A stretch of 64,000 bases of DNA from assembly GCF_050003625.1 (NCBI RefSeq), contig NC_134398.1, forward strand, positions 21,986,622-22,050,621, in the 5' to 3' direction. The notes under the pieces were generated by a model. That model was not told the DNA's origin and made no database searches. It saw nothing but the letters and a program-made list of their open reading frames with translations. The DNA is from Haematobia irritans (taxonomy: Eukaryota > Arthropoda > Insecta > Diptera > Muscidae). Position 1 is the first letter of the stretch; every line of letters begins with the position of its first letter. The translations under genes were made by a program, and so were the position numbers. Positions 1-64,000 of this stretch are shown piece after piece.

Positions 1-202
1 ACATTTTTCGTGAGTCACGGTATTTTTCGTGAGTCACGACATTTTCAGGCGTGAGTGTGCGTGAGTACAAATTTTCTTTTCGTGAGTGTGCGTGAGCGTA
101 AGTCCTACCAAACAATATCGTGCGTGAGTGTGCGTGAGTAAGATTTTTCCGTCGTGAGTGTGCGTGAGCGTGAATAAAATATTACTCACGTGCACACCTC
201 TA
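1..202. mobile_element. hAT-like MITE, partial (cut by window start)
   Basis: This stretch is built from the words CGTGAGTCACG and GTGAGTGTGCGTGAG and ends in GTGCACACCTCTA. The same terminus bounds the complete element at 54986-55540, so this is one end of a second copy. It is inserted in a Helentron/DINE-like repeat, where the next 8 bases (GTATATGG) would be one half of the target duplication; the other half lies before the window. I see no coding capacity. Confidence 0.7.
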
Positions 203-1335
203 GTATATGGTCTCTAACAACCATGCAATAAGTGGTCCACATCGGTCCATAATTATATATAGCCCCCCATTTAACCGATCCGCTGATTTGGCTTGGGGAG
301 CCTCAAACAGAAGCAAATTTCATCCGATCTTTAACAACCATGCCAGAATTGGTCCATATCGGTTCATAATTATATATAGTCCTCATATAAACCGACCTCC
401 GGATTTGGCTTGCGGAGCCTCAAAGAGAAGCGAATATCATCCGATCCGGCTGAAATTTGGTACATGGTGTTGGTATATGGTATATAATAACCATGCAAAA
501 AGTGGTCCATATCGGTTCATAATTATATATAGCCCCCATATAAACCGATTCTCAGACTTGACCTCCGGAGCCTCTTGAAGAAGCAAAATTCATCCGATCC
601 GTTTGAAATTTGGTACCATTCGCTAATGTATGGCCGATAACAACCATGCCGAAATTGGTCCGTATCGATCAGTATTATATATAGCCCCCAAATAAACCGA
701 TCCCCAATCACAGAAAAATCACGATTGCCACTCGAGCCAAAAATAATCTACCAAAATTTTATTGTCAGTGAAAATTTTGTCGAAATTTTATATTCCAAAT
801 ATCAATATATAATTCGAAATATAATTTCTATACAAAATTTTGTCAAAATTTTATTTCTGTAGAAAATTTTGTCAAAATTTTATTTCTATTAAAAATTTTG
901 TCACAATTTTATTTCTATAGAAAACTTTGTCAACATTTTATCTCTCAAATATCAAAATATAACTCAAGATATAATTTCTATACGAAATTTTATTTATGTA
1001 GAAAATTTTGTCAACATTTTATTTCTATAGAAAAGTATAATTATCGCAAAAAAGTTCATATCGGTTCGTAATTATTTCTTCCCTATATATATCGGCCAAG
1101 AACTGAATATATACGTATTTAATCGACCTTTCTTTTGTCTACTATATATTACGCATGGACTAACTTACAATTTAGAAGATAATGTTAAGAAGTTTTAAAA
1201 TGTCTGGCCATCGGCCGCAACCAAAGTAATTTAATTGTGAATGACCGTCTTTAGTAGAAGTTTCTACGCAATCCATGGTGGAGGGTACATAAGATTCGGC
1301 CTGGCCGAACTTCCAGCCGTATATACTTGTTATTT
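203..1335 (+). mobile_element. Helentron/DINE-1-like element, copy 1 (5' part missing)
   Basis: It contains degenerate units of a 153-bp tandem repeat (about 203-715), then the boundary word TTGCCACTCGAGCC, a short 29-bp array, and a tail with GGTGGAGGGTACATAAG, the hairpin TTCGGCCTGGCCGAA and the end GTATATACTTGT. This is the same order as in the most complete copy at 38657-40788. The head is absent because the window begins in a MITE inserted into the element. The ORFs here are artefacts of a repeat whose period is a multiple of three. Confidence 0.65.
745..1035 (-). repeat. 29-bp satellite, short array inside Helentron-like copy 1
   Basis: Diverged units of the 29-bp repeat in GTCAAAATTTTAT orientation, each with a TTCTATAGAA-like core. 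The array is bounded on the left by TTGCCACTCGAGCC and TCTACCAAAATTTT, and on the right by the element tail. I define + as the GACAAAATTTTCTATAG orientation, so this one is minus. Confidence 0.75.
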
Positions 1336-3126
1336 TTTTAAATTTTAAAAAGTTAGTTTTTCAAGTTTTCGGATATTTTAAAATTTGGAAAGTTTAAAAA
1401 TGTGGAAACTTCTAAAAAAAATAATTTTTGTTGTGTGTTTTGGAAAAATCGTTTTTATTTTTTTTTTAGAAAAACCGATTCTTGGATTTTTAACTTTTTA
1501 AAAATTTCGAAAAGGTTTTAACTTTGTCAAAATTGCAAAAGTAATTATTTTTTAATTTAAGAAAATTGACGGTTTCAGTTTTTGCCTTTTTCAAAATTTA
1601 AAAAAATTGAGTTTTCTGCCGTTTGTCACTTTTAAAATATGATAAAGTTTAATTTTCAAATTTAAGATTTTTTTTGAAATTTTGGAAAAGTCAGTCTTTT
1701 TGAAATATGGAAAAATCTAATTTTTGGCATTTTGATATTTTTCAATTTTTGAAAATCCGACTTTTTGAAAATTAGAAAAAGTTGACTTATCGAGTTATCT
1801 TCTTATTCAAAATTTGATTTTGTTTAATCGACTTAGGAGAAGTCGTTTTTTTCTAAAATCGAGTTTTCTTTCTTTTTGTAATTTCTAATTCTAATTTTTC
1901 CAAATAGGAATTTTTCCTTTAGTTAATTACAGAAATTTAATTATGTCTTTAAATTAATGAACAATATTTTCTTAATTAACCATATCGATATATGTAAATG
2001 AGTTTTGTTTAGTTTTTTAAACTTAACGGACATTTTCATTCCTGGTGGTTACAATGGTTAAAAATGGTTAAAAATGGGTTTTTAGTTTTTTTAATTTTAA
2101 TTTATTTTAATTGTTTTGTCTTGTGTTGTTTAGAAACGTATTAATGTTGCAACAATGTTTTGATACTGGCGAATAAGGTCATGCAATTTACACCAATTGA
2201 CCAAAATTAGTTATATGGCCCATTATCGTAGCACTTGCCGCACTTCAACTGTCTGCTATTAATCCGACTCGAAGATATCAATTATGTTCTTGCTATTTAT
2301 GGTAAAAATCGGTATAAATCGAAATTATATGCAATTCATTTTTTTTACAAAATCGATCAATCATAAAAGATTTTTTTGTAATAAAAAATTTTCATCAAAA
2401 TCCATTTTAAACCAAAAATCTATTTATAATAATTGTTAAAAAAATATTGCAAAGTAAACTAAACCATAACAAAAGAGATCAAAAAGTAAAGAAAAAATTT
2501 AAAATAAAAAACATCGTCACCATAACCAAACTCTGTAATTAAAGCCTATAAATGAAGTTCACACTTTGGTTTTACAACCACAAAATCTATGGTCTATCCA
2601 TTCGCTGCAGCTGCTTCTGCTGCTGGTGTCTTATAAACCGATCAACAAGCCCCAAAAATGGTAACAATTTTTTTTGAGATAGTAAAAAACTAAAAATTTA
2701 ATTTATGAAGAAAAATATTGAATTTAATTTGTGGGGTGGTGCGAGGGATCATTGATCAATGACCAAACAGGAATTTTCTACCATCGGCCAAGCGTAAAAA
2801 AAGGTGCTAATTGGGATCATTAAAATTTATGGAAAAAAAATATCAAAATGTTGCAATCAAAATAATCAAAAACGAAAATCGAAATATGGAACAAGTGATC
2901 ATAAAATAGATAAATTTGATATGACCAATTGATTTCGTTTTAACTAATTGTGTGGAAGATATTAAAATCTTTATTGCGGTGCTGGTTTTATTTTATCAAC
3001 AAAGGAGAATCTTAAGTGAACCGCATAGTTATAGATTTTATTGAGATATTGAATATCTATAAAATCAAATGTATTTTATCAAATCAGTTTTTTAAAGAAA
3101 TGCTACGAGGTTTATCATACCATTTG
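1336..3126. other. AT-rich DNA, no gene recognised
   Basis: About 1340-1940 is a loose mosaic of AAAATTTGGAAAAGT-like words, possibly a very old tandem repeat. The rest (1940-3126) is AT-rich DNA with homopolymer runs. There is no long ORF, no recognisable exon and no RNA gene. Confidence 0.5.
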
Positions 3127-3215
3127 TGTTAGGTTAGGATAGGTTAGGTATAGTCAGGCCCATATTTTATGTTATTTTATTCAGTGTAGAACTTCTCCTT
3201 TATCAATGAGTTCTA
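3127..3215 (-). mobile_element. Degenerate SINE 3' fragment
   Basis: GTTAGGTTAGGATAGGTTAGG is followed by diverged matches to the SINE 3' body (AGAACTTCTCCTTTATCAATG against AACTTCTCTCTTATCACTGAG). It lies immediately before the satellite array at 3233. It is old and heavily mutated. Confidence 0.5.
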
Positions 3216-3232
3216 TATAAATTAAATTAAAA

Positions 3233-6200
3233 AAAAAATCCTATAAAAATTTCTATAGAAATAAAATTTTGAGAAAATTTTCTATAGAAGTGAAATATTG
3301 ACAAAACTTTCTATTGAAATAAAATTTTGAGAAAATTTTCTATAGAAATTAAATTTTGACAAAAATTCCTATAGAAATGAAATTTTGACAAAATTTTCTG
3401 TAGCAATGAAATTTTGACAAAATTTCCTATAGAAATTAAATTTTGACAAAATTTCCTAGAGAAATGCAATTTTGACAAAATTTTCTATAGAAATGAAATT
3501 ATGACAAAATATCCTATAGAAATGAAAGTTTGACAAAATTTCCTATAGAAATGAAATTATGACAAAATTTCCTATTGAAATCAAATTTACACAAAATTTC
3601 TTATAGGAATAAAATTTTGACAAAATTTCCTATAGAAATGAAATTTTGACAAAATTTCCTATAGAAATGAAATTTTGATAAAATTTCCTATAGAAATGAT
3701 ATTATGACAAAATATCCTATAGAAATGAAATTTTGACAAAATTTCCTATAGAAATGAAATTTTGACAAAATTTCCTATAGAAATGAAATTTCGACAAAAT
3801 TTCCTATAGCAATGAAATTTTGACAAAATTTCCTATAGAAATGAAATTTTGACAAAATTTCCTATAGAAATTAAATGTTGACAAAATTTCCTATAGAAAT
3901 GAAATTTTGACAAAATTTCCTATAGAAATGAAATTTTGACAAAATTTCCTAGAGAAATGCAATTTTGACAAAATTTTCTATAGAAATGAAATTATGACAA
4001 AATTTCCTATAGAAATGAAATTTTGACAAAATTTCCTATAGAAATGAAATTTCGACAAAATTTCCTATAGCAATGAAATTTTGACAAAATTTCCTATAGA
4101 AATGAAATTTTGACAAAATATCCTATAGAAATGAAGTTTTGACAAAATTTCCTATAGAAATGAAATTTTGACAACATTTCCTATATAAATGAAATTTTGA
4201 CAAAATATCCTATAGAAATGAAATTTTGACAAAATTCTTATAGAAATGAAATTTTTGACAAAATTTTTACAAAATGTTCCAAAAAAATGAAATTTGACAA
4301 AATTTCCTATAGAAATTAAATTTTGACAAAATTTCCTATAAAAATGAAATTTTGACCAAATATCCTATAGAAATGAAATTTTGACAAAATTTTCTAGATA
4401 AATGAAATTTTGACAAAATTTCCCATAGAAATGAAATTTTGGCAAAATTTCCTATAGAAATGAAATTTTGACAAAATTTCCTGTAAAAATGAAATTTTGA
4501 CAAAATTTCCTGTAAAAATGAAATTTTGACAAAATTTCCTATAGAAATGAAATTTTGACAAAATATCATATAGAAATGAAGTTTTGACAAAATTTCCTAT
4601 ATAAATGAAATTTTGACAAAATATCCTATAGAAATGAATTTTTGACAAAATTCTTATAGAAATGAAATTTTTGACAAAATTTTTACAAAATGTTCCAAAA
4701 AAATGAAATTTTAACAAAATTTCCTATAGAAATGAAATTTTGGCAAAATTTCCTATCGAAATGAAATTTTGACAATATTTCCTGTAAAAATGAAATTTTG
4801 ACAAAATTTCCTATAGAAATGAAATTTTGACAAAATATCCTATAGAATTGAAGTTTTGACAAAATTTCCTATAGAAATGAAATTTTGACAAAATTTCCTA
4901 TAGAAATGAAATTTTGACAAAATATCCTATAGAAATGAAGTTTTGACAAAATTTCCTATAGAAATGAAATTTTGACAAAATTTCCTATATAATTGAAATT
5001 TTGACAAAATATCCTACAGAAATGAAATTTTGACAAAATTCTTATAGAAATGAAATTTTTGACAAAATTTTTACAAAATGTTCCAAAAAAATGAAATTTT
5101 GACAAAATTTCCTATCGAAATGAAATTTTGACAAAATTTCCTATAGAAATGAAATTTTGACAAAATTTCCTATAGAAATGAAATTTTGACAAAATTTCCT
5201 ATAGAAATGAAATTTTGAAAAAATTTCCTATAGAAATGAAATTTTAACAAAATTTCCTATAGAAATGAAATTTTGACAAAATTTCTTATAGAAATGAAAT
5301 TTTGACAAAATTTTCTATAGAAATGAAATTTTGACAAAATTTCCTATAGAAAAGAAATTTTGACAAAATTTCCTATAGAAATGAAATTTTGACAAAATTT
5401 CCTATAGAAATGAAATTTGGACAAAATTTCCTATAGAAATGAAATTTGGACAAAATTTCCTACAGAAATAAAATTTTCACAAAATTTCCTATAGAAATGA
5501 AATTTGGACAAAATTTCCTATAGAAATAAAATTTTGACAAAATTTCCTATAGAAATGAAATTTTGACAAAATTTCCTATAGAAATGAAATTTTGACAAAA
5601 TTTCCTATAGAAATGATATTTTGACAAAATTTCCTATAGAAATGAAATTTTGACAAAATTTCCTATAGAAATGATATTTTGACAAAATTTCCTAAAGAAA
5701 TGATATTTTGACAAAATTTCCTAAAGAAATGAAATTTGACAAAATTTCCGATAGAAATGAAATTTTGACAAAATTTCCTATAGAAATGAAATTTTGACAA
5801 AATTTTATAAAGAAATGAAATTTTGACAAAATTTTATAAAGAAATGAAATTTTGACAAAATTTTATAAAGAAATGAAATTTTGACAAAATTTCCTATAGA
5901 AATGAATTTTTGACAAAATTTCCTATATAAATGAAATTTTGACAAAATATCCTATAGAAATGAAATTTTGACAAAATTCTTATAGAAATGAAATTTTTGA
6001 CAAAATTTCCTATAGAAATGAAATTTTGACAAAATTTCCTATAGAAATGAAATTTTGACAAAATTTCCTATAGAAATGAAATTTTGTCAAAATTTTCTTT
6101 ACAAATGAAATCTTGACAAAATTTCATATAGAAAAGAAATTTGGACAAAATTTCCTATAGAAATGAAATTTTGACAAAATTCTTATAGAAATGAAATTTT

Positions 6201-6325
6201 TGACAAAATTTTTACAAAATGTTTCAAAAAAATGAAATTTTGACAAAATTTCCTATAAAAATGAAATTTTTACAAAATTTCCTATAGAAATGAAATTTTG
6301 ACAAAATTTCCTATAGAAAAGAAAA
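3233..6325 (+). repeat. 29-bp satellite array 1 (homogeneous CCTATAGAAATGAAA subtype)
   Basis: Roughly a hundred head-to-tail units with consensus CAAAATTTCCTATAGAAATG plus AAATTTTGA. It is the most homogeneous array in the window and uses ATGAAA where the other arrays use ATAAAA. A variant cluster (a shortened unit with TTCTTATAG, then one ending TTACAAAATGTTCC) recurs near 4231, 4647, 5035 and 6176, with a partial copy near 5971, which shows duplication of multi-unit blocks. ORFs across it are 29-residue repeats produced by cycling through three frames. Confidence 0.95.
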
Positions 6326-7480
6326 ATTTTTTTATTATACTACTAATACTAAAATAAAGAGATTTTAATTAAACAATCTTAGCTTGTTTGTTTTGGGAAT
6401 AAGGCCTCTCAGTGTAATATTTGCACCGAATAGAAGATTCCTCTCCCATTTTAATATATTCGGCCCACCTGACTGATACTAGCTTACTTATTTTTAATGG
6501 TGTTATTTAGAAAATGATTTGAATTTCATAAAATTATTTATGTGTTTTTCATTTCAAGAAATAAGCGATAATATGGAGCCAAAGTATTTAAAAACCGCAA
6601 AATCCATTAGAAATCAAAAGTCGTAAAATATTTTTTCTAGCATATAAAAATAGATGGATATTGTGTCGACTAATGTCTTGGCATATGAAATCAAATAGAT
6701 TTGTAATATTTCCTCGTATTAAAAAACAAAAACCAACAGCATAGCACTAAAAATGTCATGGAATGAATTAAATCAACGACCATTACCTGCTGCAGTGGCC
6801 ACCACCAAAAAGGTAATAAAATCAATAGACCATGATTATCAATGTAGCGCCAGGCGTGGGCCATCCAAGCACTCACTCAGCCAATTGACGTCGATCTTCA
6901 CACCACAAATGGATGAACAAATTGAGAATTTGTTAAAGACCCTGGAATTAATGGACTGCACAAAGGCAAACGCAATAATCACTTTTGTTTTCTGTTGATG
7001 TATTTTTCCATAGAAAAAAGATCGTAAAATTTCATTTTCCAAAGTCACTGATTTTTGTTTATTCGGGGGAGGCAAATGAAAGGAAAAAAACAAAACAACT
7101 TAAAATAAGTGATTTTAAATAGCCATTAATACCCTAAACACAAATCTTATTAAAAGTGTATAAAATTTGTTTTATGCGGTATTTTAATTCAATGTAGAAA
7201 TTTGTAAAAAAGTGTCATTGGTAGGTGTTTTGTTTGAATATGCATGTTGTTGTTAAATAGTCAAAAAAAGTACACTGAGAAAGAATAGCCATAAGCATAA
7301 AGATAGACGACGTATTTCTCTGACAAAGAGTTTAGTTCATTAAATTCTAAGGACAAGTGTTAGATGATCGAATGAAATCGGATAAAATTTGCTCCTTCAG
7401 GAGCTCCAGTTGCCACAGTTGGTCGAATTCTAGCAAAAATTGTAGATTTTTTATTGTTTGCTAGATTGGTAGAATTCGTG
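6326..7480. other. Unique AT-rich spacer, no gene recognised
   Basis: A non-repetitive interval between two satellite arrays. An 81-codon ORF starts at 6753 (+) and has a GT at codon 20, but it shows no recognisable domain, so I do not call it. Around 7370-7480 there is a degenerate reverse-strand piece of the Helentron-like unit (TTTGCTCCTTCAGGAGCTCC), then a GTTGCCAC word and TCTAGCAAAAATTGTAGA, the boundary sequence that also flanks other arrays. Confidence 0.4.
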
Positions 7481-10400
7481 AAATTTTGAAAAATTTTCTA
7501 TAGAAATAAATTTTTGGAAAAATTTCTGTAGAAATAAAATTTTGACAAAATTTTCAATGGAAATAAAATTTTGACAAAATGTTCTATAGAAATAAAAATT
7601 TGACAAAAAATTTCTATAGAAAATAAATTTTTACAAAATTTTCTACAAAAGTAAAAATTTGACAAAATTTTCTATAGAAATAAAATGTTGACAAAGTTTT
7701 CTATAGAAATAAAATTCTGACAAAATTTTCTACAGAAATAAAATTTTGACAAAAGTTTCTAAGAAAATCAAATGTTGAACAAATGTTCTATGGAAATAAA
7801 ATTTTGACAAAATTTTTTATTGATATAAAATTTTGACAAATTTTTCTATAGAAAGAACGTTTCTATAGAAAACAAAATTTGACAAAATTTTCTATAAAAG
7901 TAAAATTTTGATAACGTTTTCTATAGAAATAAAATTTTGACAAAAGTTTCTAAGAAAATCAAATGTTGAGCAAATGTTCTATGAAAATAAAATTTTGACA
8001 AAATTTTCTATAAAAAGCAAATTTTGACAACGTTTTCTATAGAAATAAAATGTCGACAAAATTTTCTATAGAAATACAATTTTGACAAAATTTTGTATAG
8101 AAATAAAATTTTTAAAAAATTTTTTATAGAAATTAAATTTTGACAAATTTATATTTCCACAGAAAGAAAATTTTGACAAAAATTTCTATAAAAAACAAAT
8201 TTTGACAAAATTTTCTATAGAAATAAAATTTTGACAAAATTTTCTATAGAAATAAAATTTTGACAAAATTTTCTATAGAAATAAAATTTTGACAAAATTT
8301 TCTATAGAAATAAAATGTTGACAAAAGTTTCTCAGAAAATCAAATGTTGAACAAGTGTGCTATGGAAATAAAATTTTGACAAATTTTTCTATAAAATTTT
8401 GACAAAATTTTCTATAGAAATAAAATTTTGACAAAATTTTCTATAGAAATAAAATTTTGATAAAATTTTCTATAGAAATAAAATTTTGACAAAATTTTCT
8501 ATAGAAATAAAATGTTGACAAAAGTTTCTCAGAAAATCAAATGTTGAACAAGTGTGCTATGGAAATAAAATTTTGACAAATTTTTCTATAGAAAGGGCAT
8601 TTCTATAGAAAACAAATTTTGACAAAATTTTCTATAGAAATAAAATGTTGACAAAGTTTTCGATAGAAAAAAAATGTTGACACAATTTTCTATAGAAATA
8701 CAATTTTGACAAAATTTTCTATAGAAATAAAATGTTGACACAATTTTCTATAGAAATAAAATTTTGCCAATATTTTTTTATAGACATAAAATGTTGACAA
8801 AATTGTATAGAGCAATAAAATTTTGACAAAATTTTCTACAGAAACAAACAATTTTACAAAATTTTCTATAGAAATAAAATTTTAATAAAACTTTCTTCTA
8901 CAGAAATAAAATTTTGGCAAAATTTTCTATAGAATTACAATTTTGAAAAGATTTACTATATAATTAAATTTTTGCCAAAATTTTATATAGAAATAAAATT
9001 TTGAGAAAATTTCTTTAGAAATAAAATTTTGATAAAAATCTAAAAAAATAAAATGTTGACAAAGTTCCTAAGAAAATAAAATGTTGAGCAAATGTTCTGT
9101 AGAAATAAAATGTTGACAAAAATTTTCCATAGAAATGAAATTTAGACAAATTTTTTCTATAGAAATTTTGACAAAACTTTCTATAGAAAACAAATGTTGC
9201 CAAAATTTTCTATAAAAGTAAAATTTTGACAAAATTTGCTATAAAAATTAATTTTCAAAAATTTGCTTAGAAATAAAATGTTGACAAAGTTTTCTATAGA
9301 AATTAAATAGATATAATTTTTCTATAGCAATTATATAGAAATAATTTTCTATAGAAATGATTGTTTCACAAATTTTTCTATAGAAATAAAATTTTGAGCA
9401 AATTTTCTATAGAAATAAAATTTTGAGAAAATTTTCTATAGAAATGAAATTTTGAGAAAATTTTGTATAGAAATAAAACTTTGACAAAATTTCCTATGGA
9501 AATAAAATTTGCACAAAATTTCCTATAGAAACAAAATTTACACAAAATTTTCTATAGAAATCAAATCTTCACAAAATTTTCTACACAAATATTATTTTTG
9601 AGAAAATTTTCTATAGAAATAACATTTTGAGAAAATTTTCTATAGAAATAAAGTTTTGACAAATTTTTCTATGGAAATAAAACTTTTGACAAAATTTTGT
9701 ATAGAAACAAAATTTTGACAAAATTTTCTTAAGAATAGAATTGTGACAAAATTTTCTATAGAAATAAAAGGTTCAGACAATTTTCTATAGAAATAAAAAT
9801 TTGCCAAAATTTTCTATAGATATAAAATGTTGACAAAATCGTATAGAGAAATAAAATTTTGACAAAATATTCTACAGAAAATTTTCTATATGGAAAATTT
9901 TCTATATGGAAATAAAGTTTTGACAAATTTTTCTATAGAAATAAAATTTTGACAAAATTTTCTATAGAAATACAATTTAGACAGAATTTTCTATAAAAAT
10001 AAAATTTTTCCAAAATTATCTATAGAAATAAAAATTTGACAAAAATTTCTATAGGCATAAAGTGTTGACAAAATTTTCTAGAGATATAAAATTTTGGAAA
10101 AAATTGTCTAGAAAATAAAATTAGGCAAAATTTTCTATAGAAATAGAATTTTGACAAAACTTTCTATAGAAATAAAATGTTGACAAAATTTTCTATATAA
10201 GTAATTTTGCCAATATTTTCAATAGACATTAAATGTTGACAAAATGTTATAGAGAAATAAAATTTTGACAAAATTTTCTACAGCAACAAAGAATTTCATA
10301 AAATTTCCTATAGAAATAAAATTTTGACAAAATGTTCTATAGAAATAAAATTTTGACAACATTTTCTAAAGAATTTAAATTTTAACAAAAGTTTCTAAGA

Positions 10401-11060
10401 AAATCAAATGTTGAGCAAATGTTCTATAGAAATAAAATTTTGACAAAATTTTTTATAGAAATAAGATTTTGACAAATTTTTCTATAGAAAGAAAATTTTG
10501 ACAAAAATTTCTATAGAAGACAAATTTTGATAAAATTTTCTAAAAAAATGAAATTTTGACAAAATTTTCTATAGAAACAAAATTTTGACAAATTTTTCTA
10601 TAGAAAGAAAATTTTGACAAACATTTCTATTGAAAGAAAATTTTGACAAAAGTTTCTATAAAAGTCAAATTTTGACTAAATTTTCTGTAGAAATAAAATT
10701 TTGGCAAAATTTTCTCTAGAAATCAAATGTTGACAATGTTTTCTATAGAAATAATTTTTTTGACAAATTATTCTATTGAAATAAATTTTTGACGAAATTT
10801 TCTATAGAAATTAAATTTTGACAACATTTTCTATGGAAATAAAATTTTGATAAAATTTTCCATAGAAATAAAATTTTGACAAAATGTTCTATAGAAATGA
10901 AATTTTGAGACAATTTCCTATAGAAAAACTTTGACAAAAATTTCTATGGAAATAAAATGTTGACAAAATTTTCTATAGAAATTAATTTTCAAAAATTTTT
11001 CTGTAGAAATAAAATAACTGTTGACAAAATGGAAATAATGAAATAAAATATTGACAAAGA
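7481..11060 (+). repeat. 29-bp satellite array 2 (diverged ATAAAA subtype)
   Basis: Over a hundred diverged units of TTTTCTATAGAAATAAAATT plus TTGACAAAA. Compared with array 1 it is heterogeneous, with many indels. A variant cluster (TTTCTAAGAAAATCAAATG, then AGCAAATGTTCTATG) recurs near 7757, 7950, 8330, 8525 and 10397, which indicates block duplications. No gene lies inside. Confidence 0.93.
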
Positions 11061-11400
11061 ATTGGGTTTTATTTCTACCCTGTGCTAAATTTGAGAGTGA
11101 TCGGAATCAAACTGCAATTGGTACTTTCCACACCAAAGTATATGAATAGCCAGACGGACGGACATCGCTAAATCTGCTAAATAGGTCAAAGTGAGACCCT
11201 ATGTCAAATTTAAGGATGGTGATGGATCTGAACTTTGAGGTGTACTTTGCACAAGAAAAAAAAATATGAATAGGCAGTCGGATAGGCAGACATATTCTTA
11301 CACTGCTAAATCTAAGATGACCGTTATTCTAAACGATTAGTCTCGGACTAGTCCTTCTTGATGTTACATACAAATGCACAAACCTATTATACCATGTACC
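11061..11400. repeat. Degenerate dispersed repeat
   Basis: It holds two partial repeats of the theme GAGTGATCGGAATC / GGATGGTGATGGATC, each followed by TATGAATAG and a cAGACGGACGGACAT-like word. It ends near ACCTATTATACCATGTACC. The style resembles the fly Helentron-like repeats, but the family is different from the 153-bp one. No coding capacity. Confidence 0.35.
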
Positions 11401-13239
11401 ATAGCAGCCGTGATTGAAGATCAATTGATTTTTTCTGAATTGAATTTTTTAATTGATTGGATACATTTTTTAATTGATTTACTTTTTTAAAGACTTTCCC
11501 AACAAGAAATTCATCGGAAGTGGAAAATGGGACAGAGGATCCTAGGATGTGTTTCAAACAAATATTTGTAGAGCATCTTTTTGCTGTGATATATATATAT
11601 TTTTTTAGAGGACATGTAATGGTTTTCTATATAGTTCGTTTTTTATCAAATGCCATAAACTACGTAAAAAATTCCCAAAAAATTTCCCATCATCCAAAAA
11701 CAAAAACCGATTTCTCTACATTTCATTTCGCAGCCGTTATAATCTTAAATAATCAATGATTTTATTTATTACAGCATAAAAATTCCTCAAAAAAATATTC
11801 AGCATTATATGCACATTGATCTTTACTATCATCAATTTCATTTTTGATATTTTATTACAATTTTATGATTTTGTTTTCTGACGATTTCGAATTTAATTTA
11901 GGTATTTCTTAATAGTTGTAGAAATTTATTATGGCACCGATCAAATATCGATCGACACATTGGTCAATTCAAAATCAAACTCATTTTGTTTATTTCCACA
12001 ACTAATCGACCAAGTTGATATCGTTGGTAGGGGTCATAAAATAGTTTGAAATTTAAAACTGCTCCGTCCTGTTGCTCTATCCATATTTCGATGAAGGAGC
12101 TTTACAGACTGTACAATTTATATACAACATTTTTTTTTTCTTTCTAAAATGTCAGACATTTAAGCTCTGTCGGAGCCATTCGTTCGTCAAGGAAATGCGA
12201 ATTTTATTTTGTAAAAAAAACAACAACAAAACTAGAACTATTAAAATGCCTGGCTTAAGTTTCTCTCCATCATAAAATACATATTTTGTTTAATTATTTC
12301 ACTTAACATTCAAGGAATACTGCTGTTTGGTTTATGTCTGTATCTAAATTGTAGAAATGCAGAAAAAATATGAAGAAATAAAATTCTCTATAAAAAAAAT
12401 GTAAATTTAATTAGCTGGGTGGGTTATGTAGTTATGGCATAGATGCTTATACAGTGAAACCTCTAAGAAAAGGACAGTAACGGTCGTCTCAATTTTATCC
12501 ATATTTGGGAGGTTAATTATAATGTAATAATATAGCAAATGTCTCCCAACAATAGTCAACTTTTGAGAGGTGTCCGGTTTTCAGAGTGTCCAAGTTAGAG
12601 AGGTTTCACTGTAATACTTTTAATTAGATATTTAAAAATATACTTTATTTATATTATTATGATTTTATTATCACAATTCTTTTGCTTTGTTTTCATCAAC
12701 TAAATTTTTTGTTTACCATTTTTATGGACTGCTAAAACTTAAAAAAAAATATTTTTTGATTTTTTCGTTATATTCGATATCATTTCTATTTTCGAAGAAT
12801 TATGTTATTCCACCCATGGTTTATTATGATGTTCCATTCATTGTCAGTGCGAAAAAAATGTATTAGTTATATTGTTGATACGATTTATGTTTTTTGCATT
12901 GCTAATTTTTTCTAATACGAGTAGTTTCTGACAATGGCAGCATACTAAATAGTTGAACATGATATAATTCAATTAAAATTATGAGCCACCAGTCATATCA
13001 ACATTTTTTTGTACATTTAGAGAAACAACTTTAATACATAAATATTTGTAAAGTTCGTACCATTTACAGGGCAATTTTCAAAAAAAAATATTGGAAGTTG
13101 TTCCAAAAAACATTTATTTTTTTAATTCACTTTCGCCGAAAAAATTATTTTTTTTCTTTAATCACGAAATTAATTTATGACAGTATTAATTGAGTAATTA
13201 ATACAATTAATTGACACAAGGAAGGAAGGATCCAGAAGG
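11401..13239. other. Unique AT-rich DNA, no gene recognised
   Basis: AT-rich DNA without a convincing exon. The short ORFs at 11520 and 12072 have low-complexity composition and no motif. The only structured feature is the small TIR element at 12452-12611. Confidence 0.45.
12452..12611. mobile_element. 160-bp MITE, pogo/Tigger-like, TA target
   Basis: The termini CAGTGAAACCTCTAAGA and its near-perfect inverse (ending AGAGAGGTTTCACTG) face inward and are flanked on both sides by TA (12450-12451 and 12612-12613). A second inner match, GGACA against TGTCC, extends the inverted repeat. The size, TIR start and TA duplication fit a non-autonomous Tc1/mariner-pogo element. No ORF. Confidence 0.75.
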
Positions 13240-13400
13240 ATCCAGACTTCACCCTCCAGGAGGCTCCAGAATTCATATCTGAAGAGTGGGCTTATATTGG
13301 GGCTTATATAATCACAAATCGATTTTTGACATTTCACGTCAAATATCAACCAGATCGCATGAACTTTGCTCCTCCAGGAGGCTTCTCTATAAGTCAAATT
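13240..13400 (-). mobile_element. Degenerate fragment of the Helentron-like 153-bp unit
   Basis: The words CTCCAGGAGGCTCCAGAATT, GGGCTTATATTGGGGC, CAACCAGATCGCATGAA and TTGCTCCTCCAGGAGGCTT follow the reverse complement of the 153-bp unit seen at 39.0-39.9 kb. The boundary word TCTACCAAAAATGGTAGA (13470-13487) and then a 29-bp array follow, as in the full-length elements. Confidence 0.5.
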
Positions 13401-13459
13401 TAGGAATCAGGTACAGGCGACTTTTTGCATGATTGTTAGAAAGCTTACATTTAAATCAC

Positions 13460-14955
13460 GTTCTAAATTCTACCAAAAATGGTAGATTTTTTACTGCTTG
13501 TAGATTGGTAGACTTCTTGAAGTTTTGGTAGATTTTCCAAAATATTCCTCTCCAACTATAGAAAAAAAATTTTTAACAAACTTTTCTGTACAAGGTTAGG
13601 TTAGGTTAGGTTAGGTTATGTGGCAGCCCGATGTATCAGGCTCACTTAGACTATTCAGTCCATTGTGATACCACAGTGGTGAACTTCTCTCTTATCACTG
13701 AGTGCTGCCCGATTCCATGTTAAGCTCAATGACAAGGGACCTCCTTTTTATAGCCGAGTCCGAACGGCGTTCCACATTGCAGTGAAACCACTTAGAGAAG
13801 TTTTGAAACCCTCAGAAATGTCACCAGCATTACTGAGGTGGGATAATCCACCGCTGAAAAATTTTTTGGTGTTCGGTCGTAGCAGGAATCGAACCCACGA
13901 CCTTGTGTATGCAAGGCGGGCATGCTAACCACTGCACCACGGTGGCTCCCTTTTCTGTACAAGTAAAAATGTTGACAAAATTTTCTATAGAAATACAATA
14001 ATAAATAAAATTTTGACAAAATTTCTACAGAAATAAATTTTCAAAAAATGTTGGCAAAATATTCTATAGGAATAAAATATCGACAAAATTTTCTATAGAA
14101 ATAAAATTTTGACAAAATTTTCTGTATAAATAAAATTGTGACAAAATTTTGAAATAAATAAAGTTTTCACAAAATTTTCATCAGAAATAAAATTTTGACA
14201 AAATTTTCTACAAAAACAAAATTTTGACAAAATTTTCTACAAAAATAAAATTCTGACAAAATTTTCTACAGAAATAAATTTTTAAAAAATGTTGGCAAAA
14301 TATTCTATAGGAATAAAATATCGACAAAATGTTCTATAGAAATAAAATTTTGACAAAATTTTCTGTATAAATAAAATTTTGACAAAATTTTCTATAGAAA
14401 TAAAATTTTGACAAAATTTTCTATAGAAATAAAATTTTGACACATTTTCTGTAGAAATAAAATTTTGATAAAGTTTTCTGTATAAATATAATTTTGGCAA
14501 AATTTTGTACAAAAATAAAATTTTGAAAAAATTTTCTACAGAAATAAAATGTTGAAAAACTTTTCTATAGAAATAAAATTTTGACAAAATTTTCTATAGA
14601 AATAATATTTTAACAAAATTTTCTATAGAAATAAAATTTTGACAAAATTTCTACAGGAATAAATTTTTAAAAACTTTTCTGTAGAAATAAAATTTTGGCA
14701 AAATATTCTATAGGAATAAAATATCGACAAAATTTTCTATAGAAATAAGATTTTGACAAAATTTTGTGTATAAATAAAATTTTGGCAAAATTTTCTACAA
14801 AAATAAAATTTTGACAAAATTTTCTACAAAAATAAAATTTTGACAAAATTTTCTACAGAAATAAAATTTTGAAAAAATTTTCTACAGAAATAAAAATTTG
14901 ACAAAATTTTCTACAGAAATAAAATTTTGACAAAATTTTCTATAAAAGTACAAAG
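13460..14955 (+). repeat. 29-bp satellite array 3 (split by a SINE)
   Basis: Units of TTTTCTATAGAAATAAAATT plus TTGACAAAA, entered from the left through the ACCAAAAATGGTAG boundary sequence. The SINE at 13595-13949 interrupts the array and duplicated 14 bases of satellite. A block ending AATATCGACAAAATTTTC recurs near 14060, 14310 and 14720. Confidence 0.92.
13581..13963 (-). mobile_element. Full-length tRNA-derived SINE with 14-bp target duplication
   Basis: The SINE occupies 13595-13949 and is flanked by identical 14-bp copies of CTTTTCTGTACAAG (13581-13594 and 13950-13963). Read on the minus strand it begins GCCACCGTGGTGCAGTGGTT (A-box-like), has a pol III B box GGTTCGATTCC, an internal body, and a GGTTAGG-rich 3' end (CCTAACC in sense). 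It belongs to the family represented at least nine times here. Its last 75 bases match the LINE tail at 32660-32737. Propagation by LINE machinery is an inference from that match. Confidence 0.9.
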
Positions 14956-17099
14956 GTTATAATAGGAGAGTTCAAAATAAATAATTATGCAAGTACTGAA
15001 ATAAACTACTAAAATAAAATAATGAAACATTTCTTTGGACGAAAAAAATCCTATTAATCACAAAAATGTGGTATGTTTGACACTTAAAAATGTTTTTTTT
15101 TTAAATTTTGTAGATTTTTGGTAAAATTTTCTATAGAAATAAAATTTTAACAAAATTTTTTGTACTAATAAAAATTTTGACAAAGTTTTCTATAGAAATA
15201 AAATTTGAACACAATTTTCTATAGAAATAAAATTTGGACATAATTTTCTATGGAAACAAAATTTGAAAAAATTTTTCTAAATTATAATAGGAGAGTTTCT
15301 ATATAATAAAAAGTTTATACATAATAATAATTTTGACAAAGTTTTCTATAGAAATACAGTTTGAACATAATTTTCTATAGAAACAAAATTTGGACATAAT
15401 TTTGTATGAAGATAAAATTTGAACAAATTTTTCTATAGAAATAAAATTTTGGAAAAATTTTATATAGAAATAAAATTTTGGCAAAATTTTCTATTGCATT
15501 AAAATTTGAACACAATTTTTTATACAAATAAAATTGTGACACAATTTTGTATACAAATAAACTTTTCACAAAATTTTCTATAGAAATAAAATTTGACAAC
15601 ATGTTCTATAGAAATAAAATTTTGACAAAAATCTATAGAAATAAAATTTTGATAAAATTTTCTATAGAAATTTTACAAAATTGTCTATAAAACGAAAATT
15701 TTGACAAAATTTTAGTATTATAGACAATTTTGTAAGTAAAATTCTTTCTATAGAAGTAAATAGTAGAAATAAAATGTTGAAAAGATTTTCTATAGAAATA
15801 AAATATTGGCATAATTTGCTATAAAAATATACTGTTGACGAAATTTTCTATTGAAATAAATTTTGAGAAATTTTTCTATAGAAATAAAATTTAGAGAAAA
15901 TTTTCTATAGACATAAAATGTTGACAAAAGTTTATATAGAAATAAATTTTTTTTTAGAAATAAAATTTTGGGAAAATTTTTTATACAAATAAAATGTTGA
16001 GAAAATTTTCTATAGAGATAAAATTTTGACAAAATTTTCTATAGAAATATCATAAAAGTTCTTAGTGATACTGAATTTTCTGTAGAATTGAGTTGTAATA
16101 AAATTGGCTATAGAAATAAAATTTTGACAAAATTTTCTAAAGAAATAATATTTTGGCAAAATTTTCTATAGAAATAAAATTTTGAAAAAATTTTCTACAG
16201 AAATAAAATTGTGACAAAATTTTCTATAGAAATAAAATTTTGACAAAATTTTTTATAGAAATAAAATTTTAACAAAATTTTCTATAGAAATAAAATTTTG
16301 ACAAAATTTTAAAAAATTTTCTGTAGAAATAAAATTTTGGCAAAATATTCTATAGGAATAAAATCTTGGCAAAATTTTCTATAGAAATAAGATTTTGACA
16401 AAATTTTCTGTATAAATAAAATCTTTGCAAAATTTTCTACAAAAATAAAATTGTGACAAAATTTTCTACAAAAATAAAATTTTGACAAAATTTTCTACAG
16501 AAATAAAATTTTGACAAAATTTTCTTCACAAATAAAATTTTGACAAAATTTTCTTCAGAAATAAAGTTTTGACAAAAATTCTCTACAAAAATTAAATTTG
16601 AATTTTGAAAAAATTTTCTACAGAAATAAAATTTTGACAAAATTTTCTGTGTAAATAAAATTTTGACAAAATTTCATACAGAAATAAAATTTTGACAAAA
16701 TTTTATACAAAAATAAAATTTTGACAAAATTTTCTACAAAAATTAATTTTTGACAAAATTTTCTACAAAAATAAAATTTTGAAAAAATTTTCTGCAAAAA
16801 TAAAATTTTGGCAAAATTTTCTACAAAAATAAAATTTTGAAAAAATTTTCTACAGAAATAAAATTTTGACAAAATTTTCTATAGAAATAAAATTTTAACA
16901 AAATTTTCTATAAAAATAAAATTTTAACAAAAGTTTCTACAGAAATAAAATTTTGACAAAATTTTCTACAAAAATAGAATTTTGAAAAAAATTGCTACAG
17001 ACAAAAAATTTTGACAAAATTTTCTATAAATGTACAAATGTTGACAAAAGTTTATATAGAAGTAAAACTCTTGATAAAATTATCTATAGAAGTTAAATT
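14956..17099 (+). repeat. 29-bp satellite array 4 with a duplicated spacer
   Basis: The array starts with a unique spacer (GGTTATAATAGGAGAGTTC and about 140 bases after it) that recurs at 17662 with the same satellite variants after it, so 14956-16070 and 17662-18690 are copies offset by about 2.7 kb. The rest is diverged satellite. Unit variants with TTTGAACATAATTTTC mark the duplicated block. Apparent ORFs such as 15375-15602 (-) are repeat translation. Confidence 0.9.
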
Positions 17100-17662
17100 C
17101 CCAGCAAAGAAAGCGTCGCCAAAAAAGTAATGAAAATGTTCTTTTTGGATCCGGAAGTGGTGCAAAATTGACGCAGAAGCGATGAATTTAACATGGACGG
17201 AAGTCCTCCATTTCAACAGCCGTTGCACTGAATTTGCATCACTTCTTTAGGTGTGATCCGAGTTCAATGTTTTGGATGTAAATTAAAAAATTCTGTGATA
17301 TTTTGTCAAATAAATAATTTTTATAATTTGTTATAATTTTTAATGGATTCTAACGCTTGTCGGAAGCGTTAGACCTCAAATATTTTCAAAAATTCACAAA
17401 TTCACACAAGATTGGGTTTAGCATTTTTTTCGACAAAATTTTAATGATTTGTACCATTTTGTGAATTCTTACTTTGTTTTTAACCTATTTGAAACAAAAA
17501 AGTTAAAATTACCCATTAAAAGTATGAAAAAACCAAGTTATAAAAAATTGAATTAAAAGAACTTCCTGGGTAGTTAAAATAAATACCATCATTGGGAGTG
17601 CATCTTCTGGAAGTGCTTTTAAAGTTGTGACTTTGGAATAACTTCCAAAATTTTTTGCTGGG
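17100..17662. mobile_element. Putative 563-bp TIR element (CCCAGCAAA termini)
   Basis: The satellite is interrupted by a non-satellite block that starts CCCAGCAAAGAAAG and ends TTTTTTGCTGGG, an inverted pair. The interior has higher complexity (GGATCCGGAAGTGGTGC) and no ORF with a known domain. Without the block the flanks join to resemble the intact stretch near 15280 (TAAATTATAATAGG), which supports insertion, but a clean target duplication cannot be defined. The superfamily is unknown. Confidence 0.55.
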
Positions 17663-20290
17663 TTATAATAGGAGAGTCCCAAATAATGCAAGTACTGAAA
17701 TAAAATACTAAAATAAAATAATGAAACATTTCTTTGGATGAAAAAAAAAATCATATTAACCACAAAAATTTGGTCAGAAATAAAATTTTGACAAAATTGT
17801 TTGTACTAATAAAAATTTTGACAAAGTTTTCTATAGAAATAAAATTTGAACATAATTTTCTTATAAAAATAAAATTTGGATATAATTTTCTATGGAAATA
17901 AAATTTGAACAAATTTTTCTATAGAAATAAAATTTTATATAGAAATAAAATTTTACCAAAATTTTCTTTTGCATTAAAATTTGAACAATTTTTTTTATAG
18001 AAATAAATTTGTGACACAATTTTCGATAGAAATAAACTTTTGACAACATCTCTATAGAAATAAAATTTTGACAAAAATTTCTATAAATATAAAATGTTGA
18101 CATAATGTTCAATAGAAATAAAGCTTGACAAAATTTTCTATAGATATAAAATTTTGACAACATTTTCTATAGAAATAAAATTTTTACAAAATTTTCTATA
18201 GAAATAAAATTTTGACAAAATTTCTATAGAAATAAAATTTTGACAAAATTTTCTATAGAAATAAAATTTTGACAAAATTTTCTATAGAAATAAAAAAATT
18301 TACAAACTTGTCTATAAAAAGAAAATTTTTACTAAATTTTAGTTTTATAGACAATTTTGTAAGTAAAATTCTTTCTATAGAAGTAAATAGTAGAAATAAA
18401 ATTTTGAACAGATTTTGTTTAGAAATAAAATATTGACAACATTTGCTATAAAAATATACTGTTGACGAAATTTTCTATAGAAATACATTTTGAGAAAATT
18501 TTCTATAGAAATAAAATTTAGAGAAAATTTTCTATAGACATAAAATTTTGACAAAAGTTTATATAGAAATAACATTTTCTTTAGAAATAAAATTTTGCGA
18601 AAATTTTTTGATAGAAATAAAATATTGAGAAAAATTTCTATAGAAATAAAATTTTGACAACATTTTCTATAGAAATATCATAAAAGTCCTTAGTGATATT
18701 GACAAAATTTTCTGTAGAATTAAATAGTAATAAAATTTTCTATAGAAATAAAATTTTGACAAAATTTTCTATAGAAATAAAATTTTGACAAAATTTTCTA
18801 TAGAAATAAAATTTTGACAAAATTTTCTATAGAAATAAAATTTTGACAAAATTTTTTATAGAAATAAAATTTTGGCAAAATTTTCTATAGAAATAAATTT
18901 TTGACAAAATTTTCTATGGAAATAAAATTTTGGCATTTTCTATGGAAATAAAATTTTCTATAGAAATAAATTTTGACAAAATTTTCTATAGAAATAAAAT
19001 TTTGACAAATTTTTTTATAGAAATAAAATTTTGGCAAAATTTTCTATGGAAATAAAATGTTGACAAAATTTTCTATAGAAATAAAATTTTGACAAAATTT
19101 TCGATAGAAATAAAATTTTGACAAAAATTCCAATAGAAATAAAATTTTGACAAAATTTTCTATAGAAATAAAATTTTGACAAAATTTTCTATAGAAATAA
19201 AATTTTGACAAAATTTTCTACAGAAATAAAATTTTGGCAAAATTTTCTATAGAATTACAATTTTGACAAAATTTTCTATAGAAATAAAATTTTGAAAAAA
19301 TTTTCTATAGAAATACAATTTTGACAAAATTTTCTATAGGAATGTCATAAAAGTTCTTAGTGATATAGACAAAATTTTCTGTAGAATTAAATTGTAATAA
19401 AATTTTCTATAAAAATACAATTTTAACAAAATTTTCTGTAGAAATAAAATTTTGACAAAATTTTCTATAGAAATAAAATTTTGACAAAATTTTCTATAGA
19501 AATAAAATTTTGACAAAATTTTCTATAGAAATAAAATTTTGGCAAAATTTTCTATGGAAATAAAATTTTGACAAAATTTTTTATAGAAATAAAATTTTGG
19601 CAAAATTTTCTATGGAAATAAAATGTTGACAAAATTTTCTGTAGAAATAAAATTTTGACAAAATGTTCGATAGAAATAAAATTTTGACAAAATCTTCTAT
19701 AGAAATAAAATTTTGACAAAATTTTCTATAGAAATAAAATTTTTACAAAATTTTCTATAGAAATACAATTTTGACAAAATTTTCTATAGAAATAAAATTT
19801 TGACAAAATTTTCTATAGAAATACAATTTTTACAAAATTTTCTATAGGAATGTCATAAAAATTCTTAGTGATATAGACAAAATTTTCTGTAGAATTAAAT
19901 TGTAATAAAATTTTCTATAAAAATACAATTTTAACAAAATTTTCTATAGAAATAAAATTTTGACAAAATTTTCTATAGAAATAAAATTTTGGCAAAATTT
20001 TCTATGGAAATAAAATGTTGACAAAATTTTCTGTAGAAATAAAATTTTGACAAAATGTTCGATAGAAATAAAATTTTGACAAAATCTTCTATAGAAATAA
20101 AATTTTGACAAAAAATTCTATAGATATAAAATGTTGACAAAATGTTCTAGAGAAATAAAGCTTGACAAAATTTTCTATAGAAATAAAATTTTTACAAAAT
20201 TTTGTAAAAAAATAAAATGTTGACAAAATTTTCTATAAAAATAACATTTTGACAAAATTTTCTATAGAAATATCATAACTATTCTTAGTG
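17663..20290 (+). repeat. 29-bp satellite array 5 with higher-order blocks
   Basis: A continuation of the satellite. A marker segment (TCATAAAAGTTCTTAGTGAT followed by TAGAATTAAATTGTAATAAA) recurs near 16055, 18670, 19342, 19852 and, truncated, 20271. The 19342 and 19852 copies are 510 bp apart, so the array grows by block duplication as well as by single units. The central part (18720-19830) is very homogeneous. Confidence 0.92.
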
Positions 20291-21434
20291 ATATCACTTT
20301 GGAATGTTTGAACTCATAAACTGTAAACAAAAACACTTCTAAAATTCTAAAAGAAAACAAAATTATTTGAAAAAAGTCCAAACGAAGGCAAGGTGTTGAA
20401 GATTGAAAGCAAACAAAATTGAATTAACAAAATGATATTACAAATCTTCAAATATTCAATGGCTCATGGCGTTTTTTCTTGTTGACTTTATTTTTCCATT
20501 TTTTTGGATAAATAAAGTGTGTGTAATTACCTTGCCATAAGCAGTTTAAACAATTTACAACTTAATTACGTGTTGATATTTTTTGCATAAATTAAGGAAA
20601 AAAACTTGTAGCGATAATAATAATAAAACAAAAACAAGCCCCCCTCTAGCATAGCACAGCATTTGAAGAATTCATAAGTGGGGGGATCTGAATGAAGACT
20701 TCCAAGAATTACTCGTTTCTTTGATTTTTTTTCTCATTCTCATTGTCTAGTATGTAAAGTGTGGAACTCTTAAAAAATTTAGTAATTTCTTTTAAATAGA
20801 CATATCGAAATGAATTATTCAAAATGTATATAAAGGTCTTGCCATAAACACCTTTTTTTACATTTTGCTAAGAATTATGGAATATGTGATATATGAAACA
20901 AAAAAAAAAAAAATAACAAAAACCACAAATAGGTGATGACTACGTCGAGTGTTGGGATGGGGTATCACAATCGCATTCATTCATTGATTAATTATTAATA
21001 AATTCCAAATATCTATGAAAAGTTATTCCAGTTCTTCCATCAAAGAAAACATGGAAAATTATTGCCATCATAAACTGAGATTGGAACTAAGGCATTGATA
21101 TTTAAGAAGAAGAAAAAAACTTTAAGTCCATAAAATCCTATAATTTATTAATTAAAAATAAATTTACAAGATTTGTGTTATTTTTTTTAAGCAAGCAGCA
21201 TATTTCTTGATCTGGTTTGTGTTACCAATAAAACAATACTCCTCAATTTAAATAGAAATATTACAAATACAATTTTAACACAATTTTTAATTAAATTCAG
21301 GCTATTGTTTATATGTCTTTATTGCATTTAAATCATCAAAAAAACATAATGTTTTATAGGCAAAAAAAAAAATAATAAATACAGCTAAACCACTATCACT
21401 ATATCACAATACACAGAAAAAAAAAATATTTTTT
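20291..21434. other. Unique AT-rich DNA, no gene recognised
   Basis: Non-repetitive, AT-rich, with many stop codons in all frames. A TATATAAAGG-like word near 20828 is not accompanied by an ORF. Nothing else is supported. Confidence 0.5.
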
Positions 21435-21850
21435 TGTCTTCAGTTACGAAAGTAATATATCTGGGGATCGCTTTATATGGGGGCTATATATAATTATGAA
21501 CCGATACAGACCAATTTATGCATATTTGCTAAAGGCCATACTAACACCACGTACCAAATTTCAGCTAAATCGGGTGAAAGCCAAATCTGAGGGTTAGTTT
21601 ATATTGGGACCATACGTAGAAGTTGTTTGATATGGCCCATTTGCAACACCGTCCGACCTACATCAATAAAAAATAATTGTGTCAAGTTTCAAGTCGATAG
21701 CTTGTTTTGTTCGGAAGTTATCGAGATTTCAACAAGCAGGCGGACGGACGTATAAGTATAGCCATCATATAAAGCCATCACCAGATTTGACTTCCAGAGC
21801 TCCTTGGAGGAGGAAATATCATCGCTCCGATACTGATCGAACCCAAGGCC
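21435..21850. mobile_element. Helentron-like fragments in inverted arrangement
   Basis: At 21455-21750 the Helentron-like head and part of one 153-bp unit appear on the minus strand (TATGGGGGCTATATATAATT, then TCAAGTCGATAGCTTGTTTT). At about 21752-21850 another unit fragment appears on the plus strand (CACCAGATTTGACTTCCAGAGC). The two pieces meet at a CGGACGGACG word. This is a rearranged remnant rather than an intact copy. Confidence 0.55.
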
Positions 21851-21985
21851 ACGTGACTAGTTAGACTACTCTTCTCAAGTGTAAGGATGGGATTGTGGGC
21901 AGAATGAAGGAATCTCTTGACTAGAGGGATTGTTCTCTTTTAGTGTAAGGACGGGGTTGTGGCAAGGATGATAAATAATGTTGAC
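21851..21985. repeat. Two units of the 65-bp minisatellite, isolated
   Basis: The segment AAGTGTAAGGATGGGATTGT, then AGAATGAAGGAATCTCTTGAC and TTTTAGTGTAAGGACGGGGTT, are units of the minisatellite that forms the large array at 29.2-33.9 kb, about 7 kb away. It sits between Helentron-like fragments and the 29-bp array. Confidence 0.6.
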
Positions 21986-22099
21986 GAAAAAGTACTAAAA
22001 ATGTATTAAAGATGTACTTTTTGAAGCCAAAAGGTGCTAAAATTACATAATATAAAATTTAAAGACAATTGTACAATTATACGTATATTTAAATCTAGG

Positions 22100-23335
22100 C
22101 CGATATGGACAATTTTTTAGATTTTCTAAAAATAATCTTATTTTGCAAAATTTTTTTCTATAGAAAATTTTGTCAAAATTGTATTTCTCTAGGAAATTTT
22201 GTCAAAATTTGATTTCTATAGGAAATTTTGTCAAAATTGTATTTCTATAGAAAATTTTGTCAAAATTTTATTTCTATAGGAAATTTTGTCAAAATTGTAT
22301 TTCTCTAGGAAATTTTGTCAAAATTTTATATCTATAGGAAATTTTGTCAAAATCTTATTTCTATAGGAAATTTTGTCAAAATTTTATTTCTATAGGAAAT
22401 TTTGTCAAAATTGTATTTCTATAGAAAATTTTGTCAAAATTTTATTTCTATAGGAAATTTTGTCAAAATTTTATTTCTATAGGAAATTTTGTCAAAATTT
22501 TATTTCTATAGGAAATTTTGTCAAAATTGTATTTCTATAAAAAATTTTGTCAAAAATTTAATTTCTATAGGAAATTTTGTTAAAATTTAATTTCTATAGG
22601 AAATTTTGTCAAAATTTTATTTCTATAGGAAATTTTGTCCAAATTGTATTTCTATAGAAAATTTTATCAACATTTTATTTCCAAAGGAAATTTTGTCAAA
22701 ATTGTATTTCTATAGAAAATTTTGTCAAAATTTTATTTCTAAAGAAAATAAAAAAATGTTGTCAAAATTTTATTCCTATAAAATATTTTGTCAACATTTT
22801 ATTTCCATAGAAAATTTAGTCAAAAATTTATTTCTATAGAAAGTTTTGTCAAAATTTTATTTCTATAAGAAATTTTGTCAAAATTTTATTTCTATAGGAA
22901 ATTTTGTCAAAATTTTATTTCTATAGGAAATTTTGTCCAAATTGTATTTCTATAGAAAATTTTATCAACATTTTATTTCTAAAGGAAATTTTGTCAAAAT
23001 TGTTTTTCTATAGAAAATTTTGTCAAAATTTTATTTCTAAAGAAAATAAAAAAATTTTGTCAAAATTTTATTTCCATAGAAAATTTTGTCAAAAATTTAT
23101 TTCTATAGGAAATTTTGTCAAAATTGTATTTCTATAGAAAATTTTGTCAAAATTTTATTTCTAAAGAAAATAAAAAAATTTTGTCAAAATTTTATTTCTA
23201 TAGGAATTTTTGTCAAAAAAGAAAACGTTGTCAAAATTTTATTTCTATAGAAAATTTTGACGAAATTTTATTTCTATAGAAAATTTTGTCAACATTTTTT
23301 TTTTAAGAATATTTTGTCAAAATTTTATTTCATTC
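22100..23335 (-). repeat. 29-bp satellite array 6, minus orientation
   Basis: About 40 units of TTTCTATAGGAAATTTTGTC plus AAAATTTTA, with the subtype marker GGAAATTTT. Two near-identical blocks of about 300 bp (22606-22840 and 22904-23137) show block duplication. The array resumes at 28805 after the Penelope complex, so the retroelements landed inside it. Confidence 0.93.
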
Positions 23336-23369
23336 GTTTTGTTTGTTATTGTTGGCTTCTCTTCAATCG

Positions 23370-23452
23370 TTATTGTTGTTTTTGATCTCAGCTTAAGGCC
23401 ATGCATTGACTAAACTACAAGTGTAGCTTAACCAACAGAGGAAAAGTATGCT
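23370..23452 (+). repeat. Left arm of an 83-bp inverted repeat bounding the Penelope complex
   Basis: This segment (…GATCTCAGCTTAAGGCCATG…) is the near-perfect reverse complement of 28722-28804. The two arms enclose 5.3 kb and lie exactly at the borders with 29-bp satellite on each side. They may be the ends of an older foldback element into which Penelope inserted, or they may come from the Penelope insertion itself; the sequence does not decide this. Confidence 0.8.
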
Positions 23453-23816
23453 TGTCAAATTTATTTGAGCAAAGCTATAGACTGCAAGATGGTTGGATGT
23501 ACAGCTGTTTCGGAATTACCACATTCCTCATCAGCATCCTCTACTTGCAGCAAAACTATCAACCAATTATCAGAATAAATTCGGGTAATTCATCCTCTTC
23601 TTGCAGCAAAACTATCAACCTTTTTCGGAAGGTTCAAGTGTGTTTCACTTTGGGTTGAGTGAATTACCCGAATTTATTCTGATAATTGGTTGATAGTTTT
23701 GCTGCAAGTAGAGGATGCTGCTGAGGAATGTGGTAATGCGGAAACAGCTGTACATCCAACCATCTTGCAGTCTTAGGGCTTTGCCCAAATAAATTTGACA
23801 AGCATACTTTTCTGTG
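23435..23816. repeat. Foldback: 159-bp inverted arms around a 65-bp loop
   Basis: Left arm 23435-23593 (ACAGAGGAAAAGTATGCTTG…) and right arm 23659-23816 (…CAAGCATACTTTTCTGTG) are imperfect inverse copies. The loop carries a partial repeat of CTTGCAGCAAAACTATCAACC from the arm. No ORF is credible; the 68-codon one at 23452 is repeat sequence. The first 18 bases are shared with the outer inverted repeat. Confidence 0.85.
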
Positions 23817-24178
23817 TTTAATTGTTTGATTGGTCAATATTTTCTGTTCCTTTTATGTTTTATTTAGCTAGTTGGACCTAAATTCATTGATGTAAAGAAG
23901 AAAATCTTTTTACATTTTATCCCAACGTTTCGTCAATACTTGTTGACTTCTTCCAGGGGATTTCGTCTATTTGAAAAATAATAAATTTAAAGATTACACT
24001 TTTTTTAATTGAGATTGTTAAACATTTCAACTTACAAATTATTTTCTCAAAATTTACATTTGAAGACTTATATTACTTATATCACAGTTTTTAAACAAAA
24101 ATTTTAAACAAACGATATGAATTTAAAATTAATATAAAATGAAAACAAAACACAGTTTAGATTTAGTATCACAGTCAA
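23817..24178 (-). mobile_element. Penelope copy A, 3' pseudo-LTR
   Basis: This segment is repeated in the same orientation at 26735-27070 and inverted at 28390-28721. It follows the stop codon of the minus-strand ORF, so it is the 3' terminal repeat of copy A. It contains a stem-loop motif resembling a hammerhead ribozyme (23919-23962). Pseudo-LTRs in direct and inverted order are typical of Penelope-like elements. Confidence 0.85.
23919..23962 (-). ncRNA. Hammerhead-ribozyme-like motif in pseudo-LTR (degenerate)
   Basis: Minus-strand order: CTGGAAGAA, stem GTCAA/TTGAC with loop CAAGTA, then GAAAC and GTTGGGATA. This matches the hammerhead layout CUGANGA - stem II - GAAA, except that the CUGANGA box is altered by an extra or changed G. 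Penelope-like elements are known to carry hammerheads in their terminal repeats. Catalytic activity is doubtful given the altered box. Confidence 0.4.
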
Positions 24179-26659
24179 TTAAGATATTGCAACTCTGTAA
24201 CTAACGCTTAAATTGTCAGTGTCCTCTTTAACATTCATTGTTCTGTCAATCTTTTGTTGTATTCGTAAACTTTCTAAGGTTAGTCTCTTTCTCTCTTTAT
24301 TTTCCCTCTCTAGTATGCGTACGTTTTCAAAATCAGCTGTGTGTCCATGGCGCAATATATGTTGTGATAAAGCTGTACTCTCCTTTTTCTTTTCTATGTC
24401 CATTCGATGTTCATTTACCCTTGTGTGTAAATTGCGTTTTGTTGTACCTATGTATAAGAGATCGCAGGGTTCATTGTTGTTGCCTCTGCATGGAATTTCA
24501 TAAACAACATTGCTTTCTTGTTGTTTGTCAATTGGGGATTTTACTTTGGAGAAGATGCAACTGAGTGTGGAGTTGGGTTTATATGCAAAACATATGTTTT
24601 TTGTTTGTATTATTGGCTTCAGATGTTTTTTGTCAGTTAGTCCAGGTACGTAACGTACACTATAAAAAACTTTTTCAGCTGTTGCGTCATTATGGCCTTT
24701 GATTACGTCAAGTTCTTGTGAGTCGTGTTTAATTTTCCCCTTTATTTCATTTATAAGTTCTTCAATTAGTTTCTTCGGGAATGAGTTTGTCGATAAAATT
24801 CTTGAGATTATTTTGAAGTTTTTTCCATGAAATTCCTCATCGCTAATTGAAAGTATTCGGCGAATTAAGCTTTTTGCTGTGTTAGTTATTTGGTTCCTTG
24901 GTTGTGTCGAATTAAAATTAATGATACGTCCAGATGACGTTTCTTTAGAAAACCAGTCAAATTTGATTTCATTTTCCCTGTGGTGAAGTTTGGTGTCAAG
25001 ATATGCGATTTGTTTATTATGTTCCATTTCAATAGTGAATTGTAGTTTCGTGTGGTAGGAATTAAATACTTTAAGAATCTCATCTGTTTCATCCATCTTA
25101 ATTATGGCTAATATGTCATCTACATATTTCGATATGTGTTTGATATGAATATTTTTTTCCCTTAGTTCCGTTAGTGCTTCGTCAAGTAAGTTGTCCAGTA
25201 CAATATCAGCAATTGTTGGTGATAGAGGATTGCCCATGGGCATGCCGAATACTTGCTTATAAACGTGGTTGTCAAAAATGAAATAATTATTATCCATTAA
25301 GCAAAATTTGAGAATCTCTAAAAATTTGGATCTGGGAATTTTAGTTATATCATTAATGATATCCCATTTTTTCATAATGATTTGTATGGCTGTGTGGATG
25401 GGAATATTGGTAAATAGGGAAATGACATCAAAGGATACAAGAATTTCGTTCTTGTCCAATATTAAGTCCTTTAGATTATTCTTCAATTGTAACGAATTCT
25501 TGATATTATATTTTTCGGATACTAGTTTTCTTAATATTTGTCCAATGTATTTTGACAATCCGTAGCAAGGAACATTGATAGAGGAAACGATAGGTCTAAG
25601 TGGCATGTTTGGTTTATGGATTTTTGGTAATCCGTATATTCTGGGTGCAGCGGCCGAGGAGCAATATAATTTCCTTTTTTCCCACTGATCAATTAGGTTA
25701 TGTTTGAAGAGTTCGTTAACTAAGTTGTTATTCTCCCGCTGTAGTTTTGATGATGGGTCTACTCTAGATATTTTATAAGTGTTTTTGTCTGATAATAATT
25801 TGTCCATTTTTTCTTTATATTCCTTCTTCAACATAGCCACTGTTTTATTGCCTTTATCAGCCTGAATAATTATTATGTCCTTATGTCGTCTCAAGAATAT
25901 GCGAGTTTTCTCAAAAATCGTCAATATAAATTTATCTCTTGTCGTCTTTTTGAAGTTTCTCTTGAATGAAGTAATTCTATTAGCGAGTTTTAACCTACTT
26001 ATTTCTTTTGATTCCTCATCGTCCATGTTTTGAATGCATTGCTCTACATCTGCTATCACATGTAAAGTCGAAAAATGTTTTTCACTGACAGGCAAGGCAA
26101 ATTTTCTACCAAGTGAAAGTATCCATTTACACTCAGTGGGGATTATCACGTCTGTTTTATTTACGAACCATTGTTCGTTAAATATTAACCCGTATTGTTT
26201 GAAGGTTTTTTCTTTCAGTGTTTCTATTTTTCTCTTTTGTGTATTTCTGATGTTTCGTGTTATTTCCTCCATTCTACTTTTTTGTTTGTGTATAAATGAG
26301 TTGTAGTCATCGGTACTCATTGAAGATCGTAAGCAAGATTGTATATGATACAATTTTCTGTTTATTATTTTAATATTTGTGTTTGTTTGGGATATTTCCA
26401 GATTGAGAATTTTTTTATGAAAATTGTGTTCTATTTTTTCGAGTTGTTTCTTCAAATTGTTGCATTGAAAGAGTTGTGTTACCTTGCATGTTGTGTGTTT
26501 TGTGTGGTTTGGGATTATTCCATAGTCTCTGCATGTCAATAGAAATTTCAGTCTCTCATGTTGATGTGCTGCTCTCTTTTTCTCGTTGCAATAATCTTTC
26601 ATCGCTCTACATACTGTGTTACTGTATTTTAAAGCTATGTGTTGAAAGTAGTTCCTCAT
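24179..26659 (-). CDS. Penelope-like retroelement polyprotein (RT + GIY-YIG), intact
   Basis: An 826-aa open frame with the two hallmark Penelope domains. The N-terminal ~260 residues are basic and helical. ADKGNKTV (about residue 266), YGLPKIHKP (about 340), FDVISLFTNIPI, FGMPMGNPLSPT and the catalytic YVDDIL (about 511) give the reverse-transcriptase order. After a linker, CDLLYIGTTKRNLHTRVNEH (about 730-755) is a GIY-YIG endonuclease start, and a further ~65 residues complete the domain. The known role is target-primed retrotransposition using GIY-YIG nicking. The start at 26659 is the first ATG of the frame and gives the usual family length. There is no internal stop, so the copy is probably young. 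Direct pseudo-LTR copies flank it. Confidence 0.93.
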   Translation of the reverse strand: MRNYFQHIALKYSNTVCRAMKDYCNEKKRAAHQHERLKFLLTCRDYGIIPNHTKHTTCKVTQLFQCNNLKKQLEKIEHNFHKKILNLEISQTNTNIKIINRKLYHIQSCLRSSMSTDDYNSFIHKQKSRMEEITRNIRNTQKRKIETLKEKTFKQYGLIFNEQWFVNKTDVIIPTECKWILSLGRKFALPVSEKHFSTLHVIADVEQCIQNMDDEESKEISRLKLANRITSFKRNFKKTTRDKFILTIFEKTRIFLRRHKDIIIIQADKGNKTVAMLKKEYKEKMDKLLSDKNTYKISRVDPSSKLQRENNNLVNELFKHNLIDQWEKRKLYCSSAAAPRIYGLPKIHKPNMPLRPIVSSINVPCYGLSKYIGQILRKLVSEKYNIKNSLQLKNNLKDLILDKNEILVSFDVISLFTNIPIHTAIQIIMKKWDIINDITKIPRSKFLEILKFCLMDNNYFIFDNHVYKQVFGMPMGNPLSPTIADIVLDNLLDEALTELREKNIHIKHISKYVDDILAIIKMDETDEILKVFNSYHTKLQFTIEMEHNKQIAYLDTKLHHRENEIKFDWFSKETSSGRIINFNSTQPRNQITNTAKSLIRRILSISDEEFHGKNFKIISRILSTNSFPKKLIEELINEIKGKIKHDSQELDVIKGHNDATAEKVFYSVRYVPGLTDKKHLKPIIQTKNICFAYKPNSTLSCIFSKVKSPIDKQQESNVVYEIPCRGNNNEPCDLLYIGTTKRNLHTRVNEHRMDIEKKKESTALSQHILRHGHTADFENVRILERENKERKRLTLESLRIQQKIDRTMNVKEDTDNLSVSYRVAIS

Positions 26660-26734
26660 GATTATGAGTTAGTTACGTGCTTTTATTATTTTTCAATAGA
26701 AGATACAGTTCGGCAGGCTATCCGATGTTTCTTA

Positions 26735-27070
26735 TGTTTAATTGTTTGATTGGTCAATATTTTCTGTTCCTTTTATGTTTTATTTAGCTAGTTGGACCTA
26801 AATTCATTGATGTAAAGAAGAAAACCTTTTTACATTTTTATCCCAACGTTTCGTCAATACTTGTTGACTTCTTCCAGGGGATTTCGTCTATTTGAAAAAT
26901 AATAAATTTAAAGATTACACTTTTTTTTAATTGAGATTGTTAAACATTTCAACTTACAAATTATTTTCTCAAAATTTACATTTGAAGACTTATATTACTT
27001 ATATCACAGTTTTTAAACAAAAATTTTAAACAAACGATATGAATTTAAAATTAATATAAAATGAAAACAA
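26735..27070 (-). mobile_element. Penelope copy A, upstream pseudo-LTR
   Basis: A near-identical direct repeat of 23815-24150, placed upstream of the minus-strand ORF. At about 27070 it is cut within GAAAACAAA and joins directly to the 5'-truncated copy B in the opposite orientation. This head-to-head junction is a recurrent Penelope arrangement. The motif like a hammerhead lies at 26840-26882. Confidence 0.85.
26840..26882 (-). ncRNA. Hammerhead-ribozyme-like motif, second copy
   Basis: The same stem-loop and GAAAC word as in the other two pseudo-LTRs, upstream of the intact ORF. In Penelope elements this position would let the motif define the 5' end of the transcript by self-cleavage (known for the family, inferred here). 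The CUGANGA box carries the same alteration. Confidence 0.4.
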
Positions 27071-28389
27071 ATTCGTTACAATTGAAGAATAATCTAAAGG
27101 ACTTAATATTGGACAAGAACGAAATTCTTGTATCCTTTGATGTCATTTCCCTATTTACCAATATTCCCATCCACACAGCCATACAAATCATTATGAAAAA
27201 ATGGGATATCATTAATGATATAACTAAAATTCCCAGATCCAAATTTTTAGAGATTCTCAAATTTTGCTTAATGGATAATAATTATTTCATTTTTGACAAC
27301 CACGTTTATAAGCAAGTATTCGGCATGCCCATGGGCAATCCTCTATCACCAACAATTGCTGATATTGTACTGGACAACTTACTTGACGAAGCACTAACGG
27401 AACTAAGGGAAAAAAATATTCATATCAAACACATATCGAAATATGTAGATGACATATTAGCCATAATTAAGATGGATGAAACAGATGAGATTCTTAAAGT
27501 ATTTAATTCCTACCACACGAAACTACAATTCACTATTGAAATGGAACATAATAAACAAATCGCATATCTTGACACCAAACTTCACCACAGGGAAAATGAA
27601 ATCAAATTTGACTGGTTTTCTAAAGAAACGTCATCTGGACGTATCATTAATTTTAATTCGACACAACCAAGGAACCAAATAACTAACACAGCAAAAAGCT
27701 TAATTCGCCGAATACTTTCAATTAGCGATGAGGAATTTCATGGAAAAAACTTCAAAATAATCTCAAGAATTTTATCGACAAACTCATTCCCGAAGAAACT
27801 AATTGAAGAACTTATAAATGAAATAAAGGGGAAAATTAAACACGACTCACAAGAACTTGACGTAATCAAAGGCCATAATGACGCAACAGCTGAAAAAGTT
27901 TTTTATAGTGTACGTTACGTACCTGGACTAACTGACAAAAAACATCTGAAGCCAATAATACAAACAAAAAACATATGTTTTGCATATAAACCCAACTCCA
28001 CACTCAGTTGCATCTTCTCCAAAGTAAAATCCCCAATTGACAAACAACAAGAAAGCAATGTTGTTTATGAAATTCCATGCTGAGGCAACAACAATGAACC
28101 CTGCGATCTCTTATACATAGGTACAACAAAACGCAATTTACACACAAGGGTAAATGAACATTGAATGGACATAGAAAAGAAAAAGGAGAGTACAGCTTTA
28201 TCACAACATATATTGCGCCATGGACACACAGCTGATTTTGAAAACGTACGCATACTAGAGAGGGAAAATAAAGAGAGAAAGAGACTAACCTTAGAAAGTT
28301 TACGAATACAACAAAAGATTGACAGAACAATGAATGTTAAAGAGGACACTGACAATTTAAGCGTTAGTTACAGAGTTGCAATATCTTAA
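27071..28389 (+). pseudogene. Penelope copy B: 5'-truncated, two nonsense mutations
   Basis: Nearly identical to the C-terminal half of copy A (from NSLQLKNNLKD, about residue 394, to the stop) but on the opposite strand. The MKT at 27061 comes from the joined pseudo-LTR and is not a true start. Two in-frame TGA codons break the frame: 28081-28083 (AGA in A) and 28162-28164 (CGA in A). Both lie before or within the GIY-YIG domain, so the RT part (FGMPMGNPLSPT, YVDDIL) remains open while the endonuclease is lost. High identity to A suggests both arose in one insertion or in close succession. Confidence 0.92.
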
Positions 28390-28721
28390 TTGACTGTGAT
28401 ACTAAATCTAAACTGTGTTTTGTTTTCATTTTATATTAATTTTAAATTCATATCGTTTGTTTAAAATTTTTGTTTAAAAACTGTGATATAAGTAATATAA
28501 GTCTTCAAATGTAAATTTTGAGAAAATAATTTGTAAGTTGAAATGTTTAACAATCTCAATTAAAAAAAAGTGTAATCTTTAAATTTATTATTTTTCAAAT
28601 AGACGAAATCCCCTGGAAGAAGTCAACAAGTATTGACGAAACGTTGGGATAAAAATGTAAAAAGGTTTTCTTCTTTACATCAATGAATTTAGGTCCAACT
28701 AGCTAAATAAAACATAAAAGG
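28390..28721 (+). mobile_element. Penelope copy B, 3' pseudo-LTR
   Basis: The reverse complement of the copy A 3' pseudo-LTR, following the stop of copy B. It ends about 35 bases earlier than the other two (after AACATAAAAGGA) and is directly followed by the right arm of the outer inverted repeat. Confidence 0.85.
28608..28650 (+). ncRNA. Hammerhead-ribozyme-like motif, third copy
   Basis: Plus-strand order CCCTGGAAGAA - GTCAA loop TTGAC - GAAAC - GTTGGGATA. All three pseudo-LTR copies keep the stem and the GAAAC word unchanged, which argues that the structure came with the element rather than by chance. Confidence 0.4.
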
Positions 28722-28804
28722 AAGCATACTTTTCCTCTGTTGGTTAAGCTACACTTGTAGTTTAGTCAATGCATGGCTTTAAGCTGAGATCAAAAACAAC
28801 AATA
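28722..28804 (-). repeat. Right arm of the 83-bp inverted repeat
   Basis: The inverse of 23370-23452 with very few mismatches (for example GCTTTAAGC against GCTTAAGGC). 29-bp satellite resumes directly after it. Confidence 0.8.
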
Positions 28805-29025
28805 AAATTTTATTTGTATAGAATGTTTTGTCAAAATTTTATTTCTATAGAAAATTTTGTCAAAATTTTATTTCTATACAAAAGTTTGTCAAAATTTTAG
28901 TTATATAGTAAATTTTGTCAAAATTTTATTTTTTATAGAAAACGTTGTCAAAATTTTATTTCTATTGAAAATTTTGACGAAATTTTATTTTTATAGAAAA
29001 TTTTGACAAAATTTTATTTCTTCAC
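28805..29025 (-). repeat. 29-bp satellite array 6, continuation
   Basis: About seven minus-orientation units, the remainder of the array at 22100-23335 beyond the Penelope insertion. It ends at a short (AT)n run, and the minisatellite region follows. Confidence 0.85.
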
Positions 29026-29189
29026 TGTCCACCATATATATATATATTTTACAGTTGAGTTGATAGCTGAGAATCGTTCACATTTAGGGTAAAATAACTC
29101 TGTATAGAGTAGTTCTGGTGAAAAAATACCAAATGGCTCGCGGTCGTGTCACGGTGCTTTTGGCAGTCGAAATACTCGTATATCAAAAA

Positions 29190-32100
29190 AAGCACAACTT
29201 TATCAACCCTGGATTTTGGAAAGAATGAAGGAACCTCACGACTAGATAAACAGCACTCCTATGGTTTTAGGTCGCAGTTGTGCTAGGGATCAAGGAATCT
29301 CCTGACTAGAGGGAGAGCTCTCTTTTAGTGTAAGGACAGGGTTGAGAAACAGTTCGTCGGTAGTGCTAGGTAGAGGTTGCGAATGGGAGGCAGGAATCTC
29401 ATGACAAGATCAACATCACTAGTGTAAGGATTCTCCACTAGACTACGGGAAAACTGATCGAATATTGCAGTGTGGTGGGTGTTCAAAGACGGAAACTAGG
29501 CCACGATTTGGTACCAAAAACAATATACCATATATTCATTTAATGAGGGCCCATGTGTATAGGCCACAGTTGTGTTTGCACTGTTTTATGGACTACCTCA
29601 ACACAACATAAAGTACAAAATCTTCTAACTTCAAATTCCCATTCTATTTCCAAACGAAATTACTTCTAGAATATGCCCTTCTTTTCCTCACATTTCAATG
29701 GCACACAAAGAACTAGGAAAACACTTTGCTATAGACTCTTAAGTATGATATCATATGCCACACTAAATGTATATCAATGGGGCACTAAGTTGTTTTGATT
29801 ACCCATATTTTATAGAAGGCCCGTTTGTTTGACTATCCATACAATTTGCCTATGTCCCTCCCCCTCTCCTCACGTTCATGGAGAAAAAGAATATATTTCG
29901 TTTATTCACCCATCGTGTCCATTTGCCATCTAACCAAATAAACAACGCTCATACTTTCTGATCAAATTACATAGGCTTTTAATGCCCGCTTTGATATCCT
30001 AGCACAAAGCCTAGAGCAATTCTTTCCATGGAGCACTGATGGCAAGCAAATGCACATTGTGATGCATATACAATGACTACGACGACAACACAACAACAAT
30101 GGCAACAAATTGTATATGAGGTAATAAAAAGCCATAAAATCCATATGGAAATTATGTTCCGAGTGATGTTTATGAAGTCATTGGTGGGGCTGCCGTGTGA
30201 GTTGTAAAGCAAATGCATCTGCAACAAGCCACCATGGAAAATTGAGGCTCCACCACAAACATTTCTGGTACGCTACACGGTAGAGTGTGAGCATTGTGGA
30301 TATATGAACCTTAGTGTAAATTTTTTTCTGCAGTTAATACAAAGATTAAAAGAAATCAAAAATAACAACTTAGTTAACTATAAGGATAAAGGAAGCTCAC
30401 GTTCAGATGTATAGATCTCTTATAGTGTAATGGCGGCATTTGAGCTGGATGAAAGAAACGCAGGACTAGGAAGTAAAGACGAGGATGTGGATGGGAAGAA
30501 GCAATCGACTAGAGGGACATGATTTCTCTGGTGTAGGTCGGGATGAAGGAATCTCAGTACTAGAAAGGAACCTCTTCTCTAGAGTCGGGATGTGGTTGTG
30601 GAAGAGATAAAGTAATCTCGCGTCTAGAGACCTCCTCCTGTAATATAAGGACGAGGTTGTGTAAGGGATGAGGGAATCTCACGACTAGAAAGAAAGCTTT
30701 CTTTACTCGGGACTAGGGAGTAAAGAAGAGGATGTGGATGGGAAGAGGGAATCGACTGGTGAGACATCACTTTTCTAGTGTAAGGACGGGGTTGCGGATG
30801 CGATGAAAGAATCTCACGACTGGAAAAGCAACTCTCCTCTAGCGATGAAAGAAAGTTTTTCTCTACTCGGAACTAGGGAGTAAAGAAGAGGATGTGAATG
30901 GGAAGAGGTAATCGACTGGAGAGACATCACTCCTCTAGTGTAAGGACGGAGTTGCGGATGCGATGAAGGAATCTCACGACTGGAAAGGCAACTCTCCTCT
31001 AGCGATGAAAGAAAGCTTTTCTTTACTCGGGACTAGGGAGTAAAGAAGAGGATGTGGATGGGAAGAGGGAATCGACTGGTGAGACATCACTTCTCTAGTG
31101 TAAGGACGAGGTTGCGGATGCGATGGAGGAATCTCATGACTGGAAAGGCAGCTCTCCTCTAGTGTAGAAAGAAAGCTTTTCTCTACTCGGAACTAGGGAG
31201 TAAAGAAGAGGATGTGGAGGGGAAGAGGGAATCGACTGGAAAGGCAGCTCTCCTCTAGTGTAAGGATGATGATGTGTACTGGGTGAATAAAACTCACGAC
31301 TAGAGAGATAGCTCTCCTCTATTGTAAGGATGAGAATGAAGAGATCTCACAACTAGAGAGAAAGGTCTCCTGTAATAGAAGGACGAGATTGTGGAAAGGA
31401 TGAAGGAATCTCACGACTAGAAAGAAAGCTCTTCTCTACAATAAAGACGATGATGTGATTGGGATTGGACTGCTCTCCTCCGGTGTTAAGACGGGATAAA
31501 GAAATCTCACGACTGGCCACAGCTCTCCTCTATTGCAAGGATGGGGTTGTGGACAGAATGATGGTATTTCACGACTAGATAGACAACTCTCCTCTAGTGT
31601 AAGGACGAGGATGTAGATGGGATCGATGAATCTCACGACTAGGAAGGGAACTCTCCTCTAGTGTGGGGACGACGTGAAGGATTCTGACAACTACAGAGAC
31701 AGCTCAAGACTAGAATGGCGACTCTACTCTAGTGTAAGTACCAGGATGTGGATGGAATGAAAAAAATCTCACGACTAGAGAGACAGCTCTCCTCTAGTGT
31801 AAGGACGACAATGTAGATGGGATGGAGGAATCTCTCAAATAGAGAGACAGCTCTTTTCTATTTGCAGCACAGGAGAATGGACGGAATGAAGGAATCTCAA
31901 GACTAGAAAAGCAGCTCTCCGCTAGTGTAAAAACGAAGATGTGGTTGGGATAAAGGAATCTCACTACTAAAGAGACAGCTTCCCCTAGTGCCAGGATGGG
32001 GTTGCGGAAAGGATGAAGAAATCTCACGACTAAAAATACAGCTTTTCTCTGGTGTAAGAATGAGAATGTGGATTGGATGAAGGATTTTCACGACTAGAAA

Positions 32101-32205
32101 GACAATTCTTCTCTGTTGTAAAGATAAAAAATTGGATGGGAAGAAGTTAGACAGCTCTCCTCTAGCGTAAGGACGGCATTGTAGACAGGATGAAGGAATC
32201 TCTCG
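29190..32205. repeat. Minisatellite of about 65 bp with a 160-bp higher-order repeat
   Basis: A diverged tandem array on the theme GAATCTCACGACTAGA, then GAGACAGCTCTCCTCTAGTG, then TAAGGACGAGGATGTGGATG. Units are about 62-70 bp. Within it a composite unit (GGGAGTAAAGAAGAGGATG) recurs at exactly 160-bp spacing (30721, 30881, 31041, 31201). The stretch 29480-30384 inside these limits is not repeat; it is ordinary AT-rich DNA with no gene that I can recognise. ORFs in this region are repeat translation. Confidence 0.85.
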
Positions 32206-32740
32206 ACTAGAGATGGCCAACGTTCGATGGGAGAATTGCAAGGATTGTAACGATACCAAGCAAATATGGCCCCATTTAAACTTAAACCGCACACTAGATA
32301 TGCTAGTGTTCTCAAGACGTCAAATATCACTCCTGATATCTGCTATAACGGGCCGCTGCCTGATAGCCGAATTTGCAAAAAATATAGCTGTGAAGTATAA
32401 TGACTACTGTATGAGCTGTCATGATGCGGAGGAAAAGGAATCAATTAAACACCTCTTGTGTGAGTGTCCTGCATTTTGTATAAGGCGTAAGCGAATTTTA
32501 GTAGCATATAGCTTTAGATTACTGGCGGACCTGAAAAACGTTAACTTAAACAGTCTGTCAATGTTTTTGGAACAATCTGGTTGGTTCAACAAAAGAAAAT
32601 AATAGAGAAGGTTCAGTGGTTAAAACTAGAAGTGTCCATATGTAATAGGTACTTTTAATTAAATGTGGTATCACAATGGACTGAATAGTCTAAGTGAGCC
32701 TGAAATTTAATCGGGCTGCCAATTTAACCTAACCTCGGCT
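32206..32740 (+). pseudogene. LINE 3' end: RNase H C-terminus, CCHC knuckle and 3' tail
   Basis: A 5'-truncated non-LTR retrotransposon. The open frame 32213-32602 encodes 129 residues typical of the C-terminus of I/LOA/R1-type LINEs: an IWPHLNLNRT stretch, SAITGRCLIAEFAK, then CMSCHDAEEKESIKHLLCEC (C-x2-C-x10-H-x4-C) and SGWF near the stop. The 3' UTR (32603-32737) ends in the same ~75 bases as the SINE (GTGGTATCACAATGGACTGA … GGGCTGCC … CCTAACCT). The upstream part is missing and minisatellite abuts directly. It is a dead copy, but the encoded end is uninterrupted. Confidence 0.85.
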
Positions 32741-32802
32741 AGACAGGACGGGATGAAGAAATATCATGACTACAGACCTAGCTTATGTGCTGAAGGAATG
32801 AT

Positions 32803-33132
32803 GGTTAGGTTAGGTTAGGTGGCAGCCCGATGTATCAGGCTCACTTAGACTATTCAGTCCATTGTGATACCACATTGGTGAACTTCTCTCTTATCACTGA
32901 GTGCTCCCCGATTCCATGTTAAGCTCAATGACAAGGGTCCTCCTTTTTATAGCCGAGTCCACGTGGCAGTGAAACCACTTAGAGAAGTTTTGAGACCCTC
33001 AGAAATGTCACCAGCATTACTGAGGTGGGATAATCCACCACTGAAAAACTTTTTGGTGTTCGGTCGAAGCAGGAATCGAATCCACGACCTTGTGTATGCA
33101 AGGTGGGCATGCTAACCATTGCACCACGGTGG
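32803..33132 (-). mobile_element. Full-length SINE
   Basis: The same family as 13595-13949, inserted in the minisatellite. On the minus strand it runs from GCCACCGTGGTGCAATGGTT through B box GGATTCGATTCC (one change from consensus) to the GGTTAGG end. I could not define a target duplication because the flanks are repetitive. Confidence 0.88.
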
Positions 33133-33860
33133 AAACTCACGACTAGGAAGAATTCTATCCTCTAGTGTAAGGACGGGGATGAAGGAATCTCACGACTAGA
33201 GAGACAGCTTCCTTTTGGCGTAAGGATGGGGTTGTGGAGGGGACGAAGGAAGGATGAGAATGGCAATTTTTCTTTGTTGTAAAGATGAAGCTATGGATGG
33301 AAGAGGTTAGACAGCGAGTTAGACAGCTCTCTCTAGCGCGTTGACGGGGCTGTGGACCGGATGAAGGAATCCCACGACTAGAAAAGACGGGCGGTGATGT
33401 AGATGAGATGAAGGAATCTCACGATAATAGAGACTGCTATACTTTAGCTAAATGGTGGGATTGAGGAAGGAATGAAGAAATCGTACGTCTAGAGAGACAG
33501 TTCCCCTCTAATGCAATGAGATCAGGGAACGTCTCGAATATATGGAAACTTTTCTCAAGTGAAAACACGGGGTTGTGAACGGCATTAAGGAGTACTACAT
33601 AGTGAGAAACAGCTCTTCTCTGGTGTAAGGGCTTGGTTGTGGAATAAAGGAATTTCACGACTATATGGATGGATCTCCTCTAGTTTAAAGACGGTGTTGT
33701 GGACGGGGATTGAGAGTTCGCATTCTCCTCGGTTAGCGACCAAGTAGATCACACTCGGTTAGTTAAAAGATCGGAGTTGAGGGTTTGTGGAATGGTAGTG
33801 GAGAAGTCGGGGCTAGAGAGACAGCTCTGCTCTAGTTTAAATCAGGGAAACAAAAGACTC
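33133..33860. repeat. Minisatellite, right part
   Basis: A continuation of the ~65-bp minisatellite beyond the LINE and SINE insertions, increasingly diverged towards 33860. The units still show ATCTCACGACTAGAGAGACAG and TGTAAGGACGGG words. Confidence 0.7.
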
Positions 33861-34765
33861 TAAACAAGTGGGTCGCACTCGGCTTCTTATCTCTTAATTG
33901 CTAATAAGCAATAACAAAAATCTCATCAATATTGTAAGGTATCTAAGATTCGTCTAGTCTGTTTGTTTTCTTGATCTTCCTTCACCCATGCCTAGTCGCA
34001 ACCACGATCACAAGAAAAACAAACAACACAGGCTACGCACCAGATTTTGTTTAGCGTACGAGGCATAATGCCTTAAGTTGTGCTGCTAGTTGGGTGTTTC
34101 CTGGGAAGGTGGTAAGGTTCACTGTTTGTGCTCTTTCTGTGGATAAAGTGTTTGTTTAATCTACAATGTGATAATTTATGTCTTTATAGTCGAGTGCACA
34201 TATAGTAGACCCCCGAGCCAAATTGACGACTATTATCACTTGTTGTTTAGTTGGTTTTCTTGTTTGGGGTGAATTGGACCGTTTTATTAGATCCATTGGC
34301 TATTAGTAGTGTTGTTGTTGTCTGTGTTGGCTGTTTACTGCTGATGATATTGTTATTGTATGCTTTAGTCCCCATTTTATCTTGGTCAATATCTCTAAAT
34401 CTTTTGACGATGCATAAGCATTCAGCCAGAGATTACATCCATTACATCCTCATTGATCTGTTTGTTAACTGTCATCTTATGGGAGCAAGGAGAAAAATGA
34501 ATTGAAACACCGTCATGCTTTGTTGGAAGCAAATTATCTAAAGCGATAGATAAGATAATTACAAAACATGTCGAATGGATCTGATCATAGGAGTAGGCTT
34601 TGGGTTTTGGATCAAAGCAGACTTGGGAAATGTGAGGGCATAAAATTTAGAGCAACCAAAGCGATGCGCTTTCTCCAGTTGGCGCAATGAAAGAAAAAGT
34701 TTGTGTTTTTATGGTTAAATTTATTCACACTTAACTACACTGAAAGAAATATTTACCTCATGGGC
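33861..34765. other. Unique DNA, no gene recognised
   Basis: Moderately AT-rich and not repetitive within the window. An 84-codon ORF at 34251 (+), from a TTG codon, is hydrophobic, but it has no supported start, no splice context and no homology that I recognise, so I leave it uncalled. Confidence 0.4.
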
Positions 34766-34769
34766 TTTT

Positions 34770-35875
34770 CATTAGAAATTGTCTAATATATGTTGTCCTC
34801 TTGGAAGAGAGTTTTGTCTTGTTTCTTGAATATAATGTTGTTTTTGGAAGGGGAACATGAAAGATATCCCTCCATATTAGTTGTATTGTGCTCAAAAACG
34901 AACGTGTCCATCCAATTTGGAACCATCCGTGGAAATCTATGTAACATTTATTTATCGGGGTCTGTGCACATTTCCTCACACCGTCTACCAGACAACAACA
35001 AAATCAGGATTAGTCTCCAATTTACCATATTGTCGTTTTGCACGAGTACCGTGAGTACTGTGGCATTTTTTCAACCTTAAAAGAAAACTACGAGATATTT
35101 TGCACTCTGTATAATATCTCTAGATGGGAGTTTTCCCCTGACTGTTAATGTCACATTATCTGCCATGCCACCTTTTTAGGGGTTTATTTTTCTAAGAAAA
35201 TCAGGAGCTTTCAATAAAGCTGACTAGTTCATGCAATACGGTCTCAGTAGACCTGTCCTTCGAGAGAAATCTTGAATCAATGCTAGTTCTACAATAATTA
35301 TTTATCAGCCTCTCCAGAGTCATAAAAAGGCATGAGGATAAGGTCGGAAATCCTTCACACCCGAGCGAAATGATTTTCCTGCATTAAGGTGAGTATTAAG
35401 TTCGAGTTTAGCCGCTAAAAACGCCATTTTTTCACGATTACTTTTCTTTAATAATCCATTTTAAGGAATACAAACTTTGTGAAAATTTGCTTTGGGCTTT
35501 TCCCCATCAAGTTGTAATAAAATTTGCAACAGATACGTATAATTTCATGCATTTTCTTACTGATTTAGTTTTCACTTTAGCGATTTTAGCGGCTAAACTC
35601 GAACTTAATACTCACCTTTAGGGATGAAAATACTTTTGTCTCTTTCCACCTTCCTGAAATATATGCCAAGTTGATACAGCCTTTATATCGCCAACAGGCA
35701 TGGGATTATTTTATCAGTCACTGCCTGAGTAATTTCATCAGGTCCCGGAAATTTAAACAGTTCAAAACTATTGATAGCCCACTTTATTCTTTAATCCATG
35801 AAAATTTCACCGGTATGAAAGGGCCAGTTCAGCCGTCTGATTTTCAGGAGCGGAATTAGCGGATGCTAATACCTT
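34770..35875 (-). pseudogene. LINE remnant: reverse transcriptase to RNase H, frameshifted
   Basis: Read on the minus strand, downward from 35875. Near 35840-35640 there is FKFPGPDEITQ followed by a LYQLG … FIP stretch (RT core start of I/LOA/R1-type LINEs). Near 35370-35220 there is KDFRPY … (frame changes) … STETVLHEL-like sequence. Near 34933-34908 is STDGSKLDGHV, the RNase H catalytic-Asp motif. Several frameshifts and stops mean it is dead. A MITE (35387-35617) splits the RT. Assignment rests on motif order, not on an open frame. Confidence 0.7.
35384..35620. mobile_element. 231-bp MITE, PIF/Harbinger-like, TTA target duplication
   Basis: The element 35387-35617 starts AGGTGAGTATTAAGTTCGAG and ends with its inverse; the terminal inverted repeat spans about 34 bp (to GCCGCTAAAA). 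It is flanked by TTA on both sides (35384-35386, 35618-35620). A 3-bp TWA duplication and the small size fit a non-autonomous PIF/Harbinger element. It sits inside the dead LINE RT, so it is younger than that LINE. Confidence 0.88.
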
Positions 35876-35979
35876 TCCATAGTCTGGAAGCCTACTACAA
35901 TAATCAGTCTAGGAGTTGTGGTGAGTCCATCTCAGTTCTCGCTTATCCTGTTAAAGATCTTCCTGTAGGATTACCTCAT

Positions 35980-36800
35980 ATTAGGTTAAGTTAACGTGGC
36001 AGCTCCCTTGGACTATTCGGTCCATTGTAATACCACATTAAGTAAACATATTTATTACACATAGGCTCTTCCAGCTTTTACCTTTGAACTCACCCGGTTA
36101 TTTTTTGCTGTTTATCCCCGCTGATTGTTCCAAAAAAACATTAGCAGACTGCATAAGTTTACATTTTGCAGATACACCAGTAATCTAAAGCTATATTCCT
36201 CAAAATACACAAAATGCAGGACACTATCACAAGAGGTGTTTTATTGATTACTTTTTCCTCCGAATCATGACAGCTCATGCAGTAGTCATTATATTTCTCG
36301 CCAATACTTTTTGCAAACCCGTTATAGTTGATATCAGTCATCTTGAGACCATTAGCTTATCTAGTGTGCGATTTAAGTTTAAATGGTGCCATATTTGCTT
36401 GGTGTCGTTGCAACACTTGCAATTCTCCCCATCGGCAATTCGCCCCGTCAAAAAAAAAATTCTCATGCACTATGAGCTTGCAGGTAGCCAGAGACATACC
36501 AACAGATTCTAGTTCCTCTGAAATATATTCCCTGGTATGTTCCTTTGGCCAGGAACCCATATTAGGTGAATATTGTACTGCTCAGCCATTTCATTGAGAG
36601 ATTTTCGGCAGTCTATGGCCGTTTTCGTATTAAGGAACACAGAGTACAAGTACTTTATTCCAGGTTGACTCATATTACTTAAGTGCGTAGACCACCATGT
36701 CGATTTTTCCCCTTCGATGTTGTTCGATATCCAATAGAGTACCCACAGATGTCTCTCCGGTATCATCATATTGACCTAGTCCCTATACTAGTTCCAAAAA
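35980..36800 (-). pseudogene. Second LINE 3' end: RNase H, knuckle, 3' UTR and tail
   Basis: Minus strand, downward. Residues near 36700-36540 include TAIDCRKSLNEMAEQYN then HLIWVPGQRNIPGN (RNase H C-terminal part; the usual motif has GHR, here GQR). Next come ELESVGMSLATCKL and, near 36290-36240, KYNDYCMSCHDSEEK (knuckle), then a 3' UTR ending at 35980 in CCTAA. The UTR aligns with the one at 32603-32737, including the SINE-shared tail (GTGGTATTACAATGGACCGA). Frameshifts occur, notably after the knuckle. It is a pseudogene of the same LINE family. Confidence 0.8.
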
Positions 36801-38247
36801 GCTTTCCTCACATTCGATGGAACTATGGTCTTAGAAGTACGAACAGCCAGCTTGAAACTGAAGTGACCATCCGATGTTTTAATGAAACCAAGAGCAGAGT
36901 TAGTGGATGCTAATATCTGTCATAGTCTGAAAGCCTCGAATGTGTTGTAAATACTACCGCAATATTTATGCTGAGTTTCTCAGTTCTCGTTTATATCCTC
37001 TCAGATTCATTTTGCAAGTGTCTCAGTCTTCTGGAGCTCAGGTGGATATTGCCCTGTTAAATACCTAACTGCAGGATTTCCTCATATTGCCTATTTCCGT
37101 AGATCACCATAGTAGTCGAGTTTCCCCTGGCTTTCCTGTAGGGCTTACAGCTTTCAGTGAGACCTTGATGGCTTTTGTAATCCACTCGACCGTGTGTTCG
37201 ATATCCTCCATGTGCAGTACTCATAGTTGTATCTGATCTTTTCGGTATCATTATATTGAAAGAATATAAATGTTTCAATAACCTTTCCTCACATTCGATG
37301 GAACTATGGTGTTAGAAGTAAGAACAGCCAGCTTTAAAACTGATATAGAAATGATCGGAAATGGCCCTCCAGTGATTTTGTGACACCTAGAGCGGAGTTA
37401 GTAGATGCTAATACCTTTCGTAGTCTGGAAGCCATGGACGTGTTTTAAATATTACTACATTAATTAGCTGAAGAGTTGTGATGGGCCTTCTTGTAAGCGT
37501 CCCAGTTCTGTGGAGCTCTGGTGGACATTGCCCTCCATTACTGCAGGATTTCCTCGAATTACTTAACTCCTTAACACCGTGGTGTTTGCATTTTTCCCTA
37601 GGACATGCAGCTTTCAGTGAGATGTTCAAAAGATTTTGTTCGATATCCCAGAGAGAACTCACAGATGTCTCTAGTCCTTCCGGTATCCATCATATTGAAT
37701 GAATCTCCGTAGTAGTTCTAATAACCATTTTTCATCCATTCGGTGGAACTAGGGTCTTAGGAGCAGTCAGCTTGAAACTGAAATGGCCCTGCGTTGTTTT
37801 AATGAAATCAGGAGAAGAGTTAGTGAATGCTCACACGCAGAGAAGGAATATGATCACCTCAAACATGTTTCAAGAGCAAAATGTTATTTTTGTATGGTAA
37901 CATGTTTGTCACTAAAATGTTATTTTCTCGTCAAATGTAACCTGCTTGCCGAAATCAGATAGATGATTTCCGAGAAAATAACATGGTTGCGAAAACCATG
38001 TTACATGGTCACCACCCAAAAATAACATTTTGCTCTTAAAACATGTTTGAGGTCATCATATTCCTTCTCTGTGTGCAGTCCTTTCTTAGTCTTTTAGCCT
38101 AAGCAAGTTTTCGATACTACCACAATAATCAGTCCATGGATTATGCTGAGTCCACCTCAATTTTTACTTATATCCTCTCAGATTAATATTGTAATCTTCT
38201 AAGTCTTCCGGAGCTCTGGTGGAACTATTAAAGAGTTTACTGCAGGT
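36801..38247 (-). repeat. Tandem LINE-derived segments (pre-RT linker), three copies
   Basis: Minus-strand words such as ILASTNSALGFIKTSDGHFS (36920-36860) resemble the linker between endonuclease and RT in LINEs. The corresponding DNA recurs near 36808-36930, 37287-37420 and 37732-37840, spaced about 480 and 445 bp apart, each followed by similar GTTAGTGGATGCTAAT and CTCTGGTGGA words. The whole looks like internally duplicated LINE sequence. No frame is open for long. A MITE lies in the third copy. Confidence 0.55.
37832..38075. mobile_element. 244-bp MITE with about 59-bp terminal inverted repeats
   Basis: The left end CACACGCAGAGAAGGAATAT and the right end (its inverse, ending CCTTCTCTGTGTG) continue as a nearly perfect inverted repeat to TGTTATTTTTG. 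The interior again alternates ATGTTATTTTCTCG and its inverse, so most of the element can fold. It interrupts the third LINE-derived segment. I could not see a clear target duplication; the superfamily is unassigned. Confidence 0.85.
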
Positions 38248-38535
38248 GCCACCGTGGTGCAATGGTTAGCGCCCGCCTTGCAACAAAAAGTTTTTCAGCG
38301 GGGATTACCCCACCTCAGTAATGCTGGTGACATTTCTGAGGGTTTCAAAGCTTCTCTAAGTGGTTTCACTGCAATATGGAACGCCACTAGGACTCAGCTA
38401 TAACAAGGAGGTCCCTTGTCATTGAGCTTAACATGGAATCGGACAGCACTCAGTGATAAGAGAGAAGTTCACCAATGTGGTATCACAATGGACTGAATAG
38501 TCTAAGTGAGCCTGATACATCGGGCTGCCACCTAA
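38248..38535 (+). mobile_element. SINE with deletion of the B-box region
   Basis: It starts GCCACCGTGGTGCAATGGTT and then jumps from GCCCGCCTTGC to AACAAAAAGTTTTTCAGCG, which removes the B box and the region around it (about 45 bases). The body and 3' tail (GGGCTGCCACCTAA) are present. It lies in the LINE-derived segment. Loss of the B box should silence pol III transcription. Confidence 0.85.
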
Positions 38536-38984
38536 ACTACTGCACCACAATGGCGGTCGAATTTTTCTCTTTGGCTTTACTTTACAGCTTTCAGTGAGAT
38601 GTTGAAGGCTTTGGAAATCCACTCCATCGCTTGTTTGATATCATAGTTGCCTCTTGTTATACCCTCCATCATAGGATGGGGGTATATTAACTTTGTCATT
38701 CCGTTTGTAACACATCGAAATATTGCTCTAAGACCCCATAAAGTATATATATTCTGGGTCGTGGTGAAATTCTGAGTCGATCTAAGCATGTCCGTCCGTC
38801 CGTTCGTCCGTCTGTTGAAATCACGCTATCTTCCGAACGAAACAAGCTATCGACTTGAAACTGGGCACAAGTAATTGTTATCGATGTAGGTCGGATGGTA
38901 TTGAAAATGGGCCATATCGGTCCACTTTTACGTATAGCCCCCATATAAAGGGACCCTCAGATTTGGCTTGTGGAGCCTCTAACA

Positions 38985-39980
38985 GAAGCATATTTCATCC
39001 GATCCGGCTGAAATTTGGTATATGGTGTTGGTATATGGTCTCTAACAACCATGCAAAAATTGGTCCACATCGGTCCATAATTATATATAGCCCCCATAAA
39101 AACCGATCCCCAGATTTGGCTTGCGGAGCCTAAAATAGAAGCAAATTTCATCCGATCGGGCTGAAATTTGGTACATGGTGTTGGTATATGGTCTCTAACA
39201 ACCATGCAAAAATTGGTTCACATCGGTCTATAATTATATATAGCCCCCTTATAAACCGATCCCCAGATTTGGCTTGCGGAGCCTCAAAGAGAAGAAAATT
39301 TCATCCGATCCGGCTGAAACTTGGTACATGATGTTGGTATATGGTCTCTAACAACCATGAAAAAATTGGTCCATATCGGTCCTTAATTATATATAGCCCC
39401 CATATAAACCGATCCCCAGATTTGGCTTGTGGAGCCTCTAAGAGAAGCATATTTCATCCGATCCGGCTGAAATTTGGTACATGGTGTTGGTATATGGTCT
39501 CTAACAATCATGTAAAAATTGGTCCACATCGGTCCATAATTATATATAGCCCTACATAAACCGATCCCCCGAATTGGCTTGCGGAGCCTCAAAGAGAAGC
39601 AAATTTCATCCGATCCGCCTGAAATTTGGTACATGATATTGGTATGTGGTCTCTAACAACCATGCAAAAATTGGTCCACATCGGTTCATAATTATATATA
39701 GCCCCCATATTAACCGATCCCCAGATTTGGCTTGCGAAGTCTCCAAGAGAAGCAAATTTCATCCAATCCGGTTGTAATTTGGAACATGGTGTTAGTATAT
39801 GATCTTTAACAACCGTGCCAGAATTGGTCCATATCGGTCCATAATTATATATAGCCCCCATATAAAACATTCTCCAGATTTGACCTCCGGAGCCTCTTGG
39901 AGGAGCAAAATTCATCCGATCCGGTTCAAATTAGGCACGTGGTGTTAGTATATGGTCGCTAAGAACCATACCAAAATTGG
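38985..39980. repeat. 153-bp tandem repeat inside the Helentron-like element
   Basis: The word GTATATGGTCTCTAACAACC recurs at about 39031, 39184, 39338, 39490, 39643 and 39796, a period of 152-154 bp. Each unit carries GGTCCATATCGGTCC, ATAATTATATATAGCCCCCA and GCTTGCGGAGCCTC words. Because 153 is three times 51, both strands give long repetitive ORFs; I treat these as non-coding. Confidence 0.9.
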
Positions 39981-40049
39981 TCCAATCACACAAAAATTGG
40001 TCCATATGGGTTCATAATCATGGTTGCCACTAGAGCCAAAAATAATCTA

Positions 40050-40545
40050 CCAAAATTTTATTTCTATAGAAAATTTTGTCAAAATTTTATTTCTATAGAA
40101 AATTTTGTCAAAATTTTATTTCTAGAGAAAATTTTGTTAAAATTTTATTCGGTTCATAATAAAATTTTCATCATTGTCAAAATTTTATTTCTATAGAAAA
40201 TTTTGTCAAAATTTTATTTCTATAGAAAATTTTGTTCAAATTTTATTCGGTTCATAATCATGGTTGCCACTCGAGCCAAAAATAATCTACCAAGATTTTA
40301 TTTCTATAGAAAATTTTGTCAAAAATTTATTTCTATAGAAAATTTTGTTAAAATTTTATTGCTGTAGAAATTTTTGTCAAAATTTTCTTTCTATAGAAAA
40401 TTTTGTCAAAATTTTTATTTCTATAGAAAATTTTGTCAAAATTTTTATTTCTATAGAAAATTTTTGTGAAAATTTTATTTCTATAGAAAATTTTGTTAAC
40501 ATTTTATTTCTGTAGAAAATTTTGTCAAAATTGTATGTCTACTTT
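40050..40545 (-). repeat. 29-bp array within the Helentron-like element
   Basis: About 15 minus-orientation units between the boundary word and the element tail. The boundary itself (TTCATAATCATGGTTGCCAC and on) is duplicated at 40014 and 40255, which splits the array into two blocks and shows that boundary plus array can duplicate together. Confidence 0.88.
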
Positions 40546-40788
40546 GTCAAACTGAATTATATACGTATTGGATCGATCTTTTTTGATTTAATATATACCA
40601 CGTATGGACTTACATACAATTTAGAAGATGGTGTTAGGAGGTTTTAAGATACCTTGCCATCGGCAAGCGTTACCGCAACTTAAGTAATTCAATTGTGGAT
40701 GGCAGTGTTTAGATGAAGTTTCTACGCAATCCATGATGGAGGGTACATAAGCTTCGGCCTGGCCGAACTTACGGCCGTATATACTTGT

Positions 40789-41685
40789 CTTTCCATTATC
40801 ATATTGAATGATGATAATGGAACCTGTACTGATTCCATTCAGTTTAATTCACAAATTTCATAGATTCGTATTCTAAATTTAAATAAAAAATATAAATCCA
40901 TTTTTTGAACTATTTTTTACAATTTCTTTTTTTTTTTTAAGAAAGTTGTCCTTAATAATTTGTCCAGGTTTCATAATCTTTCATATTAGATCAATATTGT
41001 TTTTCAGTGTTCATTGTTCCAATGAAATAGTTAATATCTTTTCTGTGCAGAATCTTAAACGATGGCTTAACTTTCATAACCTATGATACAATGTTTAATG
41101 ACCATTTTTCTTATTTCGTTTTTATTTCCCATGCTTATATCATCATGTACATAGTTTTATGCTTTATTGTAATTCTCTTATCTTAAAAGCATTTTATTAT
41201 TTTTTAAGATTAATTTTCATGATAACCCACATAGCCTAACAGACAATTTTTGGCCAATGCTTTCTTTTCGCGATATTTATTGCAGCCTAGAGGCATATAG
41301 AGAACCCTCAAGTTTTATGGAAGGTCATGATATTACATGAAAGTTTTATATCTCAATTTTCTACTTCTTATGTTTTCTTGATTGTATTTAACTGTATTTG
41401 CATTTGTAGTTTATATCGGTTTTGTGGGCATTTGGGGTTTCAATGGCTTTAAGCCATTTCTTTTTCTCACATAAAGGCGATATATACAAATATGTTGCAT
41501 ACATTCCAAGATAATGTCATTCCTAAATTGAGATGTAAATTTTCGAAAGAATTGTTATTTAATATGGTTAAAAATATTTGATGATCATATAAATTTGAAC
41601 AACAACTTAGTGAATGGAAAAATGTCTGATTCATTGTAGTTATCAATTTAAAATAAATAAATTTTCTTATAGATTTATATAGTTA
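40789..41685. other. Unique AT-rich DNA, no gene recognised
   Basis: Non-repetitive and AT-rich with stops in all frames. A short inverted match (TTCCATTATCATATTGAA / GATGATAATGGAA) follows the Helentron-like tail at 40790-40825. Nothing else is supported. Confidence 0.5.
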
Positions 41686-41689
41686 AAAT

Positions 41690-42005
41690 TATTGTTATAG
41701 AAATACAATTTTGGTACAAATATAATGTTGTCAAAAATTTAATTCTATACAAAATGTTGCCAAATGTTTATTTCTATAGAAAATTTTGTCAAAATTTTAT
41801 CTCTTATTATTTTTTATTTTTATTCAAAATTTAATTTCTATAGAAAATTTTGTTAAAATTTTATATCTATAGAAAATTTTGTCAAAATTTTATTTCTATA
41901 GAAAATTTTGTCACCATTTTATTTCTATAGAAAATTTTGTCAAAATGTTATTTCTATAGAAAATGTTGTCAAAATTTTATTTCTATAAAAAATCTTATCA
42001 AAATT
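41690..42005 (-). repeat. 29-bp satellite, minus block before an inversion point
   Basis: About ten minus-orientation units ending near 42005, where orientation flips within one unit (CAAAATTTTGTTTCAATAGA, then AATTAAATTTTGATAAAATT). Confidence 0.85.
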
Positions 42006-45000
42006 TTGTTTCAATAGAAATTAAATTTTGATAAAATTTTCTATAGAAATAAAATTTTAACATAATTTTATATAGAAACAAAATTTTGACAAAATTTTCT
42101 ATAGAAATAAAATTTTGACAAAATTTTCTATAGAAATAAAATGGTGCAAAATTTTCTATAGAAATAAAATTTTGACAAAATTTTCTATAGAAATAAAATT
42201 TTAACAAAATTTTCTATAGAAATAAATTTTTTCTATAGAAATAAGGGCAACATTTTGTATAGAATTAAATTTTTGACAATATTTTCTACAGAAATAATTT
42301 TTTTATAAAAATAAAATTTTGACAAAATTTTCTATAGAAATAAAAGTTTGTTTCAATTTTCAAACAAAAATACAATTTTGGCAAAATTTTCTATAGAAAT
42401 AAAATTTTGACAAAATTGTCTATAGCAATACATCCATAAAAATAAAATTTTCTATAGAAATGACAATTTGATAAAATTTTCTATACAAATAACACTTTAA
42501 CAAAATTTTCTATAGAAATAAAATTTTTACAAAATTTTCTATAGAAATACAATTTTGACAAACGTTTCAATAGAAATTAAATTTTGATAAAATTTTTTAT
42601 AGAAATAAAATTTTGACATAATTTTCTATAAAAACAATATGTTGACATACTTTTCTATATTTTTTTTTTCTAATGAAATAAAATTGTGACAAAATTTTTA
42701 TAGAAATAAAATTTTCATAAAAATTTCTATCAAAATAAAATGTTGACATTCTTTTCCATAGAAATAAAATGTTGACAAAATTTTCTATAGAAATAAAATT
42801 TTCTATAGAAATAAAAATTTCTATAGAAATAAAATTTTCTATAGAAATAAAATTTTCTATAGAAATAAAATTTTGACAAAATTTTCTATAGAAATAAAAT
42901 ATTGATAAAACTTTCTATAAAAATAAAATTTTGACAAAAATTTCTGTAAAAATAAAATTTTTTTATAGAAATAAAATTTGATAAAATTTTCTATAGAAAT
43001 AAAATGTTGACAAAATTTTCTATAGAAATAAAATATTGACAAAATTTTCTATAGAAATAAGATTTTTATCAAAATTTTCTATAGAAATAAAATATTGACG
43101 AAATTTTCTATAAAAATAAAAATTTGACAAAAATTTCCGTAAAAATAAAAAATAAAATTTGACAAAATTTTCTATAGAAATAAAATGTTGACAAAATTTT
43201 CTATAGAAATAAAATTTGGACAAAATTTTGTATAGAAACAAAATTTTCTATAGAAAAAGAGTTTAGACAGTTTTTTCTGTAAAAATACGATTTTAACAAA
43301 ATTTTCTATAGAAATAAAATTTTATTCTGATTATTAATTTTGTTCGGCTTGAGGTCATAGATTATTGATTTGTTGTAATATTTATTTCCAATATTTCGGT
43401 TAGTGCCACTAACCATCTTCTGGGATTTTGTATGTGAGTTCGTGTGATGCTGCTCGTTCTGCAAGTCACCGTAAAAAATTTTTATAGAAATAAAATTTTG
43501 ACAAAATTTTCTATAGAAATAAAATTTTAACAAAATTTTATACAGAAAAAAAAATTTGAATAAAAATTTTCTATAGAGATAACATTTTTACAAAATTTTC
43601 TATAGAAATAAACTTTTGCCAACATTTGGTATAGAATTAAATTTTCTATAGAAATAAAATTTTTATAAAAATAAATATTTGACAAAATCTTCTATAGAAA
43701 TAAAAGTTTGACAAAGTTTTCAAAGGAAATACAATTTTGACAAAATTTTCTATGGAAATAAAATTTTGATAAAATTTTCTATAGAACTAAAATGTTGAAA
43801 AAATTTTTATAGAAGTAAATTTTTGACAAAATTGTCTATAGCAATACATCCATAAAAATAAAATTTTCTATAGGAAGAAAATGGTGACAAAATTTTCTAT
43901 AGAAATAAAATTTTTTATAGAAATACAATTTTGACATAATTTTCTATAAAAATAAAATGTTGACATACTTTTCTATAAAAAAATTTTTTCTATAGAAATA
44001 AAATGTTTGCAAAATTTTCTATAGAAAAATTTTTTCTTTAGTTTTATTTGACACAATTTTCTATAGAAATAAAATATAGACAAAAGTTTCTATAGAAATA
44101 AAATGTTGACAAAATTGTCTATAGCAATACATCCATAAAAATAAAATTTACTATAGAAATAACATTTTGACAAAATTTTCTGTAGAAATAAGTTTTTTAC
44201 AAAATTTTCTATAGAAATAAAATTTTGACATAATTTTCTATAAAAATAAAATGTTGACATACTTTTCTATAAAAAAATTCTAAGAAATAAAATTTTGACA
44301 AAATTTTTATAGAAATAAAATTTTAATAAACATTTTTATCAAAATAAAATGTTGTTATTCTTTTCTATAGAAATAAAATTTTGGCAAAATTTTCTATAGA
44401 AACAAAATTTTCTATAGAAATAACATTTTTATCAAAATTTTCTATAGAAATAAAATATAGACAAAATTGTCTATAAAAAAAAATATTGACAACATTTTCT
44501 ACAGAAATAAAATTTTGACAAAATTTTCTATAGAACTAAATTTTTGACGAAATTTTCTATAGTAATAACATTTTGGCAAAATACTCTATAGAAATAAAAT
44601 TTTGAAAAAAAATTCTATAGAAATACAATTTTGACAAAATTTTTTACAGAAATAAAATTTTGACATCATTTTCGATAGAAATAAATTTTTGACAAAATTT
44701 TCAATAGAAATAAAATTTTGACAAAATGTTCTATAGAAATAAAGTTTTGTCAACATTTCCTATAGAAATAAAATTTTAACAAAATTTTCAATAGAAATAA
44801 AATTTAGACAAAATTTTCTATAGAAATACAATATTGGCAAAATTTTCTATAAAAATAAAATTTTGACAAAATTTTCTATAAAAATAAAATTTTGACAAAA
44901 ATTTCTGTAAAAATAAAATTTTGACAAAATGTTCTATAGAAATAAAGTTTTGTCAACATTTTCTATAGAAATAAAATTTTAACAAAATTTTCTATAGAAA

Positions 45001-46196
45001 TAAAATGTTGACAAAATTTTCTATAGAAATAAAATATATACAAAAGTTTCTATAGAAATAAAATGTTGACAAAAAAATACATCCATAAATATAAAATTTT
45101 CTATAGAAATTTTCTTAAAAATAACATTTTGACAAAATTTTTTATAGAAATAAATTTGTTACAAAATTTTCTATAGAAATAAAATGTTGACATAATTTTC
45201 TATAAAAATAAAATGTTGAAATACTTTTCTATAAAAAAATTCTAAGAAGTAAAATTTTGACAAAATTTTTATAGAAATAAAATTTTAATAAAAATTTCTA
45301 TAAAAAATAAATTTTGTTATTCTTTTCTATAGAAATAAACTTTTGGCAAAATTTTCTATAGAAACAAAATTTTCTTTAGTTTTATTTGACAAAATTTTCT
45401 ATAGAAATAATATTTTTATCAAAATGTTCTATAGAAATAAAATATAGACAAAATTGTCTATAAAAAAATATATTTACAAAATTTTCTACAGAAATAAAAT
45501 TTTGACAAAATTTTCTATAGAACTAAATTTTTGACAAAATTTTCTATAGTAATAACATTTTGGCAAAATACTCTATAGAAATAAAATTTTGACAAAAATT
45601 TCTATAGAAATACAATTTTGACAAAATTTTTTACAGAAATAAAATTTTGACATCATTTTCTATAGAAATAAATTTTTGACAAAATTTTCAATAGAAATAA
45701 AATGTTGACAAAATTTTCTATAGAAATACAATATTGACAAAATTTTCTATAAAAATAAAATTTTGACAAAAATTTCTGTAAAAATAAAATTTTGACAAAA
45801 TGTTCTATAGAAATAAAGTTTTGACAACATTTTCTATAGAAATAAAATTTTAACAAAATTTTCTATAGAAATAAAATGTTGACAAAATTTTCTATAGAAA
45901 TAAAATTTTAACAAAATTTTCTATAGAAATAAAATGTTGACAAAATTTTCTATAGAAATAAAATTTTCTTTAAATAAAATTTTGACAAAATTTTCTATAG
46001 AAATAAATTTTTCTATGTAAATAAAATTTGGACAAAATTTTCTATATAAACAAAATTTTGACAAAATTTTCTATAGAAAAAGAGTTTAGACAATTTTTTC
46101 TAAAGAAAAAATACAATTTTGACAAAAGTTTCTATAGAAATAAAATGTAAAAAAAAACCTATAGAAATAAAATTTTGACAAAATTTTCTAGTAAGT
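42006..46196 (+). repeat. 29-bp satellite array 7, plus orientation
   Basis: About 140 diverged units. Marker variants (ACATCCATAAAAATAAAATTT; TTCTAAGAAATAAAATTTTG; TGTTATTCTTTTCTATAG) recur about 0.96 kb apart (for example 44350 and 45313), so a block of nearly 1 kb was duplicated. It is interrupted by a Penelope-type fragment at 43321-43475. Beyond the array, at about 46199-46222, a piece of the Helentron head appears inverted (CCCATCCTATGATG). Confidence 0.92.
43321..43475 (-). mobile_element. Orphan Penelope pseudo-LTR fragment with hammerhead-like motif
   Basis: A 155-bp non-satellite island. Minus-strand reading gives CCCAGAAGATGGTTAGTGGC, then ACTAACCGAAATATTGG: a CUGANGA-like box (CAGAAGA, one change), stem GGTTAGTG/CTAACC and GAAA, in the hammerhead order. 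The layout matches the pseudo-LTRs at 24-28 kb, but the sequence belongs to a different family. No coding part remains. Confidence 0.5.
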
Positions 46197-46204
46197 TATA
46201 CCAC

Positions 46205-47524
46205 CCATCCTATGATGACTATAGTAAGTAAGTAAGTTAAAAATTGATTGTTTATTAGACTCCCTATGGTTTTAGAAATTAGCAATCATCTGATTCCCTT
46301 CGCATCTGTTCATTTTTTTTTGTTTGCTTTCAAATTTCATAAAAACTCCATAAATTTAAAGAAATATATTATTATTATTATTAATTTGACCTAAATTTAA
46401 TATAAACCTTGACAAAGGAACAATAGAAATAACATCGTATAAAATTGTATTATTATGATCAAATAAAAAGGGGCGCTGATCTAATTTCAATATTTTTCTT
46501 GTAGAGGGAATAATCAGTGATTAAAAAAAAAACTTTTTTGTTACCCTTTTCAGCTCTTTAAAAAGCCATAAATTGGAATTAGGCCTATTAGCATTTATTC
46601 AACCAAACAAAAGAAAGACACGCCTACGCTTCTTGGAAGAAGCCATTCAAGTGCTACGGTATGATCAAATTAACCAATGTGGCAAAACCCTTTCAAACTT
46701 CTTAAAGAAGACAATATCTTGGCAATTTATACAAAAGCCTAATAGACAAAAACAAAATTTTGTAGAGACAGACATGATCTTCTATGTTGTGAATAGCTGG
46801 TATTCATTATTAATTACTTAATTATGCCCAAGAAGGTGATTGTTTTTTTTTTGTTTCTTCAATGATATTATCTTAAATGATTTTAACACATTTAGCAGTT
46901 AATCATTAACAGTCGGGGGTCCATGAAAAGCAAACCATTTTTTTTAAAGTAATATTCATAAGGTGTAACTCCGTTCAATGAAATTTTAATACTTTGATAA
47001 GGTTTTAGATGACAAAACAAAAATTAAATTTCTGTAATTTTCATAAAATATTCATAGTTTTTTTTACAAGATTAAAAGGTAAACTATTAATTAGCTGGAT
47101 AGGTAGTAGGGCTCTAGATGTAAGAATGTGGATTAGTATTTTGACATAAATCATATGGTCTCCTAATGATTTATTTATGCCCTCTTCCGGTCATTTATAT
47201 GAGCTTGAGATTTATATGAATATTTTGTGACATAAATTGATTTAAATGGAATATAAATCAAAATCAATGGTTCCCAGCATTTCTCAATGAAGGGACTTGT
47301 GAAAATTTATTTATTTGTATAAATTTCTTTGAACTTGGCCTTAGATATTAAATGAACAATTAAACGAATTCCAATGATTAAAAAATTTACGAAATCACGA
47401 ACAATGTTCATCAGGGCGTTTTTGCTGATACTGGTAAGTAAAAATGGAATATTTACAATGTTATACTAAAACTGAATTGATTTAATAAAAATCATTAGTT
47501 TTTAAGTTTTTATTCAAAAAACAA
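46205..47524. other. Unique DNA, no gene recognised
   Basis: Non-repetitive, AT-rich. An 82-codon ORF at 46573 (+) is preceded by TTTTCAG (46546-46552 region), but its product has no cysteines, no recognisable domain and no downstream donor that links it to the gene at 51.7 kb. I leave it uncalled. Confidence 0.4.
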
Positions 47525-47710
47525 GAGGCTCAGTAAGACAAATCTGGTGGTCGGTTTATTTGGGGAATATACCTAACAGTGGTCCGATACCTTACAGTGG
47601 TCCAATTGCAATAGCATCATTAAAAACTACTTATACCAAGAGCCAAGTTGATAGCTTGTTTTGTTCGGAAGGTAGCGGAAGGACGACAATCGTTTGTTGT
47701 CCGTTCGTCC
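47525..47710 (-). mobile_element. Rearranged Helentron-like head fragment
   Basis: GGTCGGTTTATTTGGGG, ACAGTGGTCCAATTGCAATA and AAGTTGATAGCTTGTTTTGT are reverse-strand words of the Helentron leader, ending in GTCCGTTCGTCCG just before the next satellite array. The order is scrambled and no tail is present. Confidence 0.5.
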
Positions 47711-47714
47711 GTCA

Positions 47715-50700
47715 AAATTTTATTTCTATATTCCATAGAAAATTTTGTCAAAATTTTATTCCTATAGAAAATTTTGTCAATATTTTATTTCTATAAAAAA
47801 TTTTCTCACAATTTCATTTTTATAGAAAATTTTGTCACAATTTTATTTCTATAGAAAATGTTGTCAAAATTTTATTTCTATAGAAAAATTTTATTTCTAT
47901 AGAAAATTTTGTCAAAATTTTATTCCTATAGAAAATTTTGTCAAAATTTTATTTCTAAAGAAAATTGTGTTAAATTTTATTCCTATTAATAATTTTGTCA
48001 AAATTTTATTTCTATAGAAAATTTTGTCAAAATGTTATTTCTATAGAAAATTTTCTCCAAATTTGTCATGTTATTTCTATAGAAAATTTTGTCAAAATTT
48101 TATTTCTATAGAAAATTTTGTCAAAATTTTATTTCTATAGAATATTTTGTCAAAATTTTATTTCTATAGAAAATTTTGTCAAAATTTTATTTCTATAGAA
48201 AAATTTTTCAAAATGTTATTTCTATAGAAAATTTTGTCAAATTGTTATTTCTATAGAAAATTTTCTCCAAATAGTATTTCTATAGAAAATTTTGTCAAAT
48301 TGTTATTTCTATAGAAAATTTTCTCCAAACTTTATTTCTATAGAAAATTTTGTCAAAATGTTATTTCTAGAGAAAATTTTGTCACATTGTTATTTCTATA
48401 AAAAATTTTCTCCAAATTTGTTATGTTATTTCTATAGAAAATTTTGTCAAAATTTTATTTCTGTAAGAAAATTTGTCAAAACGTTATTTCTATAGAAAAT
48501 TTTGTCAAAATTTTATTTCTATAGAAAATTTTGTCAAAATGTTGTTTCTATAGAAAATTTTGTCAAAATTTTATTTCTATAGAACATTTTTTCAAAATTT
48601 TATTTCTATAGAAAATTTTGTCAAAATGTTGTTTCTATAGAAAATTTTGTCAAAATTTTATTTCTATAGAAAATTTTGTCAAAATGTTGTTTCTATAGAA
48701 AATTTTCTCCAAATTTTATTTCTATAGAAAATTTCGTCAAAATATAGAAAATTTTGCCAAAATTTTATTTCTATTGAAAATGTTGCTAAAATTTTATTTC
48801 TATAGAAAATTTTGATAAAATTTTATTTCCATAGAAAATTTTGTCAATATTTTATTTCTATAGAACATTTTTTCAAAATTTTATTTCTACAGAAAATTTT
48901 TTCAAAACTTTATTTCTATAGAAAATTTTGTCAACATTTTATTTCTATTCAAAATTATGTCAAAATCTGGTTTCTAAAGAAAATTAAAAAATGTTTTCAA
49001 CATTTTATTTCTATAGAATATTTTGTCAACATTTTATTTCCATAGAAAATTTTGTCAAAATTTTATTTCTATAGAATTTTTTTTTCATTTCTAAGAAAAT
49101 TTTGTCAAAATTTTACTTCTATAGAAAATTTTGTCAAAATTTTATTTCTATAGAAATTTTTGTGAAAATGTTAATTCTAATGAAAATTTTGTCAAAATTT
49201 TATTTCTATAGAAAATTTTATCAAAATATTATTTCTATAGAAAATTTTGTCAAATTGTTATTTCTATAGAAAATTTTCTCCAAATTTTATTTCTATAGAA
49301 AATTTTGTCAAAATGTTATTTCTATAGAAAATTTTGTCACATTGTTATTTTTATAGAAAATTTTGCCAAAATTTTATTTGTATAGAAAATTTTGTTAAAA
49401 TTTTATTTCTACAGAAAATTTTGTCTAAATTTTATTTCTATAGAAAATTTTGTCAAAATTTTATTTCTATAGAAAATTTAGTCAAAATTTTATTTCTATA
49501 GAAAATTTAGTCAAAATTTTATTTCTATAGGAAATTTTGTCACATTGTTATTTTTTTACAAAATTTTGTCAAAATTTTATTTCTATAGAAAATTTTGTCA
49601 AAATGTTATTTCTAGAGAAAAATTTGTCACATTGTTATTTCTATAGAAAATTTTCTCCAAATTTGTTATGTTATTTCTATAGAAAATTTTGTCACATTGT
49701 TATTTCTATAAAAAATTTTGTCAAAATGTTATTTCTATAGAAAATTTTATCAAAATTTTATTTCTATAGAAAATTTTGTCAAAATTTAGTTTCTATAGAA
49801 AATTTTGTCAAAATTTTATTTCTATAGAAAATTTTGTCAAAATTGCATTTCTATAGAAATTTTTGTCAAAAATTTATTTCAAAAGAAAATGTTGTTAAAT
49901 TTTATTTCTATTGAAAATTTTGTCAAAATTTTATTTCTATAGAAAATTTTGTCAAAATGTTATTTCTATAGAAAATTTTGTCACATTGTTATTTGTATAG
50001 AAAATTTTGTCAAATTGTTATTTCTATAGAAAATTTTGTCAAAATGTTATTTCTATAGAATATTTTGTCAAAATTTTATTTCTACAGAAAATTTTGTCAA
50101 AATTTTATTCCTATACAAATGTTTGTCAAAATTTTGATTCTAAAGAAAATTTTGTCAAAATGTTATTTCTATAAAAAATGTTCTCCAAATTTTATTTCTA
50201 TAGAAAGTTTCGTCAAAATATAGAAAGTTTCGTCAAAATATAGAAAATTTTGCCAAAATTTTATTTCTATAGAAAATTTTGCTAAAATTTTATTTCTATA
50301 GAAAATTTTGCCAAAATTTTATTTTTATAGAAAATTTTGCTAAAATTTTATTTCTATAGAAGATTTTGTCAACATTTTATTTCTATAGAATATTTTGTCA
50401 AAATTTTATTTCTACAAAAAATTTCGTCAAAATATAGAAAGTTTCGTCAAAATATAGAAAATTTTGCCAAAATTTTATTTCTATAGAAAATGTTGCTAAA
50501 ATTTTATTTCTATAGAAAATTTTGCCAAAATTTTATTTCTATAGAAAATTTTGCTAAAATTTTATTTCTATAGAAAATTTTGTCAACATTTTATTTCTAC
50601 AGAAAATTTTGTCAAAATTTTATTCCTATACAATTTTTTGTCAAAATTTTGATTCTAAAGAAAATATTGTCAAAATTTTATTTCTAAAGAAAATTTTGTC

Positions 50701-50784
50701 AAAATTTTATTTCTACAGAAAATTTTGTCAAAATTTTATTTCCATATAAAATTGTGTCAAATTTCTATTTTTATGGTCACCAAA
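47715..50784 (-). repeat. 29-bp satellite array 8, minus orientation
   Basis: About 105 units of TTTCTATAGAAAATTTTGTC plus AAAATTTTA. Variant clusters (TTCTCCAAATTTGT and TGTTATTTCTATAG near 48051, 48408 and 49650; TTTCGTCAAAATATAGAAA near 48730, 50207 and 50430) show block duplication. Its right end is a truncated SINE. Confidence 0.93.
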
Positions 50785-50987
50785 TTTCAAAGCTTCTCTA
50801 AGTGGTTTCACTGCAATGTGGAACGCATTTCGGTCTCGGCTATAGAAAGTAGGTCTCTTGTCATTGAGCTAAACATAGAATCGGGCTGCAGTCAGTGATA
50901 AGAGAGACGTTTACCACTTTGGTATCACAATGGTCTGAATAGTTCCAGTGAGCCTGAAATATCGGGCTGCCACTATACCTTACCTAG
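50785..50987 (+). mobile_element. 5'-truncated SINE
   Basis: Begins at TTTCAAAGCTTCTCTAAGTG within the SINE body and runs to the diverged tail GGGCTGCCACTATACCTTACC. The tRNA-like head is missing. It abuts the satellite on the left. Confidence 0.8.
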
Positions 50988-51096
50988 GCATAGGCTAGTA
51001 GAGTGCATAGAATCGGAGCTGACTCGGGTGCTCAGTGGAGTCAGCGCATAGTGCAAAAATTGGTAATCTTTCACCCAATTGGTAATTTTTACCATT

Positions 51097-51420
51097 GCCA
51101 CCGTGGTGCAATGGTTAGCATGTCCACCTTGTATACACAAGGTCGTGGGTTCGATTCCTGCTTCGACCGAACACCAAAAAGTTTTTCAATGGTGGATTAT
51201 CCCACCTCAGTAATGCTGGTGACATTTCTGAGGGTTTCAAAGCTTCTCTAAGTGGTTTCACTGCAATGTGGAACGCCGTTCAGACACGGCTATAAAAAAG
51301 AAGTCCCTTGTCATGGAATCGGGCAGCACTCAGTGATAAGAGAGAAGTTGACCAATGTGGTATCACAATGGATTGGATAGTCTGAGTGAGCCTGATACAT
51401 CGGGCTGCAACCTAACCTAA
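51097..51420 (+). mobile_element. Full-length SINE upstream of the ADAMTS-like exons
   Basis: Starts GCCACCGTGGTGCAATGGTT, keeps the B box GGTTCGATTCC and ends GGGCTGCAACCTAACCTAA. A stretch of about 10 bases before GGAATCGGGCAGC is deleted. It lies 300 bp upstream of exon 51722, probably in an intron of that gene. Confidence 0.9.
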
Positions 51421-51721
51421 TCGAAATGCTGCGACCTATACGTCCATCTAAATGATTATGTCTCCGTTCAGGTCCACCTAAATACCATAACTACGTTTGC
51501 CCAAATGACTACCGTGCATATTTACATGCCCTCTGCTTTGAGAGTTGCTATAATTTCATTCTTCTAAATGGTTATGTGCTGAGCCAAAAAACGGTGGGTT
51601 TTTCGGTTTCTGAGGTTTTATTCCTCCAGCGCAACTTGTTATTACTTATCTGTATGACACATGCCCTTGATTGTTTATTTATAAAATTTAAAACTTACCA
51701 ATTTTCCGTATTTCATTTCAG
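51421..51721 (+). other. Intron sequence upstream of first visible exon
   Basis: Unique AT-rich sequence ending in the pyrimidine-rich acceptor TTCCGTATTTCATTTCAG at 51721. Earlier exons of the gene should splice to this site, but none was recognised within the window. Confidence 0.6.
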
Positions 51722-51923
51722 GCAATTCAAGCAGGTGGTGTGGTTACCGGTCTCTCGGCTAATAGTGGAGCGGTACCATGCGGCGGTTTATTATGTCGTC
51801 CTCTTACAGGACTTTATACTCGAGATCCCCTACCGGAAGATGCTTATATTCATGTTGCCATGATACCAGCTGGAGCTTCAAATATTTCTATAACCGAATT
51901 GAAAAATAGCATGAATTTGCTGG
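51722..51923 (+). CDS. ADAMTS-like protein, exon a (spacer, N-terminal part)
   Basis: First exon that I can see of an ADAMTS-like, non-catalytic extracellular-matrix glycoprotein. It is bounded by acceptor TTTCATTTCAG and donor G|GTAAGT, length 202 nt, entering in phase 0 and leaving in phase 1. It encodes AIQAGGVVTGL, then PCGGLLCRPLTGLYTRDPLP and AYIHVAMIPAGASNISITEL, the signature of the ADAMTS spacer. There is no metalloprotease motif. Architecture (spacer, about five TSP1 repeats, PLAC) matches THSD4/ADAMTSL6 and Drosophila lonely heart (loh) or its relative nolo; which orthologue is not decided. Such proteins are secreted and organise matrix. The N-terminal part (signal peptide, first TSP1) lies in exons not found here. 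Confidence 0.88.
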
Positions 51924-52429
51924 GTAAGTAGCATAGACTTCTTCCCTACACCCATAGATAAAATAATTAACGGCGTGCTCATTTCAAAACGATCCGTTCA
52001 TGAAAGTTAATCAACATACATGTGGTGTCAAATGAAGAACAGACGGTGACAATGTGACAACGATATAATGTAACCATGCGGTTTCAGAATGGAAGGAAAC
52101 TGAATACGTAATGGTTACGAATTTATAAAAAAAAATAAACGCTACCGTGACTCGAACCAGGATTGCCTGCACCATACACGCTAACAGTCGCCATAGCACA
52201 TTGCACCACCGACAGACTTGCCATAAGAGCGTCTAAATAATATTTTAAGATTTTTCATGGCCAATGAAAAACGAAATCGTGGACGAAAGTGTGAACATAC
52301 CGTTTTGATTTTTCGTGAACGTTTTCGTTTTATTTTGTTACCGTCCGTTCACTATTTTGGAACTTACTATTTTTTATTGGTATAAGTATTGACACACCTT
52401 GATTGTTAACCAACTCCATTTGTATTTAG
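51924..52429 (+). other. Intron between exons a and b
   Basis: A 506-bp intron, GTAAGT … TTGTATTTAG. It carries a reverse-strand tRNA-like SINE fragment at 52131-52226. Splicing in phase 1 restores a Val codon (G|TG). Confidence 0.85.
52131..52226 (-). mobile_element. tRNA-like head of a second SINE family
   Basis: On the minus strand GGTGGTGCAATGTGCTATGG (A-box-like) is followed 25-30 bases on by GGTTCGAGTCACGG (B-box-like), and then an A/T-rich run. It does not match the body of the common SINE here. It does not fold into a normal tRNA with CCA-proximal stem by eye, so I call a tRNA-derived SINE fragment rather than a tRNA gene. Confidence 0.5.
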
Positions 52430-52611
52430 TGCTACGTACTGAGGATCAGAAATATGTGTTCAATGGTGACAATACCATGTCTGATAGTGGAGCTTATGAA
52501 GCAGCTGGTGCCGTATTCGATTATCATCGTTTGGATAGTTTGCAACAGACCGAAGGAGTTACCGAATGGGTGACTTGCACTGGCCCCGTAAGGGAAAGTT
52601 TGGAATTGATG
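52430..52611 (+). CDS. ADAMTS-like protein, exon b (spacer, middle part)
   Basis: 182 nt between TTGTATTTAG and ATG|GTAAGA; enters in phase 1, leaves in phase 0. It continues the spacer with VLRTEDQKYVFNGDNTMS, SGAYEAAGAVFDYHR and VTCTGPVRESLELM. The NGDNTMS and TCTGPVRESLELM stretches are conserved spacer landmarks. Joining to the next exon gives ELM-IYSKTVNPGIKYEYLLP without interruption, which confirms both splice sites. Confidence 0.92.
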
Positions 52612-52668
52612 GTAAGATTTGCAGCTAAATAAAGACGAGAAATTCACAAAGTTCTTTGTCATTTCCAG

Positions 52669-53649
52669 ATCTACAGTAAAACTGTTAATCCTGGCATTAA
52701 GTATGAATATCTCTTGCCCATTACTTCCGATTCTGAAGAGAATGAGGTTTCCGTGGAAACTGATGGTTTCCTGAAATCAGCCAATGATGAGGCCATAAGC
52801 AGTAGCAATCGCCCCCTTCGTAAACGTCGTTACAATTGGAAGGTTGTAGGTTTCAGTACATGTTCCAAATCATGTGGTGGTGGTATGCAATCTCCCGTGA
52901 TCAAATGTGTCCGTGAAAATCCGCTACGCTATTATTCGCAACGCAGATGTGCCCATTCCGAGAAACCAGTAATCAATGAAAATCTCTTGAGATGTAATAC
53001 TCAACCTTGCCCTGCCTTCTGGCGTATGGAAGATTGGGGAGAATGTCGTTGTCACCAGGGTGAAGGTTCCAGGGAACGTGAAGTCAATTGTGTTCAGGAG
53101 CTAGCTTCCGGTGTTGTGGTGCATGTAGATGCCGCTGCTTGTATGGAAGAGAAGCCAGTGGCCAAGAAAAATTGTGATTGCCCTAAAAATAGACGCCGAA
53201 CTAATTCCCGTTATCGTATGCATGGCCTAAGTCCCAATGCCTCACATGTGAAGAATCAACGTGACAAAGCTGGTATTTGGTTAATGTCCGATTGGAACCA
53301 GTACTGCTCCTCGGATTGTGGTCCCGGAATTGAATATCGAACCATTTATTGTGATCGCACCAAATCCAATCCAGACAGATGTGATTTCCGTATGGCCCCC
53401 GACACCACAAGAATATGCGATCAAGAGGAATCTTGTGAAACTGGAGAATGGTTTGCTGGTCCATGGACTCCCTGTAATGGCAATTGTTTTAATTTGACCC
53501 GAACCCGACAAGTTTTGTGCATTGAAAATCAACTAATCTTGGATGAAGAAGATTGTAAAGCCGAATTGAAACCCACTACCATAGAGAAATGTTCACATGA
53601 GGAAGTTGAATATTGTGGACCCAGATGGCATTATTCCGAGTGGTCAGAG
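52669..53649 (+). CDS. ADAMTS-like protein, exon c (end of spacer, furin-like site, TSP1 repeats)
   Basis: 981 nt (327 codons), acceptor TTTCCAG, donor GAG|GTAGGT, phase 0 on both sides. Residues 1-17 finish the spacer (IYSKTVNPGIKYEYLLP). An acidic linker leads to RPLRKRR (residues 48-54), a furin-type dibasic stretch. TSP1 modules follow: YNWKVVGFSTCSKSCGGG (from 55), FWRMEDWGECRC (a less canonical one), GIWLMSDWNQYCSSDCGPG, EWFAGPWTPCNGNC, and the start of a fifth, WHYSEWSE. Conserved W, C and R positions support disulphide-bonded TSP1 folds. Secreted; the role in matrix is inferred from the family. Confidence 0.95.
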
Positions 53650-53741
53650 GTAGGTATCACCTAGAGATATTGATGAACAGGATTTTAATTTTTTGTTACT
53701 TTGTTTTTTTTTTTTTTTTTGTTTCTTTTGTTCCTACGAAG

Positions 53742-53892
53742 TGTACAAAAACTTGTGATGGTGGCACTCAAAGACGTTCTGTCAAGTGTTTGGAATATAA
53801 TGAGCAAGAGAATGCTCTCAAGGAATCGAATAAATGCCGTTATTCCATCAGAGAACCCATATATCGTAGCTGTAATACACACAAGTGTGATG
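53742..53892 (+). CDS. ADAMTS-like protein, exon d (fifth TSP1 repeat)
   Basis: 151 nt after a long T-rich tract and CCTACGAAG acceptor; donor G|GTAAGT. It enters in phase 0 and leaves in phase 1. The product completes the TSP1 begun at the end of exon c: W-S-E joined to CTKTCDGGTQRRSVKCL, then KCRYSIREPIYRSCNTHKCD. The acceptor is atypical (an AAG end), but the reading frame and the cysteine pattern across the joint leave little doubt. Confidence 0.92.
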
Positions 53893-54977
53893 GTAAGTTC
53901 TCATATGGAGTGGTTGAATATTGTTGTGGGATATGTCGGGGAACTTTGTCCCAGGACGGACCATAGGTCAGATAAAGAATTGAGGTTCTTATGATTCACT
54001 GAGAGAACAGTCGGTATTTCAAGAGTAGTGCGAAATCCTTAAGGATACGCCAGACCAACACGCAGATTTCTTTAAGTGTTCCGCTTCGCACAGGAAGGAT
54101 ATTGGATTCCACTCCAACATGATCAAGGGAAATACTTCTCAGATAGGTACAAGCAGCTCTGTTGATGCAAGGAGGAAATGTCGGATCTACGAGAAAGATG
54201 GCAGAGCGGGTGATTATGATGCAAGGGGGCTTTGCACCTCCAAAAGAATTCGAGGAGAATATATTCCCAATTAATATATGAACCGAGAAATAAGGAGGAA
54301 AAACACGAGAGTTAGATTTGGTTTTGGAATTCGAGATTTAGTTTAAGAGGATTCTTAGCAGTAAGAAGTTAACAATGGACTGAGACAGAAGGTCTAAAGA
54401 ATTTAGAGGATATTGCTTCTTGACGTGGTATGGTTTAGTGGAGAATTACAAGATTGTTTTCTTCAGTAAATGTCAAACATAACGTACATTTTGGGTATTC
54501 TTAAAACGCTCTGCTTGAACATGACTTAAGGTCCTTTTTCTCACTCATAGTCTTTGCCTTAAACAACCCTGTCTTGGGTGTATGTGTCTTGACCATCGAT
54601 TTCGAGTCGTATTATAGACTTTTACTCGAAGTCCTACACGATCTTAGTGGGGGAATATTTATACCAATTTCTCGATTTGGTGTTCATCCCCAACGTCTAT
54701 TTTGCAGGACATTACGCCTTAGGGAGCTAGACGCTCTTAATGGCTTTGTAAATTCGTCTCCTTGTCACTCTATCAATTTCGGGATGATTAAAGAAGTGAT
54801 TGTTGACCAACCTCGGTATTAGCCACTCAGAGTTCTCAAGGAAGACAATGATTCCCATATTGCTCCGTGGAATTTCTTTGGATCTTCTTACGTCATGGAA
54901 ATGGTATAACGTAGTCGAGATAGCACCTATTTGGTTTCCCTAGTCGTCGCTGGCAAGTGGTTGTCCTCCTCCCAGTA

Positions 54978-55548
54978 CTATGAACTAGAGGTGTGCACGT
55001 GAGTAATATTTTACTCACGCTCACGCACACTCACGACGGAATAATCTTACTCACGCACGATATTGTTTGGTAGGACTCACTCTCACGCACACTCACGAAA
55101 AGAAAATTTGTACTCACGCACACTCACGCACGAAAATGTCGTGACTCACGAAAAATACCGTGACTCACGAAAAATGTCGTGACTCACGAAAAATGTCGTG
55201 ACTCACGAACAATTTTTTGAGTAATTTACCTTAGCGAGGCGTCTGAAAACATGAGCATTATTAAAATCGAGAGCGTTATTACACTCTTAACATCCCAGGT
55301 GTCACTAAAATTGTAAATGAATTTAACTCTTAAGCGTTTTATATTGGTGAGCAGGATTATTTTCGTGAGCGTACATCTTTACTCACGCACACTCACGAAG
55401 ATAATATTTTCGTGACTCACGCTCACGCACGACATTTTGGTTTGTTAATCACGCTCACACACACTCACGCCGTTGCCATGAGCGTGAGTCACGAAAATTT
55501 TCGTGAGTCACGACATTTTCGTGTCACGTGCACACCTCTACTATGAAC
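54978..55548. mobile_element. Complete 555-bp hAT-like MITE with 8-bp target duplication
   Basis: The element 54986-55540 starts TAGAGGTGTGCACGTGA and ends in its inverse (GTCACGTGCACACCTCTA, near-perfect). It is flanked by identical 8-bp copies of CTATGAAC (54978-54985 and 55541-55548), the hAT hallmark. The interior is almost wholly repeats of CTCACGCACACTCACG and the palindrome CGTGAGTCACG / CGTGACTCACG, with a ~170-bp ordinary stretch (55205-55375). No transposase. Confidence 0.92.
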
Positions 55549-55793
55549 CACTGCCGTTTCACGGTCTCAAATGTCGCTCTTATTCCCTCATCACTGTCAT
55601 CGCCGATCAAGTGATAATTGATTGCAAATCTCTTCTTAAATCGAACCGAATAGCCCTGGTGCTCTCTAGGATGTGGTTTGATTCGTGTCGTTTATCCCCC
55701 CTGCACTACATTCGGTGCTGATGGGTGAGGAGGTCGGAGTGTTGCCTCCCCGATAGCACTTTGCACTCATGCTACAGATGCTGTTCCGGTGTT

Positions 55794-56169
55794 TAGAGTG
55801 TCTTCCAGTTAGGTTAGGTTAGGTGGCAGCCCGATGTTATCAGGCTCACTTAGACTATTCAGTCCATTGTGATACCACATTGGTCAACTTCTCTCTTATC
55901 ACTGAGAGCTGCCCGATTCCATGTTAAGCTCAATGACAAGGGACCTCCTTCTTATAGCCGAGTCCAAACGGCGTTCCACATTCCAGTGAAACCTCTTAGA
56001 GAAACTTTGAAACCCTCAGAAATGTCACCAGCATTACTGAGGTGGGATAATCCACCGCTGAAAAATTTTTTTGGTGTTCGGTCGAAGCAGGAATCGAACA
56101 CACGACCTTGTGTATGCAAGGCGGGCATGCTAACCATTGCACCACGGTGGGGATAGAGTGTCTTCCAGT
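55794..56169 (-). mobile_element. Full-length SINE with 16-bp target duplication
   Basis: The SINE (55810-56153) is flanked by identical TAGAGTGTCTTCCAGT (55794-55809, 56154-56169). On the minus strand it runs from GCCACCG-type head with an intact A-box-like word, B-box region GTGTTCGATTCC, to the GGTTAGG tail. The long exact duplication shows a LINE-type insertion that is recent relative to other copies. Confidence 0.93.
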
Positions 56170-56719
56170 GGTACTCCGCAGCGCAGCATTCTGAACCAGA
56201 GGTTCCTCCGTTGGGTCTCGCTTATACTGAGAGTCCAAATGACAATCCCATAATCCAAAAAGACTCGTAAATCTTTTGAATCGTCCTCCAAGTGCTTCCA
56301 ACCAATGTCTTCAGAATTTTGCTTGTACTCACAACGTTCTTATCATTAATTTTCCTGTGTTTACCAAAGATGAACAGGGTATCTTTTTCGGGCATGCATG
56401 CTGATATTGATCTCCAGAGTTGTTCTACGACGCAAAAATAGTTTCGGGCCAGAAAATGAAAATGAGAATCGAAGGTGTGCATATTTCCGTGGACCTGCCT
56501 CACTCATTTTGCAAATATATGATGGTTCGTGGTTGCTGAGGATGTGTGAGCACATGTGCTGCAACATCCTCGCCGCCAACCTATATGGACCAGTTGCAGT
56601 GGAACACTTAGCGGCCTTTATCGTCTGGGGTACACACCACTGTTGCCACTCAAGTCAAAAACAATCTACTAAAATTTGGAGAAAATTTTACCAAAGAATT
56701 ACCAAACAAAGTAATGTTA

Positions 56720-59265
56720 TGTTGCAATATTTTATTTCTATAGAAAATTTTGTCAAAATTTTATTTCTTAAAAAAAGTTTGTCAAAATTTTATGTCTAAA
56801 TTTTTTTTTTCAAAATTTTATTTCTAAAAAAAATTGTCAAAATTTTATTTCTATAGAAAGTCTAGTCAAAATTTTGTTTCTATAGAAACTTTTGTCAAAA
56901 TTTTATTTCTATGGAAAATGTTGTCCAAATTTTATTTCTATAGAAATTTTTGCCAAAATTATATTTCTATAGAAAATTTTGTTAAAATTTTATTTCTACA
57001 GAAAATTTTGTCAAAATTTTATTTCCATAGGAAATTTTGTCAACATTTTATTTCCATAGGACATTTTGTCAAATGTGTATTTCTACAAACAGTTTTATCC
57101 AAATTTTATTTTACAGAAAATTTAGTCAAAATTTTATTTCAACAAAAATTTTGTCAAAATTTTATTTCTATAGAAAATATAGTCAAAAGTTTATTTCTGT
57201 AGAAAATTTTGCTAAAATTTCTTTTCTATGGAAAATTTTGTCAAAATTTTTCCTATAGAAAATTTTGTCAAAAATTTTTCTATAGAAAGTTTTGTTCAAA
57301 TTTTATTTCTATAGAAAATGTTGTCCAAATTTTATTTCTACAGAAAATTTTGTCCAAATTTTATTTCTACAGAAAATTTTGTCAAAATTTTATTACTATA
57401 GAAAATTGTATTAAAATTTTGTCCAAATATTATTTCTACAGAAAATTTTGTCAAATTTTTATTCCCATAGAAAATTTTGTCAAAATTTTATTCCCATAGA
57501 AAATTTTGTCAAAATTTTATTCCCATAGAAAATTTTGTCAAAATTTCATTCCCATAGAAAATTTTGTCAAAATTTTATTCCCATAGAAAATTTTGTCAAA
57601 ATTTTATAGACAACTTTGTCAATATTTTTTTCTATATAAAATTTTATCAAAATTTCATATTTATAGAAAATTTTGTCAACATTTTATTTCTATAGAAAAT
57701 TTTGTCAAAATTTTATTTCTATAGAAAATTTATTTTTATAGGAAATTTTATTTCTACAGGCAATTTTGTGAAAACTTTATTCCCATAGAAAATTTTGTCA
57801 ACATTTTATTTCAATAGAAAACTTTGTTCAAATTTGTTTTCTATCGAAATTTTTGTCAAAATTGTATTTCTATAGACAACTTTGTCAATATTTTTGTTCT
57901 ATAGACAATTTTATCACAATTTCATTTCTATGTCAAAATTTTGTCAAAATTTATTTCATATAAAAAATTTTGTCAAAATTGTACTTCTAAAAAAAATTTT
58001 ATCAAAATTTTATTTTTAAAAAAATTTTGTCAAAATTTTATTTTTATAGAAAGATTAGTCAAAATTTTATTTCTATAGAAAATTTTGTCAAAATTTTATT
58101 TCTATAGAAAATGTTGTCAAAATTTTATTTCTATAGAAAATTTAGTCAAAATTTATTTTTATAGGAATTTTTGTCAAAATTTTATTTCCATAGGAAATTT
58201 TTTCAACATTCTATTTCTATAGAAAATGTTGTCAAATTTTTATTTCTACTAACAGTTTTATAAAAATTTTATTTTACAGAAAATTTTGTCAAAATTTTAG
58301 TTTTACAGAAAATTTTGTCAAAATTTTAGTTTTACAGAAAATTTTGTCAAAATTTTAGTTTTATAGAAAATTTTGTCAAAATTATATTTCCATAGAAAAA
58401 TATGCCGAAATTTTATTTCTATAGAAATTTTTTTTCAAAATTTCATTTCTATAGAAAACTTTTTCAAAATTTTATTTTTATAGAAAGTGTTGTCAAAATT
58501 TTATTTCTATAGAAAATACAGTCAAAAATTTGTTTCTGTAGAAAATTGTGCTCAAATTTCTTTTCTATAGAAAATTTTATCAAAATTTTGTTTCTATAGA
58601 AAATTTTGTCTAAATTTTGTCTATAGAAAATATTGTCCAAATTTTATTTCTACAGAAAATTTTGTCCAAATTTTATTTCTATAGAAAATTGTATTAAATT
58701 TTTTTTTCAAATATTATTTCTACAAAAACGTTTGTCAAAATTTTATTCCCATAGAAAATTTTGTAAAATTTTTATTTCTATAGAAAATTTTGTTCAAATT
58801 TGTTTTCTATATAAAATTTTGTCAAAATTTTATTTCTATAGAAAATTTTGTCAAAATTTAATAACAATACTGTAATAATCTAACCATGTTAATCCAGTAC
58901 TATAATTTATAAGATGTAATCTTGTTGTACTGAAAATACCATTCGATAAATGAAATGAAATGAAATGAAATTTTATTTCTATAGGAAATTTTGTCAAAAT
59001 TTTATTTCTATAGAAAATTTTGTCCGAATTTTTTCTATAAAAAATTTTGTCAAAATTTTATCCCTATAGAAAATTTTGTCAAAATGTTATTTTTATAGAA
59101 ACTTTTGTCAAAACTTTTACTCTATAGAAAATTTGTCAAAATTTTATTTTTATAAAAAATTTTTTCAAAACTTTATTTCTATAGAAAATTTTGTCAAAAT
59201 TTTATTTCTTTGGAAAATGTTCTTTCTATAGAAATTGGTTCAAAATTTTATTTCTATAGACAGTA
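56720..59265 (-). repeat. 29-bp satellite array 9, in the ADAMTS-like intron
   Basis: About 85 minus-orientation units. The left boundary has GTTGCCACTCAAGTCAAAAA and ACCAAAGAATTACCAAAC, the same theme as in the Helentron-like element. The right boundary is AAATTTACCAGTTTTGG with ACCAATTAGG. A homogeneous run with ATTCCCATAGAAAATTTTG (57460-57600) is a local subtype. A LINE 3' end is inserted at 58859-58968. The 122-aa ORF at 56834 is repeat translation. Confidence 0.92.
58859..58968 (+). mobile_element. 5'-truncated LINE 3' end with (GAAAT)n tail
   Basis: A non-satellite island (ATAACAATACTGTAATAATC … ACCATTCGATAAATGAAATG) ending in about four GAAAT repeats and then returning to satellite. 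Short pentamer tails after a 3' UTR are usual for several insect LINE families. The family cannot be named from 100 bases. Confidence 0.5.
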
Positions 59266-59360
59266 AAAAATTTACCAGTTTTGGAAAAGTTCTACCAATT
59301 AGGACAAGCTGGTACACACTCCTGGCTTATGACCATAAACGTTCTCCTCCCGAGAATGAT

Positions 59361-59424
59361 TTTCACCGTGATCGGGGGTGAGTTCAAGATAGTTTCACCG
59401 TGATCGGGGGTGAGTTCAAGATAG
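59361..59424. repeat. Exact 32-bp tandem duplication
   Basis: TTTCACCGTGATCGGGGGTG and the following 12 bases occur twice in direct succession, in the intron between the satellite array and the PLAC exon. No function is evident. Confidence 0.85.
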
Positions 59425-59696
59425 TAAAAATTAATGAGAGCTCTATGTCATTCACACCTGTGACTTATCTGTTCTCTCTCTGGTTCGTAGTTACCCAATG
59501 CCGCCTATCTAATACAACCATTGTTTACAATAGATAAACTATTCACTGACGTTTTTGAGGGGATTTTTGAGAGTAATTGGGTTCTCAAAGCTTGGCATTT
59601 TCTACTTGTAAAACTCTATTCATTTGAGAGTTACTAATTTTCACTCTTTTAATTTTCACTACTTTTTTAATTTTTTCTTTCTTTTATGTTTAACAG

Positions 59697-59839
59697 ATCT
59701 CCGCTATGATCAAGTTCAAAATGATGATGCCATCGTAATGCCCTGCACTGATGCCTTTACCAATTGTGCGTGGGCTGTTAAAGCAAAACTTTGCAGTTAT
59801 GAGTATTACAAACAAAAATGCTGTTATTCTTGTAATTGA
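59697..59839 (+). CDS. ADAMTS-like protein, last exon (PLAC domain, stop)
   Basis: 143 nt from acceptor TTTAACAG to TGA at 59837-59839; joins in phase 1 (G|AT gives Asp). The 47 residues DLRYDQVQNDDAIVM, PCTDAFTNCAWAVKAKLC, SYEYYKQKCCYSCN have six cysteines in the PLAC (protease and lacunin) order and end the protein two residues after the last cysteine region, as in ADAMTS-like and papilin-type proteins. PLAC modules are C-terminal in the family, so this is the true 3' end of the coding sequence. Confidence 0.95.
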
Positions 59840-60481
59840 AGAATGAGAGTTACAGAGGGAGAAATCGAGAGTGAGAGAAAGAGTTAGTAGATCAAGCTCG
59901 AAAAGATGTGAAGAGAGTGGCAGAGTCAAAACGATCTACAACAGCGATAGCCATGTAGTAAGAAAACTCCAAGTACAAGAATTCATCAAAAAATCGCTGC
60001 GAAAGTCGAAATATGAAAGAGAGATAGAAAGTAAATGTGTGTGTAATTTAAATATTTAATTTAAGTTTAATTTTATGCAGTTTTTATTAAAATAATTTAA
60101 TTACGACCAATCGAATAGTTGAAATGTACGTTTTTTTTACAAAAGAAAAAACAAAAGCTAAGGAAAAACGAAACAAAAACTTTGACCGATAGAATTTATT
60201 TTGTATTCTTTAAAATAAATGAAGACATTTTAAATTAAAAACAAATACAAATAATACCAAGAGGCACTACTAATAACGATAAATAATATAACTATAATAA
60301 AAACATAATACTTTTGAAACTAAAACTAAACGAAATTTCTTTTGTATAAAGAGTTTTATTTAAGTCAAGGATTGACCAGTATTGGAATTGTTTATCTATA
60401 ATTCGACGGTAAGCAAAACCATAAAACAAGTTTCGCAATTAAATGTATATAAAATTGAAGTTGAAGATTAATTACAATAAA
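59840..60481 (+). other. Probable 3' UTR of the ADAMTS-like gene
   Basis: Unique A-rich sequence after the stop with no repeats. Candidate AATAAA signals lie at 60214-60219 and 60476-60481, among other A-rich matches. Which one is used cannot be told from sequence. The following DNA (60594 on) returns to repeats. Confidence 0.6.
60476..60481 (+). terminator. Candidate polyadenylation signal AATAAA
   Basis: A canonical AATAAA followed by a T-rich and GT-containing stretch (TTTTTTTGCGTTAG), the most typical downstream context among the candidates. An alternative lies at 60214-60219. Confidence 0.4.
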
Positions 60482-60593
60482 ATTTTTTTGCGTTAGTTTA
60501 ACTACGGATTTTTTTCGGTGCGATCAGACGAATATCGACATTTTCCCACAGGCAATTATATTTGAATAAATCTTTTGTTTCTCGTTACCAGTG

Positions 60594-60665
60594 TTGCAGG
60601 CACGGCCAAAAATATTCTACCAAAATTGGAAGATAATTTTACCAAAAAACTACCAAATACAAAAA
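60594..60665. repeat. Isolated boundary module of the 29-bp arrays
   Basis: GTTGCAGGCACGGCCAAAAA, ATTCTACCAAAATTGG and ACCAAAAAACTACCAAATAC are the boundary words that precede the 29-bp arrays at 56641 and in the Helentron-like element, but here no array follows. Confidence 0.5.
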
Positions 60666-60886
60666 ATCGTATTTTTCAATTTTTATTTCCTACACAATAG
60701 GATAGGACAATAGGATCGATGTAACACATCGAAATATTGCTTTAAGACCCCATAAAGCATATATATTTGGGATCGTCGTGAAATTCTGAGTCGATCTAGC
60801 CACGTCCGTGCGTCGTCTGTTGAAATCACGCTAACTTCCGAACGAAATAAGCTATCGACTTGAAACTTGGCACAAGTAGTTGTTAT

Positions 60887-61199
60887 TAATGTAGGTTAGA
60901 TTAGGTATCAGACTCACTTAGACTATTCAGTCCGTTGTGATACCACATTGGTGAACTTATCTCTTATCACTTAGTGCTACCGGATTCCATGTTATGTTAA
61001 GCTCAATGACAAGAGACCTCCTTTTTATAGTCGAGTCCGGACGTGGAACGCCAGAGAAGCTTTGAAACCCTCAGATATGTCACCAGCATTACTGAGGTGG
61101 GATAATGCACCGCTGAAGAACTTTTTGGTGTTCGCTCGAAGCAGGAATCGAACCCACGACCATGCTAAACATTGCACCACAGTAGGTCGTAATGTAGGT
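60887..61199 (-). mobile_element. SINE with 10-bp target duplication
   Basis: The SINE 60897-61189 is flanked by exact TAATGTAGGT (60887-60896, 61190-61199), within the Helentron-like leader. The tRNA-like head is shortened: the segment between CCCACGAC and CATGCTAAAC is deleted, which affects the A/B-box spacing. The GGTTAGG 3' end is worn. Confidence 0.9.
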
Positions 61200-61240
61200 C
61201 AAATGGCTTTGCAAATGGGCCATATCGGACCACTTTTACG

Positions 61241-61826
61241 TAGGGTGAGTGCAGCAAATGTGGTATAGGCTGGTAATATGGTATATTAGCTTTTTTCTCT
61301 ATCTAACAACATAGGAATAACTAAATCAAGCTGAATAGATTTTGGCTGTCAGAGAATGAAGCAATCAAAGATCAGTTTGATTTTTGCAACTCTTTCTTTG
61401 TGCCAGTTGAAAAATATCACATTTACCTGTGCTCGAAGTTTTTTTTTGTGGTTCTTAATCATTTCGGTTTTTGTGAAGATATATTTTCAATTTATTAATT
61501 TTCGGATATAAATAACTGACGAGTACTAAATAAGAATAAAATGTATGCAATTGTAATACATATATTGCATTTATTTTTTTTTTACAAAAAAATCTACATT
61601 ATGGTGTACCACATTACCTGCACATTTTATGAATTCGTGTTTAATGCGTTTTTTTTTAATTCACAAGTATATACGAAATTATTGGTTTGTTATTTTTCGC
61701 TCCTAGTTGCGTGGATGACTAACACTAGTAAAATGAATGGGGTAAGATCTTAGCCTCGTCGGAGAAAACAAAAAATTTGGCTATCGAAAAACAAATGGGT
61801 ATATCACATTTGCTGCTCTCACCCTA
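61241..61826. mobile_element. 582-bp MITE, TA target, about 24-bp TIR
   Basis: The element 61243-61824 starts GGGTGAGTGCAGCAAATGTG and ends with the inverse (CACATTTGCTGCTCTCACCC); TA flanks both sides (61241-61242, 61825-61826). Removing it rejoins ACGTA|TAGCCCCC as in intact Helentron-like leaders (TTTTACGTATAGCCCCC), which proves the insertion and the TA duplication. Tc1/mariner type is implied by TA. The 70-codon ORF at 61541 is low complexity, with no DDE motif. Confidence 0.92.
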
Positions 61827-62676
61827 TAGCCCCCATATAAACCGAACCCCAGATTTGGCTTGCGGAGCATCTTAGAGATGCAAATTTCATCTGATCCGAT
61901 TGAAATTTGGTACATGGTGTAAGTATATGGTCTCTAATAATTACGAAAAAATTGGTCCATATCGGTCCATAATTATATATAGCCGCCATATAACCCCATC
62001 CCCAGATTTGACCGCCGGAACCTCTTGGAGGAGCAAATTTCATCCGATCCACTCGAAATTTGGTATTTGGTATTCAAAAACCATGCAAAAATTGGTCCAT
62101 ATCAATCCATAATTGTATATAGCATACATATAAATCGATCCCCAGATTTGACCTCCGGAGCCTATTGGAGGTGCAAAATTCATCCGATCCACTCGAAATT
62201 TGGTATTTGGTATTAGAATATGGTCTCCAAAAACCATGCAAAAATTGGTCCATATCAATCCATAATTATATATAGCAGCCATATAAATCGATCCCCAGAT
62301 TTGACCTCCGGAGCCTACTGGAGGAGCAAAATTCATCCGATCCAGTTGAAATTTGGTACATGGTGTAAGTATATGGTATCTAACAATCATGGAAGAATTG
62401 GTCCATATCAGTCAATAATTTTATATAGCCCTCATATAAACCGATCACAGATTTGACCTGCGGAGCCTTTTGGAGGAGCGAATTTCATTCATTGAAATTT
62501 AGTACGTGATGTTAGTATATGGTCGTTTACAACAATGTAAAAATTGGTCCATACCGGACCATAATTTTATAAAGCCCCCATATAAACCGATCCCCAGATT
62601 TTATTTGCGGAGCCTCTTGGCAGAGGTGGAGGCTACATAAGATTCAGCTTGGCCGAACTTACGGCGTATATACTTG

Positions 62677-62868
62677 TTTAAGTATGTCTCAAACATTTTA
62701 TGAACTAAACGTGGGTAGAAAGTTCAATGGCCGTACACATAAGTTCCATAAGAACTACAGCTAAAGAAAATTTTCCTATGATTCCCAAAAATAGTAATAA
62801 TGAACTACTGTGAATTTAAAATGGTCATGATGAAGCGCCAATAATTTTTTTTTACTTAGCTCATTTTT
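62677..62868. other. Short spacer, nothing recognised
   Basis: About 190 bp of unique DNA between two Helentron-like copies that lie in the same orientation. Confidence 0.4.
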
Positions 62869-64000
62869 TATACCCTCCACCATAGGATGGGGGCATATTA
62901 ACTTTTTCATTCCGTTTGTAACACATCGAATTATTGCTCTAAGACCCCATAAAGTATATATATTCTGGGTCGTAGTGAAATTTTGAGTCGATCTAAGCAT
63001 GTCCGTCCGTGCGTCTGTTGATATCACGCTAACTTCCGAACGAAACAAGCTATCGACTTGAAACTTGGCACAAGTAGTTGTTATTTATGTAGGTCGGATG
63101 GTATTGCAAATGGGCCATATCGGCCCACTTTTACGTATAGCCCCCATATGGATGGGCCCCCAAATTGGGAGCCACCGTGGCTGCAATGTGGAACGCCGTT
63201 CGGACTCGGCTATAAAAAGGAGGTCCCTTGTCATTGAGCTTAGCATGGAATCGGGCACCACACAGTGATAAGAGATAAGTTCACCAATGTGGTAGCACAA
63301 TGGACTGAATAGTCTAAGTGAACCTGATATATCGGGCTGCCACCTAACCTAAATTTGGCTTGCGGGGACTCTAAGAGAAGCAAATTTCATCCGATCCGGC
63401 TGAAATTTGGTACATGGTGTTAGTATATGGTCTCTAATGACCATGCAAAAAATGGTCCATATCGGTCCATAATTATATATAGCCCCTATATAAACCGATC
63501 CCCCGATTTGGCTTGCGAAGCCTCTAATAGAAAAAAATTTCATCCTATCGAGCTGAAATTTGGTACATGGTGTCAGCATATGATCTCTAACAACCATGCA
63601 AAAATTGGTCCACATCGGTCTATAATTATATATAGCCCCCATATAAACCGATCCCCCGATTTGGCTTGCGGAGCCTCTAAGAGAAGCAAATTTCATCCGA
63701 TCCGGCTGAAATTTGGTAAATGGTGTTAGTATATGGTCTCTAATGACCATGCTAAAAATGGTCCACATCGGCCCATAATTGTATATAGCCCTCATATAAA
63801 CCGATCACCAGATTTGACCTCCGGAGCCTCATTGAAGACCAAAATTCATCTGATTCAGTTGAAGTTTGGTACGTGGTGTTAATATATGGCCTCAAACACC
63901 CATGCAAATTTTGGTCGAAATCGGTCCATAATTATATAGCCCCTATATAAACCGATCCCCAGATTTGACCACCGGAGCCCCTTGGAAGAGCAAAATTCAT
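62869..64000 (+). mobile_element. Helentron/DINE-1-like element, copy 4 (continues past window end)
   Basis: Head TATACCCTCCACCATAGGAT, leader (ACACATCGAATTATTGCTCT, TATCGACTTGAAACTTGGC), then a SINE (63171-63350), then 153-bp tandem units from about 63352 to the end of the window. The long ORFs in both strands (148 aa on the minus strand at 63349-63795) are translation of 153-bp units. The tail is beyond 64000. Confidence 0.7.
63171..63350 (+). mobile_element. SINE with internal deletion, nested in Helentron-like copy 4
   Basis: GCCACCGTGG joins directly to CTGCAATGTGGAACGCCG, so most of the tRNA-like part including both boxes and the middle is missing; the 3' half and GGGCTGCCACCTAACCT remain. 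The flanks AAATTGG and AAATTTGG look like an imperfect short target duplication. Confidence 0.8.

Follow-up and report, generated by a model that had tools for sequence, protein, structure and literature searches.

The short word that adjoins 29-bp satellite arrays in Haematobia irritans, previously read as an internal boundary of a rolling-circle element, is the 5' terminus of a separate transposon with terminal inverted repeats (TIRs) that carries the 29-mers as its body. The stretch of DNA from which this was recognized, referred to here as the window, comprises 64,000 nucleotides of contig NC_134398.1 (assembly GCF_050003625.1, positions 21,986,622 to 22,050,621). A first-pass annotation of the window had proposed that a rolling-circle-type element seeded the satellite, which then expanded into large arrays. 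It is highly probable, rather, that the satellite of a hAT-like element was inserted into a non-autonomous Helentron (HINE), was truncated there and spread with its new carrier, and that free copies grew by local amplification. Both kinds of element, target duplications, full insertions, uninterrupted sites, abundant truncated composites and array-specific monomers are observed in the assembly.

In the history proposed, the 29-bp satellite would form the interior of a cut-and-paste transposon that is non-autonomous and most likely hAT-like, one copy of which would have inserted into a 153-bp unit of the HINE, duplicating TTCATAAT. Deletions, perhaps occurring between A/T-rich repeats, would then have cost the insertion its 3' end and the distal part of its leader, leaving a short array flanked by what remained of the 5' end and by the tail of the Helentron. 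Because the composite keeps the Helentron ends, its subsequent spread was presumably of the rolling-circle type and would have placed boundary and array at roughly 33,000-40,000 places. Separately, free hAT-like copies would have developed into kilobase arrays by local amplification, with many losing their ends; the arrays that now show no end would share this origin, their ends having decayed or been lost.

The recipient is, by its structure, a HINE. Elements of the HINE/DINE-1 type are described as carrying sub-terminal inverted repeats of 12-15 bp, set in by 2-4 nt at the 5' end and by 38-60 bp at the 3' end, together with a palindrome near the 3' end, and as inserting between T-rich flanks (PMC4067079). 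Sub-terminal inverted repeats and a 3' palindrome are found in the window copy at 38659-40788 (Table 1), and T-rich flanks among the copies collected, where TT directly precedes 17 of 17 heads and T directly follows 25 of 28 tails. The first-pass description of the 29-mer array as having a fixed place inside a Helentron/DINE-like element, between boundary word and tail, is borne out by the order mapped in both window copies, 38659-40788 (boundary word at 40013-40051, tail at 40542-40790) and 203-1330, and the satellite is indeed carried and dispersed by mobile elements. A head, 153-bp units, boundary and array, and the tail in whole or in part, are present in all eight loci first fetched by the exact boundary word; in one of them, L006, array units also lie ahead of the boundary. 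The duplication of the boundary reported at about 40014 and 40255 is likewise present, mapped at 40013 and 40253. As two boundaries are also found in L001 and L009, and the left flank of the duplicate type in L006 and L023, this duplication is an inherited trait of a sub-family and no local event.

Table 1. Positions in the window of the Helentron copies, the hAT-like element and its parts, and the 29-bp arrays.
Feature	Positions	Strand	Remarks
Non-autonomous Helentron (HINE/DINE-1-like) with captured array	38659..40788	+	head, 153-bp repeats, boundary, array and tail mapped
Helentron 5' sub-terminal inverted repeat, 13 bp	38660..38672	+	exact reverse complement at 40733-40745
Helentron 153-bp tandem repeats	38918..39984	+	TRF, 7.1 copies
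TTCATAAT, left target-site duplication copy	40011..40018	+	right copy present in L043-L046
hAT-like 5' terminus remnant ("boundary word")	40019..40051	+	distal half of leader missing
29-bp array inside Helentron, 491 bp	40051..40541	+	second boundary copy at 40253-40291
Helentron 3' sub-terminal inverted repeat	40733..40745	+	43 nt from 3' end
Helentron palindrome, 15 bp	40753..40767	+	21 nt before 3' end
Second Helentron copy, 5' part (head) missing	203..1330	+	same part order; array 752-1051
Complete hAT-like satellite element, 2,674 bp	56638..59311	+	leader and trailer HMM matches; 3' TIR degraded
Target-site duplication GTACACAC, left copy	56630..56637	+	
Target-site duplication GTACACAC, right copy	59312..59319	+	
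29-bp array of complete hAT-like copy	56725..59260	+	79/80 mapped units in leader polarity
hAT-like 3' terminal module	7406..7540	-	end of array 7481-11058; nhmmer E 1e-27; among the 14 profile seeds
hAT-like 3' terminal module	13465..13594	-	beyond array 13951-17099; nhmmer E 7e-30; among the profile seeds
hAT-like 5' leader without array	60590..60681	+	E 2e-15; not counted as complete terminus; Helentron fragment at 60720
29-bp array, 3,578 bp, with hAT-like 3' end	7481..11058	-	
29-bp array	13951..17099	-	hAT-like 3' module 357 bp beyond end
29-bp array	3228..6330	-	no Helentron or hAT-like end found
29-bp array	17762..20272	-	neither end type found
29-bp array	22121..23331	+	neither end type found
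29-bp array, short	28804..29021	+	neither end type found
29-bp array, 4,532 bp	41659..46190	-	neither end type found; opposite-polarity units at left (window) end
29-bp array	47711..50774	+	neither end type found

The TIR element ends in CACGGTTGCCAC...GTGGCAACCGTG between 8-bp target duplications, and its plan consists of a CACGGTTGCCACTCGAGCC-leader, a 29-mer array, a 3' module of ~130 bp and GTGGCAACCGTG. A boundary ahead of the array at 56725, present as the first-pass annotation had it, is of a longer version, found also in L012, L015 and L027, in which up to ~85 bp of leader precede the 29-mers. The part of this leader that is absent from the common Helentron copies has 4,934 matches genome-wide and the 3'-end pattern of the element has 11,869, the control being 0 in each case. 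Twelve of the 14 leader loci fetched have 400-bp left flanks unlike any other of the set, and the flanks end at one point, CACGGTTGCCAC, wherever the terminus is intact, the terminus being lost or altered in L029, L033, L034, L035, L038 and L039. The other two, L034 and L035, are overlapping loci within an array, where leader pieces without a terminus recur every 600-710 bp within units of opposite polarity, in the manner of a higher-order repeat.

Both ends can be paired in eight loci. The duplications are exact in three of these, namely L036, a complete 922-bp copy between GTTCAATT repeats, L046, and the window copy at 56638-59311; they show one mismatch in L041 and L043, two in L014 and one after a one-base shift in L015. 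No target duplication is present in L020, the two ends of which come from different elements. Free and Helentron copies agree in the polarity of the array with respect to the leader, apart from L034 and from L041, in which three units lie in leader polarity and 13 against it. A search for a satellite-free ancestor of the element returned no clear one, the eight weak matches at 2-3 mismatches including several that consist of an array end plus the 3' module.

These features alter the reading of several places in the window. Boundary words had been reported ahead of large arrays at about 7410 and 13470; none is found there when up to nine edits in 33 are allowed, and what had been taken for them is the minus-strand 3' terminal module of the TIR element (7540-7406 and 13594-13465), which at 7410 includes the inverted word GTTGCCAC. 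The boundary said to occur alone at 60594 does lack an array, but nearly the whole 5' leader is present there, followed by a Helentron fragment.

Assignment of the element to a superfamily draws on its ends and its target sites, and on 12-bp TIRs, 8-bp duplications and T at target position 2 it is therefore called hAT-like. The TIR (CACGGTTGCCAC/GTGGCAACCGTG) measures 12 bp as read across copies, single copies being imperfect, which falls within the short range of 10-25 bp given for the hAT superfamily (PMC8961557), and seven true pairs of duplications, exact to two mismatches, have the 8-bp length expected of hAT elements. In 15 independent target flanks, counted after rows with a terminus of more than three mismatches had been dropped, position 2 is T in 14 (P ~5e-7 at T = 0.30), but the A that Ac-type hAT elements would be expected to have at position 7 is seen in only seven. 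The hAT element Hermes is reported to prefer nTnnnnAn (PMC10368747), as is hobo, of the Ac family (PMC8961557). The donor probably works like a hAT MITE, its membership of the superfamily being likely rather than proven.

Another superfamily with duplications of ~8 bp, of the P, Mutator or foldback type, is an unlikely source of the element. Such an assignment would be in keeping with the failure to link a transposase to it, as a hAT transposase with these TIRs was found at none of the three loci inspected (of 150 domain matches scored among 1,677 candidates), and with the precedent of Tetris, a satellite-making foldback element with 8-10 bp duplications that its authors place in Mutator (PMC4079207); the inverted array of L041 also has a foldback look. 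The TIR length and the duplication length nevertheless fit hAT, as does the T that 14 of 15 flanks share with the second place of its nTnnnnAn pattern (PMC10368747, PMC8961557), and in place of the long inverted repeats of tandem units that mark a foldback, the units have one polarity in 12 of 12 cases in L036 and in 79 of 80 in the window copy. Nine hAT transposase matches of equal or near-equal score (C4:120984274, for example), eight of which lie in open frames of 598-600 codons, possibly represent a recent hAT family; the one copy of these that was read, L052, is without the TIR of the satellite element.

The relationship between the two elements is recorded at their junctions. The common composite junction, in which the 5' end and a short array are kept and the 3' end is lost, has 33,379 matches genome-wide. 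The far junction of an untruncated insertion, predicted beforehand as the 3' TIR followed by TTCATAAT and the remainder of the 153-bp unit, has 16, with a control of 0. Among the four loci read, L046 contains head, units, whole insertion and tail with its exact duplication; L043 has the same arrangement around its one-mismatch duplication, with its tail truncated by a further Helentron; in L045 an insertion with a damaged left end lies between units; and in L044 the right side alone is visible, after at least 1.4 kb of array. The uninterrupted site together with its distinctive following unit has 228 matches (control 0), and the three such loci read (L047-L049) are all without satellite, L048 and L049 showing both head and tail. 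That full insertions with the TTCATAAT duplication coexist with uninterrupted satellite-free sites points to the hAT-like element as having given the satellite to the Helentron.

In the window copy at 38659-40788, the target of the insertion is the partial last 153-bp unit that follows 38918-39984. The copy at 203-1330 is an intermediate, as its Helentron segment resumes after the array as in the full-insertion copy L043 (alignment score 116, with a maximum of 28 in 300 shuffles), and the copy at 38659-40788 has lost this post-array segment as well. Left junctions in 20 Helentron-embedded copies read TTCATAAT in 12 and one-base variants of it in three, the remaining five being unreadable. A single founding insertion would be in agreement with the junctions read, which concur on one site; because the search patterns for the common junction and for the full insertion both require that site, they cannot by themselves prove it. 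The mirror image of the main nesting is seen in L014 (1736-4354), where a hAT-like copy contains within its array a Helentron (2364-3912) that itself bears satellite.

The assembly comprises 1.17 Gb in 181 contigs, five of which, at 177-281 Mb each, contain most of it. When up to three mismatches are allowed, the boundary has 40,511 matches genome-wide, the tail end 61,730, the head 32,573 and one 29-mer 2,607,453; as the reversed-pattern controls are 0 genome-wide for all four words and the reversed 29-mer unit yields 0 bp of satellite in each of 29 sequences, the pattern of boundary and array is not due to chance. At this threshold the 29-mers alone total ~76 Mb, or 6.4% of the assembly. Arrays of 29-mers occur in 11 of 20 random 10-kb stretches and fill 13.0% of them (95% bootstrap interval 5.6-21.1%; reversed unit, 0 bp), the positions having been drawn from the five large contigs only and, in four of these, within the first 180 Mb only. 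The 29-letter repeat seems to make up about one-eighth of the genome, and the window, with a satellite content of 38.6%, is rich relative to the random stretches.

Arrays flanked by a Helentron account for 8 of the 29 arrays in the random stretches, yet for only 1,962 of their 25,996 bp of satellite (7.5%). Their median length is ~294 bp (n = 10, two of them from the window) versus ~1,182 bp for the other 30 in a set of 40 arrays that combines the 29 from random stretches with 11 from the window, a non-random sample. The profiles used to find leaders and trailers were built from 32 and 14 copies, respectively, many of which are among the loci later scored, so that hits in those loci arise partly by construction. 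Arrays of at least 700 bp make up 18 of the 40. A leader is found in 4 of the 16 with a visible 5' side, a 3' module in 4 of the 18 and at least one of these ends in 7 of 18; a Helentron flank is found in 0 of 18, and 11 of 18 have no end or flank of either kind. Among the 22 shorter arrays a hAT-like end is present in 12, counting Helentron copies, a Helentron flank in 10 and neither in 8.

With these numbers the first-pass proposal that the Helentron itself formed the 29-mer array and seeded the large arrays becomes very improbable. The fixed place of the array in the element invites it, as does the comparison of 33,379 Helentron-junction with 40,511 boundary matches, near-consensus boundaries being mostly embedded. 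The boundary is, however, the end of a transposon found free between unrelated flanks, which possesses a complete leader and a 3' end of its own and is bracketed by 8-bp target duplications, and Helentrons include both rare copies that keep the whole TIR insertion and satellite-free copies with the uninterrupted site. The Helentron was rejected as the source of the satellite on the two-sided insertion with its target duplication, on the uninterrupted sites and on the absence of any Helentron flank among the 18 large arrays; the small share of satellite in Helentron-flanked arrays of the random sample argues in the same direction. The first-pass annotation had named a lack of the boundary at most arrays as evidence against its proposal, and among the sampled arrays with a visible 5' side the 5' module is present in 13 of 37 and absent in 24. 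Nor did the monomers distinguish ancestor from descendant: compared over at most 1,200 bp per array, those in Helentrons (148 monomers) and in large arrays (722) share the same consensus, with mean divergences of 0.095 and 0.100 and no polarity.

Equally hard to credit is the independent capture of a pre-existing free satellite by both elements as filler DNA, a process discussed for Helentron-type elements (PMC7492417). Although it would suit the 19 of 40 arrays with neither end type, the Helentron copy and the free element share the TIR and ~30 bp of leader at the same edge of the array, and the element stands as a whole between the two copies of the target duplication in L043 and L046.

The account of a hAT-like donor extends less securely to the large arrays. 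As 11 of 18 large and 8 of 22 shorter arrays show neither end, a hAT-like origin is not shown for those. The nearest neighbor of a monomer lies within the same array at a frequency of 0.229 versus an expected 0.060, a difference reached in 0 of 200 permutations, and this resemblance within arrays fits local amplification. It is possible, if somewhat doubtful, that many large arrays spread without a transposon, by means such as extrachromosomal circles or recombination, and that the TIR element carried only some of them. Besides the 11 arrays with neither end, permissive profile searches at large-array edges lend themselves to this explanation, having returned only weak, uncounted matches (E 0.05-0.9), with none in reversed flanks; yet 7 of 18 retain an end although their monomers stand ~10% from the consensus, and at least one free copy (L014) has been split by a later insertion, which would hide an end from a short-range search.

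Several arrays are bordered by an imperfect palindromic repeat (23332-23812 and 28722-28805 in the window; 3720-3843, 4194-4709 and 6642-7073 in L018), which may be a third companion of the satellite. The segment 23441-23812 matches itself inverted at 86%, and in L018 an array plus a flanking segment is duplicated at 83.8%.

A single genome here displays the donor and the recipient, the target duplication, insertions that are intact and sites that are uninterrupted, so that the origin of Helentron central repeats becomes testable copy by copy. A boundary word shared by satellite arrays can also mislead as to which element is the source. In Drosophila, the central repeats of the DINE-1-like element DINE-TR1 have reportedly become satellites; there the Helentron is held to be the source, and here it is the recipient.

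That transposons can give rise to satellites is known from Tetris (PMC4079207), from miDNA4 (PMC12628747) and from Helentron-borne arrays (PMC7492417, PMC12628747). With HINE/DINE-1 elements as described (PMC4067079) the present Helentron shares the sub-terminal inverted repeats, the palindrome close to the 3' end, flanks rich in T and, in some copies, central repeats; it differs in that the 29-mers appear to have arrived with an inserted TIR element whose junctions are readable in rare copies. Cg_HINE of Crassostrea gigas is likewise associated with short satellite-like arrays borne by Helentrons and dispersed through the genome; two scenarios for the origin of the repeats are discussed for it, filler-DNA capture and formation from the element's own sequence (PMC7492417), whereas here a donor element and an insertion site are identified. 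Tetris/TIR-220 of Drosophila virilis, as reported, is also a non-autonomous DNA transposon with 8-10 bp duplications whose internal repeats gave kilobase satellite, but its repeats of ~220 bp lie inside foldback-like TIRs (PMC4079207), in contrast to the 12-bp TIRs and central 29-bp array of the present element, the array having apparently been passed to a Helentron. The Tc1/mariner MITE miDNA4 of Xenopus similarly has an internal array that varies in length and can outgrow the element, whose ends are then lost; it belongs to another superfamily, and the account cited, so far as it was available, describes no onward transfer to a rolling-circle element (PMC12628747). Also comparable by description is Helitron2_Cv of Calliphora vicina, an abundant DINE1-like Helitron of a calyptrate fly with related matches reported in Lucilia and Musca; the main text of the paper on it does not contain the words "tandem" or "satellite" (PMC3630058).

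In the literature searched, no account was found of this satellite or its transfer, and no case of one element class handing an array to another with the junctions readable. As a tentative generalization, non-autonomous Helentrons may acquire their central repeats when array-bearing cut-and-paste elements land in them, and satellites may pass by nested insertion from one transposon class to an unrelated one and then travel with the more prolific carrier; here, the satellite of a hAT-like element would have passed to tens of thousands of Helentrons, while array growth in the original vehicle would have built most of the satellite that fills about one-eighth of 1.17 Gb.

The window contains other features of interest. 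One reverse-transcriptase element occurs twice in inverted order, at 24179-26668 (-) and 27055-28083 (+); 23847-25512 matches 28723-27053 at 99.3%, and 23815-24149 recurs directly at 26735-27071 at 99%. In this element Pfam recognizes RVT_1 only; a GIY-YIG-like C terminus suggests that it may be Penelope-like. An open frame at 52633-53664 (+) has four thrombospondin type 1 (ADAMTS) stretches and is probably part of a host gene. Tandem repeats of other kinds are also present: G+C-richer repeats with 160-bp and 64-bp units, unlike the 29-mer, occupy 30688-32146, and short 19-bp repeats of the CGTGAGTCACGAAAAAT type are found 55 kb apart, at 1-45 and at 55129-55213 and 55483-55523.
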